This document shows positions 1-64,000 of a stretch of 64,000 nucleotides of DNA, one piece after another (the first letter of the stretch is position 1; each line of letters starts with the position of its first letter). Position numbers and translations under genes: made by a program. A model generated the notes under the pieces. The model was not told the DNA's origin and did no database searches. It saw only the letters and a list, made by a program, of their open reading frames with translations. The stretch is from Methylotenera sp. L2L1 (lineage in GTDB: Bacteria > Pseudomonadota > Gammaproteobacteria > Burkholderiales > Methylophilaceae), in NCBI RefSeq assembly GCF_000744605.1, contig NZ_JQMG01000001.1, forward strand, positions 2,170,001 through 2,234,000, given 5' to 3'.

Positions 1-516
1 TCTCGTATCACCGATTACACTGATCGCGGCAACTGTATTCTTTGGGGTGATGGCGCAGGCGCAATCATCATGCAGGCATCAAGTGAGCAGGGCGTTATTT
101 CCACCCATCTGCATGCTGATGGTCGCTATGAAAACATGCTGCACGTACCGCGCAATACTGACAAGCCTGATACCGTTGTGATGGAAGGTAACTCTGTATT
201 CAAAATGGCCGTCAACACCTTGGATCAGATTGTGGATGAGACCCTTGCTGCCAACAATATGCAAAAGTCAGATATTGACTGGTTAGTGCCGCATCAAGCG
301 AATATTCGTATATTGCAAGCGACTGCTAAAAAGTTAGATATGAGCATGGATCGTGTAGTCGTGACTGTAGATAAGCACGGCAACACCTCTGCAGCCTCTA
401 TTCCTTTGGCGCTGGATACAGCAGTAAAAGACGGCCGCATCAAACGCGGTGACGTGATATTAATGGAGGCTTTTGGTGGCGGGTTCACCTGGGGTTCTGC
501 ATTAATTAAGTATTAA
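1..516 (+). CDS. fabH: 3-oxoacyl-ACP synthase III, KAS III (C-terminal part; start lies before the window)
   Basis: This enzyme starts fatty acid synthesis by condensing acetyl-CoA with malonyl-ACP in the cytoplasm. The reading frame is open from base 1 ([11 protein letters not shown]...), so the gene is cut by the window edge and the active-site cysteine is outside. The catalytic histidine is visible in PHQANIRI and the catalytic asparagine in GNTSAASIP, and the end [12 protein letters not shown] is typical of KAS III. About 171 of the usual 310-320 residues are present. It is followed 36 bp downstream by fabD, so it is probably co-transcribed with the fab genes. Confidence 0.97.
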
Positions 517-552
517 TATTCAATTAATTATATGGATAATATAAAGTAATTT

Positions 553-1479
553 ATGAAAAAAACAGCATTCTTTTTTCCAGGTCAAGGCTCACAGTCAGTA
601 GGCATGATGAGCGGCTTTGGTGATAATAAAATCATCCGTGATACATTCCAAGAAGCGTCCGATGTTTTAGGTGTAGATTTTTGGGCAATGGCAACTGAAG
701 CAAATGAGCTGATTAACGAAACCACCAACACTCAGCCTATCATGCTGACAGCTGGCGTAGCCGCTTGGCGTGCATGGCAAGCTGTATCAGATCAATTGCC
801 AACAGTAGTAGCAGGTCATAGTCTGGGCGAATATACTGCATTGGTAGCGGCTGGTGCATTATCATTTAAAGATGCATTGCCGCTAGTAAGGTATCGTGCA
901 GAAGTGATGCAAAGTGCCGTGCCTGCTGGCGTGGGTGCTATGGCTGCAATCTTAGGGTTAGATGATGATGCGGTGCGCGCCGTCTGTGCTGAGGCTGCAC
1001 AAGGTGAAGTTCTAGAAGCTGTTAACTTAAACTCGCCAGGACAAGTGGTGATTGCAGGCAATAAAGCCGCTGTAGAGCGCGGCATGGAAGCTGCGAAAGC
1101 TAAAGGTGCCAAGCGCGCATTGGCTTTGCCAGTCAGCGTACCATCTCATTGTGCTTTAATGCGTCCAGCGGCGCTTAAATTGGCAGATTATTTAGCTAAT
1201 GTCACGATCAATAAGCCGTTGATTCCAGTGGTGCACAACGCAGATGTGGCCGCTTACGATGGTGGTGATAAAATAAAAGATGCACTAGTACGTCAATTAT
1301 ATAGTCCAGTGCGATGGGTTGAAACTGTGCAGCATATTGCAACGCTAGGGGTTACTCAAACGGCTGAGTGCGGTCCAGGTAAAGTATTGGCTGGATTAAC
1401 TAAGCGCATTGTTGCAGAGTTGCCATGCGTTGCATTAACAAGTAATGACGCATTACTTGAGTTTAAAAGTACACTTTAG
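553..1479 (+). CDS. fabD: Malonyl-CoA:ACP transacylase
   Basis: FabD transfers malonyl from CoA to acyl carrier protein, giving the extender unit for fatty acid synthesis. The 308-residue protein has the N-terminal GQGSQ motif (residues 10-14), the nucleophile serine in GHSLGE (Ser90) and the partner histidine in PSHC (His199). Length matches the family (about 309). It lies between fabH and fabG with short gaps (36 and 33 bp) in the classic order fabH-fabD-fabG-acpP-fabF, so co-transcription is likely. Confidence 0.98.
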   Translation: MKKTAFFFPGQGSQSVGMMSGFGDNKIIRDTFQEASDVLGVDFWAMATEANELINETTNTQPIMLTAGVAAWRAWQAVSDQLPTVVAGHSLGEYTALVAAGALSFKDALPLVRYRAEVMQSAVPAGVGAMAAILGLDDDAVRAVCAEAAQGEVLEAVNLNSPGQVVIAGNKAAVERGMEAAKAKGAKRALALPVSVPSHCALMRPAALKLADYLANVTINKPLIPVVHNADVAAYDGGDKIKDALVRQLYSPVRWVETVQHIATLGVTQTAECGPGKVLAGLTKRIVAELPCVALTSNDALLEFKSTL

Positions 1480-1512
1480 AAAATACACTTCAATTTTATA
1501 CAGAGGTCGCTT

Positions 1513-2253
1513 ATGTTAGCTGGTCAAATTGCATTAATCACAGGCGCAAGCCGCGGCATTGGCGCTGCTATTGCTTTAGAGTTGGGTAAACAAGGCGCAA
1601 TCGTCATTGGTACCGCAACTTCTGACAAAGGTGCATCAGCCATTAGTGAGACGTTGGTAGCTGCTGGTATTCAAGGCGAGGGTATGTCTTTAGATGTGAA
1701 TGATGCGGCACAAGTGGAAGCCACGCTAAAGGCGATTGGCGAAAAATATGGCGACGTAAGTGTATTGGTTAACAATGCAGGTATTACACGTGATACCTTA
1801 CTGATGCGTATGAAAGATGATGATTGGGATGCGGTTATTAGCACCAATTTAACTTCAGTATTTCGTATGAGCCAAGCAGTGTTGCGCCCAATGATGAAGG
1901 CACGTGCAGGACGTATTATTAGCATTTCTTCCGTGGTTGGCCACATGGGCAATGCAGGGCAAACTAATTATGCTGCCGCGAAAGCAGGCATGACTGGCTT
2001 TACAAAATCATTGGCTGCAGAGGTTGGAAGTCGTGGAATTACTGTAAACTGTGTAGCGCCAGGTTTTATTGAGACCGACATGACAGCAGAACTGTCTGAG
2101 GATATTACCAATAAAATGCTTGCTCGTATTCCTGCAGGGCGTTTAGGATCGGTGAAAGAGATTGCAGCGACTGTTGCATTCTTGGCTTCACCTAACGCTG
2201 CTTATATTACGGGTGAAACAATCCACGTAAATGGTGGGATGTTAATGGTTTAG
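1513..2253 (+). CDS. fabG: 3-oxoacyl-ACP reductase
   Basis: FabG reduces 3-oxoacyl-ACP with NADPH in the first reductive step of fatty acid elongation. The 246-residue protein is a classical short-chain dehydrogenase: cofactor motif GASRGIG (residues 11-17), NNAG near residue 87, and catalytic Asn112, Ser140, Tyr153 and Lys157 (YAAAK). A purine-rich ribosome site (cagagg) precedes the ATG. Its position between fabD and acpP separates it from the many other SDR paralogues, including the one at 24.7 kb. Confidence 0.98.
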   Translation: MLAGQIALITGASRGIGAAIALELGKQGAIVIGTATSDKGASAISETLVAAGIQGEGMSLDVNDAAQVEATLKAIGEKYGDVSVLVNNAGITRDTLLMRMKDDDWDAVISTNLTSVFRMSQAVLRPMMKARAGRIISISSVVGHMGNAGQTNYAAAKAGMTGFTKSLAAEVGSRGITVNCVAPGFIETDMTAELSEDITNKMLARIPAGRLGSVKEIAATVAFLASPNAAYITGETIHVNGGMLMV

Positions 2254-2306
2254 TAGGTCTTTTTATATAAAGACGCCGTTAGATTTGCTACTATTGATTA
2301 AGTTTT

Positions 2307-2334
2307 TTGTATTATCGTTGAGTTTTGGTAGAAT
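2307..2334 (+). promoter_or_regulatory. Possible sigma-70 promoter for acpP
   Basis: TTGTAT (2307-2312) and TAGAAT (2329-2334) are separated by 16 bp, about 60 bp before the acpP start. acpP is usually transcribed at a high level from its own promoter as well as by readthrough from fabG. The -35 box is only a moderate match. Confidence 0.4.
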
Positions 2335-2394
2335 GCTGCCTTAGCTGAACTATTTTTTATATTTAAGCTATTTTTTATATTAAGGGGTATTTAG

Positions 2395-2631
2395 ATGTCT
2401 GACATCGAACAACGTGTTAAAAAAATTGTTGCTGAACAACTAGGTGCAAATGAAGCTGATGTTAAAAATGCATCATCATTTGTAGATGATTTAGGTGCTG
2501 ATTCACTAGATACAGTGGAGTTGGTAATGGCGCTAGAAGAAGAATTTGACTGCGAAATCCCTGATGAAGAAGCAGAAAAAATCACTACAGTTCAATTAGC
2601 GATTGATTACATCAATACTAACCTCAAATAA
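2395..2631 (+). CDS. acpP: Acyl carrier protein
   Basis: ACP carries the growing acyl chain on a phosphopantetheine arm. The 78-residue acidic protein contains the invariant modification motif DSL, with Ser37 as the attachment site, and the usual four-helix ACP sequence. An AGGGG ribosome site precedes the ATG. It sits 141 bp after fabG, in a gap holding a promoter-like sequence, and is followed by a terminator-like hairpin, in keeping with the high dosage ACP needs. Confidence 0.99.
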
Positions 2632-2641
2632 ATTCACAATT

Positions 2642-2687
2642 AGGCAGTTTGCTCATTCAGAGCTTGCTGCCTTTTGCCTTTTTGTTT
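2642..2687 (+). terminator. Probable rho-independent terminator after acpP
   Basis: AGGCAG (2642-2647) pairs with CTGCCT (2667-2672), and T-rich sequence with two runs follows. It lies 10 bp after the acpP stop. The stem is short, so termination is probably partial. Confidence 0.5.
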
Positions 2688-2861
2688 CCTAAACCTCGTC
2701 TTTGAGCCCTTTTAAATAGGTGGCTCTAAAATCTAATGGATAAGTAATATCTTAAGACGCAGGGAATATAGAAACTGAGATAGTCCTTGTTGTGCAGTGT
2801 AGCCGCGAGTAGCTCGCGATGATGTAATACACATAGTAAAGAATTCTTAGAGGTATCCTGT

Positions 2862-4094
2862 ATGTCTAAACGTAGAGTTGTAGTAACTGGTCTTGGTGTT
2901 GTTTCACCTGTTGGAATTGGTGTTAAAACCGCTTGGGATAACCTTGTTGCTGGTAAATCTGGCATTACGCAAATTACCAAATTTGATGCAAGTGCATTTT
3001 CTTCGACCATCGCCGGTGAGGTGAAAAACTTCAACCCTGAAGATTTCATCACAGCAAAAGACGCTAGACGCATGGATACTTTCATTCAATACGGCCTTGC
3101 CGCCGCTATTGAGGCAGTTAAAGACTCAGGCATTGTCGCCACAGAAGAAAATGCTGAACGTATTGGCGTTTCAATTGGTTCGGGTATTGGCGGCATGCAA
3201 CTTATTGAAGACACTGATGTGCTTTATAAAGAGTCTGGCCCACGTAAAATATCGCCATTTTTCATTCCTGGCACTATCATCAATATGATTTCAGGTAATC
3301 TGAGTATCATGTTTGGCTTTAAAGGCCCTAATGTCTCTATCGTCACTGCATGTACAACGGGTACACACTCCATTGGTGATGCTTCACGTATGATTGAGTA
3401 CGGCGATGCAGATGTGATGATTGCCGGTGGCGCAGAGGCTGCTATTACACGCTTAAGCGTTGGTGGCTTTGCTGCAGCACGCGCACTTTCAACCCGCAAT
3501 GACGACCCAGCAACTGCTAGCCGCCCATGGGATAAAGACCGTGATGGCTTTGTGATTGGTGAAGGTGCTGGCGTGATGGTACTGGAAGAATATGAGCATG
3601 CAAAAAAACGCGGGGCGAAGATTTATGCAGAACTAAGCGGTTACGGCATGAGTGCTGACGCTTACCATATGACTGCACCAAACATGGACGGCCCACGCCG
3701 CTCTATGTGCAATGCAATGCAGAATGCAGGTATTAATCCAGATGCTGTGCAATATGTAAATGCGCATGGTACATCAACACCGCTTGGTGATACCAATGAA
3801 ACCAATGCCATTAAAGCAGCATTTGGCGACCATGCTTACAAGTTTGTAGTGAACTCTACCAAATCGATGACTGGCCATTTACTTGGTGGCGCTGGTGGTT
3901 TGGAGTCAGTATTTACCGTATTAGCAATTCACAACCAATTGTCTCCACCTACCATTAACATCTTTAACCAAGATCCGGAATGTGATTTAGATTACTGTGC
4001 TAATACTGCACGTGATATGAAAATTGAGTACGCACTGAAAAACAACTTTGGTTTTGGCGGTACAAATGGCAGCTTGGTGTTTAAAAAAGTCTAA
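2862..4094 (+). CDS. fabF: 3-oxoacyl-ACP synthase II, KAS II
   Basis: FabF condenses malonyl-ACP with the growing acyl chain and sets the proportion of longer unsaturated chains. The 410-residue thiolase-fold protein has the active-site cysteine in TACTTG (Cys164), catalytic histidines in [11 protein letters not shown] (His302) and SMTGHLLG (His339), and the glycine-rich end [12 protein letters not shown]. Length fits KAS II (about 412). An AGAGGT ribosome site precedes the ATG. A 230-bp gap separates it from acpP, and a strong hairpin follows. Confidence 0.98.
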
Positions 4095-4117
4095 TTAGCC
4101 ATTAAATTGCAGTATCT

Positions 4118-4153
4118 AAGCCCGCATTGGTCGTCAATTGCGGGCTTTTTATT
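4118..4153 (+). terminator. Rho-independent terminator after fabF
   Basis: AAGCCCGCA (4118-4126) pairs perfectly with TGCGGGCTT (4139-4147) around a 12-nt loop and runs directly into a T tract. It ends the fab cluster. Confidence 0.9.
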
Positions 4154-4202
4154 AGCTGTTTTAGGTAGTGTATTTATGGTCTGTATGGTTTAATTACGCC
4201 TT

Positions 4203-5039
4203 ATGGCTCACCATCACACATCTTTAGTAAACGGCAGTTTTGACCAAGCAATCTCGGCCGTAGACCGTGGTTTTACTTACGGTGATGGTGTTTTTCGGAC
4301 AATGAGAATTAAAGATGGCCAACCCATTAGCTGGCCTTTTCATTATCAAAAATTAGTGGCTGATTGTGCTGTGATTGGGATTGTTTGCCCCAGTGCAGAA
4401 TTGTTAATGTGTGATATTCAGCAACTTTTTCCAATTGATGAGTTTCAGAATGGTGAAATTTCTGTTGCTAAAATCATTATCACCAGAGGCGAGGGGGAGC
4501 GTGGTTATGCACCACCTGCCGTCACCATCCCTACGCGGGTATTAATTAAATCGGCAATGCCGACATATGCTGACGCCAACTATGCACAAGGCGTGCGCTT
4601 GCACCTATGTGAAACGCGCTTAGCGTTACAACCTAAACTTGCCGGCATTAAGCATCTTAACCGATTGGAAAATATACTGGCGCGCATGGAGTGGCGCGAC
4701 GAGTCTGTTTTTGATGGCTTGATGTTAGATACGCACAATAATGTCATTGAATGCACGATGAGCAATCTTTTTGCCCGAGTAGGTGATCATTTATACACGC
4801 CAGACTTAACTCAGTGTGGTGTTGCTGGCATTACTAGGCAGAGAATACTTGGCTTAGGAAGCTTGCTTGGTTTGACTTGTAGTATAGCAACATTATCATT
4901 GCAAGATCTACTAAGCGCAGATGAGCTGTTTATTTGTAATAGTTTATATGGCGCATTTCAGGTAACTGCAATAGATAATCAAACATGGGAGCAACAGGCA
5001 TTGGCTTCTACAATTAGAAATATACTGACTCATGGTTAA
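4203..5039 (+). CDS. pabC: Aminodeoxychorismate lyase
   Basis: PabC splits 4-amino-4-deoxychorismate into 4-aminobenzoate and pyruvate for folate synthesis, using PLP. The 278-residue protein belongs to the fold-type IV aminotransferases: DRGFTYGDGVFRT near residues 31-43, and the PLP lysine in LAGIKHLNRLEN (Lys150). Its last 8 bases overlap the start of mltG, a pabC-mltG-tmk-holB order common in proteobacteria. A branched-chain or D-amino acid aminotransferase role is less likely given this context. Confidence 0.93.
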   Translation: MAHHHTSLVNGSFDQAISAVDRGFTYGDGVFRTMRIKDGQPISWPFHYQKLVADCAVIGIVCPSAELLMCDIQQLFPIDEFQNGEISVAKIIITRGEGERGYAPPAVTIPTRVLIKSAMPTYADANYAQGVRLHLCETRLALQPKLAGIKHLNRLENILARMEWRDESVFDGLMLDTHNNVIECTMSNLFARVGDHLYTPDLTQCGVAGITRQRILGLGSLLGLTCSIATLSLQDLLSADELFICNSLYGAFQVTAIDNQTWEQQALASTIRNILTHG

Positions 5040-6027
5040 ACGCATTAAAAATTGGCTATTTATCAGCCTAGTTCTCTCTGTATTGTTAACGGTATGGCTG
5101 GTGTACTACGCGATTGCTCCTTTAAAGTTACAACCTAGTAGCCAAGAAGTTGTAATTGCCCCCAATAGTGGGCTCCGAAGTATTGCGAATCAATTAGTGG
5201 CGCAAGGTGTATTGCGTGAGCCATGGCGATTTGTTTTAATCGCTAAGCTCTTAAATAAGGAGCAATATTTACAAGCAGGTAGTTATACCTTGAATAAGAA
5301 TATTTCTCCTTACCAATTGTTGTTATCGCTCAATTACGGCAAGGCTACGCAGGGTAGTGTCACTTTTATTGAAGGGCGCACCTTTGCGCAGATGCGTGAG
5401 AAGCTTGCAAAAAATGATGCGGTAAAGCAAACAATTACCAGCTTATCCGACCGTGAGATTATGCAACGACTGGGTTCTCCATATAGCGCGCCAGAGGGCT
5501 TGTTTTTCCCTGATACTTTTTATTTCAATCGCCATACTACAGATATTGCATTATTGAAAATCAGCTACGATGCGATGCAAGCTAAGCTTGATAAAGCGTG
5601 GCAAAATCGAGAGGAAAATTTACCATACAAAAACAGCTATGAGGCTTTAATTATGGCTTCAATTGTTGAAAAAGAAACAGGAAAAGCCAGTGAGCGGCCA
5701 ATGATTGCTGGTGTTTTTATTAACAGAATGCAATTTGGCATGCGACTGCAGACTGACCCAACAGTCATTTATGGAATGGGCTTGCAATTTAACGGCAACA
5801 TTAGAAAGAAAGACTTGTTGACCGATACGCCTTATAACACCTATACGCGAGGCGGCTTGCCACCGACACCAATTGCGATGCCAGGCTTGGCTGCGATTGA
5901 AGCTGCATTACATCCAGCTAAAACCAAAGCGCTATATTTTGTAGGTAAGGGCGACGGTAGCCATGCTTTTTCTAATAATTTGAATGAACATAACATTGCA
6001 GTCGTCCGCTATCAGTTGAAAAAATAA
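5032..6027 (+). CDS. mltG: Endolytic peptidoglycan transglycosylase MltG (YceG-like)
   Basis: MltG cuts nascent glycan strands in the periplasm and sets their length. The 331-residue protein has a short cytoplasmic N-terminus, one membrane helix (about residues 7-28), a LysM-like region and the YceG catalytic domain with the catalytic glutamate in IVEKETG (Glu213) and the conserved [13 protein letters not shown] and [14 protein letters not shown] segments. Its start overlaps the end of pabC by 8 bp, suggesting translational coupling; tmk follows after 4 bp. Confidence 0.95.
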
Positions 6028-6031
6028 AAAT

Positions 6032-6637
6032 ATGAAAGCCAAATTTATTACATTAGAAGGGATGGATGGTGCCGGTAAAAGCACGCATATCTCTAGTATT
6101 ATTGAATTGTTGAGTGCGCGTGGCGTAGAGGTTGTTTCAACACGCGAACCAGGTGGCACTGAGTTAGGCGAGCGCCTTCGCGAGTTATTGCTGCATGAGG
6201 CTATGCACCCAGAAACTGAAACGTTGTTAATGTTTGCGGCTAGGCGTGAGCATATTGCCCATGTGATTGTACCAGCATTGGCACGTGGCGCTTACGTACT
6301 TTCTGATCGTTTCACAGACGCGACTTATGCTTACCAGTGTGGCGCTAAAGGCGTGGCGGCTTCAAAGATAGAGTTGCTGGAGCAATGGGTGCAAGATGGT
6401 TTGCAACCTGATATGACACTACTGTTTGACGTACCGGTGGAGGTCAGCATGCAGCGATTATCTGCCGCGCGTACGCCAGATAAGTTTGAAAGAGAGTCTG
6501 CTGATTTCTTTACGCGTATCCGTAATGCTTATTTGCAGCGTGCACAACAAAACCCAGCCAGATTTAAAGTCATTGATAGTAACCGACCGTTAGAAGAGGT
6601 TGCTCAATCGGTGATGCAGGCGATAGCGTCTTTATGA
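6032..6637 (+). CDS. tmk: Thymidylate kinase
   Basis: Tmk phosphorylates dTMP to dTDP. The 201-residue protein shows the P-loop [10 protein letters not shown] (residues 9-18), the DR(Y/F) motif in [12 protein letters not shown], and [11 protein letters not shown]. It ends 4 bp into holB (ATGA-type overlap), so the two are probably coupled. Length is normal. Confidence 0.98.
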
Positions 6638-7632
6638 TAGGTGCTAATACCTACCCATGGCAAACCCAGTTATGGGAGCGTTTAGCTCATGGCGAGCAGC
6701 GCTTGCCGCATGCCATTTTGCTGCATGGTCGTGCGGGGATAGGTAAATATGATTTCGCCCGTAACTTTAGTCAGGCGTTGCTGTGTTTAAATAAAACGCC
6801 AAATGGCAGCGCATGTAAAATATGCTCTAGCTGTCACTGGTTTAATGATGAAAGTCATCCTGATTTTCGTTTACTCAGCCCTGAGCAAGAAGCTGAGTCT
6901 GATGATGCTGCGCCAAGCAAAAAGACCAAGAAAAAAACACAGATTTCTGTTACGCAGATTCGCGATTTAAGTGACTTTTTGAGCTTATCAAGCCATCAAA
7001 GCAGCGGGGTACGGATTGTTTTAATTCATCCGGCTGAAACATTGAATACCGCCTCTGCAAACGCACTACTTAAAATGCTGGAGGAGCCGGCCCCTGGGGT
7101 GGTTTTCATTCTAGTGGCTCATCAATTGCAGCGGCTATTACCGACAATTATTAGCCGATGCCAAAAGATAAATATGCCAGTGCCCAATGAATCGCAAGCA
7201 CTATTATGGCTGGAAGAGCAGGGCGTTAAAAATGCAAAGCAGCAATTAGCCTATCTAGAGGGCTCCCCAATTAAGGTATTTTCTGAGCAAATACAATTTG
7301 ATCAGCTATCAGAAATTTGGAGGCACCTAGCACTTGGTCCGAAACTAGAGCCTTATATCCTTGCACCTTTACTAATAGCAAACTCAGCTGAGACCGGCAT
7401 AATCACTATTCAAAAGTGGATATATGATATGGTTGCCGTTAAGTTAGGACAGCAAGCACGCTATCATTTGCAACACATCGGTGCTTTGCAAGCGTTGGCG
7501 GACAAGGTAAACTTGAGTCGATTATTCGATATGCATAAAAAAATGAACGAGTTAAGGAAATTAGCCTCACATCCATTGAATCATGAGTTGCAAATGGAAG
7601 GCCTTTTACTTGATTACACTAAAATTTTTTAA
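6634..7632 (+). CDS. holB: DNA polymerase III subunit delta'
   Basis: Delta' is part of the clamp-loader complex that puts the beta sliding clamp on DNA. The 332-residue AAA+ fold protein has a P-loop-like stretch (HGRAGIGK, near residues 31-38), the zinc-binding cysteines CKICSSC and the segment [19 protein letters not shown] lysine-rich stretch (SKKTKKKT, near residue 97) is an insertion of unclear role. It overlaps tmk by 4 bp and lies upstream of a PilZ gene, as in many proteobacteria. Confidence 0.95.
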
Positions 7633-7698
7633 TTTCGATTTATTTTATTGACTTAACAAAATAGATTATTAAGTAGAATCCTTCAATAGAGTTTAATT

Positions 7699-8082
7699 AT
7701 GGCTGAAGATACACAAGACGAAATTAAAAATGCGAACACTGTAGCGCCTAAACCGGGGGTTTTGTCACTTGCAATCAAGGAAAAAGCAGCGCTATATGCA
7801 GCATATATGCCGTTTTTAGTGGGTGGCGGCTTGTTTATTCCAACAACCAAGTCATTTCAAATGGGCGAAGAAGTGTTTATGTTGCTTAGCTTAATTGATG
7901 ACCCAGTGAAGCTAAAAGTGGTGGGCAATGTTGTTTGGATTACGCCTAATACTCAAGGTAACAAACCTCAGGGTATTGGGGTTCAGTTTAATGAAAAAAG
8001 TGGCGGCTTAGAAGCTCGCACTAAGATAGAAGGACTTTTAGGTAACGCGCTTAAATCATTACGTGCTACTCATACGATTTAG
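7699..8082 (+). CDS. PilZ domain protein
   Basis: PilZ proteins are small cytoplasmic proteins, several of which bind cyclic di-GMP; the type IV pilus PilZ itself usually does not. The 127-residue protein resembles the pilus type, with GGGLFIPTTKSFQMGEEVFMLL and GIGVQF. The canonical c-di-GMP residues RxxxR and (D/N)xSxxG are not visible, which supports a role in pilus assembly rather than ligand sensing. It sits between holB and tatD, the same context as pilZ in other proteobacteria. Confidence 0.85.
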   Translation: MAEDTQDEIKNANTVAPKPGVLSLAIKEKAALYAAYMPFLVGGGLFIPTTKSFQMGEEVFMLLSLIDDPVKLKVVGNVVWITPNTQGNKPQGIGVQFNEKSGGLEARTKIEGLLGNALKSLRATHTI

Positions 8083-8106
8083 TCGAAAACCATTTAATTA
8101 AACACC

Positions 8107-8886
8107 ATGCTTGTTGATTCTCATTGCCACCTCAATTTCCCAGAGCTGTTAGCCAACCTACCTGCCATTAAACAGTCGATGCAGGACAATCAGGTTAGCC
8201 ATGCTCTATGTATTTCAGTCACCTTGCCAGATTTTCCTCAAGTGTTAGCACTCGCTGAGGAAAATGATAATTTCTATGCTTCAGTGGGCGTTCATCCCGA
8301 TTATGAAGACATTCAAGAGCCTACTGTAGAAGAGTTAATCAAACTTGCTAATCATCCTAAAGTGATTGCCATTGGAGAAACCGGTTTAGATTACTTTAGA
8401 CTGACAGGTGACCTAGAGTGGCAACGCACAAGGTTCCGTACGCATATACGTGCTGCAATTGCGACTGGTAAGCCACTAGTGATTCATACACGGAACTCAC
8501 CTGAAGATACCTTGCGTATTATGCGAGAAGAGAATGCACAGCAAGTTGGCGGTGTAATGCATTGTTTTACTGAAAGCTTGGACGTGGCACTAGAAGGGAT
8601 TGCGCTAGGTTTTTATATTTCATTCTCTGGCATTATTACTTTCAAAAATGCACATAGCATTAAAGAAGTAGCCAAGCATGTGCCATTAGATAGAATTTTG
8701 GTAGAAACTGACTCTCCATATTTAGCGCCAACTCCGTACCGTGGAAAGACAAACCAGCCAAGCTATGTCAAACATGTAGCTGAGGAGGTTGCTAATCTAC
8801 GAGGTATTTCTTTTGATACGCTTGCTACAGCAACGACGGAGAATTTTTTTCGTTTGTTTAAGCATGCTAAGCGTTCAGTTGTCTAA
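8107..8886 (+). CDS. TatD-family metal-dependent DNase (YcfH-like)
   Basis: These TIM-barrel hydrolases are metal-dependent exonucleases or phosphodiesterases. The 259-residue protein has DSHCHLNF at residues 4-11 (metal histidines), IGETGLDYF, a histidine in PLVIHTRN, MHCFTES, and the metal-binding aspartate in ETDSPYLAP. It follows pilZ by 24 bp and precedes an MBL hydrolase. Whether it acts on DNA, RNA or D-aminoacyl-tRNA cannot be read from the sequence. Confidence 0.93.
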   Translation: MLVDSHCHLNFPELLANLPAIKQSMQDNQVSHALCISVTLPDFPQVLALAEENDNFYASVGVHPDYEDIQEPTVEELIKLANHPKVIAIGETGLDYFRLTGDLEWQRTRFRTHIRAAIATGKPLVIHTRNSPEDTLRIMREENAQQVGGVMHCFTESLDVALEGIALGFYISFSGIITFKNAHSIKEVAKHVPLDRILVETDSPYLAPTPYRGKTNQPSYVKHVAEEVANLRGISFDTLATATTENFFRLFKHAKRSVV

Positions 8887-8940
8887 CCGTATGCACTTAA
8901 TAAAACTGTAAACGTAGACATCATCAGATAAAGGCTGTTA

Positions 8941-9702
8941 ATGCAATTAACAATGTTAGGGGTAGGTTCGAGTGCTGGCACGCCAATGATTGGCTGCCAA
9001 TGCAACACATGCATATCTACAGATAAGCGCAACCATAGGACGCGCTGTTCAAGTGCGATTACCCTTGATGATGGCAACGTGATTCTTATTGACACAGGAC
9101 CAGACCTGCGCCAGCAAGCGCTTAGAGAAGGCTTGCTGAACGTAAACGCCGTACTTTACACCCATACGCACGCTGACCATTTACACGGCATTGATGATTT
9201 GCGTGCTTACTGCCAAAAACAGCGCTGTCAAATTCCCCTGTATGGCAGCCCAGATGCAATGCGACATATTGCAGATAAGTTTGGATATACGTTACGTGAG
9301 GCTGGTGACTTTTGGGATTTACCCATTTTGAAGGTAAACCCTGTGGTTGCACCATTCAAACTATTCGACCAAGTCATCGTACCGATACCAATTAAACACG
9401 GGCACAGCGATATATACGGTTACCGGATTGGCAACTTAGTTTATTTGACGGATGTATCTGCAATACCTGACACATCAATGCCACTATTGAATGATGTAGA
9501 TGTTTTGTTATTAGATTGCCTGCGCGTGACACCGCACTATAGCCACATCAACTTGGAACAAAGCCTTGCTTTAGCTAGTCAGATAGAGGCTAAAACAACT
9601 TATTTGATTCATATGACACACGAATTAGAATACACTGCACTTAGTGCGCAACTGCCGGATAATGTGTTTGTAGGCTACGATGGGTTAAAAATTACGATTT
9701 AG
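8941..9702 (+). CDS. PhnP-like metallo-beta-lactamase-fold hydrolase
   Basis: Family members hydrolyse phosphodiester bonds, for example cyclic phosphates in PhnP. The 253-residue protein has an N-terminal cysteine motif (GCQCNTC) that in PhnP binds a structural zinc, the metal signature THTHADHLHG, a histidine in IKHGHSD, the bridging aspartate in LLLDCLR, and IHMTHE near the C-terminus. No phn operon is nearby, so phosphonate use is not implied. Confidence 0.88.
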   Translation: MQLTMLGVGSSAGTPMIGCQCNTCISTDKRNHRTRCSSAITLDDGNVILIDTGPDLRQQALREGLLNVNAVLYTHTHADHLHGIDDLRAYCQKQRCQIPLYGSPDAMRHIADKFGYTLREAGDFWDLPILKVNPVVAPFKLFDQVIVPIPIKHGHSDIYGYRIGNLVYLTDVSAIPDTSMPLLNDVDVLLLDCLRVTPHYSHINLEQSLALASQIEAKTTYLIHMTHELEYTALSAQLPDNVFVGYDGLKITI

Positions 9703-9782
9703 CAGTAAACCAATCTTGTTAGTGGGGCGTTTGTTAATGCACCGATAAATGAGATAATCAAGTGTTAATTATGGAGAGAGAT

Positions 9783-10163
9783 ATGCAATTTAGTATTAAG
9801 AAATTATTGTTAACCGTCGCGATGGCTTCTTTTTTAGTGACTTCAATGTCAGTGACGCATGCTGCGCCTCCTAAAACATACACTGAGAATGAGTTTTTAA
9901 ATACATTTAGCGGAAAAACTAAAAAAGTAATCACCGATAAGTTAGGTGTACCTTTTAAAAAGGAAATGTCGGTTAAGCCATCAGGCGCTAATACAGTAAT
10001 GCTCAAGGCTGGTGCAGATGAAAGTAAATCTAAGCCAGTTAAAGTTGAAATGTGGTACTACAAAAACATAGTGAAATATGATCCAAAACGTACTTACAAA
10101 GAAACTGAAATTACATTTGTAAATGATAAAGCCATGAATATTGCATTCTTTAACAATCGTTAA
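9783..10163 (+). CDS. Exported small protein of unknown function
   Basis: I do not recognise this 126-residue protein. I chose the ATG at 9783 because GGAGAGA ends just before it; an in-frame ATG 21 bases upstream has no ribosome site. Residues 1-28 form a clear signal peptide (MQFSIKK, hydrophobic core, then VTHA-APP), so it is probably periplasmic. The rest is lysine-rich with a KVEMWYYKNI segment and ends NDKAMNIAFFNNR, a pattern resembling small SmpA/BamE-like folds, but the similarity is too weak to name it. Confidence 0.6.
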   Translation: MQFSIKKLLLTVAMASFLVTSMSVTHAAPPKTYTENEFLNTFSGKTKKVITDKLGVPFKKEMSVKPSGANTVMLKAGADESKSKPVKVEMWYYKNIVKYDPKRTYKETEITFVNDKAMNIAFFNNR

Positions 10164-10490
10164 TTCCAAAATAGCCCTAGAAGCGTAGCTTGTAGATAGC
10201 CTAAGCTATTCTTCTTGATGGCAAATCTATTTAAAACCTTATTCTATTCTCACCATCCAATCTTTAGAGTAGATTAAGGCTGCCGCTTAAAATCATCATA
10301 AGTTCAGCGCAAAGATATTGGTTTGCAAGCCATAGTTTACAAGTTTTAGTTTAATAAACCTTAGTTTAACAAGTCACTTATTTGCGCTATCATTGACTTG
10401 TGACTAAGAGATTTGTGATTAAATTCTTTTCATGCTTCATCTGTTGTTATTAATATAATTTGCTAGCCTAGTTTGGAGGTGATGCCGAAT
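10164..10490 (+). other. Intergenic region, 327 bp
   Basis: No convincing gene on either strand. The right half is AT-rich and has three spaced copies of TAGTTTA (about 10337-10372). A strong ribosome site, GGAGGTG, sits at 10475-10481 for the next gene. The promoter cannot be placed with confidence. Confidence 0.6.
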
Positions 10491-11270
10491 ATGAACAATC
10501 AGCTATCAATTAAAGGTATTTTATTTGATCTAGATGGTGTGCTTTATACCGGTGCCAGCCCCATAGACGGTGCAGTCGATACGATCAAAGCAATACGTGC
10601 TAGCGGTATGCCATGCCGTTTTGTTACAAATACCAGCACACTATCATTAGCCACGCTACACAAAAAAATCAATGCCTTAGGGTTTGACATCCCTGCAAGT
10701 GAACTCATCAGTGCGCCCCAAGCTACCTTACTTTATTTAAGGAAGCAACTTAACCCTGTATGCCGCTTATTATTAGCCGAGGATGTTAAAAGAGATTTTA
10801 ATGAGCTTCCGCAATCAGAGACCAACCCTGACTACATTGTGATTGGCGATATTGGTAATGCTTGGACTTATACGTTACTGAATGACGTTTTTAAGGCGCT
10901 GATGAATGGCGCTAAGCTCATTACCATCCATAAAAACAAATTTTGGCAAACCGAACAGGGCTTGCAAATGGATATAGGCGGTTTTGTCACGGCCCTGGAA
11001 TATGCAAGCGGTGTTAATGCGATGGTTATTGGTAAGCCATCTTCTGACTTTTTTCGCATTGCGCTTGACGATATGGGCTTGATGCCTTCAGAAGTGATGA
11101 TGGTGGGTGATGACATTGATGTGGATGTGGGCGGTGGGCAGAAAATTGGCCTGAAAGGGGTTTTAGTGAAAACGGGAAAATACCGCCAGAGCTATGCTGA
11201 TGTATCGTCAATTAAACCAGACTTTACTATAGATTCAGTCGCAAACTTATTGAGAGTTGTAGGGCTCTAA
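10491..11270 (+). CDS. HAD-superfamily phosphatase, subfamily IIA (LHPP/NagD-like)
   Basis: A cytoplasmic haloacid dehalogenase-type phosphatase. The 259-residue protein starts at the ATG spaced 9 bp from GGAGGTG; a TTG upstream is less likely. It has the catalytic motif FDLDGVLYTG, the threonine motif FVTNTSTLS, the lysine in IGKPS and the aspartates in VGDDIDVDVGG. The class IIA cap lies between motifs II and III. Similar proteins are annotated as phospholysine phosphohistidine pyrophosphate phosphatase-like; the real substrate is unknown. Confidence 0.88.
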   Translation: MNNQLSIKGILFDLDGVLYTGASPIDGAVDTIKAIRASGMPCRFVTNTSTLSLATLHKKINALGFDIPASELISAPQATLLYLRKQLNPVCRLLLAEDVKRDFNELPQSETNPDYIVIGDIGNAWTYTLLNDVFKALMNGAKLITIHKNKFWQTEQGLQMDIGGFVTALEYASGVNAMVIGKPSSDFFRIALDDMGLMPSEVMMVGDDIDVDVGGGQKIGLKGVLVKTGKYRQSYADVSSIKPDFTIDSVANLLRVVGL

Positions 11271-11337
11271 AGCTGGGCATTTAAAGACTTTTTATGTACG
11301 TGTCATCATCATTCAACCATTCAGCATGGAGTTTAAT

Positions 11338-11544
11338 ATGAATAACGATACCTTTAATATGAGCATTCGCCAGTTTTTAAAAATGGTAGGGATTAACTCC
11401 CAGAGAGAAATTGAGCAGGCTTTAGCGCAAGCATGTGCCAAGCGTGAGCTCGATGGCAACGAAAAGCTACCGGTAAAAATGACCCTAGCAATAGGTACAT
11501 TAAACCTTAATGTTAGTTTTGATGGCGTTGTTGAACTTAGTTAA
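11338..11544 (+). CDS. Small conserved protein (DUF6494-like)
   Basis: A 68-residue protein with the motif DTFNMSIRQFLKMVGINSQ followed by a helix rich in alanine and glutamate, then a beta-like ending (LNLNVSFDGVVELS). This matches, as I recall, a small proteobacterial family of unknown function (DUF6494). The ATG at 11338 is preferred because GGAG lies just upstream; the earlier in-frame ATG overlaps that site. It is 67 bp after the HAD gene and may share its transcript. Confidence 0.65.
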   Translation: MNNDTFNMSIRQFLKMVGINSQREIEQALAQACAKRELDGNEKLPVKMTLAIGTLNLNVSFDGVVELS

Positions 11545-11628
11545 TATAATCAATAGCTTATATATTTAAGTTAATTAATCACATTGAGATATTTTCTTGG
11601 TTAAGCTTATATTTAGTTAAGCTTCGGC

Positions 11629-11982
11629 TTATACGGTGGTGTGATTATCCACCAGCATATTTACTTTAGACGCCATAATAAAGTCATTTTCGTGCAGCCC
11701 ATTAATCTTATGGGTTTGAAAGACAACGCTACAGTAACCCCAACCAATGGTGATGTCTGGGTGGTGTCCTTCTTTTTCGCAAAGATCCCCGACTTGCTGC
11801 GCTAGTGCTAAGGCATCAATGAAGTTTTTGAATTTAAATGTTTTTTTGATCTTGGTGGCATCGTCTCGTAACTCCCATCCTGGCGCTGAAGACAGATATT
11901 GATTAGCCACTTCACCGGTCATAGGTGGAATACCACCTTGGCATGGTGTGCATTGCTTAGTGCTCAACTCTAGGCTGTCCAT
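11629..11982 (-). CDS. Pterin-4-alpha-carbinolamine dehydratase
   Basis: This enzyme dehydrates 4a-hydroxytetrahydrobiopterin, recycling the pterin cofactor of aromatic amino acid hydroxylases. The 117-residue protein has the family motif GHHPDI preceded by CEKE, and the W-G-Y-C-S-V segment typical of DCoH. The start at 11982 is preferred because AAGGAGA precedes it; an upstream in-frame ATG at 12006 has no ribosome site. No phenylalanine hydroxylase gene is in the window, so its partner is unknown. Confidence 0.92.
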   Translation of the reverse strand: MDSLELSTKQCTPCQGGIPPMTGEVANQYLSSAPGWELRDDATKIKKTFKFKNFIDALALAQQVGDLCEKEGHHPDITIGWGYCSVVFQTHKINGLHENDFIMASKVNMLVDNHTTV

Positions 11983-12218
11983 GGAATTAATCTCCTTAAT
12001 CATCATTTAACATACAAAGTGTACGACAATTTTAAATTAAGTTAGTTTTAACCTAGGTTTAAGTCAATAACAAGGCAATGGAACTTATGTGAGATTTAAT
12101 AAGTCCCAATTTATATTAGATAGCATCTCTGCGTGCTATAAAGATTAACAGTAAACCTAAATGGTTTGACTAGGAGTATGATTTAGAGAGTTCTTAATCA
12201 GCAAGTGGTGGCATTTAT

Positions 12219-13664
12219 ATGACTACTACCAAACAATTAAATGAGCTAATTAACCGTGAATATCAGCACGGTTTCTACACTCAGCTAGAAGCTGACACGA
12301 TACCGCTTGGTCTAAACGAAGATACTATCAGACTTATTTCAGCTAAAAAAAACGAGCCAGAATTTATGCTGGAATGGCGGCTGAAAGCTTACCAGCATTG
12401 GTTAACGCTTTCTGAACCACGATGGGCTAATCTACATTGGTCGCCAATTGATTATCAAAATGCTTATTATTATTCAGCCCCTAAATCAGAGAAAAATGGC
12501 CCGCGTGACTTGTCAGAAATTGACCCTGAGCTATTACGTACATACGAAAAATTAGGCATTCCATTAAAAGAGCAGCAGATGCTGGCAGGTGTGGCAGTTG
12601 ATGCTGTATTTGATAGCGTTTCTGTCGCAACGACCTTTAAACATAAGCTCTCTACGCTCGGTATTATTTTTTGCCCATTTTCTGAGGCAGTACAAAAACA
12701 CCCAGATTTAGTACAGCAATATCTAGGCTCAGTGGTGCCTTATACCGATAACTTCTTTGCAAGCCTTAATTCCGCTGTATTTAGTGATGGGTCGTTTTGT
12801 TATATTCCACCCTGTGTGCGTTGCCCAATGGAGCTTTCTACTTACTTTAGGATTAATGCAAAGAATACAGGTCAGTTTGAGCGCACGCTTATTATTGCAG
12901 ACAAAGATGCTTATGTCAGCTACCTAGAAGGCTGCACTGCGCCAATGAGAGATGAGCACCAATTACACGCGGCGGTGGTAGAGCTAATTGCTCTAGAAGG
13001 TGCGCGTATCAAATATGCCACTGTTCAAAACTGGTACCCTGGCGATAAAGAGGGTAAAGGTGGTATTTATAACTTTGTGACGAAGCGTGGTGATTGCCGT
13101 GGTGATAAATCACATATTTCATGGACTCAGGTAGAGACTGGCTCGGCGATTACTTGGAAGTATCCAAGTGTGATTTTACGTGGTAATGGTTCAGTGGGTG
13201 AGTTTTACTCTGTTGCTTTAACCAACAATCATCAGCAGGCTGACACAGGCACCAAGATGATTCATATTGGACGTGACACCAAAAGCACGGTGCTCTCTAA
13301 AGGAATTAGTGCCGGTTATGGTCAAAATACATATCGTGGGCTGATTAAGGTGCTATCAGGCGCAGACAATGCGCGTAACTATACACAATGTGACTCGCTA
13401 TTATTGGGCGAGCACTGTGGTGCGCATACGTTTCCATATATTGAGGTAAAGAACTCAAGTGCAAAGGTTGAGCATGAAGCCTCAACCTCACGTATTGGTG
13501 AAGACCAGTTGTTTTATTGCACACAGCGCGGGATATCGCCTGAAAATGCAGTCTCAATGATTGTCAGCGGTTTTTGTAAGGCCGTATTTCAAGAGCTGCC
13601 AATGGAGTTTGCTGTGGAAGCACAGAAATTACTGGGTGTTAGCTTAGAGGGCAGTACAGGTTAG
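12219..13664 (+). CDS. sufB: Fe-S cluster assembly scaffold SufB
   Basis: SufB is the scaffold subunit of the SufBCD complex on which Fe-S clusters are built. The 481-residue protein shows the N-terminal SufB region ([15 protein letters not shown]), the segment [12 protein letters not shown], the core beta-helix with SYLEGCTAP, and the conserved cysteine-glutamate region near the end. It is the first gene of a compact operon; sufC follows after 10 bp. There is no IscR or other regulator gene upstream. Confidence 0.98.
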
Positions 13665-13674
13665 GAGAATGATA

Positions 13675-14439
13675 ATGCTGTCTATTAAAAACCTGCACGT
13701 GAGCATTGATGGAAAAGAAATATTGCGAGGCATTAACCTTGAAGTAAAAGCAGGGGAAGTGCATGCCATTATGGGCCCTAACGCTTCTGGAAAGAGCACA
13801 CTGGCTCAGTTCTTAGCTGGTCGAGAAATGTACGAGGTAACTGCCGGAAGCGTGCATTATCATGGGCGAGACTTATTGGCCATGTCACCAGAGCACAGGG
13901 CGTGTGAGGGTGTGTTTTTAGCTTTTCAGTATCCAGTTGAAATACCTGGGGTTAGCAATGCGCTGTTTCTTAAAACCGCATTAAACGCAATACGCAAATA
14001 TCATAGCTTGCCAGAACTTGATGCGATGGATTTTTTAAAACTAGTCCGCGAGCGAATGAAGCGGGTAGGCATGGACGAAGCACTACTGTTACGCGCAGTG
14101 AATGAAGGCTTTTCTGGAGGTGAAAAGAAACGTAATGAGATTTTACAGCTGAATGTGTTGCAGCCAAAACTAGCTATTCTTGATGAAACAGACTCTGGAC
14201 TTGATATCGATGCACTAAAACTTGTTGCTGATGGCGTGAACGATATGCGTGGGCCTGACCGAGCCATTATCCTTGTGACCCATTACCAGCGATTATTAGA
14301 CTACATTGTGCCAGATGCTGTGCATGTACTATCACAGGGATGTATTGTTAAATCGGGTGGTGCTGACTTGGCTAAAGATCTGGAGCGGCATGGATACAAT
14401 TGGGTTGAAACTGGAGATTTAATCAAGAAAATCGCTTAG
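13675..14439 (+). CDS. sufC: Fe-S cluster assembly ATPase SufC
   Basis: SufC is the ABC-type ATPase that drives SufBCD. The 254-residue protein has the Walker A motif GPNASGKST, the signature FSGGEKKR, Walker B LAILDETDSGLD and the switch histidine in LVTHYQ. The ATG at 13675 has TAGGAG at a normal 7-bp spacing; another ATG 6 bases upstream is too close to the ribosome site. It is between sufB and sufD. Confidence 0.98.
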   Translation: MLSIKNLHVSIDGKEILRGINLEVKAGEVHAIMGPNASGKSTLAQFLAGREMYEVTAGSVHYHGRDLLAMSPEHRACEGVFLAFQYPVEIPGVSNALFLKTALNAIRKYHSLPELDAMDFLKLVRERMKRVGMDEALLLRAVNEGFSGGEKKRNEILQLNVLQPKLAILDETDSGLDIDALKLVADGVNDMRGPDRAIILVTHYQRLLDYIVPDAVHVLSQGCIVKSGGADLAKDLERHGYNWVETGDLIKKIA

Positions 14440-14448
14440 GGGGCATCA

Positions 14449-15777
14449 ATGCATGTGCAACCACTATCTTGGCAGAACATTGAGCTATCGTTAGTGCCTG
14501 ATGCGTTAGCAGGGCATGACGCGCCATGGGTGTTGGCCGCAAGGCAGGCTGCATTCAAACGTTTTGCAGAGCATGGCTTTCCCACTAAGCGTGAGGAAGA
14601 GTGGAAGTATACTGATGTGTCGCTGATTAGTAAGCGCGGTACGCTGGCACCTGACAATATCCCACCAGATGCATCATCATCGGCAAAATTACTTGCATGG
14701 GCATTGTCTGGTGAAGGCATGCATTTAATGGTGTTTGTGAATGGTCATTTTGATTCTGAACTATCTACGATTGATGACTTACCTGATGGTGTGCAATTAA
14801 GCAGCCTAGCTGACATGCTGGATAGTGACGCTGCTCTTCCTGAGTTGTTATTTGATCAGCAACATGAACATACTATTTTTGCGGCACTGAACAATGCTTT
14901 TGTGACAGACGGTGCTGTGCTGAACATCGCACCAGATACCGTGTTGGAAACGCCAATCTATCTTTTGCTGATTGCTAGCGGGCATGGTGTAGCGATTTAT
15001 CCACGCATTATCGTGATGGCAGGAGAAAACTCTAGTGCCACTGTGATTGAACACTACATGGGCACACTCGATGCGCATAATTTCACCAACGTAATCACAC
15101 AAATCAACCTAGGCGCTGGCGCAAAAATAGAACATTGCAAACTTATCCAAGAGGGGCCTGCGGCTTCCCATATTGCTGGGGTTCACGCAGAGCAATCAAA
15201 AGATAGCATCTTTACTTCTAGATCATTTGTATTTGGTGGTCGCTTAGTGAGAAACGACATTACCTCTAGCTTGAATGAAGCTGGATGTTTATGCACTTTT
15301 GATGGTCTATACCTGTTAGACGATAAGCAGCATGTAGATCATCACACGCGTATTGACCACATAGCACCATACTGCACTAGCCGTGAATACTATCGTGGCG
15401 TGCTGGATGGAGAGTCTAGAGGCGTTTTTAACGGTAAAGTCATTGTTCATCATGGTGCTAATAAAACAGATGCTCATCAGACTAACCATAATTTACTACT
15501 CTCTAAACAAGCTGAAATAGATACTAAGCCACAGCTTGAGATTTTTGCAGATGACGTGAAGTGTACGCATGGGGCAACTGTTGGGCAGTTAAGTGAAGAT
15601 GGTCTATTTTATTTACGCTCTCGTGGCCTAGATGCCGATACGGCGCGTTCAGTGCTGATTTACGGCTTTGCTAATGACATCATCAACAGAATAAAAATAC
15701 CGTACTTACGCACACGTATTGAACATCTTCTGTTAGACCGTTTGCCTCAAGGTGAAATGATCAAGGAGTTGCTATGA
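14449..15777 (+). CDS. sufD: Fe-S cluster assembly protein SufD
   Basis: SufD forms the heterodimer with SufB and helps load iron. The 442-residue protein has the N-terminal helical region (REEEWKYTDVSLI), the beta-helix core and the conserved C-terminal histidine region with HHTRIDHIAPYC and HQTNHNLLLS. Its stop codon overlaps the sufS start by 4 bp (ATGA), implying translational coupling. Confidence 0.97.
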   Translation: MHVQPLSWQNIELSLVPDALAGHDAPWVLAARQAAFKRFAEHGFPTKREEEWKYTDVSLISKRGTLAPDNIPPDASSSAKLLAWALSGEGMHLMVFVNGHFDSELSTIDDLPDGVQLSSLADMLDSDAALPELLFDQQHEHTIFAALNNAFVTDGAVLNIAPDTVLETPIYLLLIASGHGVAIYPRIIVMAGENSSATVIEHYMGTLDAHNFTNVITQINLGAGAKIEHCKLIQEGPAASHIAGVHAEQSKDSIFTSRSFVFGGRLVRNDITSSLNEAGCLCTFDGLYLLDDKQHVDHHTRIDHIAPYCTSREYYRGVLDGESRGVFNGKVIVHHGANKTDAHQTNHNLLLSKQAEIDTKPQLEIFADDVKCTHGATVGQLSEDGLFYLRSRGLDADTARSVLIYGFANDIINRIKIPYLRTRIEHLLLDRLPQGEMIKELL

Positions 15778-17057
15778 AAATAGGTGAGCCTAAAATGAAC
15801 ACCAATGCACATAGCACGCTTGAGTCAGACATTAAAAATCACCTTAATGTACAACGCTGGCGGCATGATTTTCCTATACTGCAAACACGCCTATACGGAA
15901 AGCCACTCGTTTATTTGGATAACGCAGCCACCACACAAAAGCCGTATACCGTGATTGAGGCAGAAAATCACTATTACCGTTACGATAACGCAAATGTGCA
16001 TCGCGGCATCCATACATTAAGTCAGCGCGCGACAGAAGCATTTGAGTATGCGAGAGTGGCACTACAACACTTAATTAACGCCCAATACGCACATGAAATA
16101 ATATTTGTACGTGGCACGACGGAAGCCATTAACCTAGTTGCCCAAAGCTATGGCCGCAGTAGATTTAAAGCTGATGATGAGATTATTATCAGTGGCATGG
16201 AACATCACTCCAATATTGTGCCTTGGCAGATGCTATGCCAACAGACAGGCGCCATTCTACGTGTGATACCAGTAGATGATGCTGGTGAGTTAGACCTTAA
16301 CACTTATGAGGCATTACTTTGCGATCGTACCAAGCTTGTGGCAATAACACATGTATCCAATACACTGGGTACGATTAACCCTGTAAAAAAAATGATTGAT
16401 GCCGCACATTCCCATCATGTTCCTGTATTGCTTGATGGCGCACAAGCGGTTGCACATTTACCTGTCGATGTTCAAGACCTAGACTGTGATTTCTACGCGT
16501 TCTCCAGCCATAAATTATATGGACCAACCGGCATTGGCGTGCTATATGGAAAGTCTGCACTTTTAGATGAGATGCCGCCGTATCAAGGGGGAGGGGATAT
16601 GATTAGCTCAGTCAGCTTTGAGGCCACCACCTACAACAAGTTACCCTATAAATTTGAAGCTGGCACACCTAATATTGCAGGGGTGATTGGTGTTAGTGCT
16701 GCGGTAAATTATCTGAACAACATTGGTTTTTCTGCACTTGTAGCGCATGAGCAAGCGCTATTAAGCTATGCCACCCAATTAATCTCTGAAATTCCAGGGT
16801 TACGCATCATTGGTAATGCATCAAATAAAACAGGTATTTTGTCATTTGTATTGCAAGGCCTTCACCCACACGACATTGGTACTTTTCTTGATAGACAAGG
16901 CATCGCGGTGCGTACAGGTCACCATTGCACGATGCCGCTCATGGCGCGTTTTGGTGTTCCTGCAACCGTAAGAGCCTCATTTGCGCTGTACAACACTGTC
17001 AGTGAAATAGATAAATTGGCAGAGGCTATTTATCAAGTGAAGGAGGTGTTCAAATAA
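15774..17057 (+). CDS. sufS: SufS-type cysteine desulfurase
   Basis: SufS takes sulfur from cysteine as a persulfide for cluster assembly, using PLP. The 427-residue protein has YLDNAATTQKP near the N-terminus, the PLP lysine in SSHKLYGPTG and the active cysteine in RTGHHCTMPLM. Start: the ATG overlapping sufD's stop has AAGGAG in front; an ATG 21 bases later (MNTNAHST) also has a possible site. The gene continues directly into sufU (1-bp overlap). Confidence 0.97.
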   Translation: MKIGEPKMNTNAHSTLESDIKNHLNVQRWRHDFPILQTRLYGKPLVYLDNAATTQKPYTVIEAENHYYRYDNANVHRGIHTLSQRATEAFEYARVALQHLINAQYAHEIIFVRGTTEAINLVAQSYGRSRFKADDEIIISGMEHHSNIVPWQMLCQQTGAILRVIPVDDAGELDLNTYEALLCDRTKLVAITHVSNTLGTINPVKKMIDAAHSHHVPVLLDGAQAVAHLPVDVQDLDCDFYAFSSHKLYGPTGIGVLYGKSALLDEMPPYQGGGDMISSVSFEATTYNKLPYKFEAGTPNIAGVIGVSAAVNYLNNIGFSALVAHEQALLSYATQLISEIPGLRIIGNASNKTGILSFVLQGLHPHDIGTFLDRQGIAVRTGHHCTMPLMARFGVPATVRASFALYNTVSEIDKLAEAIYQVKEVFK

Positions 17058-17497
17058 TGAATGACCTTCGAGAACTTTACCAAGACCTAATCTTTGACCA
17101 TTATCGCCAACCTCGAAACTACGGGCCGTTAGAACACGCAAACCGCAAGGCTGAAGGCTACAACCCGCTGTGTGGAGATAAAATATCACTCGCCATGATA
17201 GTGAAAGACGGCGTCATTCATGATATTCGTTTTGAAGGAGTCGGTTGTGCTATTTCTACAGCATCGGCTTCGCTGATGACTGAGTCACTCAAAGGCAAGA
17301 GTGAAGGAGAAGCACTAGCGATACTAAAAGATTTTCAGGCACTAGTGACTGGTGTTGCTGTACCTGATGAGATGGGAAAGCTTACCGTGTTGGCTGGCGT
17401 GCAAGCCTTTCCGCAGCGTGTTAAATGTGCAACGCTGGCATGGCGTACGATGCAAGCTGCACTGAAGAACATGACTGAACCAGTTTCTACAGAATGA
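17057..17497 (+). CDS. sufU: SufU-type sulfur carrier/scaffold
   Basis: SufU receives the persulfide sulfur from SufS. The 146-residue IscU-fold protein has the zinc ligands YNPLCGD, GVGCAIS and KCATLAW, the SufU-type layout, and the segment STASASLMTE. The operon therefore uses SufU in place of the SufE of enterobacteria. Its position after sufS, overlapping by 1 bp, supports this. Confidence 0.95.
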   Translation: MNDLRELYQDLIFDHYRQPRNYGPLEHANRKAEGYNPLCGDKISLAMIVKDGVIHDIRFEGVGCAISTASASLMTESLKGKSEGEALAILKDFQALVTGVAVPDEMGKLTVLAGVQAFPQRVKCATLAWRTMQAALKNMTEPVSTE

Positions 17498-17518
17498 AAT
17501 AGATTGTGAGTAAACGCT

Positions 17519-17878
17519 ATGTTTGACTGGAAAAAATTTGCAGATCAGCAACAGCAAAACCAACCACCAAGCAAACAAGAGCTTGAGTCTAGACTAGTTG
17601 AAATGCTACGGACAATATATGACCCAGAGCTTCCTGTGAACATATACGACCTTGGCTTAGTCTATCAACTTGAGACAGAAGCATCAGGAAAAGTTAACGT
17701 TACTATGACGCTTACTACGCCCAACTGTCCAGTGGCACAAAGCTTTCCAGAAACAGTAAAAGAAACATTGCTATGTGTCCCCGGGGTTAATGCCGTGGAA
17801 GTGACGCTAGTGTGGGATCCACCATGGAGCCGAGACAACATGTCTGAAGCCGCAAAACTGCAGCTTGGCATGCTTTAG
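17519..17878 (+). CDS. sufT: SufT, DUF59/MIP18-family Fe-S assembly factor
   Basis: SufT is a maturation factor for some Fe-S proteins under iron demand. The 119-residue protein carries the MIP18 core YDPELPVNIYDLGLVY and TTPNCPVAQSFPE with the conserved cysteine, preceded by a glutamine-rich extension near the N-terminus. It sits 21 bp after sufU in the same direction, the usual place for sufT in SUF operons. Confidence 0.9.
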   Translation: MFDWKKFADQQQQNQPPSKQELESRLVEMLRTIYDPELPVNIYDLGLVYQLETEASGKVNVTMTLTTPNCPVAQSFPETVKETLLCVPGVNAVEVTLVWDPPWSRDNMSEAAKLQLGML

Positions 17879-17888
17879 GAGATAAATC

Positions 17889-18218
17889 ATGAGTGACTGG
17901 ATAGATGTAGCCGCGATAGAAGACTTTCCATCAGGTACTTATCGCACAGTGGAGACTGATGATGTGTCTATTGCAATTTTCAATATTAATGGCCGTTATT
18001 ATGCAATTGAGAACAAATGTACTCATGAGGACGCAACGTTATCTGATGGAAAGCTAGATCATGACGAAATTATTTGCCCATTGCATGGTGCGCGCTTTTC
18101 ACTATTAACAGGAGAGGCTTTATCAGCACCAGCTTATGAAAACCTACGTACATTCCCAGTGAGAATTAATAACGGCTGGCTGGAAGTAGACACCGAAGCT
18201 CAGTGGAATACTGCATAA
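17889..18218 (+). CDS. Rieske-type [2Fe-2S] ferredoxin
   Basis: A 109-residue soluble Rieske protein, similar to the ferredoxin subunits of non-haem-iron dioxygenases. The two ligand motifs are visible: CTH near residues 38-40 (KCTHEDATLSDG) and CPLH near residues 58-61 (ICPLHGARF). It starts 10 bp after sufT with AGGAG, so it is transcribed with the suf genes; its partner is unknown. Rieske proteins at the end of SUF operons are found elsewhere, perhaps as electron donors for assembly. Confidence 0.93.
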   Translation: MSDWIDVAAIEDFPSGTYRTVETDDVSIAIFNINGRYYAIENKCTHEDATLSDGKLDHDEIICPLHGARFSLLTGEALSAPAYENLRTFPVRINNGWLEVDTEAQWNTA

Positions 18219-18366
18219 GTTAAAAATTAAAATAGTAAAGTAGTATAACTATTTAAGAGAAGTACTTGAATTTTAATGAATTAGTGCGTAAATTACATAG
18301 AAGCAACATAAGATTTAGAGTTAACGATACATAAGCTAATAACCAATTTTTTGGGAGGGTAGTTTC

Positions 18367-18948
18367 ATGAGTCTTTTAAATTTATTCTGGATGTTCTTTG
18401 TACCAACAAAAGGATGGCGCCATCTGGTACAGCGTAAGTATTCTATGCATAGGCTTTATTTATTGCATGTTGTGCCAATGTCGTTAATTCCCCCACTTTT
18501 CATCTACTGTGCCGCAGGTCAATACGCTGGTGATTTACTTCCTGTATTATCCGATTCAAAACTATTACTAGTAGCACTAATTCTGTTTGTTGTAGAGTTA
18601 GCTGCTGTCCCCGTGATGGCATTAATTATCAGACAACTTGCTGAGGTCGCGGAAATTCACCCGACATACCATCAGGCATTCACATTAGCAGCTGTAGCAC
18701 CCACGCCTTTATGGCTAGCCCCAATAGTGCTTTTGATTCCTGATATGTCAGTCAATTTAATCGTGCTAACAATGGCGTTAATGGCCACTGTCGGGTTTAT
18801 CTATTATGGAGTTCCTGCTGTGTTTCATATAAAAGAGCGTGGTCATGCCATTCTTTTATTTGGCGCTGTGATGACTGCTGGTGTTATCGGCTGGGCGCTT
18901 TTAATGGTTGTGACCTTGGTAGTATTGGGAAGTGTGCAAAACCTATAG
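18367..18948 (+). CDS. Yip1-family multi-spanning membrane protein
   Basis: A 193-residue protein with about five membrane helices. The start has GGGAGGGTAGTTTC before the ATG. The N-terminal segment with PTKGWRHLV and the pattern of helices fit the bacterial Yip1 (DUF1282-type) family, whose role is unknown. It lies 148 bp after the Rieske gene and 160 bp before the BNR protein, probably as its own transcription unit. Confidence 0.75.
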   Translation: MSLLNLFWMFFVPTKGWRHLVQRKYSMHRLYLLHVVPMSLIPPLFIYCAAGQYAGDLLPVLSDSKLLLVALILFVVELAAVPVMALIIRQLAEVAEIHPTYHQAFTLAAVAPTPLWLAPIVLLIPDMSVNLIVLTMALMATVGFIYYGVPAVFHIKERGHAILLFGAVMTAGVIGWALLMVVTLVVLGSVQNL

Positions 18949-19108
18949 TAATAGCATAAAGAGGCGCGTAATAGCGTAGGGCAGTTGCCAATCGTTACGC
19001 TGCCTCGGCGTTGCATTTTTTGCCGCTATTTTCGCGTAACTTTGAAATCACTCACTTATAGTTTGTAAAAATAAGTAGTGTAGGGGCTATATATTAGAGG
19101 TGAGTTGA

Positions 19109-20308
19109 ATGTCTAATATGACTTTACCTAACATGATTTTATTAGGTACCCGCAAAGGCACCATAATATTTGATCGTATCAACGCTAGTTGGCAGCCTCG
19201 CCCAATTATGCATGCAGGGGTTCCTGTGTGTTACGTGACACGTGATCCTCGTGACGGTACCTTGTGGGCATCTCTAGACCATGGACACTGGGGACCTAAG
19301 TTATCTCGCTCTCGTGATAATGGTGCAACATGGCAAGACATTACATCCCTTAAATATCCTAATGGCGCACGTTATATCGTCAAATACCTACCAACCCCAG
19401 ACTTCAATCCAGAGTCACCGTCTGCTCTACCAGAATACGCCAATGCCGCCGTGCTTAAAATCTGGAATATTGCGTTCGGCAATGCCAATCAGCCTGGCAA
19501 ACTATATGCTGGCACCATACCTGGTGGTTTATTTGTTAGTGATGATGGCGGCGATAGCTGGGAGCTCAATCGACCGCTATGGAACCATCATAGCCGTGGT
19601 GGTGATTTGTTCTCTGGTGATGCGACATCTGAAAATTGTTGGAATGGCACGCCTGCAAGTATCGATTATGGGGTGTTTGAACCAGGTATTCACTCTATCG
19701 CTGTTGATCCACGCAATCCAGAGCATATGTATGTTTCAGTGTCTACAGCAGGAGTGATTGAGACGACTGATGGTGGCAAAAATTGGCATAGCCGTAACCA
19801 AGGCATGTTGAATGATTACATGCCGAATCCAGAATCCGAGTGGGGTCATGACCCACACTTCGTGACGTATTGTTCTGGGCAGCCTGATCATCTCTGGCAG
19901 CAAAACCACTGTGGTGTTTTTTATAGTGATGACGGCGCAAAGCGCTGGAAAAAAGTCAGCATGCCCGATGTTGGTGTGAATTTTGGTTTTCCAATTGTGG
20001 CTGATGCGAAGGACGGACGCACCGCGTGGGTCGTACCGGCGCAGGCTGATTCAGAACGAATGGCGATTAATGGTGGTTTGTCCATCGCACGAACGAACGA
20101 CGGCGGGCAGTCATGGCAATCGTTTCGAGACGGTTTACCGCAAGAAAATGCCTACGACATAGTACTGAGGCATGGTCTTGATGCGTCAGGTGATTACTTA
20201 TGTTTTGGAAGCACTTCTGGCAATGTTTACCTATCAGAAGACCGTGGTGAAACATGGCAATCTCTAGGTCACAATTTTCCGCCGATTTATTCGGTGCGAT
20301 TTGGTTGA
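19109..20308 (+). CDS. BNR/Asp-box beta-propeller protein (sialidase/sortilin-like fold)
   Basis: A 399-residue protein made of repeated Asp-box motifs (S/T-x-D-x-G-x-x-W): SRDNGATW, SDDGGDSWE, TTDGGKNW, SDDGAKRW, TNDGGQSW and SEDRGETW. That implies a six- or seven-bladed propeller. There is no signal peptide, so it appears cytoplasmic. Proteins of this kind are often labelled exo-alpha-sialidase, but no arginine triad or other catalytic signature is clear, so an enzyme name is not justified. Its stop is 5 bp before the MoaD-like gene, which suggests a functional pair. Confidence 0.85.
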   Translation: MSNMTLPNMILLGTRKGTIIFDRINASWQPRPIMHAGVPVCYVTRDPRDGTLWASLDHGHWGPKLSRSRDNGATWQDITSLKYPNGARYIVKYLPTPDFNPESPSALPEYANAAVLKIWNIAFGNANQPGKLYAGTIPGGLFVSDDGGDSWELNRPLWNHHSRGGDLFSGDATSENCWNGTPASIDYGVFEPGIHSIAVDPRNPEHMYVSVSTAGVIETTDGGKNWHSRNQGMLNDYMPNPESEWGHDPHFVTYCSGQPDHLWQQNHCGVFYSDDGAKRWKKVSMPDVGVNFGFPIVADAKDGRTAWVVPAQADSERMAINGGLSIARTNDGGQSWQSFRDGLPQENAYDIVLRHGLDASGDYLCFGSTSGNVYLSEDRGETWQSLGHNFPPIYSVRFG

Positions 20309-20313
20309 ATACC

Positions 20314-20592
20314 ATGACTCGTGTTGAAATGACGCAACATCTTTACCGGTTCTTTCCACAATTTAAGAACCAGCTAATTACTGTTCCAGCAGGGTCTGTC
20401 GCAGAAGTTCTACACGCAGTTAACGAGATTGCGCCAGGCTTTACTGATTACGTACTCGACGAAAATGGAGCATTGCGTCGGCATGTAAATCTCTCTATCA
20501 ATAACACCATGGTAATTGATAAAATAAAACTCTCTGATCGCGTACCGGAAGACGGAACCGTTTATATTTTCCAGTCCCTAAGCGGCGGATAG
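20314..20592 (+). CDS. MoaD/ThiS-family ubiquitin-like sulfur-carrier protein
   Basis: The 92-residue protein has a ubiquitin-like (MoaD/ThiS) pattern: an N-terminal beta-grasp region, NINNTMV-type strand, and the sequence EDGTVYIFQSLSGG ending in the diagnostic Gly-Gly. Such tails are adenylated and thiocarboxylated, or conjugated, by MoeB/E1-like enzymes. The start at 20314 follows the BNR stop; an upstream ATG overlaps that gene. No moaE, thiG or E1-like gene is nearby, so it is not clearly part of molybdopterin or thiamine synthesis. Confidence 0.82.
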   Translation: MTRVEMTQHLYRFFPQFKNQLITVPAGSVAEVLHAVNEIAPGFTDYVLDENGALRRHVNLSINNTMVIDKIKLSDRVPEDGTVYIFQSLSGG

Positions 20593-20677
20593 CTCTTGCA
20601 GATTGAGCAAAACAATATTAATGACTTATCTACTATTAGAGCTCACATATTAATGCATCAGCTCTACATAATTTAAA

Positions 20678-23525
20678 TCACATCGTGTCATAAAAATAAC
20701 ACCTGTTCCTACCAGCTGCCTTTGATTGGTACATGGCGATATCAGCATTTTTCATTAACTGCTTAACATTGATTTTCATATCACCTGAACGTATTGCAAC
20801 ACCAATACTGGTGCTAATGAACACCTCTTGCCCATGGACATCAATTGGCGCTTTAAACTTATTGAGGATTTTCTCGGCGACGACTTCGGCCGCTTTTATA
20901 CCTGAAATTTCTGAGAGTACAATCACAAACTCATCCCCACCTAATCTGGCAACAGTATCGTTAACACGCACACAGGAGAGTAGGCGCAGTGCTGATTCTT
21001 TAAGTATTAAATCCCCTACATCATGACCTAGCGTGTCATTGATTGCTTTGAAGTGGTCTAAATCTAAGAAAAACAATGCAACAGTACGTTGGTAACGCTC
21101 AGCCTGTGCTAGTGCATGCTGTAGCCTATCCATCAGCATTTTGCGATTGGGTAGGGTAGTCAGTGTATCAAAATAAGCATCTTGCTTGATTTCGTTGTCT
21201 CGGATTTTACGGTCTGTAATATTTTCAATCTGTGCAATAAAGTATTGTGGTGATTGCTCTTCATCTCTAAATACACTGGCAGAAAGCTGAACCCATACAA
21301 TTTTCTTATCCTTACGTATGTAGCGCTTCTCCATTTGATACGTGTCAATTTTGCCATCGACTAGCTGCTGAACGTACTCAAGGTCGATAGATAAGTCCTC
21401 TGCATAGGTGATTTCTTGAAAGGTGAGCCTTGTTAATTCATCACTCGTGTAACCTACAATATTACATAGCGTTTGGTTCACGATTGTGAACCTTCCCTCC
21501 AATGATACGATAGCCATACCAATAGGCGCATACTCAATAATTTCTCTAAAACTTTTTTCACTGGCTCGCAGCGCGTGCTCTATCTTTTTACGCTCTGAAA
21601 TGTCATCAAAAACCACCACAGCACCAACAACTTCATTGCTTCTGAACAATGGAACGGCGCTTACAGCAATGTAAATAGGCATTCCATTCTTATGCCAGAA
21701 TATTTCTTCTGCGGACTTATAAGATTGTTTTGAATACATTACATTACGGATATGGCACGCACTTTCAGGATATGGTGTCTCATCAAGATGCTTATTGTGA
21801 AACAGCAAATACGCATTTTGTCCCAATAACTCATGCTCACTTCTACCTAACAAATCTTGCGCCTTAGGATTGGTAAACGTAATCATGCCATTGGTGTCCA
21901 TCACATAAATCCCTTGGCCTAGCGTCGAAGTAATTTCTTGAAAGCGAGAAAAGCTTTCTTTAAGCTCTTCAGCCTTTTGTTTCACTAAGTTTTCGATACG
22001 TACGGTGTAGCCCGTACCCATTAACAATAATGCACCCATCAGGCCAGTACCAAACAGACCAATAGCCAGCATATTCCAACTTTGCCAGCCACGATGATGT
22101 TGATAATACAGCGCTGTGGGTGTGGTTTCTAAGCGGTACAGTCTTGAGCCAAATTTAAACTCTCTGGAATATAAAACTTCAGCATTTTTCTCAACAAACA
22201 CCATCGTGTAAGGTTTTTCCTGACTGAACATCAATGAGGCGTGCATCGATGGCGCTTTTAGTAGGGGTGAACAGCTCTCCAAAAAAACGCTCCGCTTTAA
22301 ATATGATGCAAAGTACCCCATCTTGTTTAGTTCCTGTGATTGGATACATCAGCAGAAAACCAAGCTCTGTGCCGCCATCGTTAATGAGCTGTACGGGCGG
22401 GGTGGCAACGGCTTGTATTGTTTGAATCGCTGTCAGAATAGCCTGTTTGCGATCTGATAAATAAGCTAAATCAAACCCTAATATTGCACGTGCAGTCTCT
22501 TTGTTAGGCTCTATATAGGTAATGGGGAAGTACTCATCGCGCTGAGTAGCTGTCACCATTTGTTTGTTGGTGTTGAACTGCCTAATTTCAAAGGTAGGTG
22601 AATGTTGCCTCTGCTGCCTTACAAATGAATGCCGAGCTTGCTGGCTGACACTCGGCGCCCACTCTATGGCGTGTATCATGGGGTAACCGGTTAAGGTTGC
22701 GCTGACGAAATGATGAAAATCTTGCCTAGTTACTTTGTCGTTAGTTCGATAGTTAAATAACGCACTTGTTTGCTTTAATACAGCCTCTTGAGATTCAAAG
22801 CGTAAGCGTAGATGTTCGGACAATTGGTTTGATAAAGCGTCGAACTCAACAAGAGATTCTTTACGTTCCCATCGGCTGACCATTACAAAAATCACGACCA
22901 ACAGTGCGAAAATAACAGTCATAGGCACGGCGACAGTGTACAGACGCTTTTTCCAAAGGCTGCGGGGTTGCCCAATAGCCACTAAACATAGCGGCAGCAT
23001 CACGATAACGCCTAATGAATCACCAATCCACCATGAGGCCCAGCTTGTAAAAAACAGTGAGGGCCCAACTAAGCCTAGCGCATACAAACCGCTAACGGAA
23101 ATTGTAGCGCTGATTAAACAGATGGCGGGGGCCGCAATAAAAAACGTTACCACATCCATAGGATTATCTAACGAGGTGGGATAGCCAATTTTACGCTTCA
23201 GCCACCAGCCGCCTACATAGGCTTGTAGTACAGAGGCCGTTGCAATTAAACACGCGACTTCTAGATTAGTGATATTGATTTGATGTTGAGCGCTATAACC
23301 GACCCAAATATTAAGCAATAAAGAGCCCAGAAAGATAGCAGGTAGCAGCGATCTTCCTGCAACAAATACAGCCGCTACGGCGATACCTGCTGGTGGAAAA
23401 ATGGCAGAAGCATAGCCCGGCGGTATTGCCAGCATCAAACCAAGCTTGCCCGTTATCACATACGCCAAAATTAGCACTAAGCTATAAGCTAGTATTTTGT
23501 TTGTTTTTGTTAATTGATTAACCAT
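20678..23525 (-). pseudogene. MASE1-CHASE-PAS-PAS-GGDEF diguanylate cyclase, split by a frameshift
   Basis: Two overlapping minus-strand reading frames are halves of one gene. The first (23525 to 22191, 444 residues) has a MASE1 membrane sensor with about eight helices and most of a CHASE domain, ending ...LIDVQSGKTLHD then a stop. The second (22321 to 20678) continues the CHASE end, one membrane helix, two PAS domains and a GGDEF domain with an intact active site (LGGDEF) and an RxxD-type inhibitory site (RVND) five residues before it. The switch point is about 22170-22215, a +1 shift. A base-calling error is an alternative to true decay. Confidence 0.8.
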
Positions 23526-24010
23526 TGATGAAATTATATAAATAAAAATTAGCGCTAAATTTTTTAGTTAAGACTATTGAAGCAGTGATGGTAATTAATA
23601 AAGTGTTTACCCGTTATCGGATGGATTTAGTTTCTGGTGATTTACCTGTCATTGTGTTTAACCTCTGCACAAAACCATAAGCTGCAGCCACAGTGCCATC
23701 GCAAACTCAATAACATTTTACAGGGTAGTGTTTTTATATAAAAGTTATAAAGTTAGTTTCTGTACGTAAAGCGCATTGGTTAAGAATATATATTTAGTTT
23801 GCTTTGTATTATTGGTAGTTTCGGAACATGTTGCTATTTCTAAACAGACCATCAATGTTAGATTCAATCACTTTATAAACTTTATTCGTTGCGAATAAAG
23901 TTTAAGCTGACTTGTTGCAATGATGGGTGTTAAAAACGCAACACTTTGTGTAAGTAATTTCCTTTCAAATGATCATCATCAACTGCTAAATAGAAATTTC
24001 ATTTGCATTT
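23526..24010 (+). other. Intergenic region, about 485 bp
   Basis: No gene supported. It separates two divergent genes (the split GGDEF gene on the minus strand and tetR on the plus strand) and contains one perfect 13-bp inverted repeat, listed separately. AT-rich throughout. Confidence 0.6.
23876..23904. repeat. Perfect 13-bp inverted repeat, 3-nt loop
   Basis: TAAACTTTATTCG (23876-23888) and CGAATAAAGTTTA (23892-23904) are exact reverse complements around TTG. No T tract follows in either direction, so it is not a clear terminator; it could be an operator or an RNA hairpin. Confidence 0.6.
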
Positions 24011-24042
24011 TATGATGGTTGTCATATATGATGGTCATCATG
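24011..24042 (+). promoter_or_regulatory. Two tandem TetR-type operators overlapping the tetR start
   Basis: TATGATGGTTGTCATA (24011-24026) and TATGATGGTCATCATG (24027-24042) are 16-bp imperfect palindromes lying end to end. A third copy, TATGATAACCATCATA (24670-24685), precedes the SDR gene; it matches the reverse complement of the first at 15 of 16 positions. The sites overlap the first ATG of tetR, as in self-repressed TetR genes. Confidence 0.65.
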
Positions 24043-24627
24043 AAAAATGATATGAATAAACCAAATGCTTCCAATCGTAAAGAAATCACGCATACGCGCA
24101 TTGTAGAAACCGCTGCCCGAGCAATTCGTAGAAGTGGTTATGATGGAACTGGTGTTGCTGATATCATGAAAGAAGCAGGCCTCACGCATGGCGGGTTTTA
24201 CGCGCATTTTGCGTCACGCGATGCAATGCTCGCCGAAGCTGCAGATCGAGCTGGGGAAGATACTATTGCTATTGCAAAAAAAATATTCGCTAATGTCCCT
24301 GATAATCAAGCATTGCAGGCATTGATGAATGCTTATTTATCAAATGAGCATATGGCTAACATTGAATCAGGGTGCTCTTTAGTGGCCTTAGGTTCAGAAA
24401 TGCCTCGCCAAGCACCAGAAGTAAAAAGGGCCTCTACTTGCCGCGTCAAGGAAATGATTGCTCTTATTGAAAGTAGATTATCAGACCAGCCAAATGCGCA
24501 TGCAGAAGCGCTTGTAATGTTGTCAACGATGGTAGGGACATTATTATTAGCTCGTGCGATAGACGACCCTGAACTTAGCGTAGCTTTCCGCCAAGCTACT
24601 TTAAAACACTACGATGCCAAAAAATGA
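24040..24627 (+). CDS. TetR-family transcriptional repressor
   Basis: A 195-residue DNA-binding regulator. The N-terminal helix-turn-helix region is ETAARAIRRSGYDGTGVADI with LTHGGFYAHFASRDAMLAEA, typical of TetR proteins acting on SDR/oxidoreductase genes. The ligand domain ends with a DDPELSV segment. The start is uncertain: ATG at 24040 or 24052. It lies 106 bp before the SDR gene and is flanked by three similar palindromes, so self-regulation and control of the downstream operon are likely. The inducer is unknown, perhaps a reactive carbonyl. Confidence 0.9.
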   Translation: MKNDMNKPNASNRKEITHTRIVETAARAIRRSGYDGTGVADIMKEAGLTHGGFYAHFASRDAMLAEAADRAGEDTIAIAKKIFANVPDNQALQALMNAYLSNEHMANIESGCSLVALGSEMPRQAPEVKRASTCRVKEMIALIESRLSDQPNAHAEALVMLSTMVGTLLLARAIDDPELSVAFRQATLKHYDAKK

Positions 24628-24669
24628 TTAATTTCTTATTCAGTAATTTGGCTTTTTTTTGATTATAAA

Positions 24670-24685
24670 TATGATAACCATCATA
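24670..24685 (+). promoter_or_regulatory. TetR-type operator before the SDR gene
   Basis: TATGATAACCATCATA, a palindrome differing from the tetR-promoter copy by one base in 16 when read on the other strand. It sits 49 bp before the SDR start codon, a suitable place to block transcription. Confidence 0.6.
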
Positions 24686-24733
24686 TTTATATGGCATATT
24701 TTTTATAATTTTGAATGAAACAGGAGACATAAA

Positions 24734-25567
24734 ATGAAAAGTAAGATCGCAATTGTGACAGGCGCATCATCAGGCATTGGTGAGGCCACAGCAGAATTAC
24801 TCGCAAATTCTGGTTATAAAGTTTATGGAACAAGCCGTAAAGGAGTGCAAATTGCACAACGTTCATACAAGATGATTGCGTTAGATGTGAACAGTGAGGC
24901 ATCTATAGAAACTGCCTTAAAAGAAATAATCAAAATTGAAGGCCGGATTGATCTGGTTGTTAATAACGCAGGCTTCGGCGTAGCGCCAGGTGGGGCCGAA
25001 GAAAGCTCAATTGAACAAACCAAGACGCTATTTGAGACCAACTTTTTTGGCATCGTCCGCATGACGCGTGCTGTTGTGCCTTACATGAGAAAGCAGGGTG
25101 AAGGCCGAATCATCAATATTGGTTCCATTCTTGGGCTGATACCGGCCCCATACATGGCAACTTATGCCGCTACTAAGCATGCTGTCGAGGGATTTTCTGA
25201 ATCGCTAGACCATGAGCTAAGAACAAGAGGCATCCGTGTATCAGTGGTTGAACCTGGGTATACCAATACACATTTTGAAGCGAACACGCAAGAAGTTGAC
25301 GCCAAAATAGATGAGTACAACCTTGCGCGCAAAGCACTCGCAAAATTAATTAAAGTAGCTATTGCAGGCGGTGATGACCCAAAAGTCGTCGCCAATGTTG
25401 TTTTGAAAGCGGCCAATGCTAAACAACCAAAGCTACGTTACGCTGCTGGTAAATTAGCGTGCCGCTTGAGTTTTCTGAGAAGGTTTGCACCTGCTGCATT
25501 GGTGGATATTGGTATTCGAAAAGAGTTGAAGCTTGACTCACTCCACAAAATAGCTAATCAACCATAG
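24734..25567 (+). CDS. Short-chain dehydrogenase/reductase
   Basis: A 277-residue NAD(P)-dependent oxidoreductase. Motifs: cofactor loop GASSGIG at residues 11-17, NNAG, and the catalytic YAATK with a serine (IGSILG) upstream. The ribosome site CAGGAGAC precedes the ATG. The C-terminal extension beyond the SDR core is about 30 residues. It is the first gene after tetR and its operator; its substrate is not predictable. Confidence 0.92.
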   Translation: MKSKIAIVTGASSGIGEATAELLANSGYKVYGTSRKGVQIAQRSYKMIALDVNSEASIETALKEIIKIEGRIDLVVNNAGFGVAPGGAEESSIEQTKTLFETNFFGIVRMTRAVVPYMRKQGEGRIINIGSILGLIPAPYMATYAATKHAVEGFSESLDHELRTRGIRVSVVEPGYTNTHFEANTQEVDAKIDEYNLARKALAKLIKVAIAGGDDPKVVANVVLKAANAKQPKLRYAAGKLACRLSFLRRFAPAALVDIGIRKELKLDSLHKIANQP

Positions 25568-25575
25568 AGGCTATC

Positions 25576-25956
25576 ATGAAATTATTATCTTTTTATCTAC
25601 TTTCAGTTTTTAGTTCAATCTTGTTTATAGTCTTAGCCATCATCTTGATGTTTGCACCAGATTTGATGTTAACAGGATGGGGAGTGGAGTTAACAACCGA
25701 AGTAGGGCTGGTTGTAAGACGAATAGCAGCGCTGTATGCCGGGCTGTCTGTGATGTTTTTCATGGTTAGAAATGCGGAGCATTCTACAACTCGTACAGCC
25801 CTTATCTACGGAACTATAACTGGCTGCATGCTACTGGCATGCCTAGGTATTTATGAGCTTTCTATAGGACATGCAACTAGCGGCATCCTGACAGCCGTTT
25901 TAATCGAAGTCGCTCTTGTCCTAGCGTTTCTGTATGTCGTCGCTTGCAAGAAGTAA
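25576..25956 (+). CDS. Four-helix membrane protein (DUF4345-like)
   Basis: A 126-residue hydrophobic protein with about four membrane helices (roughly residues 5-28, 44-64, 71-92, 101-122). The pattern resembles small DUF4345-type proteins, whose function is unknown. It starts 9 bp after the SDR gene with an AGAGG site and ends 35 bp before the next start, so the three genes form an operon. Confidence 0.65.
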   Translation: MKLLSFYLLSVFSSILFIVLAIILMFAPDLMLTGWGVELTTEVGLVVRRIAALYAGLSVMFFMVRNAEHSTTRTALIYGTITGCMLLACLGIYELSIGHATSGILTAVLIEVALVLAFLYVVACKK

Positions 25957-25990
25957 ACAACACGATCAACAAGAAATCAGGAGTGAGATG

Positions 25991-27007
25991 ATGAAAGCAT
26001 TTATCTTGAAACGTTATGGCAAGTCCGATCAACAAGAGTTTGCAGACATTCCCCTGTCTGCAATCAAGCCCAACGAAATGCTCGTTCAAGTTTATGCCGT
26101 CGGTCTTAATCCGATCGACTATATGATTGCGAAAGGAGCATTCAAGGCCATCATTAAGTTTCAGCTACCAACTACGATGGGCAGCGACTTGGCGGGTATC
26201 GTGGTAGAGGTTGGAAGTCGCGTGAAGCGTTTCAAGCTAGGTGATGCGGTTTTTGCCAGTATCTTCGACCTTGGTACGGGAGCGCTTTCTGAGTTTGCTG
26301 TTGTGCCTGAGAGCGCTGCCGCGATCAAACCGGCAAATCTGGACTTCGTACAAGCGGCTTCAATCCCGATGGTAGGACTCGCTTCCTGGCAAGCACTTAA
26401 AGAGCTGGCACATCTCAAGTCAGGCCAAAAGGTATTCATACCTGCAGGTTCTGGGGGTATTGGCACGTTCGCAATCCAACTTGCAAAACACCTAGGAGCA
26501 ACGGTGGGAACAACAACTAGTACTAGTAATGTTGGCTTGGTTCAGCGCCTCGGTGCCGATGAGGTAATTGATTACAATAAGCAGGAGTTCGAGGATGTGC
26601 TACGAGACTACGACCTAGTACTTGGTACGGTCAGGGGTAATGGAATCGAGAAATCTCTTAATATTTTGAAACCCAATAGCAGCGTCGTATCACTCGTAGG
26701 CCCACCAGATACTGCTTTCGCTCGCGCTAGAAACATGAACTTCCTCATGAAGTTTGTGTTTAGGTTGATTAGCAGCAAGATAATTCGCCAAACTAGGAAG
26801 CTTGGCATCAAGTATTCATTCCTGTTCGTACATCCCGACGGCCACCAACTCGCAGAAATTGGAAAACTTCTTGATGCGGGACATATCCATCCAGTAATAG
26901 ATAAGGTATTTCCGTTCAGTCAAACAAAAGAGGCGCTTGCCTATCTTGAAAAAGGTCGAGCTAAGGGGAAGGTGGTTGTAAAGGTTAACAATAGCGTTGC
27001 ACTATAA
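25991..27007 (+). CDS. NADP-dependent quinone oxidoreductase (zinc-less MDR alcohol dehydrogenase type)
   Basis: A 338-residue medium-chain reductase that reduces quinones or enones with NADPH. The N-terminal GroES-like domain starts MKAFILKRYG; the nucleotide site is PAGSGGIGTFAIQLAKHLGA; the conserved ADEVIDY follows. Catalytic zinc ligands (Cys-His-Glu) are absent, which fits the zinc-independent quinone reductase group. The ATG at 25991 has AGGAG at 7 bp; the reading frame extends further upstream but overlaps the previous gene. Last gene of the tetR-linked operon. Confidence 0.92.
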   Translation: MKAFILKRYGKSDQQEFADIPLSAIKPNEMLVQVYAVGLNPIDYMIAKGAFKAIIKFQLPTTMGSDLAGIVVEVGSRVKRFKLGDAVFASIFDLGTGALSEFAVVPESAAAIKPANLDFVQAASIPMVGLASWQALKELAHLKSGQKVFIPAGSGGIGTFAIQLAKHLGATVGTTTSTSNVGLVQRLGADEVIDYNKQEFEDVLRDYDLVLGTVRGNGIEKSLNILKPNSSVVSLVGPPDTAFARARNMNFLMKFVFRLISSKIIRQTRKLGIKYSFLFVHPDGHQLAEIGKLLDAGHIHPVIDKVFPFSQTKEALAYLEKGRAKGKVVVKVNNSVAL

Positions 27008-27141
27008 ATGGTAGTTTACATATTTTACGCAACACACCCACAATGTGCCATTACTTCGCATTCTTAGTAAGTTCGTATAATGTATATTATGTAAAATAAC
27101 ACATAGGCACTTAATTTGCACATTAAGGGAGTAAAAACCCT

Positions 27142-27243
27142 ATGTGCTACCACTCTGACATGTTCGGCGATGTAATTGTAACTGTTGATGAAGTTAATAT
27201 TTGGCTTGATGCGTCCGCACGTTTACACGGGCGCACAGTTTGA
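27142..27243 (+). CDS. Possible small protein or gene remnant (33 residues)
   Basis: ATG at 27142 is preceded by AAGGGAG at 27125-27131. The translation is MCYHSDMFGDVIVTVDEVN..., with amphipathic, protein-like content, ending at TGA. A second frame carries on briefly after the stop (QFDQTQLLRE). Too short to recognise; it may be a remnant of a mobile-element gene or chance. Confidence 0.2.
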   Translation: MCYHSDMFGDVIVTVDEVNIWLDASARLHGRTV

Positions 27244-27347
27244 CCAGACGCAATTATTACGCGAATAACTATAAAGATGACTTAGGGATAGTATTACATT
27301 CTGAAAAGGACATGCTGAATTGTAATTTGACGAATTGAGCTTTATCG

Positions 27348-27385
27348 CTGCTGTGCTTTATGTTGGAATATATAAAGCACAGCAG
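27348..27385. terminator. Strong hairpin between convergent genes
   Basis: CTGCTGTGCTTTAT (27348-27361) is the exact reverse complement of ATAAAGCACAGCAG (27372-27385), with a 10-nt loop. It lies just past the 3' end of the GGDEF-EAL gene and between converging genes, so it may end transcripts from either side, although neither direction has a good T tract. Confidence 0.45.
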
Positions 27386-27436
27386 GCTCTAAGAATACTG
27401 TTACTGATTGAGAGCGTATGCGGTGTGAAATGCATA

Positions 27437-29782
27437 TTATTTCCACTGTTGATACCATGTCTCGAAATCATGTACAGGAATAGGCCTGGACATATAATAG
27501 CCCTGACCATAATCACAATTCATGTCTTGTAAGAATTTCCAGACTTTAATGTTCTCAATGCCCTCAGCCACCACATGTAAACCCATATTATGGGCAAGCT
27601 CGATGGTTGAACTGACGATAATACGATCATTCTGATTATCTTCGATATGCATAACAAATGATTTATCAATTTTAAGCTCACTGACAGGCAGTTCTTTTAG
27701 GTATGACAATGAGGAGTACCCGGTACCAAAATCATCAATCGCTAATTTAATACCCATTTCAGATAAGTGTAGCAACGTTTGTTTTGCGCGATGAGGATCA
27801 TCCATAATGCTACTTTCAGTCACTTCTAGTGAAATGAGTGAGGTGTTAGAGCCCGTGGACTTTAATATCTCAGTGACTTTATTTGGAAAGTCCGAGTCAA
27901 TTAAATCGCGCGCGGAGATGTTGACAGCAATTGGGATTAAAATGCCCTTTTGCATCCATTGAGCACTTACTTTGGAGGCTTCTGTAATCATCCAAAGCGT
28001 AATATCCCTAATTAGGCCGGTTTGCTCGGCAAACGGGATAAACTGATCAGGAAAAATCAATCCGCGTGCGGGATGCTTCCACCTGATTAATGCCTCAACT
28101 GAAGTCACTACCCTACTTTTAAGATTGATTTTAGGTTGAACAAACAACATTAGTTCATTGTTCTGTATAGACTTTTTAAGCTCTGAAGCTAGTGTTAGAT
28201 TAACATTACTCCCTGCATCAAAACTGGGGTCAAATATCACAGGGCCAGATTTCTTTACTTTTGAAACCTGCATCGCAATCTCTGCAAAACTTAACAATTG
28301 TTCTATCTGATTACTATGTGCTGGATAGCTTGCAATGCCTATGCCCGCGGTAATATCAACAAAGTTATCATCTAGTTGAATTGGCTTCTCAAACGCCTGT
28401 AAAAGCTTTTGTGCAATATTCACCGCTATATTGGCATTGGTTGCTGGTAGCAGCACCGCAAACTCATCTCCAGAGATTCTTGCCACGACGTCATTATCTT
28501 TACGAAACACTTGTGAAATGCGGATTGATACCGCATGTAGCAACTCATTACCAAAATCATGGCCAAGCACATTGTTAATTTGTTTGAATCGATCCAGATT
28601 CATGACCAAGACAGAGAGTGGCTCACGATTAGCTTCTGACTTATAGATGGCGCTATTAAGTTCTTTCATAAATGACGCGCGGTTAGGTAGGCCAGTCATC
28701 TCATCTAAGTAAGCCAGCTTAAGAATACTTTTCTCTCTATCAGCAATTGCAGTACGCATACTGCTGAATGCGCTACTTAGCTTTCCTAACTCGTCTTTTC
28801 TAGAGGTATCTACTTTAAATGTATAGTCGCCCTCCTCTAGTTTTTTAGCGGTATTGGCAAGCTCTACAATTGGCTGAGCGACTATTCTTGAAACATATAA
28901 GATACTCACAATAAAAATAAGCATTCCAACGATGCTTAAAATTAAAAGATTAAGTAACAAGACTTGAAAAGGCGCGGTTGCTTCGTCGATAGAGCGCTGC
29001 AAAACAACGTATAGCGAATCATTTATGTTTTTAAATATAGCTACATACCTAGTGCCAAAGGCGACTTCGCCAATCGTAAGCTCTAAATTTTTATTGGTGC
29101 TTAATGCAGGTTGTGTTGCGGTATATTTCACAATTTGATCACTGGATCTAACACTCATTGTTCCCGCGGTGGAGCGCCAAGGGCTGGCGCCAGACTGACT
29201 AATGAAAGTAACTTCTAGATTACTAAGCTTATGAAGTGTATTTGCCAAGCTGTTGTTAATTTCAAAACCCATAACAACCCAGCCGATAGTAAGGGGTGCC
29301 TTTACTGGCACTGCAACGAGTTGGTAAGGCTGATTATTGAAAATAGTAAAATTATTCTTCTGGATATTATTTTTTGCAGCATAAATAACTTCAGCTATTT
29401 TTTCACTCACTTCACTTTCTGATAGATTCTCAGAGATTACCAAGCTGTTTTGATCTGCAGAGTAGAATATGGCAATATCGGCATTAATCCTTGACTGGTG
29501 ATTAATAAGGGCTGAAAGTATCGTTTCATGATCACTACTAGCAATTGCGGCTTTAAAGCCAAAATCTGCCGCTAAGATGCGTGCACCAACGCTTAAGCTA
29601 TCACCATTATGTTGTAGTAAGTTAATAAATACACGCTCACCTACTTCCAGTTGCTGATTAACAGAACGTCGAGCATTTTTATCAATACTTAATTTAATGG
29701 CGATTGAGCTTAAAACTTGAATGACCAATATTAGCGATAGAAAAATAACTGAAATTCGACTTTTTAAGCTTTTAAATTGCAT
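27437..29782 (-). CDS. Membrane GGDEF-EAL protein, likely c-di-GMP phosphodiesterase
   Basis: A 781-residue inner membrane regulator: one helix near residues 9-29, a periplasmic sensor of about 245 residues, a second helix near 272-300, HAMP, GGDEF and EAL. The GGDEF signature is changed to SGDEF and the inhibitory-site position reads KDND, so cyclase activity is doubtful. The EAL side looks complete: EALIRW, NISARDL, LEVTESS, IDDFGTGYSS, KIDKSFV and EGIEN. Net c-di-GMP breakdown is the likely output. The start is 20 bp after the cupredoxin gene, same strand. Confidence 0.92.
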   Translation of the reverse strand: MQFKSLKSRISVIFLSLILVIQVLSSIAIKLSIDKNARRSVNQQLEVGERVFINLLQHNGDSLSVGARILAADFGFKAAIASSDHETILSALINHQSRINADIAIFYSADQNSLVISENLSESEVSEKIAEVIYAAKNNIQKNNFTIFNNQPYQLVAVPVKAPLTIGWVVMGFEINNSLANTLHKLSNLEVTFISQSGASPWRSTAGTMSVRSSDQIVKYTATQPALSTNKNLELTIGEVAFGTRYVAIFKNINDSLYVVLQRSIDEATAPFQVLLLNLLILSIVGMLIFIVSILYVSRIVAQPIVELANTAKKLEEGDYTFKVDTSRKDELGKLSSAFSSMRTAIADREKSILKLAYLDEMTGLPNRASFMKELNSAIYKSEANREPLSVLVMNLDRFKQINNVLGHDFGNELLHAVSIRISQVFRKDNDVVARISGDEFAVLLPATNANIAVNIAQKLLQAFEKPIQLDDNFVDITAGIGIASYPAHSNQIEQLLSFAEIAMQVSKVKKSGPVIFDPSFDAGSNVNLTLASELKKSIQNNELMLFVQPKINLKSRVVTSVEALIRWKHPARGLIFPDQFIPFAEQTGLIRDITLWMITEASKVSAQWMQKGILIPIAVNISARDLIDSDFPNKVTEILKSTGSNTSLISLEVTESSIMDDPHRAKQTLLHLSEMGIKLAIDDFGTGYSSLSYLKELPVSELKIDKSFVMHIEDNQNDRIIVSSTIELAHNMGLHVVAEGIENIKVWKFLQDMNCDYGQGYYMSRPIPVHDFETWYQQWK

Positions 29783-29802
29783 ATTGGATAGTTTTTTAGT
29801 GA

Positions 29803-30411
29803 TTAGTTATGCGTTTCGAGCTTTAGTGAAACGGTATCATTACTTTTTACTGTTATTTTTTGTTCAGAAACAAAATTCTCTTTTGTAGTGGCATAGTGCC
29901 ATGCCTTAAGTGTGTGTTGACCAGTTGGTAAGTCAATCAATTTAACCATGCCATTCACATCACTTTTGCCAAAATGAGGCGTGTCTACTATGTGAATATA
30001 GGCCAGCATGTTGTCGTGAATGTTACAGCCAAGTATCACTGTCCCAGGTTTGTCAAATACAACTGGCTTTGCGGGAACGCCTGAGTAAAGCTTTAGTTCA
30101 AAAGTTTTAGCAGGTGAGAACGAATAAACATGATGTCTTACTGAGTCTTTATTTGGAAAATTTACACTAGTGCCTACTTGCACTACGCTTACAATTGGTG
30201 AAAACTGTTTGTTCTTTTGATCAACATTCGCCTCATTAGTTGGTTTAGCGCTAGATTTAACTGCGGTTTCCAAGTAAACAACAGCATTACTAAGAGGATT
30301 GCCTGCTTGATCTAACACTTGAACCGCTAACTCTGCAGCTTGAATTTGAAATGATGTTGCAAGTAATAACAAGCTAAAGATTGTACTATTGCTCAGGGTT
30401 TTGCTATTCAT
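29803..30411 (-). CDS. Periplasmic amicyanin-like cupredoxin ("methylamine utilization protein")
   Basis: A 202-residue exported protein with signal peptide ending IQAAELAVQ. The C-terminal half has a type-1 copper layout: His in FPNKDSVRHHVYSF and Cys-x2-His-x2-Met in GCNIHDNM, the spacing seen in amicyanin. Annotations of such proteins as methylamine utilization come from family naming, and no mau genes are here. The position between a truncated haemoglobin and a c-di-GMP gene suggests a redox or sensing task. Confidence 0.8.
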   Translation of the reverse strand: MNSKTLSNSTIFSLLLLATSFQIQAAELAVQVLDQAGNPLSNAVVYLETAVKSSAKPTNEANVDQKNKQFSPIVSVVQVGTSVNFPNKDSVRHHVYSFSPAKTFELKLYSGVPAKPVVFDKPGTVILGCNIHDNMLAYIHIVDTPHFGKSDVNGMVKLIDLPTGQHTLKAWHYATTKENFVSEQKITVKSNDTVSLKLETHN

Positions 30412-30451
30412 TGGTCAGCTCTAAAAAAGTTAGCTCTAAAAAAAATAAAAA

Positions 30452-30889
30452 TCAGTCCGTCACAATATCACGCTTCATAGGCGCTAATATTTTTAAGAGC
30501 TCATTTTTCTCTCGTTCACCAACATGTCTATTTAAGGATGTCCTAAACGCATCTACAAATAACTCGAACTCAGCTGTCGTGATTTTAAGATCGCGATGAG
30601 AGTTTTGCATAGTTTCACCCTCATAGACACAGCTCCCACCAGTTAACACACAAAGTTGGTCTACAACGCTTTGTTTTAAAGTAGTTAATTTAATACCATC
30701 GAACGAACGTTTAATTTTAGGGTCATTAACAGAGTTGTCTATTGTTTCAGACACAACAACTGAGAGTACAGGCAACCCGCCAATTCGTTCAAACAGGGAT
30801 GGAGTAGCATTTGCTGTTGTAAAAGAAGATTGCATTTGCGCACAAGAGGAAAGTAATAATATCAAAACAATCAACACACTTTTATTCAT
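30452..30889 (-). CDS. Lipid-anchored group I truncated haemoglobin
   Basis: A 145-residue protein with a lipoprotein signal (hydrophobic core then LLSSC, Cys16), followed by a truncated globin fold beginning SLFERIGG. The proximal haem histidine is in MQNSHRDLKI, and VDAFRTSL fits helix G. The usual B10 tyrosine pair (FY) is not visible, so ligand chemistry may differ. The sequence implies it faces the periplasm, unusual for this family. It is the first gene of an operon with the cupredoxin and GGDEF-EAL genes. Confidence 0.82.
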   Translation of the reverse strand: MNKSVLIVLILLLSSCAQMQSSFTTANATPSLFERIGGLPVLSVVVSETIDNSVNDPKIKRSFDGIKLTTLKQSVVDQLCVLTGGSCVYEGETMQNSHRDLKITTAEFELFVDAFRTSLNRHVGEREKNELLKILAPMKRDIVTD

Positions 30890-30993
30890 AAATAGCTCTC
30901 GGTTTTTATCTATCCTTACTTTAATATAACTACTGTGATTAATCTACGTAATTTAGTGTTTATTATTTTTAAATAGCAATAAGAAAGACAAAT

Positions 30994-31884
30994 ATGGTGT
31001 TGAATAGTCCCAACAAAAAACAACTACTGACTTGGTCGTTGAATGCTTTAGCAATTTTAATGTTAAGCCATTCAAACTTTTTATTGGCTGGTGACCGCTT
31101 ATTGGCTACTGGCGGCGTGATGCAAATGGAAGGTGCTGGCGGTGGAGGATTAACGCCATGGGCTTTAATTTCAGGTTATGGTACAGACAAACAAGTGGGC
31201 GGTACGGCTTTTTATACTGAGGCAAAAACAAATGGTGATTTTGAAATTAGCGCAGGTGGTGTTAGCGTTGGCTTGTATAATCGTTTAGAAATTTCTTTAA
31301 GTCAGCAAAAGTTAGGCCTAAGCGATACGGTGCCAGGTGAAAGTATTCGTGTAAACACATTGGGCGTGAAACTACGCTTATTTGGCGATGCTATCTACGA
31401 TCAGGATACATTGCTACCACAGGTGGCAGTGGGCGTTCAAATTAAACACAATGAAGATTTTCGCAATATCCCTAAAGCGCTTGGCGCAGAACATCAAACA
31501 GGTGTCGACGTCTATTTTGCGGCTACAAAACTTTACTTAGATGCAATTTTCGGTAGAAATTTACTGCTGAATGGTACGTTGCAAGCAACAAAAGCTAATC
31601 AGTTTGGTTTTTTGGGGTTTGGTGGGGATAATCGCGATAGTTATCAAATCAAACCGGCTGCGTCTATTGCAGTGATGCTGACAGATCAGGTGTTATTAGG
31701 GACTGAATATCGTTACAAACCTGATAATTTGAGTGTATTTAAAGAAGAAAACGCGCATGATATATTTTTAGCATGGTTTCCTGCTAAAAATATATCACTC
31801 ACCGCAGCGTATTTGGATCTAGGCAACATTGTGAATAAAAGCAACCAATCTGGCTGGTATTTATCTGGGCAAATCGCGTACTAA
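30994..31884 (+). CDS. DUF3034 family outer membrane beta-barrel-like protein
   Basis: A 296-residue protein with a signal peptide ending near LLAGDRLLATGG. The conserved MQMEGAGGGGLTPWALI opening, alternating strand pattern and terminal aromatic-ended strand (YLSGQIAY) fit the DUF3034 family, predicted as an outer membrane barrel; the function is unknown. It is divergent from the truncated haemoglobin gene, with a 104-bp shared promoter region. Confidence 0.82.
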   Translation: MVLNSPNKKQLLTWSLNALAILMLSHSNFLLAGDRLLATGGVMQMEGAGGGGLTPWALISGYGTDKQVGGTAFYTEAKTNGDFEISAGGVSVGLYNRLEISLSQQKLGLSDTVPGESIRVNTLGVKLRLFGDAIYDQDTLLPQVAVGVQIKHNEDFRNIPKALGAEHQTGVDVYFAATKLYLDAIFGRNLLLNGTLQATKANQFGFLGFGGDNRDSYQIKPAASIAVMLTDQVLLGTEYRYKPDNLSVFKEENAHDIFLAWFPAKNISLTAAYLDLGNIVNKSNQSGWYLSGQIAY

Positions 31885-31912
31885 GGATTGATAATTAGCA
31901 ATGCTTAGTACG

Positions 31913-31940
31913 CGTGGTTTAAATATTAACCACGTTTAAT
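31913..31940. terminator. Weak hairpin between converging genes
   Basis: CGTGGTT (31913-31919) pairs with AACCACG (31928-31934), followed by TTTAATA. It lies between the converging DUF3034 and DoxX genes, so it may end transcripts in both directions. Confidence 0.4.
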
Positions 31941-31973
31941 ATCCATGCTTTTTAGTATTAAAGACTCTTAATA

Positions 31974-32498
31974 TCAATTACTTTGGCATTTTTGTTTGAT
32001 TAAATAATCTAAGCTCAATTTACCTGCGCCGCCAAACAGCAATGGTAAAAACATGATGATATATATCAATGGTAATTTGTAGTTACCCAAACCGTCGCCC
32101 TGCTCATCAAGAATGCGGTAGCCTGTCCATAACTCACTTAAACTAGACCATTGAGCAGGCCAATGCACCGCAGCAATTGCCACGATGGTAAGGATGATGA
32201 GTGTTGCAGAAAAAAACCTTGTTGCAAATCCTAGAAGCAACGCAGCCGCACCTAATAACTCAAAATAGATTGCTATATGCCAATTAATTTCTGGCGGAAT
32301 CAAGCCAAATGGGAATGGAAACGTAATATCAGCAAACCAATTCTCTCCATGGAGTTTTTTGTACCCAGCTTCACCAAACTCGTAAGCCAGTATTAATCTG
32401 AGTAACAAAGGGGGAATGCTTTCAGAAAGGCGATTTAAATGATAAATGCCGTTTGTATAGATACCGCAGCCACAACTTATCAGTTTACTTTTGTACAT
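31974..32498 (-). CDS. DoxX-family membrane protein
   Basis: A 174-residue protein with about four membrane helices in a DoxX arrangement ([20 protein letters not shown], then [16 protein letters not shown], then a glycine-rich C-terminal helix). DoxX proteins are linked to quinol oxidases and to oxidant-resistance complexes, but the role is not defined here. It starts 69 bp after msrQ in the same direction, suggesting it is part of the periplasmic repair unit. Confidence 0.8.
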
Positions 32499-32567
32499 TT
32501 ACTTTATCCTAAATATTGTTCTTGTTGATTAGTCGGAAAATATTGACAATACTTACAGAAATTAACG

Positions 32568-33233
32568 CTAAGTAGATACGGACAACTTCATTTTTCTTGT
32601 TTTTTCTGACTTTGATTTCATCTGGCGCAATTTATAAAACAAACGCACCCCCAAAAGTAAGCCTAAAACCAGTGCGTAAAATAATGGCTCTCTTATATCT
32701 TTTTTGACCAGCCACCAAAAATGTACAACAGCCAAGATGGCAATTAAATATACGGACAGATGTAGCTGTTTCCAATGTTCGCGCAATTTCTGCATCATGT
32801 ATTGATTAGAAGTTATCGCTAATGGCACGGTTAACAAATAGGCTGAGGCCCCTACCAATACGTATGGGTGCTTGATAATGTCTTTCAGAATGTCAGCCCA
32901 ATCAAAACCGTAATCTAGCCATAAATAAATAGTGATATGTATGCTGGCGTAAAAAAACATCATCAGTCCAAACATGCGTCTGAACTGTAGCTGCCACGCA
33001 ATCCCCCATAGTAGCCTGATAGGGCTAAGACTTAATGTCAGCAGTAAAACAAATAAAGCCCAAAAACCTGTTGATCTTTCAATGAACTCAATAGGATTAG
33101 CGGTCAAATCATCACTGATACCTAACCAGATTAAGCGGGCAAGCGGTACTAAGCAAAGCGTAAATAAACTGAATTTAATCCAACTTATTTGCCTCTTATT
33201 AGGGACTCGCCGCAAAAGTTGTTTAATGTGCAT
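32568..33233 (-). CDS. msrQ: Haem b membrane subunit MsrQ of the methionine sulfoxide reductase system
   Basis: MsrQ passes electrons from the respiratory chain through haem b to MsrP. The 221-residue protein has about six helices and conserved haem-ligand histidines in the ferric-reductase-like core (YASIHITIYLW, HWKQLHLSVYL, VVHFWWLVKKD). It follows msrP by 17 bp, so the two are one operon. Confidence 0.93.
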   Translation of the reverse strand: MHIKQLLRRVPNKRQISWIKFSLFTLCLVPLARLIWLGISDDLTANPIEFIERSTGFWALFVLLLTLSLSPIRLLWGIAWQLQFRRMFGLMMFFYASIHITIYLWLDYGFDWADILKDIIKHPYVLVGASAYLLTVPLAITSNQYMMQKLREHWKQLHLSVYLIAILAVVHFWWLVKKDIREPLFYALVLGLLLGVRLFYKLRQMKSKSEKTRKMKLSVST

Positions 33234-33250
33234 AGCGGTAGACCTGTCGT

Positions 33251-34249
33251 TTAAAAGTTCTTACGTAGATCTAAGCCTGCATACATCTGCCCTACTTGCT
33301 CGGTATAACCGTTAAACATCTGCGTTTTAATACGACCAGCAAATAAACCAGCACCAATTCTTTTTTCTGAAGATTGCGTCCAGCGTGGGTGCTCTACTTG
33401 AGGATTTACATTTGCGTAAAAACCATACTCTTTAGGCCCTGCTTTCATCCAAGTGGTGATTGGCATTTTTTCAGTAAAGCGAATCTTAACGATTGATTTA
33501 GCCCCCTTAAAGCCATATTTCCAAGGCACAACCAAGCGCATTGGCGCGCCATTTTGGTTAGGTAGTTTTTCACCATATAAACCAACCGCCATCAGGGTCA
33601 GTGGATTCATTGCTTCATCCATGCGCAGGCCTTCTGTATATGGCCAATCTAATATAGGCAAGTTAACGCCCGGCATTTGTTGCGAATCAGCAAGGGACAC
33701 AAATTCAATATATTTGGCATTTGCATTAGGTTCTGCCCATTTGATTAACTGAGCAAGGGGAAAGCCAAGCCATGGAATCACCATAGACCACCCCTCTACA
33801 CAACGCATGCGGTAAATACGCTCTTCTAGTGGGGCTAGCTTGATGATGTCTTCAATGCTAATGGTTTTATTTTTTTTCACTTCCCCTTCAATGCTAACTG
33901 TCCATGGATGTGGCTTAAACAACTTAGCGTTGACCGCTGGCTCACTTTTACTTGTGCCAAACTCGTAAAAGTTATTGTAAGTGGTGACATCTTCGTATGA
34001 GGTTAACTTTTCATCTTTACCATAAGATGTTTTAGTAAACCCTGGTAGCGACAATATTGATTTAGCGCTTTTGCCAGCAGGACCATTTAGACGCGTAGCA
34101 TCTGCCGCAAGCAGCAGATTGCTATGAGCAAGTGCTGAAGTGGCAAGCAAGCCAAACCCAGCTTGCTTGATAAAGTGACGCCGATTTTCAAATACCTCTT
34201 TAGGTGTGATATCTGAAGGCACAATGTCGGATTTTTGTTGAATAATCAT
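33251..34249 (-). CDS. msrP: Molybdopterin methionine sulfoxide reductase MsrP (YedY)
   Basis: MsrP repairs oxidised methionines in periplasmic proteins with a molybdopterin cofactor. The 332-residue protein has a Tat export signal ([12 protein letters not shown]) and the molybdenum-ligand cysteine in [14 protein letters not shown]. The ATG at 34249 is chosen over a TTG 18 bases upstream because it is a standard start and leaves the Tat signal at a usual distance. It is followed by msrQ. Confidence 0.95.
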
Positions 34250-34416
34250 GGGGTACCCAGTCAGCAAAGTGTATGTTTTAAAAGTATTAAACCATCATAA
34301 CTATATGCGAAAATCTGTCACCTAGCTGTGACCACGCAACTCATAATGAGTTTAATGGACAACCCTTAGTCTGAGTGTATGAATTATCCTTACAAAATTA
34401 ATGCAAAAGGATGTGA

Positions 34417-35319
34417 TTAAATCAGGCCTTGCGTTTCTTTCTCAATCTCTTCCGCTAGCGCCTGATCCTTGGTGTTTTTAGCGATTAGTTTGGCTTGATC
34501 GATAAGCGTTTTGGCCGTTGTAGTGTCACCATTGGCAGCTTTCACTTGCGCCAATATGCAGTAGCCGTAAGCTTCATAATAGGCACCGCCTTGGTCTTTC
34601 GCGAATTTAATAATTTTATTCAGCGTTCTTTCAGCATTGGCATAGTTTTTTACAGCCGCATAATAGCGACCTAACTCAATACTGGAGTGTGCATATTGGT
34701 CTAACGTACCTGATTTCTCATGCATTAAAAATGCTTTAATTTGATACTCTAGTGCTGCATCATGTTGGTTTAACATGTGATAAGAAAACGCGACAGATTC
34801 AAAACTTTCACCGCGCTCGTTATCATTTGCTGCAAGCGTGTTGGCGGTTAAATATGCATCAAGTGCAGATTGGTATTGCTTGGCATTAAGATGCACGTTC
34901 CCAATGCTTTGATGTGCCACGCGCTCAAACGCTTTGCTATGCGTTACTTTTGCTTGTTGCAAGCTTTGCTCGTAGCTTGAAATCGCTTGCTCATATTGGC
35001 CAGCGTCTTTGTAAGCGTGTCCAGTCACAAGCGCAACAATCGTTTTATCAAATGCGTCTTTAGATTGTTTGTCTGCTAATTTAAACGAAGATAAAGCATC
35101 GTCCAGCTTCCCTTGTGCGCTATATACGCGACCTTGGCATATTAACGCTTCCTTATCACTTTTATCGGCACTCAGTGCTTTAGATGCAAAGGTTAACGCT
35201 GTCGACAAATCCATTTGATCGTAGGCTTTGTTGCATGAAAATGCATGATCACTAGCCGCATGAATCGTATTAAAAAACAAAGAGGTAAATAATATAGTTA
35301 AAGCTTTTTGTAGTTTCAT
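34417..35319 (-). CDS. Exported tetratricopeptide-repeat protein
   Basis: A 300-residue protein with a signal peptide (residues 1-21, ending IHAAS) and about six to seven TPR units (repeated A-x3-G/Y-x-A patterns such as GQYEQAISSYEQSLQQA and KQYQSALDAYLTANTLA). TPRs mediate protein binding. The partner is unknown. It is 35 bp after cysQ on the same strand and may be co-transcribed. Confidence 0.75.
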   Translation of the reverse strand: MKLQKALTILFTSLFFNTIHAASDHAFSCNKAYDQMDLSTALTFASKALSADKSDKEALICQGRVYSAQGKLDDALSSFKLADKQSKDAFDKTIVALVTGHAYKDAGQYEQAISSYEQSLQQAKVTHSKAFERVAHQSIGNVHLNAKQYQSALDAYLTANTLAANDNERGESFESVAFSYHMLNQHDAALEYQIKAFLMHEKSGTLDQYAHSSIELGRYYAAVKNYANAERTLNKIIKFAKDQGGAYYEAYGYCILAQVKAANGDTTTAKTLIDQAKLIAKNTKDQALAEEIEKETQGLI

Positions 35320-35354
35320 TGTTGATAGTTACTCTTTGATGATGTAATTAATAA

Positions 35355-36167
35355 TTATAAGAAAGCTGCCCATTGCTGTGAGCGCTCGGCCGTTGCAAAA
35401 AAGTGTGGGTTTAATAGTGATGGTTTGTTGTTGTAACTCAGCGTGACTGCATGCTCATCTACAATATCTCCACCCGCTTCTTGCAGTACGCAATGCGCTG
35501 CCGCAGTATCCCATTCGTAAGTTGGCCCTAAGCGAGGATACACATCAGCACCACCCTCTGCTACTAAGCAAATTTTTAGAGAGCTTCCTAAACGAATAAG
35601 TTCAGGTTTGGCTAAAGTGACAGTCTCTACACTATGCATAAATTTCTGGAACTTTTCATCTGAATGCGACCGACTGCCTGCTATTGTAATCTGTTGCAGA
35701 TTCAAGTTTTTTGTATGGATTCTTTGTACAGATGCCGTGCCGATTTGTTTATATGCGCCCTGCCCTTTACTTGCATAATAAGTTAAGCCTGACACTGGTG
35801 CATACACCACCCCCATAATCGACTGATGCTGGCTAACTAGTGCAATGTTAACGGTGAACTCGCCATTACGTTTAAGAAACTCACGCGTGCCGTCTAATGG
35901 GTCGATTAACCAGTATTTTTGCCAACTCAAACGTAAGCCAATATCAATCGCATCAGACTCTTCAGATAACACAGGAATGTCAGGCGTAAGTTGGTGAAGT
36001 CTTGCAACGATAATATCGTGTGCAGCAATATCAGCCTCTGTCAGTGGGGAGTTATCAGACTTCATTTCAAAGCCAAAATCAGTGGAGTAAATTTGCATAA
36101 TCGCCTCACCTGCTTCTTTGGCGATTGCAATCACATCATCTTGAAATTGATAGCCTTCATTTACCAT
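35355..36167 (-). CDS. cysQ: 3'(2'),5'-bisphosphate nucleotidase CysQ
   Basis: CysQ removes phosphate from PAP (from sulfate activation), recycling AMP; it belongs to the inositol monophosphatase family. The 270-residue protein has the metal motifs SEES (near residue 70), IDPLDGTREF and EWDTAAAHCVLQEAGG. It starts 2 bp after ligA on the same strand, so the two genes are probably one transcript. Confidence 0.9.
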   Translation of the reverse strand: MVNEGYQFQDDVIAIAKEAGEAIMQIYSTDFGFEMKSDNSPLTEADIAAHDIIVARLHQLTPDIPVLSEESDAIDIGLRLSWQKYWLIDPLDGTREFLKRNGEFTVNIALVSQHQSIMGVVYAPVSGLTYYASKGQGAYKQIGTASVQRIHTKNLNLQQITIAGSRSHSDEKFQKFMHSVETVTLAKPELIRLGSSLKICLVAEGGADVYPRLGPTYEWDTAAAHCVLQEAGGDIVDEHAVTLSYNNKPSLLNPHFFATAERSQQWAAFL

Positions 36168-36169
36168 GG

Positions 36170-38215
<2,046 letters not shown>

Positions 38216-39727
38216 TTATGAAAACAATCTACGCGCACTATCTGAGCCAGGCACGATACCTCGCACTAGCATGGTGGCGTAAATCACTTTGAGTTGCTGC
38301 CGAATTTTTTCGATTTGCATATCACCTAATGGTCTATTGTTATCATCAACCAATACAGCGTTTAAACCGAGCTCCATTTGCCTTGCCACTTGCACCATTT
38401 GGTTAAATGCCTCAGTGCAATGCATGACATGCGGGATATCCAGCTGAAAAGTCACGGCTTTTATGACGCTGGTTCTTAACATTTCTGGGTTAAATAGATA
38501 GTTATCTCGATTAAACATGATAAAAGAAACTGATGGTGTGCTATTTACAACTGGTGGTGTTTGACTATCAGTTTTATGGTAATACTTGAATGCTCCGTCG
38601 GCCTCCAACACCATACCCTGCGCTTCGCCCAAGCCTCTTAACTTGGTGCCGGTGAAGGCGCCATTGTCGCCATGCACCAAATGGAACCCCATGGTCTTAT
38701 CAACGTCAATGCAAAAAGCATCTAGCGCTGAAGCCGCTAATAGTGGATCACCATTACTTTGCCATTCAACATGTCCATCAATATCCAAGCCTAAAGTTTC
38801 TACAGCCAATTGAAATCGATTCAATATGCTACGAGTGACAGCACCAGCGCGGTCAGCAAGCTGTAAGCTGCATGTAATTTTACTTGTATTTTGATTTGCA
38901 ATATCAGGCTGCGTTGCTAAAGCTGTTAGTGGAACCCAATCACTATCATTAATTAACGCATGCAAATGAATTGGCTTGTCATAATCTTCGAAAAAGCCGC
39001 CAATACTTGCTGTCAGGTTTGAAACGCTCGTTTCATTGGCTAAATAAATAACAGCAATTAAATCCATTTGCGATTGCAACATTGCCGGTAAGCTGGATTT
39101 CATCACATCATTAACAGCAGCAGCGGGTTGAGCTGTATGTGTAGGCGCTATTGATGCGACATTTTCAACATTAACTTTCTCTTCCACATGATTAAGGTTG
39201 AGATTCGTCGCTGTTGTATTGACTGGGCTGCTTGCTTGGTTGCTTGCCTGGTTGAAAGCGTCATTGAAAATTGCTTTAATTTCTTCATGCTGTGCGGGCT
39301 TGATATTGGCGGCATGGGCAGACGCTTCAACATCATCATGTAAGTGCTCATCAAGATGATGCTCAGGCTCATGGTGTTGTCTCGCCACTAATGTTGAGTA
39401 TGCCTCATCAATATCTTCTAAAACATCTTTGCTATTTTCTGGTTCAATATTGCTGATTGCTTCGTATCTGTCATCATGAACATCATGATGAAAATGCTCT
39501 TTTAAGCGCTCGGTATCAATAGAAAAGTTATCTTCTTCGAAGTCACTTTCAAAGGTATTGGCTGCGTTAGTGTGCGTATCATTATTCAGAAGCGCGTCAT
39601 TTTGCGACTCTGAAAAGCTGTTCTCTATTTGCTGGTTAAACTTTCTCTCCTGCCACCAGTTAAACAAAAGTACAGCAGCAATGATTAAAGCACCAATAAT
39701 TATCAATATTATTTGCAAATCGTTCAT
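38216..39727 (-). CDS. zipA: Cell division protein ZipA
   Basis: ZipA anchors the FtsZ ring to the membrane. The 503-residue protein has a membrane helix at the N-terminus (residues 4-24), a long acidic, histidine-rich linker (about residues 30-215), then the C-terminal FtsZ-binding domain (about 290-490) with PHVMHCTEAFNQMVQVARQM-type segments. The linker is long compared with enteric ZipA (328 residues). The smc-zipA-ligA order is common and supports the call. Confidence 0.88.
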   Translation of the reverse strand: MNDLQIILIIIGALIIAAVLLFNWWQERKFNQQIENSFSESQNDALLNNDTHTNAANTFESDFEEDNFSIDTERLKEHFHHDVHDDRYEAISNIEPENSKDVLEDIDEAYSTLVARQHHEPEHHLDEHLHDDVEASAHAANIKPAQHEEIKAIFNDAFNQASNQASSPVNTTATNLNLNHVEEKVNVENVASIAPTHTAQPAAAVNDVMKSSLPAMLQSQMDLIAVIYLANETSVSNLTASIGGFFEDYDKPIHLHALINDSDWVPLTALATQPDIANQNTSKITCSLQLADRAGAVTRSILNRFQLAVETLGLDIDGHVEWQSNGDPLLAASALDAFCIDVDKTMGFHLVHGDNGAFTGTKLRGLGEAQGMVLEADGAFKYYHKTDSQTPPVVNSTPSVSFIMFNRDNYLFNPEMLRTSVIKAVTFQLDIPHVMHCTEAFNQMVQVARQMELGLNAVLVDDNNRPLGDMQIEKIRQQLKVIYATMLVRGIVPGSDSARRLFS

Positions 39728-39761
39728 TTACATTAAACTCTCAACTAAATTACAACAGCGA

Positions 39762-42700
39762 TTAAGATGCCGTTTCAACCATTTTCACAGCCTCTTCCAT
39801 ATCTACGTCCACTATGCGTGAAACACCTGATTCCTGCATAGTAACACCGATTAATTGCTGCGCCATTTCCATCGTAATTTTATTATGACTCACGTATAAA
39901 AACTGTGTTCTTTCTGACATTTTTTTTACCATGGCACAGAATCGCTCAGTGTTACTATCATCCAGTGGCGCATCCACCTCATCCATCAAGCAGAATGGCG
40001 CTGGATTTAATCTAAATAAAGCAAATACCAAAGCCAATGCCGTGAGCGCCTTTTCACCGCCTGATAACAAGTGAATCGTACTGTTTTTCTTGCCTGGCGG
40101 CTGTGCAAACACTTGTATCCCTGTGTCGAGGATCTCGTCACCTAACAGCTCTAGCCTAGCTTGCCCACCACCAAACAACGTGGTAAATAACTCATTAAAG
40201 TGTTTATTGGCCTCATCATAAGTGTGTTGCAAACGACTACGGGTTTCACGGTCAATCTTGAAAATAGCATCCTCTAAGGTTTTGCTCGCTTCATTCAAGT
40301 CGCGACATTGGCTATCTATGTAGTGTTTACGCGTCTGTTCTGAAGCTAACTCTTCTATGGCAGCTAAGTTGACAGCGCCTAAAGCTTCAATGTCAGTCTC
40401 AAGCTTTGTTTTATTTCTTTCAAGGTCTCTGACTTTAATCTCTGTGGTCGCATTTTGTTTGAGATGACTATCAAGCAGTGCCTCTTCAATGTTTGATGCC
40501 GCAAGTTCGGCTTGGCATTGCTCAAAGTAAATACGCGACTCCTGCTCACTCAAGCGACCAGCTTCTAACTTATCTCGTAAAGGATGTAACTCTTGCTCCA
40601 GTTGCAGCCTCAGACGCTCTTGCTGTTGCAAAACAGATTCGCTTTCACTCATTGCACTACGAGCATTTGCTAGTGATGCCTCTCGTTGCTGCTTGGTGTT
40701 TAACGCCGCCTCTAAGTTCGCTTTTAAAGTTTCCATTTTAGTAGAAGCTAGCGTGCCATCTACGTCTGCACAACGTAATTTTAGCGAACTTTCTTCTTCA
40801 AGTAAAAATCCAAGTTTCGAATTTAAATCGTTGATATTATTATTAATTAACTTAACATTAAAACTCTTCTCTTGATGCGAGCGCTCTACCTCCTGCAACT
40901 GCGCACGCGCCTTATTTAACACACTTTCTGCAGATTGCTTTTTTGACTCCATTGACTGCTTCTCATGCTGAAGCGATACAAGGCTATTTGAAATCTCACT
41001 CAATACCATTTGCTTTTGAGTGCTTTCAATTTGCAGCTTTTGTAACTTTTCTTCCGCCACATTGCAATCTGCTTGCAACATCCTTTGCCGCTGTATTGCA
41101 TTAGCTTGCTGCTGCTTAATCTGTTGCAAATGTAAATTTAACTGGTGCGCCTGTTGGGTTACTTGCTTCAAGTGTTGCTGATGCGTATGTTGCATCGCCC
41201 GTAACTGCTGCAAGTTACTTTCCAGCAAAGATACCTGACCAGTTTTAAGTGTGAGTTGCGCCTGAACCTCGGGTAACTGCGTTTGTAAGTTAGTTAAGCG
41301 TGCTTGGCGCTCAAGCACACCGTGTAGCACAGATTGCTCACCAAAATAAGTCACACTTTGCCGCGTGTAAATGTCACCATGTTGATTAACCAAACACTCG
41401 CCTTGTTTTAACGAATGAGTGGCTTGGGTAATATCCGCATCATTGTCGAGTATATAAACGCCAGCAAGCCAATCCTGCAACACAGCCTGAAGGGCTGGCG
41501 TCACATGCTCAACTAATGAGTACATTTCAGCAAAAGGAGATGATATTTTAGTGTGTGTAGGTACAGCATCGGCGGTGACGGCCAGCGTCATGGCTACCGG
41601 CGCCCTATTTCCCAGATTAGATGCTAGAAATGATTGGTCACACGCAATAGCATTAAGTTTTGCCCCAAGAAATGCCTCAAATGCAGTTTCCCAGCCAGAC
41701 ACTATACGAACAGCCTGCCATATCCTTAAATTTTCATTTAGCTTGCCATTGAGGCCTACACTGCTCAGCCAAGCACCCAATGCGGAGCTATTGTCTACTT
41801 GACGCATAGACTGCTGCAGCTTTGCTAATGAGTTGATTTCAGCCTCAAGCACATGCAAAGCTCGTTGATGATGATGAGTCTCATCTCTGCTAGCTTTAAT
41901 GTCCAAATGTAAAGCCTGCTCTTGCTGAACAGCATTTGCATTTTTCTGTTCCAGCTCGGCAACCTCTAATTCCAACGCACTTAATTGTGACTGTTTTTCT
42001 ACAATTAAACTGTCAGCAGGTATTTGTAATGACTCACAATTCTGCTGTAAGCGCTTTAACTGCTCGCTAGTTTCTGTGACGGAACGAGATAAATGCGTCA
42101 TATTCGCCTGCTCTAATCGCAAGCGTTGTTCTGCATTTAGCCATGCTGACTGACTGGCATTAAACGCAGAAAGCACCGCTTGGTACTCCTGCAACTTTAA
42201 TGGCACATCACTACTTGCAGCCTTCACGGCATCTTCAGCACTTATGAAATCAGCGTCGGCTTGAACTAGAGCAGCCTGCGCCAGCGTGTGCGCCTCTTCC
42301 ACTTGATGACGCTGATTAGTGTTCTTTTCTAACTGGGTAAGTAATTGCTGTAATTGAAGTTGTAAACGCTCTCTGGCATCAGCAGTATTTTTCACTTGAT
42401 TCTCAAGATTAGAAACCTCTGCATTCGCTTCGTAATAAGCCGCTTGGGCCGTATTAACCGCCTCACTTGAGGCAACATGCTGCTGCCTTAATGTTTCTAG
42501 CGTGCTTTCACTACTTCGCAAACCGGCCATTTGCGCCTCAAGCGCGTTGACCAGCCCTTCAACCGTGCGTTGCGACTTTTCCCATTGTGTACTTGCATCA
42601 CGTTTCTTTAATAACCAAATCTGCGCTTTTGTAATATTCAAAGCTTCTTGCATTTGATTATATTGTGCAGCCACCATCGCCTGTGATTGCAAGCGTACTA

Positions 42701-43313
42701 TCTGCGTATCCAGCTCACGTAAAATATCTTCTACACGCAATAAGTTTTCACGTGTGTCACGTAAGCGTTGCTCGGTTTCCTTACGCCGCTCTTTATACTT
42801 GCTAACACCTGCGGCCTCTTCAAGAAAGATACGCATTTCCTCAGGGCGTGCTTCTACAATGCGGCTAATGGTATTTTGACCGATAATTGCATAAGCACGA
42901 CCACCTAAGCCTGTGCCCAAAAATAAGTCGGCTACATCCCTACGGCGCACAACGGTGTTGTTAATATAGTAAGTTGAGCCTTTATCGCGCTCAATGACAC
43001 GCTTTACAGAAATTTCCGCGTATTGAGACCACTCCCCTGACGCACCGCCCTCGCTATTATCAAACACCAATTCAACACTGGCGCGCGAGATGGGCTTTCG
43101 ATTACCGGAACCATTAAAAATAACCGCATCCATTGCATCTGCACGCATCTCTTTGGCAGAAGACTCCCCCAGCACCCAGCGTACAGACTCCATGACGTTG
43201 GATTTTCCGCAACCATTAGGGCCAACCACGCCAACACGCTGCCCATGTATGTACAATGTTGTGGGGTCAACAAAAGATTTGAAACCAGAGAGTTTTAGGT
43301 GAGTTAAACGCAA
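39762..43313 (-). CDS. smc: Chromosome segregation ATPase SMC
   Basis: SMC organises and separates chromosomes as the core of condensin. The 1183-residue protein has the Walker A site GPNGCGKSN near residues 32-40, a coiled coil (about 170-500), a hinge (about 520-650), a second coiled coil, then the signature LSGGEKALTALAL and Walker B FCLMDEVDAPLDD. Divergent from queF with a 76-bp gap. No scpA/scpB is in the window. Confidence 0.98.
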   Translation of the reverse strand: MRLTHLKLSGFKSFVDPTTLYIHGQRVGVVGPNGCGKSNVMESVRWVLGESSAKEMRADAMDAVIFNGSGNRKPISRASVELVFDNSEGGASGEWSQYAEISVKRVIERDKGSTYYINNTVVRRRDVADLFLGTGLGGRAYAIIGQNTISRIVEARPEEMRIFLEEAAGVSKYKERRKETEQRLRDTRENLLRVEDILRELDTQIVRLQSQAMVAAQYNQMQEALNITKAQIWLLKKRDASTQWEKSQRTVEGLVNALEAQMAGLRSSESTLETLRQQHVASSEAVNTAQAAYYEANAEVSNLENQVKNTADARERLQLQLQQLLTQLEKNTNQRHQVEEAHTLAQAALVQADADFISAEDAVKAASSDVPLKLQEYQAVLSAFNASQSAWLNAEQRLRLEQANMTHLSRSVTETSEQLKRLQQNCESLQIPADSLIVEKQSQLSALELEVAELEQKNANAVQQEQALHLDIKASRDETHHHQRALHVLEAEINSLAKLQQSMRQVDNSSALGAWLSSVGLNGKLNENLRIWQAVRIVSGWETAFEAFLGAKLNAIACDQSFLASNLGNRAPVAMTLAVTADAVPTHTKISSPFAEMYSLVEHVTPALQAVLQDWLAGVYILDNDADITQATHSLKQGECLVNQHGDIYTRQSVTYFGEQSVLHGVLERQARLTNLQTQLPEVQAQLTLKTGQVSLLESNLQQLRAMQHTHQQHLKQVTQQAHQLNLHLQQIKQQQANAIQRQRMLQADCNVAEEKLQKLQIESTQKQMVLSEISNSLVSLQHEKQSMESKKQSAESVLNKARAQLQEVERSHQEKSFNVKLINNNINDLNSKLGFLLEEESSLKLRCADVDGTLASTKMETLKANLEAALNTKQQREASLANARSAMSESESVLQQQERLRLQLEQELHPLRDKLEAGRLSEQESRIYFEQCQAELAASNIEEALLDSHLKQNATTEIKVRDLERNKTKLETDIEALGAVNLAAIEELASEQTRKHYIDSQCRDLNEASKTLEDAIFKIDRETRSRLQHTYDEANKHFNELFTTLFGGGQARLELLGDEILDTGIQVFAQPPGKKNSTIHLLSGGEKALTALALVFALFRLNPAPFCLMDEVDAPLDDSNTERFCAMVKKMSERTQFLYVSHNKITMEMAQQLIGVTMQESGVSRIVDVDMEEAVKMVETAS

Positions 43314-43389
43314 AATGAACTTTTACTAATTAGGTTTGACTTAGAACGTTATAATAACGTTTTTTAAGCCAAAAGCTCTACTATCTATC

Positions 43390-43836
43390 ATGACTGAACT
43401 CTCCTTAGGTACCAAACCAACTGCGCAACCCTCTAAAACACTAGAGACATTTGAAAACCCAAACACGAAACGTGACTTTCATATTCATATGGAAATTCCG
43501 GAGTTCACTTGCTTGTGTCCTAAAACGGGCCAACCCGATTTTGCTGTCATTTATTTAGATTACATCCCAGACCAGCTTTGTGTAGAGCTTAAAAGCTTAA
43601 AACTCTACATGTGGTCATTTCGCGATGAAGGCTGCTTCCATGAGGCTGTTACAAACAGCATTCTGGATGACCTGGTTGAAGCAACACAACCTAAGTTTAT
43701 GCGAGTCACTGCTAAATTTTATGTACGAGGTGGTGTATTTACCAATGTCATTGCTGAACATCGTAAACAAGGATGGCAACCACAACCACGTGTTGAGTTG
43801 ACCCAGTTTGAGAGTCAATCGAACATTCGCGGTTAA
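43390..43836 (+). CDS. queF: NADPH-dependent 7-cyano-7-deazaguanine reductase, type I
   Basis: QueF reduces preQ0 to preQ1 in queuosine synthesis. The 148-residue protein is the single-domain form with the catalytic cysteine in [13 protein letters not shown] and the glutamate-rich segment [17 protein letters not shown]. Length matches the short class. It has no obvious ribosome site, as if leaderless or weakly translated. Confidence 0.96.
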
Positions 43837-43930
43837 GTTTAAAAAGTAAGTTGCACAAAGCAAGCCGCATAAGGTGAGCCGGGCACATGCATTATTTTTT
43901 GAGTTTTTGAGCAAATTAGAATGAAAGTGA

Positions 43931-43959
43931 TTGACAAGGCCCGCGCCCATCTTTAATAT
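43931..43959 (+). promoter_or_regulatory. Consensus sigma-70 promoter for tRNA-Ala
   Basis: TTGACA (43931-43936) and TAATAT (43954-43959) are spaced 17 bp, followed by a GC-rich stretch (TGCGCCTC) like the discriminator of growth-rate-controlled stable-RNA promoters. The tRNA begins about 50 bp further on. Confidence 0.8.
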
Positions 43960-44009
43960 TGCGCCTCGCTAACGCTGCAACGCTTTTAAAGCAAAAGCAA
44001 GTAGGTTTT

Positions 44010-44085
<76 letters not shown>

Positions 44086-44162
44086 AAGTGTTAGAAATAG
44101 CTTCGATTTATTAGCAAATTGTAGTAAAATGCTGCACTTGTAGTTTAGCGGTAAATTCTTAG

Positions 44163-44238
44163 GTCCCCATCGTCTAGAGGCCTAGGACACCTCCCTTTCA
44201 CGGAGGCGACCGGGGTTCGAATCCCCGTGGGGACGCCA
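44163..44238 (+). tRNA. tRNA-Glu (TTC), copy 1
   Basis: A 76-nt cloverleaf: acceptor GTCCCCA/TGGGGAC, anticodon stem CCTCC/GGAGG around CTTTCAC giving anticodon TTC, T arm with GTTCGAA, encoded CCA. Downstream of tRNA-Ala by 77 bp. Confidence 0.98.
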
Positions 44239-44332
44239 ATAAATGTAAACTGTTACTTTAACTATTTACAGGCAATGATTAAAAAGTGTGTTTGAAATAT
44301 AACGCGCTGTTTAAAGAGCAATACTTTCTTAG

Positions 44333-44408
44333 GTCCCCATCGTCTAGAGGCCTAGGACACCTCCCTTTCACGGAGGCGACCGGGGTTCGAATCCCCGTGG
44401 GGACGCCA
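44333..44408 (+). tRNA. tRNA-Glu (TTC), copy 2
   Basis: Identical to the first copy over all 76 nt, including the CCA end. The two are 94 bp apart and probably share a transcript with tRNA-Ala. Confidence 0.98.
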
Positions 44409-44558
44409 AAAGTCATAAAAATCAATGACTCAAGCAAAATTCACTAGTCAATCTAAGCATTAGTACACTATTCATCGTGCCCGTCACATTTTATAGTCCT
44501 AGCTACCTGATATTTTCTTGCAAACGTTAATTACACTAACATTGGCAAATGTCATCTC

Positions 44559-44999
44559 TTATTTTTTCTGAAGCGCAATCGCATTCATACAGTAACGCAA
44601 ACCACTCTCACCAGGCCCATCAGGAAAAACGTGACCCAAATGCGCATCACAGGCATTACAAGTAGTTTCAACGCGGGTCATGCCATGGCTGCTATCTAAA
44701 CGGTAAGCAATGGCATTGGGTTTGATTGGTTGACTAAAAGATGGCCAGCCCGTTCTTGAATCAAACTTTTCTGAGGCATCAAACAGCAATGTATCACAGC
44801 AGCGGCAAGCATAAATGCCTGGCTCAAGTAGTGAGCATAACGCAGAACTAAATGCCCTTTCAGTACCTGCTTCTCGGGTTACCCAATACTCTTCGTCACT
44901 TAACAGCCCTCGCCACTCAGCTTCTGTTTTGGCCACTCTCTTATCTGGGGTAAGATTGCCCTGATTTGCAAGCTTCAATACATCATTCCATTTCAGCAT
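44559..44999 (-). CDS. msrB: Peptide-methionine (R)-S-oxide reductase MsrB
   Basis: MsrB reduces the R isomer of methionine sulfoxide in proteins. The 146-residue protein has structural zinc cysteines (CRCC and CNAC), the conserved segment DSRTGWPSF, and the catalytic cysteine in LRYCMN near the C-terminus. No signal peptide, so cytoplasmic. It is separated from hmp by 470 bp and probably has its own promoter. Confidence 0.95.
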   Translation of the reverse strand: MLKWNDVLKLANQGNLTPDKRVAKTEAEWRGLLSDEEYWVTREAGTERAFSSALCSLLEPGIYACRCCDTLLFDASEKFDSRTGWPSFSQPIKPNAIAYRLDSSHGMTRVETTCNACDAHLGHVFPDGPGESGLRYCMNAIALQKK

Positions 45000-45469
45000 G
45001 GCGCTTCTCCTTATAGCTACTTTTTATGGTGGTTGTTTGTGTGAGTGAACTAAACTTTATTTAGTTGCATAAAATATAGCTGCATAGATTAGTTTAGTTG
45101 CATAAACAAGTTAAGCGATATTTTTGAGAGTTGCACACTGGAATTTAACTACACAGCACAGATAACTGGACGTTTATCGATAGATAGCTTTTACACATAG
45201 GCTTTTTTAACTACTTTACCACGCGTCTGCATCACTTCGTGCAAGGTGGCTAGGTCTTTGGCATTTACTCGCATCGCCACACATATAATTAAAGGCAGAA
45301 AGCAAATGCTACAGCTAGTTTAATAGTTAGCTCCTAACCTCTGCACTCAGATAGCAGTAGCGGTTTGTATCTTTTGAGATGGTAAATAAAACCAATATAT
45401 CAATAGCTTTAGATTGGTGAGCGTTAAAGTCAACACCCACCGAATCAACTTCTCATTCAATAATATTAC
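45000..45469 (-). other. Intergenic region, 470 bp
   Basis: No full gene. It holds two copies of TTTAGTTGCATAAA (45060-45073 and 45093-45106) in the msrB promoter region, and a 27-codon minus-strand frame (45191-45274, MRVNAKDLATLHEVM...) that reads like a protein end and may be a gene remnant. Nothing else was identified. Confidence 0.6.
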
Positions 45470-46672
45470 TTAAGAAATAATATGACTCAAGCTCTCTGGA
45501 CCAAATACTTCCCTATGAATTTTATTAGCGTCTACGCCAAGTTCTAGCAAAGCATCGCGTTGATCATCCATAAATGATTGCGGCCCACAGATATAATAAA
45601 CACCATTTTTAAATTCATCCGATACATGATTGGTTAAATCCATACGCCCTTCCCGCTCGTCAATATTCTTCTTTATTGACTCATTCAAAAAGAAAATAGT
45701 CTCTAAGTGGCTTAAATCATTCTTTATTTGTATTATCTCGTCTATATGTGCAATGCTAGTTCTGTTTCTTGCCGCATGCGCGAATAAAACTTTTCGAGTC
45801 GGATTATTCACAGAAATCTCTTTTACCATTGATATCATGGGTGTGATGCCTACGCCTGCAGAAATTAGCCCGATAGGTTGTTGGTCTAGAATGTCAGGCG
45901 TGAAATTTCCACATGGATAGCTAATATCGATCACACTGCCAACCCTAACATGCTGATGTAGCCAGTTTGATACGTTGCCACTAGGTTTATATTCATCCCC
46001 CTTTTCTCGCTTTACTGTAATTCTGTAAGTGTTGTACTGATTAGCGTCAGACAGGCTATATTGCCTAATCTGCCTTAGGTTTAAGTCTTCAACATGCACT
46101 GCCACGCTGATGTATTGGCCAGGCTTAAAGCTTGGCAATATTAATGAATCTGTGGCTTGCAAGATAAAGGTAACCACATCGTCTGACTCATGTCGCTTCT
46201 CTACAACCTTTACTTTCAGCCACTCATCTGGCTGTTGGTTATTGTGCTTGTATAATCTATTTTCTGCATCAATCAGCGCATCTGCCAACAGACCATACGC
46301 CTCTTCCCAAGCGGCTAAAAGCTCAGTGGTGGCAGCATCACCAAGCACGCCCTTGATTGCACCAATTAGGTGGTGACCAACAATTGGATAATGAGCAGGC
46401 TTAATGCCAACCGATACATGCTTATGCACAATCCGTTCAATCACTGGTGCTAATGCTGCACTATTTTCTATATTTGCGGCATAAGCAAACACTGCCGCTG
46501 CTAAAGATTGCTGTTGTGACCCATTAGCCTGGTTTCCCATATTGAATAGGTTTTTAAGCTCAGGATGTGATTCGAACATATTTTTATAAAATAGTGTGGT
46601 AATGGCTAATCCATGCTGCCTTAACACAGGAACACTCGCCTCTATATATGGTTTTGCTGACATTGATAACAT
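45470..46672 (-). CDS. hmp: Flavohaemoprotein, nitric oxide dioxygenase
   Basis: Hmp oxidises NO to nitrate using O2 and NADPH. The 400-residue protein has an N-terminal globin domain (proximal His region HKHVSVGIKPAHYPIVGHHL), then a FAD domain (RQYSLSDA) and an NAD(P) domain (GVGITPMISM, YICGPQSFM). The ribosome site AAGGAGATGTC precedes the ATG. An NsrR-type site lies 12-34 bp upstream, so NO induction is likely. Confidence 0.97.
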   Translation of the reverse strand: MLSMSAKPYIEASVPVLRQHGLAITTLFYKNMFESHPELKNLFNMGNQANGSQQQSLAAAVFAYAANIENSAALAPVIERIVHKHVSVGIKPAHYPIVGHHLIGAIKGVLGDAATTELLAAWEEAYGLLADALIDAENRLYKHNNQQPDEWLKVKVVEKRHESDDVVTFILQATDSLILPSFKPGQYISVAVHVEDLNLRQIRQYSLSDANQYNTYRITVKREKGDEYKPSGNVSNWLHQHVRVGSVIDISYPCGNFTPDILDQQPIGLISAGVGITPMISMVKEISVNNPTRKVLFAHAARNRTSIAHIDEIIQIKNDLSHLETIFFLNESIKKNIDEREGRMDLTNHVSDEFKNGVYYICGPQSFMDDQRDALLELGVDANKIHREVFGPESLSHIIS

Positions 46673-46683
46673 GACATCTCCTT

Positions 46684-46706
46684 AACTTGCATTTAAAATA
46701 CTACTT
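46684..46706 (-). promoter_or_regulatory. Predicted NsrR operator at the hmp promoter
   Basis: The 23-bp site has half AACTTGCATTT (46684-46694), a central A, and half AAATACTACTT. It matches the NsrR layout, an 11-1-11 inverted repeat of AAGATGCATTT, at most positions in the first half and the inner part of the second. Confidence 0.65.
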
Positions 46707-46790
46707 TTATGTTCAAAAAAAACACTCGGATGAGTGCTTGGTAAATCTTGCTGAATGAATACTGCTATCAGCCAATCATCTGAATGATGA

Positions 46791-47231
46791 TCAAGCTACA
46801 TATCGTTGATGCAACTTAATAACGGCTTGCTGTGTTTTATGATCCACAATACTTTGCAATGTGTATTTGTTCATTTCCTCATAAAAGCTATTTAAGCCGT
46901 GATCTAATATCTCTTTTAAATTACATTGACCACTTAAAACACAAAGCGGCTCAGCGCAATTAATCAGAGAAGTTTTATTCTCTAGCTCTCGTAAAACATT
47001 GCCTAGTTTTAGCTCCGCTGGTCTAACTCCAAGTTTTAAGCCTCCAGTCCTACCGCGTGTGGCAACAACCCAATTTAATTTATTTAACCTTGTCACCACT
47101 TTAATCAGGTGGTTTCTTGGGACATCAAACTGCTTAGCCACTTCATTAATGGTGACGGTGGACGTATTCACCTCTTGTGTGAGATACATTAGAACTCTTA
47201 GCCCTAAATCAGTGAACTTTGTAATTTGCAT
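46791..47231 (-). CDS. nsrR: Nitric oxide-sensing transcriptional repressor NsrR
   Basis: NsrR is an Rrf2-family repressor that uses an Fe-S cluster to sense NO. The 146-residue protein has the winged-helix N-terminus MQITKFTDLGLRVLMYL and three cluster cysteines at Cys92, Cys97 and Cys103 (CAEPLCVLSGQC), as in known NsrR proteins. I place the start at 47231; the longer frame upstream would add a hydrophobic tail unlike the family. It lies 118 bp upstream of hmp on the same strand, and its promoter has a large palindrome. Confidence 0.95.
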   Translation of the reverse strand: MQITKFTDLGLRVLMYLTQEVNTSTVTINEVAKQFDVPRNHLIKVVTRLNKLNWVVATRGRTGGLKLGVRPAELKLGNVLRELENKTSLINCAEPLCVLSGQCNLKEILDHGLNSFYEEMNKYTLQSIVDHKTQQAVIKLHQRYVA

Positions 47232-47248
47232 AGTTTGGTAATTTGCAT
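47215..47248 (-). repeat. 17-bp tandem repeat across the nsrR start codon
   Basis: Reading the minus strand, CTATGCAAATTACCAAA is followed at once by CTATGCAAATTACAAAG. The second copy carries the nsrR ATG; the first carries an extra ATG 17 bases upstream, in a different frame that closes within 14 codons. Confidence 0.85.
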
Positions 47249-47259
47249 AGTAGTGATGA

Positions 47260-47300
47260 ATTCTATATATGTTGCATAATATATGCAACATATATAGAAT
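47260..47300. promoter_or_regulatory. 41-bp perfect palindrome: predicted NsrR operator in its own promoter
   Basis: ATTCTATATATGTTGCATA (47260-47278) and its exact reverse complement (47282-47300) flank ATA. The central part, GTTGCATAA-T-ATATGCAAC, has the GCAT/ATGC spacing of NsrR sites. It lies between divergent nsrR and the dnr-like gene, so could control both. Confidence 0.7.
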
Positions 47301-47431
47301 AAAAATTAGTGAAAACAAGTATAAGGTAAAACTTGTTGGTAACTACCAATGCTTTCACGATGAAATATATCTACGTGACGCAATAATTGTTAATTACATT
47401 ATCAAACTTCAGCTTTTATTGGTATCTGCAA

Positions 47432-48115
47432 ATGAATAAATCCGTCATTTCACAAACTCTTTTTAACTTTTTTATGTTTAAGGAATTAGCACCAGAGCAA
47501 ATTGGCGTGATTGCAGAACATGCTCAACTCATTGACTTTCCAAAAGGGACGTCGATATTTAATCGTGGTGATGCGGCGGTTGGTCTTTATATTTTATTAG
47601 AAGGCCAATTAAAACTAGGAGTCACCTCTCCGCAAGGCAGTGAAAAAATCATCAGCATTGTGACACCCGGAGAAAGCTTCGGTGAAGCCATTTTGTTTCT
47701 AGAGCGGAAATTTCCTGTCTACGCACAAGCTATCATGGATTCTCAGGTATTACTCATACCAAAGAGCCTGATATTTTCCATGCTAGATAATGACCCACTA
47801 TTCTCTCGTAAGATGCTAGCTGGGTTGTCTGTCAGAATGCACCAACTGGTACAAGATATTGAAATGCTATCGTTGCAATCATGCACACAGCGCTTCATCG
47901 GCTATCTACTACAAATCAGCGCTGATGCGCCCGATGCCAGTAACATCACGTTGCCTACGAGTAAAACCACCATTGCCTCATTGCTGAACCTGACCCCAGA
48001 AACACTTTCACGCACTTTGGCAAAACTTCAGCAAATGGAGTTAATTGAAGTGCACGGCAAAGAGGTGATGATTACCGATGTGAAAAAACTGAGAAGCTAC
48101 GATTTAACAGTTTAG
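47432..48115 (+). CDS. Crp/Fnr-family regulator, Dnr-like
   Basis: A 227-residue regulator with an N-terminal cyclic-nucleotide-fold sensor (near residues 15-130, GDAAVGLYILLEGQLKLG, GESFGEAILFLERKFPV) and a C-terminal helix-turn-helix (TTIASLLNLTPETLSRTLAKL). There is no N-terminal cysteine cluster, so it is not Fnr; Dnr proteins, which sense NO through haem, fit best. The ATG at 47432 is preferred over one 45 bases upstream because the family starts near it. It overlaps norD tail to tail by 4 bp. Confidence 0.88.
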   Translation: MNKSVISQTLFNFFMFKELAPEQIGVIAEHAQLIDFPKGTSIFNRGDAAVGLYILLEGQLKLGVTSPQGSEKIISIVTPGESFGEAILFLERKFPVYAQAIMDSQVLLIPKSLIFSMLDNDPLFSRKMLAGLSVRMHQLVQDIEMLSLQSCTQRFIGYLLQISADAPDASNITLPTSKTTIASLLNLTPETLSRTLAKLQQMELIEVHGKEVMITDVKKLRSYDLTV

Positions 48116-49944
48116 CGTGTCATCTGCGCGTATAGCAACGGCAGCTCTTTCGGCAAGTCTTCAGGGTTACGAATCACCACATAACCACCTGCGCCGAAAA
48201 GATGCGGCAAATAGTCGCTGGCCTCGGAATCTATGGTGACGCAGAACGGCCGCAGCCCTAATTTTTTAGCTTCCAATAACGCCATGCGCGTATCCTCAAT
48301 ACCATAGCGCCCCTCATACTGATCCAGATCATTTGGTTTACCATCTGTCAGTATCAGCAATAGGCGTTGATGCTTTTTCTGCTGCACTAATAAGCTTGAT
48401 GCCTGCCTGATTGCTGCGCCCATGCGGGTGTAATAGCCGGGTTTGATCGCGGCAATGCGACCACGCACCTGACCGCTATATTTTTCTTCAAAACCCTTGA
48501 TGTAATGAAAGCGTACATGGCTACGCTTAAGCGATGAAAAACCGTATAGTGCAAAACTGTCACCAGTTGCAGTGAGCGCTTCTGAAAACAAAAGCAGGCT
48601 ATCGCGAATCACATCAATCACGCGTGAGTGATTTGAAACATAAGCATCAGTAGAAAGGGATAAATCGGCTAGGAGCAGACATGCCAGATCACGCTCCTGA
48701 TTCACCTGTACCCGGTAAAGCCCATGCTCTGAGGTTGGCATCGTGCTGTTTTTCTCAGAAACCAGCTGCACCCATGCATCCATATCCAGCTCATCGCCAT
48801 CCTGCTGACCTTTACGCCAATGCCTAGTCGGCGTAAGCGCCTGAAACTGGCGCCTTAGATGATTGGCTGTGTTTTTTAATGCGTGCGGGAGCTCGCACGG
48901 TTTGGCATCGGTGGCAATCAGCTGCTGCAAACTACAGTAATCCGGCTGCAACACCTGCTTTTTCCAGTGCCATTCTGGCAATAAAACGCCTTCACCCAGC
49001 GGCGTATCATCCACAGCACCGGCTGGTAAGTCAAGATCGAACCTCACATTGGCGGCACTGGTTTTACCATCGCGTGCGATGGTGAGGTTATCCATATCTT
49101 CAGCCGCTAACTGCGCGGTTTCCGAATCGTCCTCCTCATCCTGCGGGCGGTTCACCTTCACGAACTCAGACCATGAGAACAGGCTCTCGGCGCGGAACAT
49201 CATCAGAAAGCCATTTTTATCTTCCTTTGCATCGGTGCGCTCTGCCAGATGTTTACGTCGGCTCTTTTTATTGGCGGCGTTACCGCTTTGTTCAGGCGAG
49301 CCTAAGCCTGCAGCACTTGATGTTGCGGCATTCACAGGAGGATGTGGATGCGGCCATAGTGGTACCGGCTGGAACGGGCGCGCTGTCAGCGCTATAGCAT
49401 CCACCGTACCCGGATATTGCAATGCTTGGCGGATAGTGTTTTCCTGAGCTGCTTCATCTGCTGGCAGTTTTTCCGCTGGAATGCGCAGCGCGATGACGGC
49501 CTCTACCAGCCAGTCATAGCGGCTCTGTAAACCAGGGAAACGTTCAAGTGTGGCCTGGGTAGCTAACTGGTTTCTGATTATCCATGGCTGACTGTTATCT
49601 GACTCTGCTGCAGCTAAAGCTACCAGCCAGAAATACAGGTCGCGGTTCAGTGTCTGCTTTGCAAACAGGTCTATCTGCGATGGCAGCCGCAGCACTTCGC
49701 CGTCACGCCATGAAAGCTCTACCTTTTCACCGCTACCGGCCACGCGCTGCAGCAAACGCCGACGAGCTCCATGACGCACTGCCGGTGCTGCGGAAATACC
49801 CAGCCCGGGGTCGCCGCCTAATGCCCTGAAAAATATCGCAGCGGATTTGGCAATATCATCCAGCTTAACGGTCACTGCAGCATGACGCTTCTCTGCCGCC
49901 CCGGTAATCAGGCGATCCCACAGCGCTCCTACGTACTCTTCCAT
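48112..49944 (-). CDS. norD: Nitric oxide reductase activation protein NorD (VWA domain)
   Basis: NorD helps assemble or activate NO reductase with NorQ. The 610-residue protein has a variable N-terminal region and a C-terminal von Willebrand A domain with the metal site LLADLSLSTDA and the later LILTDGKPND. It begins at the last base of norQ (1-bp overlap) and its end overlaps the dnr-like gene by 4 bp. The 60 bases at 49741-49800 are 65% G+C against 47% at 47521-47580, so this part of the cluster looks GC-richer than its neighbours. Confidence 0.93.
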   Translation of the reverse strand: MEEYVGALWDRLITGAAEKRHAAVTVKLDDIAKSAAIFFRALGGDPGLGISAAPAVRHGARRRLLQRVAGSGEKVELSWRDGEVLRLPSQIDLFAKQTLNRDLYFWLVALAAAESDNSQPWIIRNQLATQATLERFPGLQSRYDWLVEAVIALRIPAEKLPADEAAQENTIRQALQYPGTVDAIALTARPFQPVPLWPHPHPPVNAATSSAAGLGSPEQSGNAANKKSRRKHLAERTDAKEDKNGFLMMFRAESLFSWSEFVKVNRPQDEEDDSETAQLAAEDMDNLTIARDGKTSAANVRFDLDLPAGAVDDTPLGEGVLLPEWHWKKQVLQPDYCSLQQLIATDAKPCELPHALKNTANHLRRQFQALTPTRHWRKGQQDGDELDMDAWVQLVSEKNSTMPTSEHGLYRVQVNQERDLACLLLADLSLSTDAYVSNHSRVIDVIRDSLLLFSEALTATGDSFALYGFSSLKRSHVRFHYIKGFEEKYSGQVRGRIAAIKPGYYTRMGAAIRQASSLLVQQKKHQRLLLILTDGKPNDLDQYEGRYGIEDTRMALLEAKKLGLRPFCVTIDSEASDYLPHLFGAGGYVVIRNPEDLPKELPLLYAQMTR

Positions 49945-50738
49945 TAACGTCCGAAGGTGGCGCTGACCACTTCATTCAAAGCGACTGCTGTTTCAGCGTC
50001 ATCAGTCAGCGTCTCCACCAAAGCAGCACGGCAGGCGCGCACTGGATCATAACCATCTTTAATCAAGGTAGCTGCATATACCAGCAGACGCGTACTGGCG
50101 ACTTCTTCCAGATCATGGTCACGCAAGGCACGGAATGCTCCGGCAATAGAAACTAGACGCTTGGCTGTCATGGTATCAATACCTGTTTCACCAATCAGTA
50201 CAGCCTCCTCCTGTGCAGCAGTCGGAAAATCAAACGTCAATGACACAAACCGCTGCCGGGTAGAAGGCTTCATGCCTTTTAAAAAGTTCTGATATCCAGG
50301 ATTGTAAGAAACCACCAGCATGAAAGACGGCGGCGCCTGTAGCAACTCTCCTGTGCGGTCAATCGGCAGCATACGCCTATCGTCCGCCAGCGGGTGCAGT
50401 ACCACGGTCGTATCTTTACGCGCTTCAACCACTTCATCCAGATAACAGATGCCGCCTTCACGCACCGCACGCGTCAGTGGTCCATCGTTCCAGATAGTTT
50501 CGCCATCACCGATTAAATGGCGACCAACCAAGTCCGCTGCGGTCAAGTCATCGTGGCAAGCCACGGTATACAGTGGCAGGTTTAAACGTGCCGCCATGTG
50601 CGACACAAACCTTGTTTTCCCGCAGCCGGTAGGACCTTTTATCAACAATGGCAGGCGGTTTTTCCAGGCGCGCTCAAATAGCTCGCACTCATCACCGCTT
50701 GGTTCATAAAATGGGGTATTGCTTGTTTTTGTATCCAT
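49944..50738 (-). CDS. norQ: AAA+ ATPase NorQ (MoxR family)
   Basis: NorQ is the ATPase partner of NorD for maturation of the NO reductase iron centre. The 264-residue protein has Walker A GPTGCGKTR (near residue 34), Walker B GICYLDEV, and the MoxR-type segment ADLVGRHLIGDGETIW. Just upstream is norF; the order norC-B-E-F-Q-D is seen. Confidence 0.95.
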   Translation of the reverse strand: MDTKTSNTPFYEPSGDECELFERAWKNRLPLLIKGPTGCGKTRFVSHMAARLNLPLYTVACHDDLTAADLVGRHLIGDGETIWNDGPLTRAVREGGICYLDEVVEARKDTTVVLHPLADDRRMLPIDRTGELLQAPPSFMLVVSYNPGYQNFLKGMKPSTRQRFVSLTFDFPTAAQEEAVLIGETGIDTMTAKRLVSIAGAFRALRDHDLEEVASTRLLVYAATLIKDGYDPVRACRAALVETLTDDAETAVALNEVVSATFGR

Positions 50739-50775
50739 GTAAACGCTTTCAATTCAGCCTGCTGAGCAGGCCATG

Positions 50776-51036
50776 CTAGTTCAGGTAAGCAATGGCAATC
50801 ATGCTGCCGACAATAACAAAGTAACCTAGAATAACGCCGCGCCACAGCCAGCCTACATAGCGCAAACCCATAAAATAATTAGCAATCAGTTGCCCTTTAA
50901 TTAGAGAGATTACTAGCACACTCAGCATTACGGTTTTTCCAGCGCTTACTTCTTCGCCGATTAAAAAGGTACCAATAGTGAGCATTACCAGCGTTAGCCA
51001 GATTAATGTAGCAAAACGGTTGAGTTGTGTATTCAT
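50776..51036 (-). CDS. norF: NorF-like small membrane subunit (cytochrome oxidase subunit IV family)
   Basis: An 86-residue protein with about three membrane helices and the segment LIKGQLIANYFMGLR, typical of the NorF/COX IV family. It starts 2 bp after norE, chosen at MNTQLNRF; an in-frame ATG 63 bases upstream overlaps norE and is not needed. A role in full NO reductase activity has been proposed for NorEF in other bacteria. Confidence 0.85.
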   Translation of the reverse strand: MNTQLNRFATLIWLTLVMLTIGTFLIGEEVSAGKTVMLSVLVISLIKGQLIANYFMGLRYVGWLWRGVILGYFVIVGSMIAIAYLN

Positions 51037-51038
51037 GG

Positions 51039-51623
51039 TTATCGAATAATATAAATCAATGGAAAAAGGATAATCCACAGCAGGTCTACCATGTGCCAAA
51101 ACGAGGCGCCGGTTTCAACCCCAAAATGCTCTTGTGCGCTGTAGACGCCGTTTTTTAATTTGTACACAATACATGCAAGAATAATCATGCCCATCAGCAC
51201 ATGCATCAGGTGGAAAAAAGTGAGCGTCAGGTAAAACATATAAAAATCGTTCGTTTCCAGCGTAATGCCCGCTGAGAATTTCTGATTAAATTCCCACAAC
51301 TTTACAGCGACAAACATGCCACCCATTAAAATAGTGCCGATTAACCAATGCGCAGACTGCTTCGAATTGTTTGACTTAATCGCAGATACCGAACGCACGA
51401 CAAAATAACTGCTGGTAATCAGAATAATCGTATTTAGAGTACCCAAGCCACGGCTTAAGGTAAGCTGAGATGTATTAAACACGTCAATCTGGTTAGAGCG
51501 CGCAAAGGCGTATACGATAAACATCACGCCAAACACCAGCATTTCTGCCAGAATAAATATCCAGATGGCAAAATCACCGGGCAAATCTTCTGTTTCATTC
51601 ACTAATGTTATGTTTGTATTCAT
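51039..51623 (-). CDS. norE: NorE-like membrane protein (cytochrome oxidase subunit III family)
   Basis: A 194-residue protein with about five helices and the COX III-type features LPGDFAIWIFILAEM and FHLMHVLMGMIIL and FWHMVDLLWI. It lacks catalytic metal ligands and is thought to help NO reductase assembly or activity. I start at ATG 51623; a TTG immediately before it is less likely. norF follows after 2 bp. Confidence 0.88.
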   Translation of the reverse strand: MNTNITLVNETEDLPGDFAIWIFILAEMLVFGVMFIVYAFARSNQIDVFNTSQLTLSRGLGTLNTIILITSSYFVVRSVSAIKSNNSKQSAHWLIGTILMGGMFVAVKLWEFNQKFSAGITLETNDFYMFYLTLTFFHLMHVLMGMIILACIVYKLKNGVYSAQEHFGVETGASFWHMVDLLWIILFPLIYIIR

Positions 51624-51659
51624 CAAGTTACCTAAAGTGTCATATTCACCAGCCTAATT

Positions 51660-51687
51660 AGAAGAAGGAGGCAAGCCTCCTTCTTCT
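51660..51687. terminator. Hairpin between norB and norE
   Basis: AGAAGAAGGAGGC (51660-51672) and GCCTCCTTCTTCT (51675-51687) are exact reverse complements around AA. There is no T tract, so partial termination or protection of the norCB message is possible. Confidence 0.55.
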
Positions 51688-51746
51688 GCCCTGCACTGTT
51701 ATACCAGCACTGTGATATAAGAACTGTTGTAAAAATCAGTGAGCAA

Positions 51747-53144
<1,398 letters not shown>

Positions 53145-53570
53145 TTAACCTTCGATGTTCGGAGGCCAGTTATTAGTGTTGATCTCTGAGGTATATTTCA
53201 AAAAATCAACGATACTATCCAACTCCTGCTCCGTAAAGTTGAACTGCGGCATCTGTCTTCTACCTGGTACACCAGTCGGCTGACCTTTGATCCATGCTTT
53301 AATAAAGTCTGGGCCACGGCGTTTGTATACATTGCCTAGCTCTGGTGCAAAATATGCCCCCTCTCCTAGTAAAGTATGGCAACCGATACAGTTATTGGTC
53401 TCCCATAACTTCTTGCCATGAATCACCGAAGCTGTCAGATTTTGGCTATTATCCCGTTTTGGTAACTTCTGATTGGTATCAAAAGTCAGTGCGAGAAACA
53501 GCAAGAAAAAGAACAGCGACCCCCCGAAAAAAATATTACGCGCCATGGATTTAGTAAATCTCGTAGCCAT
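53145..53570 (-). CDS. norC: Nitric oxide reductase subunit C (cytochrome c)
   Basis: NorC is the membrane-anchored cytochrome c that passes electrons to NorB. The 141-residue protein has one N-terminal helix (about 12-30), the haem motif CIGCH (Cys61, Cys64, His65) and the distal methionine in RRQMPQF. The site GGGGAGGT precedes the start. An Fnr/Dnr box lies about 68 bp upstream. Confidence 0.98.
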   Translation of the reverse strand: MATRFTKSMARNIFFGGSLFFFLLFLALTFDTNQKLPKRDNSQNLTASVIHGKKLWETNNCIGCHTLLGEGAYFAPELGNVYKRRGPDFIKAWIKGQPTGVPGRRQMPQFNFTEQELDSIVDFLKYTSEINTNNWPPNIEG

Positions 53571-53976
53571 TGCGACCTCCCCATTAATGTAAATGACGTT
53601 GAGAATGTACAGTATTGCCTATCAAGCATCCTTGATTTAGGTCAACTTTAGAAGTCACCATGAATGATAGACTCAAACTAAATCATGCTTATTTCTAACA
53701 TTATCCTCATTTAAGCTATAGCTTTAGCATGCAAGCTTTATGCAAACCATTTACTTTCACACGTATTATTTTAATAATGAAAATTAAGTATGCTGGCACT
53801 TGTTAACCACATGAAATACAGTCCAAATGACTAATATTTATTCCGTCAAAATTGCCAGTCTCCCTAGTGCGCTATCAGCAAATTAAAACCCTGTATAAAA
53901 AGCAACTATTCATTACATCAACTAATGTTTCATGTACACTGCAATTAAAATAATTAATTGGCAGTTAATCACTTAA
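53571..53976 (-). other. Intergenic region, 406 bp
   Basis: Divergent promoter region between norC and the large GGDEF-EAL gene. It holds one Fnr/Dnr box (53632-53645) and two near-copies of ATGCAAGC/ATGCAAAC (about 53731-53750). No gene is supported. Confidence 0.6.
53632..53645 (-). promoter_or_regulatory. Fnr/Dnr-type box upstream of norC
   Basis: TTGATTTAGGTCAA matches the TTGAT-N4-ATCAA consensus at nine of ten conserved bases. It sits about 68 bp before the norC start codon, as expected for an activator site at -41.5 if the leader is short. Confidence 0.6.
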
Positions 53977-56900
53977 ATGCAAGTTAACACCAAACCAACC
54001 AATTTAATCAGACACAAAATTATCCTGTGGTTATTCACAGGCTCAATACTGTTAATCGGTTTCGTTATCACGCATAAGTTATGGTCCAACGCACAGCAGG
54101 ACAACTTACAAAAACTTAACTCAGCTTTAGAAGACTCCGCAGACGTCACCGTTAGCAATTTACGAGCACGCTTTGATGCCATTCTAGTCATTATGCGTGG
54201 GGTTAAAGGGTTTATTGACGCATCCGATACAGTTCAGCCAGAAGAATTTCATACTTACATCAAGTCACTTAATTTAGATGACAAGTTTGGTGTTCGAGGC
54301 ATTGCCCTCGCAGAACTGATTGATAATGAAGATAAAGAAAATCATCTTAGCAAGATTAGAAAAAGAGGACTTTCTGATTATCAAATAAAACCTGCAGGAA
54401 ACCGGCAGCGCTATGCACCCATCACCTTAATAGAGCCGTTAGATGAAGCCAATATTCGGGCATTAGGTCTCGACGTGCTTGCATTACCCAGTGCTTTAAT
54501 GGCTCTTGAGCAATCAAGAGACAGCAACGATGTCCGCATTTCTACACGATTAACACTTGAACAAGATGTAGGTAAAAAAAATCAGCACTCTTTTGTGATG
54601 TACCTGCCAATTTATAGAAAACATGCATTAATCAATAGCCTAGAAGCTAGACGTAATGCAATCATCGGTTGGGTAGACGTGCCATTCCGCATGACTGACC
54701 TGATGAATGGATTTAAAGGCGAAATTGACGCTGATGTTGAAATCAAAATTTATCAAGGGCTAAAAGCCACAGAAGATACGCTGCTGTATAACACTGTAGA
54801 TCATCATGAAAAAAGCAGTGCGTCAGAGCAAAGCATCACAACGCAAAGAACTCTGGATACTGGCAGTAGCAAATGGTTGCTGTTTTTTCAAACAACACCA
54901 ACGTTTGAAGCACGTATTTTGCCCTATAGCAAACCAATGCTTGTCGCGCTACTTGGCTCAACATTAACAATACTATCTGCATTTTTAGCATGGTTTCTTT
55001 TAAGTAGTCGGCAGCGTGCAGAACATCGCTATCAAAAGCTTTTTGACCAAGCTGGTGATGGTGTTTTAGTCTTAAATTACCAACATCGTTTTATAGCGGC
55101 AAACTTGGCCGCCATGAACATGCTGGGATACCAGCAAAAAACACTTTTAAATATGCGTTTGCAAGATGTGCTGGTGAAAAATGTTACCGACCAATCAGAA
55201 TTTATCACTAAGCTAACATCAGATAACTCCATCAAAGGTGAGTGGCAATATCTACGCAAAGATGGTACCCAGTTCATCGCTGAGGTAAATTGCCGCAAAC
55301 TAGACAAAAACTACTATTTCGCCATTATCAGAGACCTAACTGATCGAAAGTTGGCTGAATATCGCATCAGACATCTTACCCAGCTTTACCAAGCCTTAAG
55401 TGAGGTAAACCAGGCGATTGTACGCATGGGTGATGATAATGACTTGTTCTCAGTTGTTTGCCGTTGCTCTGTTAATTTTGGGGGCATGAAAATGGCTTGG
55501 GTTGGCCAGCTTGATGAAGAAAGCCAACGCATTTTACCCGTAGCCGTCTATGGTGATGGCATTGATTATGTTGATAGTTTATTTATATCAGCGAGTGCAG
55601 ACCTGCCTGAGGGCCAAGGCCCTACAGGCAAAGCCTTAAGAGATAATCAAACCATTATTGTTAACGACTTTTCTACCGACCCAATCACAACACTATGGCA
55701 TGATAAAGCGAAAGCATTTGGATGGGGTTCATCTGTTGCTATCCCTATTCAGCGTGATCAAAAACCGTTTGCTGTACTCAATGTATATCATGAACATAAA
55801 AACTCTTTTGATGAAGAAGCGATTGCATTGTTACTGGAAATGGCTGGAGATATCAGCTTTGCACTTGATAACTTTGACAGAGAGGCGAAAAAACAAAAAC
55901 TAGTATTAGCGCTTGATCACGCACACAAACATATTAATCAAATAGTCAACCTTAGCCCCGCAGTGATTTATACACTAAAGGCTAATGAAAACGATGGCTT
56001 TACCATTGATTTCATTAGTGAAAACGTTTACAAAATGACTGGTTATCCTAAAGAAAAATGGGTGAGTCATGACTTTTGGATAAACCATATTCATGCAGAA
56101 GACATGGCTAGAGTGCTGGCTGCACAGGAAAGTCTATTTGAAACAGGGACATTAAACCACCATTATCGTTTTAACCATGCTAACGGTGAGTTCATATGGA
56201 TTGAAGATCAAGTCATGCTGGTGCGTGATGATAACGGCAAGCCTGTAGAGGTTGTAGGTGCATGGCTGGATATAACAGAAAGATTACATGCCGAAGAAAA
56301 ATTGCGCATCAACGCCAAAGTGTTTGAATCCAGCCGTGAGGGCATTCTGATTACCAATGAAAACAATCATATTCTCTCAGTCAACAGAGCATTCACTACA
56401 ATTACAGGTCATGAATCTGATGATGTCATTGGGAAAACGCCAGATATTCTGATTTCTGGCAATACAACGCCAGCCTTTAATGATGCAATGTGGGAAAACA
56501 TTAGCAGATTTGGCTATTGGCAAGGCGAGGTCGCAAATCGCAGAAAAAATGGTGAGCTCTACCCTCAATGGCTTTCTATTAGCACCATTAAAGGCTCAAC
56601 TGGAAAAGTTTCTCAGTATATCTGCATTATCACCGACATTTCAGAGCGTAAAGTAGCGGAAGAACGCATACAGTTCTTAAGCAACTTTGATTCACTAACC
56701 AATCTACCCAATCGAAATCTATTAAATGATAGAACGACGCTTGCCCTAGCCTCAGCCAATCGTACTAAAAGTACAGTGGCGTTAATGTATCTTGATCTTG
56801 ACCGTTTCAAATTTATTAACGAATCATTAGGCCCAACCGCTGGTGATCGAGTGTTAAAAGAACTGGCTGAACGTTTGCTAAGAAATGTTCTCCCAGAAGA

Positions 56901-57954
56901 CACCGTATGTCGCCAAGGTGGCGATGAGTTTATTATATTACTGCCCAATACTGATGCTGAAGCTGCCGCACACGTCGCTAAAAAGCTACTGGATGTGATT
57001 GCCCAACCCTTTAATTTCAATGGTCAAAGAATCGTGCTGACTGCTAGTATTGGTATCTCAGCTTATCCACAAGATGGTGATAACTTTGAACAGTTAGCAC
57101 AATCCGCAGATGCTGCACTTTACCGTGCAAAACATGAAGGCCGTAATAACTTTCAGTTCTTTGCACGTCAAATGCACGAGCAAGCCAATGATGTTCTGCT
57201 ACTCGAAAACGAGCTACGCAATGCCATAGAGCATCAAGAGTTTTTGTTGTACTACCAGCCGCAATACGATAGCAAAACATCAAAAATTGTTGGCTTAGAA
57301 GCACTCATACGCTGGCAACACCCAGAAAAAGGCTTAGTTTCCCCTGCTGTTTTTATCCCGATTGCGGAAGAAAGTGGCCTCATTACTGAAATTGGCGATT
57401 GGGTTTTACGTACAGCTGTCCAGCAACTCGCTACTTGGCAAAGTGCAGGCTTAAAAGCCGTGCCTGTCGCAGTCAACTTATCTGTGGTTCAGTTTCATCA
57501 AGAGACCCTTTACGGTAGCGTTTGTCAAATCCTCAGAGATACCAAAGTCGACCCCAACATGCTGGAGCTAGAGCTCACTGAAGGCATCGCGATGGAAGAC
57601 TCCGAACGCACACTCAATATGCTAAACCAATTGAATGCGCTAGGTGTCAGACTTTCTATCGATGACTTTGGTACAGGCTACTCTTCTCTCAGTTATTTGA
57701 AAAAATTCAAGATTGATAAACTTAAAATTGACCAATCTTTCGTAAAAGGCCTAGGGAGCCACCCTCAAGATGCGGCAATTATCACAGCCATCATCAGCAT
57801 GGCAAAAAGTTTGGGATTTAAAACCATTGCAGAAGGGGTTGAGACACTGGAGCAACTAAACTTCTTAATTCAACATGAATGCGACGAAATCCAAGGATAC
57901 TACTTTAGTAAACCGCTACCGAGTGACGAAGTCGCTAGACTTCTCTCAAAATAA
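53977..57954 (+). CDS. Large membrane c-di-GMP protein: CHASE-PAS-GAF-PAS-PAS-GGDEF-EAL
   Basis: A 1325-residue signalling protein. Order: membrane helix (about 14-32), CHASE sensor (about 60-290), second helix (about 312-338), PAS (348-465), GAF (480-640), two PAS (about 660-900), GGDEF (about 905-1065) and EAL (1075-1320). The GGDEF site is intact (QGGDEF) but the inhibitory RxxD position reads LPED. The EAL domain keeps EALIRW, NLSVVQF, LELTEG, IDDFGTGYSS, KIDQSFV and EGVET. So it may make and degrade c-di-GMP. It lies divergent from norC. Confidence 0.93.
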   Translation: MQVNTKPTNLIRHKIILWLFTGSILLIGFVITHKLWSNAQQDNLQKLNSALEDSADVTVSNLRARFDAILVIMRGVKGFIDASDTVQPEEFHTYIKSLNLDDKFGVRGIALAELIDNEDKENHLSKIRKRGLSDYQIKPAGNRQRYAPITLIEPLDEANIRALGLDVLALPSALMALEQSRDSNDVRISTRLTLEQDVGKKNQHSFVMYLPIYRKHALINSLEARRNAIIGWVDVPFRMTDLMNGFKGEIDADVEIKIYQGLKATEDTLLYNTVDHHEKSSASEQSITTQRTLDTGSSKWLLFFQTTPTFEARILPYSKPMLVALLGSTLTILSAFLAWFLLSSRQRAEHRYQKLFDQAGDGVLVLNYQHRFIAANLAAMNMLGYQQKTLLNMRLQDVLVKNVTDQSEFITKLTSDNSIKGEWQYLRKDGTQFIAEVNCRKLDKNYYFAIIRDLTDRKLAEYRIRHLTQLYQALSEVNQAIVRMGDDNDLFSVVCRCSVNFGGMKMAWVGQLDEESQRILPVAVYGDGIDYVDSLFISASADLPEGQGPTGKALRDNQTIIVNDFSTDPITTLWHDKAKAFGWGSSVAIPIQRDQKPFAVLNVYHEHKNSFDEEAIALLLEMAGDISFALDNFDREAKKQKLVLALDHAHKHINQIVNLSPAVIYTLKANENDGFTIDFISENVYKMTGYPKEKWVSHDFWINHIHAEDMARVLAAQESLFETGTLNHHYRFNHANGEFIWIEDQVMLVRDDNGKPVEVVGAWLDITERLHAEEKLRINAKVFESSREGILITNENNHILSVNRAFTTITGHESDDVIGKTPDILISGNTTPAFNDAMWENISRFGYWQGEVANRRKNGELYPQWLSISTIKGSTGKVSQYICIITDISERKVAEERIQFLSNFDSLTNLPNRNLLNDRTTLALASANRTKSTVALMYLDLDRFKFINESLGPTAGDRVLKELAERLLRNVLPEDTVCRQGGDEFIILLPNTDAEAAAHVAKKLLDVIAQPFNFNGQRIVLTASIGISAYPQDGDNFEQLAQSADAALYRAKHEGRNNFQFFARQMHEQANDVLLLENELRNAIEHQEFLLYYQPQYDSKTSKIVGLEALIRWQHPEKGLVSPAVFIPIAEESGLITEIGDWVLRTAVQQLATWQSAGLKAVPVAVNLSVVQFHQETLYGSVCQILRDTKVDPNMLELELTEGIAMEDSERTLNMLNQLNALGVRLSIDDFGTGYSSLSYLKKFKIDKLKIDQSFVKGLGSHPQDAAIITAIISMAKSLGFKTIAEGVETLEQLNFLIQHECDEIQGYYFSKPLPSDEVARLLSK

Positions 57955-57990
57955 TCGCTCCTTATACAATCTAACTAAATAACACAGCAC

Positions 57991-58833
57991 ATGAACTTTG
58001 ATTTGATTTTAATTTTTCTGGCACTTGGTGCTTTTGTAGGTCTAGCCGCTGGTCTATTGGGCATTGGCGGTGGTGGCGTATTGGTACCGATGCTTACTGC
58101 AATATTCTTAAGCCAGAATATCCCAGTTGATCAAGTTGTGCATTTGGCACTAGGGACATCCATGGCTTGCATCATGGTCACCTCTTTATCTAGCCTACGT
58201 GCGCACCATGCCAACGGCGCAGTGGTTTGGCCACTGGTAAAACTAATGACCTTAGGTGTTGTCATTGGTACATTCTCCGCCACTTTTATCGCGTCTATGA
58301 TTAGCTCAAAAGCACTGGCAATATTTTTCGCATGCTTTATGGGCTACGTAGCGATTCAGATGTTCTCCAACTCAAAATCAAGCAATCACAAAGACAGCCA
58401 ATCCAAGACATATCATGAAATCAATCGGCTTGAACTCATGCTCGCGTCAGTAGGCATAGGCTCTATTTCGGCTATCGTTTCCATCGGTGGCGGTTCAATT
58501 ACTGTGCCATACCTCACTTGGCGCAAGATAGATATCAAAAAGGCCATCGGTACGTCAGCGGCTATTGGCTTTCCATTATCAATTGCAGGTAGCCTTGGCT
58601 ACTTATTAAGCGGCTGGTCACATACGCCATCTATTCCGTACACCTATGGTTTTATTAACTTACCTGCGGTGCTGGTCATTTCAATCACCAGTTTTCTTGC
58701 TGCCCCCACCGGAGCAAATCTTACGCAAAAACTACCTGTCAGGACGCTGAAAAAAATCTTTGCATTACTGCTCGCAATATTAAGTCTAAAAATGCTTTGG
58801 AACCTGCAATTATTGCCTTGCTGCAACTTTTAA
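57991..58833 (+). CDS. TauE/SafE-family membrane permease
   Basis: A 280-residue protein with about eight helices and glycine-rich repeat halves: GLAAGLLGIGGGGVLVP near residue 20 and ISAIVSIGGGSITVP near 165. TauE/SafE proteins export or import sulfite, organosulfonates or related acids. The substrate is unknown. It is 36 bp after the signalling gene and 67 bp before the FAD protein. Confidence 0.88.
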   Translation: MNFDLILIFLALGAFVGLAAGLLGIGGGGVLVPMLTAIFLSQNIPVDQVVHLALGTSMACIMVTSLSSLRAHHANGAVVWPLVKLMTLGVVIGTFSATFIASMISSKALAIFFACFMGYVAIQMFSNSKSSNHKDSQSKTYHEINRLELMLASVGIGSISAIVSIGGGSITVPYLTWRKIDIKKAIGTSAAIGFPLSIAGSLGYLLSGWSHTPSIPYTYGFINLPAVLVISITSFLAAPTGANLTQKLPVRTLKKIFALLLAILSLKMLWNLQLLPCCNF

Positions 58834-58900
58834 CGTCAGTCTTAGCAGATGTTTTGGCATATAATCTAGTTCTTACATAATCGCTTTTCTTCACGTTTTC

Positions 58901-61402
58901 ATGCGCAATCACTTTGATGTCATTATTATTGGTGCGGGTCCCAGTGGCTTATCAGCAGCAGCACGTGCGTCCGAGCAAAAGCTATCTTATCTTGTATTAG
59001 AAGCCGCAGAAGCTGCCGCCAATACGATTCGCAATTACCAGCGTCGCAAACTGGTCATGGCTGAGCCACGCGGCTTACCATTACGTAGCCCCCTACCTTT
59101 TGCTGCTTCACTACGCGAATCTGTATTAGACGCATGGGAAAGCTTAATCGAAAACTATCAAATCAATATACGATACAGTGCCAAAGTTGTGGCGATCTCG
59201 CGTGAAGGCGAGGCTGATAAAAAAGGTGCACGTGGCAAACTGGAACCATTAAAGGTTGAATTGAGTGATGGTGACGCATTCACCGCAGATAACGTCATAT
59301 TAGCAATTGGCGTACAAGGCAATTTACGTAAACTAGAAATTCCAGGCGGCGACTTACCTCAAATTCAGTATCAACTAGATGACCCTGAGGCTTACCAGAA
59401 CGAAACCATCGTTGTGATTGGTGGTGGCGATACTGGGGTTGAAAATGCGCTGGCACTCACTGGCCGCAATCAGGTCATTGTATTAAACCGTGCTGAAGAC
59501 TTTAGTAATTGTAAGGAAAGCAACCTTACCCAATTAACGGAAGCAAGACAAAGAGGCGCTTTAGACTGGCTGTTAGAAACACGCCCACAATCTATTGAGC
59601 AAAACAGCAAGGGTGAGTTTCCAATCACATTATTTGCCGATACACCCAAAGGTGTAGAGCGCATTCCATGTCATCGGATTATTGCGCGCCTTGGTGCACT
59701 CCCTTCTAGGCCTTTACTTGAAAGCTTCGGGGTTGCTTTTCCTACAGCAGACTTAGCCGCCCTTCCTGTGCTGTCATCTCGTTACGAATCTAATGTGCCG
59801 GGCTTGTATATCATTGGCGCACTTGCAGGTTATCCTCTGATCAAACAAGGGATTAACCAAGGTTACGAGGTTATTGAGCATATTCTAGGCAACCCAGTTG
59901 AAGCCGCTGATACAGCGTTGCTACGAGAGAAATTTTCCAGTTTTTGCTCTGATCGCGGCATTGAAGATGTACTGGATAAGATTCAGCGTAGCGTTCCACT
60001 ATTACGGCTACTCAATTCATTACAACTAAGAGAGTTGATTCTCGAAAGTAATATTTTACAGCCTGCACCGGCTGATATTATCTTTGAGCGTAACGACTAC
60101 AGCACCTCCTTCTTTTTTGTCATTGAAGGTGAGCTCGAAATGCTCATCGATGAAGATGATATCCCTGACGACACCTTTAAAAGCGGTGAATTTTTTGGCG
60201 AAATGGGCTTGTTGTCGGGTCGCCGTAGAATTGCCACAGTAAGAGCCAAAACACATTGCGCACTGATTGAAACACCACGTCGCGTCATATTAAAGCTCAT
60301 TAATTCAGTGCAAGCCATGCGTAGGACACTGGATGAAGTGGCAATTAAACGTATCGTACATGCAAGTATTGGCCTTTCTTTGAGTGAAGATGACCTCAAT
60401 GACCTAGCGTCGCATGCCATTATTAAACAATATGCAGCGGGTGAAGAGCTGTTTCATGAGGGCGATGAAGCAGATGGACTTTATCTAATCAGGCGTGGCT
60501 CTGTCACGGTTTCACGCATGATGACAGGTCGAGAAGTTGTTTTGTTCTATGTGGCCGCAGGCAATTACGTTGGTGAAATGTCATTGATTTCTGGCGAACC
60601 TCGCTACGCGACTGTACGCGCAGCCATTGCGACTGAAGCCATTTTAATTGATGTGGCGCGCATGCAAGGCATCATTGCGCGTAATCCTGAAGTTCGCGCA
60701 TCACTTGATGCTCGTTACTTACAACACTTGCAAGAACAAGAAAAAAGGCAGCAATTAGAAACCTCGTCAGAAAGTGGCAGTAGCTTTGCAAACCAAACCA
60801 CGCAATCAAGCCTGATCTCATTTTTAATTCAACAAGGCGTGGGTGAAGCTACTGACGTTTTATTGATTGATGAGTCATTATGCGTGCGCTGCAACCACTG
60901 CGAACAAGCTTGTGCTGACACACACGGTGGCGCTACACGGCTAGATCGCGATACTGGCCCCATATATGCCAACATTCGGGTGCCTACGTCTTGTCGCCAC
61001 TGCGAACACCCTCACTGCATGAAGGATTGCCCGCCTGACGCGATTCATCGCGCACCACATGGCGAAGTCTATATTGATGATAGCTGTATTGGTTGCGGCA
61101 ACTGCCAGCAAAATTGCCCATATGATGTGATCCAAATGGCTGTGATTCAGGATCAGCCCGAACAAAGTTTATGGCAAATGCTACTGGGCATTCAACCTAA
61201 GCAAGTTGCTTCTACTAACAATACAAAAGTTGCGGTTAAATGTGATATGTGCAAAGACATTGCGGATGGACCGGTATGCGTACGCGCCTGCCCCGTTGGC
61301 GCTGCCTTGCGGGTAAATCCTGAAGAGCTTTTAGGCTACGCAAGCAACAATGCTGCTAATAGCGCTGATGAACACAACTTACTAGGGCTAGATGATGCAT
61401 AG
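58901..61402 (+). CDS. FAD/NAD(P) oxidoreductase fused to two cyclic-nucleotide-binding domains and a 4x[4Fe-4S] ferredoxin
   Basis: An 833-residue cytoplasmic multidomain protein. Residues 1-330 are a thioredoxin-reductase-like flavoprotein with dinucleotide motifs GAGPSGLSAA and IGGGDTGVENA, but no redox CxxC. Two cNMP domains follow, about 375-490 and 500-620, both with GEM..L.SG..R.ATVRA, so the phosphate-binding arginine is kept. The last 170 residues have four ferredoxin clusters: CVRCNHCEQAC, CRHCEHPHCMKDC, CIGCGNCQQNC and CDMCKDIADGPVCVRAC. It likely sends NAD(P)H electrons on, tuned by a cyclic nucleotide. It is followed by the membrane cytochrome after 12 bp. Confidence 0.9.
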   Translation: MRNHFDVIIIGAGPSGLSAAARASEQKLSYLVLEAAEAAANTIRNYQRRKLVMAEPRGLPLRSPLPFAASLRESVLDAWESLIENYQINIRYSAKVVAISREGEADKKGARGKLEPLKVELSDGDAFTADNVILAIGVQGNLRKLEIPGGDLPQIQYQLDDPEAYQNETIVVIGGGDTGVENALALTGRNQVIVLNRAEDFSNCKESNLTQLTEARQRGALDWLLETRPQSIEQNSKGEFPITLFADTPKGVERIPCHRIIARLGALPSRPLLESFGVAFPTADLAALPVLSSRYESNVPGLYIIGALAGYPLIKQGINQGYEVIEHILGNPVEAADTALLREKFSSFCSDRGIEDVLDKIQRSVPLLRLLNSLQLRELILESNILQPAPADIIFERNDYSTSFFFVIEGELEMLIDEDDIPDDTFKSGEFFGEMGLLSGRRRIATVRAKTHCALIETPRRVILKLINSVQAMRRTLDEVAIKRIVHASIGLSLSEDDLNDLASHAIIKQYAAGEELFHEGDEADGLYLIRRGSVTVSRMMTGREVVLFYVAAGNYVGEMSLISGEPRYATVRAAIATEAILIDVARMQGIIARNPEVRASLDARYLQHLQEQEKRQQLETSSESGSSFANQTTQSSLISFLIQQGVGEATDVLLIDESLCVRCNHCEQACADTHGGATRLDRDTGPIYANIRVPTSCRHCEHPHCMKDCPPDAIHRAPHGEVYIDDSCIGCGNCQQNCPYDVIQMAVIQDQPEQSLWQMLLGIQPKQVASTNNTKVAVKCDMCKDIADGPVCVRACPVGAALRVNPEELLGYASNNAANSADEHNLLGLDDA

Positions 61403-61414
61403 AGGGAATATTTA

Positions 61415-62245
61415 ATGCAACAAAGCAATATGTTCGACTATAAAAACTATCGCTATTTTAAAATAGCCGTCGTGATTATTTTAATTGCATTCGCTGCTTT
61501 TTTATTTTTTGAGCCTGCAGTCGGTCATTATGGCGGCAGCTGGCTTGGTTATACACTAGGTACCATATCAGCACTCATGGTGCTATGGATGACGTGGTAT
61601 GGCATCAGAAAACGTCGCTACCGTGGCACTGGCGCAACACAGGGCTGGCTATCAGCCCACATTTACTTAGGCACAGCGCTCACAGTTTTTGTAACATTAC
61701 ATAGCGGCTTTCATTTTGGGCTTAATATTCATACACTAGCCTACGCCCTACTGTTGATTGTTGTCATCAGCGGTTTTTTTGGCAATTACACTTACATGAT
61801 TTACCCACGAAAAATGACAGAAAACATGGGTGAAGATAGCCTAGATGGCCTACTGTTAAGAATTGCCGAGGCAGATAAGTTAGCACGTAAAATTGCCTTA
61901 CTAATGCCAGATGAAATCAATAACGTCGTATTACGCGCGTGTCGTGAGACCTCCATTGGATTAAGCTTAATTGACCAACTAAGCGGCTTTCAACCGAACT
62001 GCCCGTCTGCAAGAGCCGTACAAGAACTGACGATACTGGGTCAAAATTTAGCCGTAGAGCAACGCAAACTATATCGTGAGCTGTATTCAATCATGGTGCG
62101 CCGTGAGTCTTTAGTTAAACGAGCACGTCAAGACCTCATGTACCGCGCCAGGCTTGGTATCTGGCTATACTTGCATGTGCCATTTACCGTGGGCTTATTA
62201 GTCGCCATGCTGGCGCACATCATTGCCGTATTTGTCTACTGGTAA
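61415..62245 (+). CDS. Membrane protein, probable b-type cytochrome
   Basis: A 276-residue protein with about five helices (roughly 15-33, 43-62, 80-100, 106-125, 250-275). Paired histidines sit in HIYLGTALTVFVTLHSGFH and in LHVPFTVGLLVAMLAH, a spacing that could hold haem b. A soluble helical segment of about 110 residues lies between helices 4 and 5. Placed between a ferredoxin-fused flavoprotein and a decahaem cytochrome, a membrane electron carrier is the best guess; not in a family I can name. Confidence 0.7.
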   Translation: MQQSNMFDYKNYRYFKIAVVIILIAFAAFLFFEPAVGHYGGSWLGYTLGTISALMVLWMTWYGIRKRRYRGTGATQGWLSAHIYLGTALTVFVTLHSGFHFGLNIHTLAYALLLIVVISGFFGNYTYMIYPRKMTENMGEDSLDGLLLRIAEADKLARKIALLMPDEINNVVLRACRETSIGLSLIDQLSGFQPNCPSARAVQELTILGQNLAVEQRKLYRELYSIMVRRESLVKRARQDLMYRARLGIWLYLHVPFTVGLLVAMLAHIIAVFVYW

Positions 62246-62349
62246 TGGCAAACTTAAATCCATGTGTTAAAAAACCTAACACTTACCAATGCATTTGAAA
62301 TAAAAATAACAATGCCAAATAAAGCAAAAGTAGATGAATAGAACTTTTT

Positions 62350-63996
62350 ATGATTAATTGTTTGTTAATAAAAATCACCAATAACTCTCGTGGACTTCCT
62401 GTCCGCAATTACCGCACACTCAACGCCGCAGAGTTAATGATTGGCCGCAGTGCAGAGTGCAATATTCATTTGGCTGACCCTCGTATCGCTATGCATCATG
62501 CAGTGATTAAAGAGTTAGAAGATGGGCATATTTACGTTGTTAGTTTAAACGGTGAGATTGAAGTCGACGGCGCAATGTTGCAGAACATCAAGCTCACTCC
62601 TGGCAAGCAGGTCATGATTGGCCCTTATCAGTTAAATGTTGAACCTGCACCCCCTGATGTTAACTTATCGATTTCGCTGACACTTGTTAATCCGCTTGCT
62701 GATGACTATCAAGACCTTAAAGCACGCACACACGAGCCTTTACCAAGCGCATTTAAATTCAAATGGCGTTTATCAATGTGGTTAATCGGCATTATATCGC
62801 TAGTCTTTTTGGTATTACCTCTAGCCCAAAATCTAATACCGCAATTGCAAACATCAATGTCAGAACTACCATTTGGTTTTGACCGCGTTTGGAGCTCTGG
62901 TCGCATCTCCACGGCTCATCGCCATTTTGGCTCTCAATGCTTTAATTGCCATCAAGCACCACTTAAAAAAGTCTCAGACAAAGCCTGTGTGAACTGCCAT
63001 CAGGATACTGCACCTCATATTGCGGATCCAGAGCTACAAAAGCGCTCCTTAAAGGCCGCTCACCGCTTTATTGGCAGTATGCGCTGTGCAGAGTGTCATC
63101 AAGAGCACAAGGCGCCACATCCACTTGCACGTCAAGACAATAATATGTGCATTAAATGCCATGGCGCCATTAGGACCATAGACCCAGAAACAAAGCTACC
63201 CAATATCCGTGATTTCGAGAAAAAACACCCAGATTTTAAATTAAGCTTTAAGACTGGCCCAGATGCTAAAGATATCGAGCGCATTCCGCAATCAGACCAA
63301 TCTAAACTGATTGAGCAATCAGGTTTAAAATTTCCGCATGATCAGCATATTGGAAAAGTACAAGGGCCTAATGGCATTTGGGATGTCCGTGAGCTTGCAT
63401 GTACCAGTTGCCATCAGGCTGAAGGTAAAGAAATGCGTTTTAAAGCGCTCTCTTTCAAAAACAACTGTAGCACTTGCCATACGAGCGAACTTAAAATCGG
63501 CCCTAAAGATAATAAATTAACCTTACCGCACGGTGAAGAACAAAACATTTTCAACGCCTTAAAACTATACGCACCTAAAGAGTTTGATCGTTATTCAGAC
63601 CAGCTCAAAAACAACGGCTGCGCTTATTGCCACGAAATACAGCCCACAAAAGCCGGAGATAAATCGCCTTGGCATGTCATGCCGTTGCGCTTAAACAACG
63701 ACTGGTTCACTAAGGCTCAGTTTAACCATGCAGCTCATCGCACACAGCAGTGTACTTCATGCCATAAAGTAGAAAAGTCAGAAAGCAGTGCCGATGTTGC
63801 AATCCCTAACCGACAATCATGCTTGCTCTGTCACTCTGGCAACACACAAAAGCATAAGCGCATTGCTAGCACTTGCATGTCTTGCCATACCTTCCACAAT
63901 GCACATCAAGGCTATGATTTAATTACTGGTGCAAAAGTAGAGACTAAAGACATAGATATATTAAGCACATTACCAACAGCTACTGAGAAGCAATAG
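62350..63996 (+). CDS. FHA domain - membrane helix - decahaem cytochrome c fusion
   Basis: A 548-residue protein. Residues 1-110 are an FHA domain (IGRSAECNIHLADPR, then HHAVI); the GR arginine is present but the usual serine before the histidine is alanine. A membrane helix follows at about 141-162, then a periplasmic region with ten CxxCH haem motifs: CFNCH, CVNCH, CAECH, CIKCH, CTSCH, CSTCH, CAYCH, CTSCH, CLLCH and CMSCH. The FHA part must be cytoplasmic, the haems periplasmic. Stop codon is at 63994-63996, so it is complete. 104 bp after the membrane cytochrome. Confidence 0.9.
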   Translation: MINCLLIKITNNSRGLPVRNYRTLNAAELMIGRSAECNIHLADPRIAMHHAVIKELEDGHIYVVSLNGEIEVDGAMLQNIKLTPGKQVMIGPYQLNVEPAPPDVNLSISLTLVNPLADDYQDLKARTHEPLPSAFKFKWRLSMWLIGIISLVFLVLPLAQNLIPQLQTSMSELPFGFDRVWSSGRISTAHRHFGSQCFNCHQAPLKKVSDKACVNCHQDTAPHIADPELQKRSLKAAHRFIGSMRCAECHQEHKAPHPLARQDNNMCIKCHGAIRTIDPETKLPNIRDFEKKHPDFKLSFKTGPDAKDIERIPQSDQSKLIEQSGLKFPHDQHIGKVQGPNGIWDVRELACTSCHQAEGKEMRFKALSFKNNCSTCHTSELKIGPKDNKLTLPHGEEQNIFNALKLYAPKEFDRYSDQLKNNGCAYCHEIQPTKAGDKSPWHVMPLRLNNDWFTKAQFNHAAHRTQQCTSCHKVEKSESSADVAIPNRQSCLLCHSGNTQKHKRIASTCMSCHTFHNAHQGYDLITGAKVETKDIDILSTLPTATEKQ

Positions 63997-64000
63997 TTGT

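Follow-up and report, generated by a model that had tools for sequence, protein, structure and literature searches.

A conserved three-gene unit of Methylotenera sp. L2L1 as a putative cyclic-nucleotide-regulated route for electrons from NAD(P)H to the periplasm

Introduction

The closest systems on record are the porin-cytochrome clusters PCC3 and PCC4, proposed to act in iron oxidation. As described in the main text of He et al. (2017; PMC5566968), PCC4 combines an inner membrane protein (IMP) that carries the motifs discussed below, an upstream pfam13247 Fe-S gene and a 10-haem cytochrome, and PCC3 combines a porin with cytochromes whose median haem numbers are 34 and 21. The model drawn there for both is offered as a hypothesis and sets the inner end at the quinone; FAD, cyclic nucleotides and FHA do not occur in that main text. 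In Table 1 of PMC10734462, a forkhead-associated protein with 10 CXXCH motifs is also listed for 27 of the 87 genomes of iron-oxidising Gallionellaceae.

Here we describe three adjoining genes, A, B and C, all on the + strand at 58901-63996 of a 64,000-nt stretch of Methylotenera sp. L2L1 (contig NZ_JQMG01000001.1, 2,170,001-2,234,000; hereafter the window). An initial annotation had read them as a redox relay, and its genes, strands and coordinates were found as it gave them (Table 1).

Table 1. Features of the A-B-C locus, in window coordinates
Feature	Position	Strand	Basis
Gene A, FAD/NAD(P) - cNMP - cNMP - 4x[4Fe-4S] protein, 833 aa	58901..61402	+	ORF, Pfam, alignment
YpdA/thioredoxin-reductase-like FAD + NAD(P) module, A residues 5-321	58913..59863	+	PF07992, TIGR04018, solved relatives
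First cNMP domain, pocket Glu434/Arg443, A residues about 392-486	60074..60358	+	limits set by eye
Second cNMP domain, pocket Glu559/Arg568, A residues 509-595	60425..60685	+	Pfam, alignment
Ferredoxin part, HycB/DmsB/NrfC-like, four [4Fe-4S], A residues about 655-805	60863..61315	+	Pfam, NCBIfam, 7qv7, alignment
Gene B, five-helix membrane protein resembling the PCC3/PCC4 IMP, 276 aa, probably di-haem-b	61415..62245	+	
Gene C, FHA - TM helix - decahaem cytochrome c, 548 aa	62350..63996	+	ORF, Pfam, alignment
FHA fold, C residues 23-99, Gly32/Arg33 retained, Ala at pThr Ser position	62416..62646	+	Pfam, NCBIfam, alignment
Single TM helix, C residues about 142-165	62773..62844	+	read from sequence
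Ten CxxCH + ten invariant further His, C residues 190-516	62917..63897	+	alignment

Results

Redox ligands are nearly invariant in alignments of 75 A, 101 B and 95 C proteins. The flavin module of A matches PF07992 (E 2.5e-23) and PF13738 (E 8.6e-25), carries the motifs GxGPSG and GGGDTGVE but no CxxC, and is related to the solved structures 7a7b and 7a76. The former makes YpdA, a bacillithiol disulfide reductase, a sequence relative of the module; YpdA activity was nevertheless rejected for A, as TIGR04018 (YpdA) gives 105.7 bits where its cut-off is 339.9 and a Ser stands where we presume the active-site Cys of YpdA to lie. Two PF00027 stretches (E 8e-37; 125.5 bits vs a curated cut-off of 27.5) mark the cyclic-nucleotide (cNMP) domains, and the Glu and Arg that we take as the signature of a cNMP pocket are kept in 75/75 and 75/75 aligned A proteins for the first domain, and in 74/75 and 70/75 for the second. 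The 4Fe-4S families found on A include PF13247 (E 3e-10), the ferredoxin part matches 7qv7 (HycB3; E 8.8e-20), and the sixteen Cys that make up its four groups (661/664/667/671, 698/701/706/710, 729/732/735/739 and 781/784/793/797) are invariant in all 75 proteins, so that the Pfam matches and the Cys together confirm the initial annotation of A as a flavin module with two cNMP domains and four [4Fe-4S] motifs. Assignment of A to a named respiratory complex was rejected, since it falls far below the cut-off of every NCBIfam model among those listed (25 of 179).

Protein B has no Pfam family above cut-off. It displays the motifs W78-X3-H82-X13-H96, S119-G-x-x-G123 and W250-X3-H254-X13-H268, of which the four His, both Trp, G120 and G123 are present in 101/101 aligned proteins and S119 in 99/101. 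The AlphaFold2 model (mean pLDDT 78.8) consists of five long hydrophobic helices and a helical domain between TM4 and TM5, and Foldseek returned no confident match for it in the PDB (best E 0.27). Both the invariant HX13H pairs and the model agree with the earlier view of a five-helix, histidine-paired membrane protein, which would carry two haems b, H82-H254 near the cytosol and H96-H268 near the periplasm.

Likewise, the ten CxxCH motifs, an FHA match (E 1.2e-7) and one hydrophobic segment uphold the description of C as a decahaem cytochrome with an FHA domain, the only multihaem protein among the ORFs listed near the trio. The further invariant His are residues 190, 223, 253, 293, 330, 333, 394, 460, 463 and 516, and because ten CxxCH are matched by ten such His, no haem is evidently left as a catalytic site; a catalytic multihaem reductase was rejected for C on these grounds. 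Outside C, PF14537 matches in this genome fall in a DnaJ-like gene; a DNA pattern of the CxxCH type gave no match in the genome, a pattern too narrow to be informative. Since haems c are attached on the periplasmic side and a single TM helix is present in C, its FHA domain should face the cytosol. Signalling domains had been expected at both ends of the relay; cNMP and FHA domains are indeed present, but both would be cytosolic rather than on opposite sides of the membrane. The FHA domain is found in 92 of 95 C proteins and missing from three, although its signalling role is doubtful, given that the pThr-contacting Ser is kept in just 17 of those 92. For the other residues of what we take to be the phosphothreonine reader set (G-R ... 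S-x-x-H ... N), the counts are 92 for G, 88 for R and 79 for H, with Asn at position 67 in 35/92, a position at which the alignment is uncertain.

Independent occurrence of the three genes in related genomes had been set beforehand as the outcome that speaks against a relay, and it is mostly not what we found: A and strong B occur in the same 17 of 369 class genomes, and C in 16 of these 17. The trio is a conserved unit, and because gene order and ligands are conserved across loci whose titles name Alpha-, Beta- and Gammaproteobacteria, chance is excluded. Median gaps over the window and 80 named loci, with starts called mechanically, are 13 nt between A and B (n=58) and 7.5 nt between B and C (n=76), and among Methylotenera loci the flanking genes vary while the trio stays tight. 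The distance correlation of A, B and C is 0.97, or 0.76-0.78 for divergent pairs, which species descent alone may explain. Strong B is absent from 8 of 25 genus genomes, all eight of them at most 90% complete. A promoter scan was at chance (8 found vs 10.7 expected); terminator-like sites in L001:1-6000 numbered 13 vs 5.9 expected, mostly inside genes, with one weak site at the end of B. In a set of Methylotenera loci, C is immediately followed by mqo, the gene for malate:quinone oxidoreductase, with gaps of 2-20 nt in several. A denitrification-specific role, considered on account of upstream nor genes, was rejected, as most other fetched Methylotenera loci have A-B-C without NorB/NorC nearby.

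Many relatives have A-B-C, and in some of them it is accompanied by a D-E-F(-G) outer-membrane module in which E is an 18-strand barrel; the A-B-C-D-E-F cluster and a permuted form of it occur in loci titled after the same three classes, and we found no description of such an extracellular electron-transfer system in searches of the open-access literature. In B-first clusters, A mostly sits at the opposite end of the cluster. Among 14 genomes without A beside B, A is elsewhere in 12, and in 10 of these 12 it is directly behind F on the same strand. Two genomes, G416 and G027 (the latter 100% complete), have B-C with no A detected, so that B-C can serve another donor, perhaps quinol. Linkage to ccm genes was also observed and, in relatives, to the outer-membrane conduit genes. 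No homologues of D-G or PCC4 were found in the window or in locus L001, which reaches 11.5 kb past C, and in the window's genome neither F (in a search that had no positive control) nor an MtrB/PioB protein over the MtrB_PioB cut-off was found.

Of 46 genomes in which the stretch around A or B was read, 7 have a class III cyclase gene there, one of them beside A in G413, and none was found in the loci of 17 genus genomes or in 80 named loci with flanks of up to 10 kb. Ser/Thr kinase genes are near C in 2 of the 46, one of which also has PP2C.

Discussion

The initial annotation did not recognise the arrangement as a named respiratory complex; it is in fact partly on record as PCC4. Our searches of this genome turned up no porin module. 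Set against the main-text account of PCC4 subgroup II (He et al. 2017, PMC5566968), B has the same five TM helices, two WX3HX13H motifs and SGXXG, A with its PF13247 match lies directly upstream of this IMP at a gap of 12 nt, and C appears as the 10-haem cytochrome of the cluster. The 4- and 5-haem cytochromes and the porin set the two apart. Locus L159 has A-B-C alongside cytochromes of 5 and 4 haems and a 524-aa protein whose sequence looks porin-like; tblastn with L159 proteins found no counterpart of these cytochromes (none at E<=1e-3) or of the porin-like protein in the window or L001. PCC3, as presented in the same text, shares the IMP motifs with B but has a porin and very large multihaem cytochromes in place of a ten-haem C. 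Judged by sequence motifs, then, B would be an IMP of the PCC3/PCC4 kind and A fits the "pfam13247" gene of PCC4, at least as far as that text describes them. What is new is the NAD(P)H/FAD-cNMP terminus, the D-E-F(-G) module of relatives, and an A-like FAD-ferredoxin protein adjoining 11 of 13 fetched PCC3-type B homologues (10 of 13 when searched with the FAD module of A). These homologues match B weakly (E 1e-12 or worse); SGxxG and the two WX3HX13H motifs are all present in 12 of 13, and the remaining one, a shorter frame, has SGxxG and one WX3HX13H motif. A broader likeness is to the NADPH oxidases and ferric reductases (PF01794), which also combine NADPH, FAD, two stacked haems b and an outside acceptor, and whose two HX13H pairs on two helices recur in B. 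No PF01794 match was obtained in the trio, however, and its flavin and membrane parts are on separate proteins, with four Fe-S clusters between them and a decahaem acceptor.

In our opinion, A-B-C is probably one inner-membrane unit for cNMP-regulated export of electrons from NAD(P)H, and not the link to quinone of the published model. The path from NAD(P)H through FAD, [4Fe-4S] and haem b to haem c, as initially proposed, is supported as the work of one functional unit, with NAD(P)H the presumed donor and outward the presumed direction. Cytosolic A would oxidise NAD(P)H at its FAD module, and its four clusters would hand the electrons to B, probably through the cytosolic helical domain of the latter, in what might be a physical complex. 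The two stacked haems b of B, H82-H254 and then H96-H268, would move them across the membrane to C, which, anchored by one helix, would receive them on a ten-haem, all-bis-His periplasmic wire, and cyclic nucleotide bound at the tandem PKA/PKG-like domains of A could switch the flow on or off. In relatives the wire may run on to a barrel in the outer membrane and to further multihaem proteins, as D-E-F-G or as a PCC4-like porin set, giving extracellular electron transfer; this genome, in which our searches found no outer-membrane module, probably uses a periplasmic acceptor as the sink. More tentatively, it is possible that PCC3/PCC4-type IMPs in general are the membrane half of widespread NAD(P)H-driven exporters, NADPH-oxidase-like with multihaem wires, of which the window form is switched post-translationally by cNMP.

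Alternatively, B could be a quinone-active cytochrome b that, with C, links a periplasmic or extracellular donor to the quinone pool, leaving A as an accessory or a sensor. Such is the model of He et al. (2017, PMC5566968) for PCC3/PCC4 in the main text, and the two genomes with B-C and no detected A, as well as the mqo genes directly behind C, are in its favor; that genomes with B almost always have A too, and that the FAD, NAD(P) and Fe-S motifs of A are nearly all invariant, makes us regard it as rather unlikely. Lower still we would place an inward path, which would bring electrons to NAD(P)+ from Fe(II) or another donor outside the cell or in the periplasm, in spite of relatives in contigs titled Gallionella, one contig named for a biocathode, and the forkhead-associated 10-CXXCH protein of Gallionellaceae (PMC10734462). 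On established bioenergetics, electrons taking that route would have to move against the redox potential as well as the membrane potential, the trio shows no coupling module, and Methylotenera is a methylotroph. It is also conceivable, but to us highly improbable, that the trio reads NAD(P)H or the periplasmic redox state and signals through cNMP and FHA with no bulk electron flow. Two types of regulatory domain, and the few kinase and PP2C genes near C, would suit such a role; a sensor would need fewer than the ten haem sites, ten additional His and sixteen cluster Cys seen here, FHA is absent from some C proteins and its Ser from most, and the linkage to ccm genes and, in relatives, to outer-membrane conduit genes also argues against it.

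If electron export by A-B-C is indeed the correct reading, a co-inherited cytosolic NAD(P)H/FAD/Fe-S protein would provide PCC3/PCC4-type clusters with a specific inner terminus, one that points to electron export, and the A-B-C-D-E-F cluster, with its permuted form, would add an extracellular electron-transfer system. The cNMP domains of A suggest that such export is under fast cyclic-nucleotide control. We know of no cNMP-gated transmembrane electron conduit described before, and the cNMP-switched form in the window would, if true, be the first known to us. For the methylotrophs themselves, the trio may bear on how electrons are disposed of at low oxygen.

Results

The trio comprises A (the FAD/NAD(P)-cNMP-ferredoxin protein), B (the five-helix membrane protein) and C (the FHA-decahaem cytochrome), spaced 12 nt (A-B) and 104 nt (B-C) apart in a genome of one 2.64 Mb contig. 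Pfam matches and aligned ligands bore out the domain content proposed in the initial annotation: A joins a YpdA-like FAD/NAD(P) module to two cNMP domains, a pair resembling PKG/PKA regulatory domains, and to a ferredoxin part with sixteen cysteines; B is a 276-aa membrane protein for which the Pfam search gave no family above cut-off; and C carries an FHA domain and a single hydrophobic segment together with ten CxxCH.

Coordinates of the trio and of genes near it or its counterparts
Feature	Position	Remarks
norC, norB, norE/F-like, norQ, norD; CRP/FNR-type and NsrR-like regulators; flavohaemoglobin	window 45470-53570	upstream; named by eye
1325-aa protein, PAS/GAF-GGDEF-EAL in appearance	window 53977-57954	
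TauE-family transporter gene	window 57991-58833	adjoins the 1325-aa protein gene, just upstream of A
Trio A-B-C	window 58901-63996	co-directional
mqo	L001:5767-7248	behind C, window's genome
CHASE2-cyclase, TPR, FecR block	L047:6824-12923	between or beside A and B; also in L048, L057, L067
Another, distinct class III cyclase, carrying TPR repeats	L178:1219-3030	G413; 83 nt behind A, same strand

Ligands were followed in alignments of 75 A, 101 B and 95 C, all distinct proteins with a maximum of one per locus, from which shorter pieces were dropped (A >700 aa, B >250 aa, and C with at least eight CxxCH, a filter that favours high haem counts). All sixteen cysteines of A are kept in 75/75, as are E434 and R443 of the first cNMP pocket, while E559 and R568 of the second are kept in 74/75 and 70/75; H82, H96, H254 and H268 of B are each found in 101/101. 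The ten CxxCH positions of C are accompanied by exactly ten other histidines (conserved in 94-95/95), and the seven of 95 proteins with nine strict CxxCH by count still keep the aligned ligand columns. This pairing suggests that the haems are bis-His ligated throughout, and it argues for C as a wire and against a reductase. Because B has an RKRRYR run after TM2 and a basic stretch after TM4, the positive-inside rule would make its TM4-TM5 domain cytosolic; H82/H254 would then face the cytosol and H96/H268 the periplasm.

The conservation of the trio as a unit was assessed in 369 genomes sampled from the class (by inference GTDB Gammaproteobacteria, betaproteobacteria included). A was found in 17 (E<=1e-60), C in 16 (E<=1e-10) and B in 64 (E<=1e-3), 17 of the latter at E<=1e-40, a limit chosen after the list had been inspected, with the next genome's best match at about 1e-12. 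When tested for independent occurrence, the genes mostly kept together: the A genomes and the strong-B genomes are the same 17, and the one genome of these in which C went unfound, G269, has its B match at the edge of a short contig. Match coordinates show A and B directly adjoining in 14 of the 17; G152 has them separated on a single contig, in two copies, and in G078 and G269 they are on separate contigs. Within the genus, strong B was present in 17/25 genomes, the window's own included, with A-B-C in all 17 loci fetched; completeness of the eight others is 71-90%. A search of the class to which an alphaproteobacterial MAG belongs gave B in 37/385 genomes (E<=1e-20), and among 30 loci fetched A stood beside it in 25 and C in 29. 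Among the best 80 of at least 553 confirmed named loci, A was present in 58 and C in 78, and the closest titled loci were Methylotenera (B identity 98% and 95%). Within Methylotenera the trio stays intact while its flanks vary, with mqo in one set and a typA-like gene or cytochrome c oxidase-like genes elsewhere (named by eye). The trio is a real, conserved electron-transfer unit.

As to these flanks, mqo also follows C in L072, L073, L074, L088, L089 and L098. In several Methylotenera loci it starts 2-20 nt behind C, a spacing that would suit co-transcription; the window's genome has a gap of 269 nt, which contains a GC-rich inverted repeat, ATTCCCGC...GCGGGAAT. Among the Methylotenera loci compared, NorB and NorC stand beside A-B-C in the nearest relative only (L068/L087), and TauE is kept upstream of A in L068/L087, L086, L088 and L089. 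A glutamate dehydrogenase-like gene, a possible NADP(H) link, is found near A in L047, L048, L050, L061 and L066, loci of four genomes (G045, G049, G152 and G269).

Of the best 80 of at least 553 named loci, 22 had no A in the locus. A was sought elsewhere in the genomes of 12 of these and in G025 and G027, a search that recovered its positive control (L139); it was found in 12/14 (11/12 named-locus genomes plus G025) and not in G416 or G027. Since A lies behind the outer-membrane module gene F on the same strand in 10/11 genomes, in seven with a tetrahaem c554-like gene between, and the contig ends at A in the eleventh, the cluster has a permuted gene order, B-C-D-E-F-(G)-A.

In this outer-membrane module of relatives, D is an HbpS-like protein (PF03928) with a lipoprotein-type signal in 8/12 listed (by eye), and F combines ten CxxCH with LVIVD repeats. 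E, present in 34 of the same best 80, was modelled with AlphaFold2 (mean pLDDT 67.9, N-terminal part poor); 18 strands were counted, Foldseek returned AlgE and Occ porins (best E 1.8e-14), and the C-terminal residue is Tyr or Phe in 31/31 listed. E is, on this predicted structure, an outer-membrane barrel. Cytochrome c maturation genes, named from sequence, adjoin several clusters. The outer set of L159 differs, comprising a porin-like protein of 524 aa that has no Pfam match, a 5-haem and a 4-haem cytochrome; it fits the porin-cytochrome cluster PCC4. Neither D-G nor the L159 proteins were found in the window or L001 (the locus of the window's genome, reaching 11.5 kb past C); F had no match in the window's genome in a search without positive control, and MtrB_PioB gave none above cut-off there.

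Another 47 class genomes had weak B homologues alone, and the 13 loci fetched (L034-L046) are presumably PCC3-type. Both WX3HX13H motifs and SGxxG are present in twelve homologues; the remaining one, which is a shorter frame, has one WX3HX13H and SGxxG. With a query from one of these loci (L040), a protein with an A-like FAD module and ferredoxin motifs adjoins 11/13, including L035, where just 28 of its residues fall inside the fetched sequence; A's own FAD module as query gave 10/13. The FAD module shares 30-39% identity with that of A over longer segments, the ferredoxin motifs come in another order than in A, and a cytochrome frame with at least twelve CxxCH occurs in 11/13 loci. In L036, L037 and L039-L046 the protein has a hydrophobic N-terminus (by eye), and the order in which its flavin segments match A is changed, possibly by circular permutation.

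Discussion

The initial annotation saw signalling domains at both ends of the relay. The FHA domain of C is present, but phosphothreonine signalling through it is doubtful: among FHA-bearing C proteins, Gly is kept in 92/92 and Arg in 88/92 but Ser in only 17/92, with Ala in the window's C, and because of this we regard the domain, from its residues, as probably more a fold for docking than an established reader of phosphothreonine. The C proteins of L063, L084 and L085 have no FHA domain. Around A or B in 46 genomes, some with short stretches, Ser/Thr kinase genes were nearby in two (G214, G245), a PP2C gene in one and a class III cyclase gene in seven (G025, G045, G078, G152, G207, G269, G413; sought by tblastn, PF00211 checked in G025, G152 and G413). 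No class III cyclase was found near the trio in the 17 genus genomes, nor in the best 80 of at least 553 named loci, read with as much as 10 kb of flank. Outside the window, two class III cyclase matches, one strong and the other marginal, were found in its genome, along with three kinase matches above cut-off. In both G152 copies, the CHASE2-cyclase/TPR/FecR block separates A from B-C.

The view that the arrangement matches no named complex stands in part. PCC3 and PCC4 were defined in iron oxidisers by He et al. 2017 (PMC5566968). The inner-membrane proteins of both have in common five TM helices, two WX3HX13H and SGXXG, all of them found in B; a 10-haem cytochrome belongs to PCC4, and in PCC4 subgroup II a pfam13247 gene lies upstream of the one for the inner-membrane protein. 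Those authors propose a quinone link, with Fe(II) or other extracellular donors, and the terms FAD, FHA and cyclic nucleotide are absent from the main text. Elsewhere, a forkhead-associated protein with 10 CXXCH is listed without function in 27/87 Gallionellaceae genomes (PMC10734462), putative novel PCC genes are reported in Methylotenera (PMC6344600), and passages of PMC3770913, PMC13322032 and PMC3728764 yielded nothing like A-B-C. Given these PCC4 parallels, the outline of the inner-membrane theme is already known, and A-B-C represents a variant; PCC4 anticipates the unit in part. The apparent novelty lies in the cytosolic terminus, where an FAD/NAD(P) module is joined in one protein, co-inherited with B and C, to cNMP domains and a ferredoxin; new features of the unit are thus this NAD(P)H/cNMP end and the wide range of outer-membrane extensions.

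The same inner-terminus logic appears, as far as sequence can tell, in PCC3-type loci, and the A-like FAD-ferredoxin protein beside their B homologues speaks for NAD(P)H as the source of electrons on the inner side. As in NADPH oxidases, outward flow is downhill in redox and unopposed by the membrane potential. Electrons would flow outward from NAD(P)H. In the window's organism their final acceptor is most likely periplasmic.
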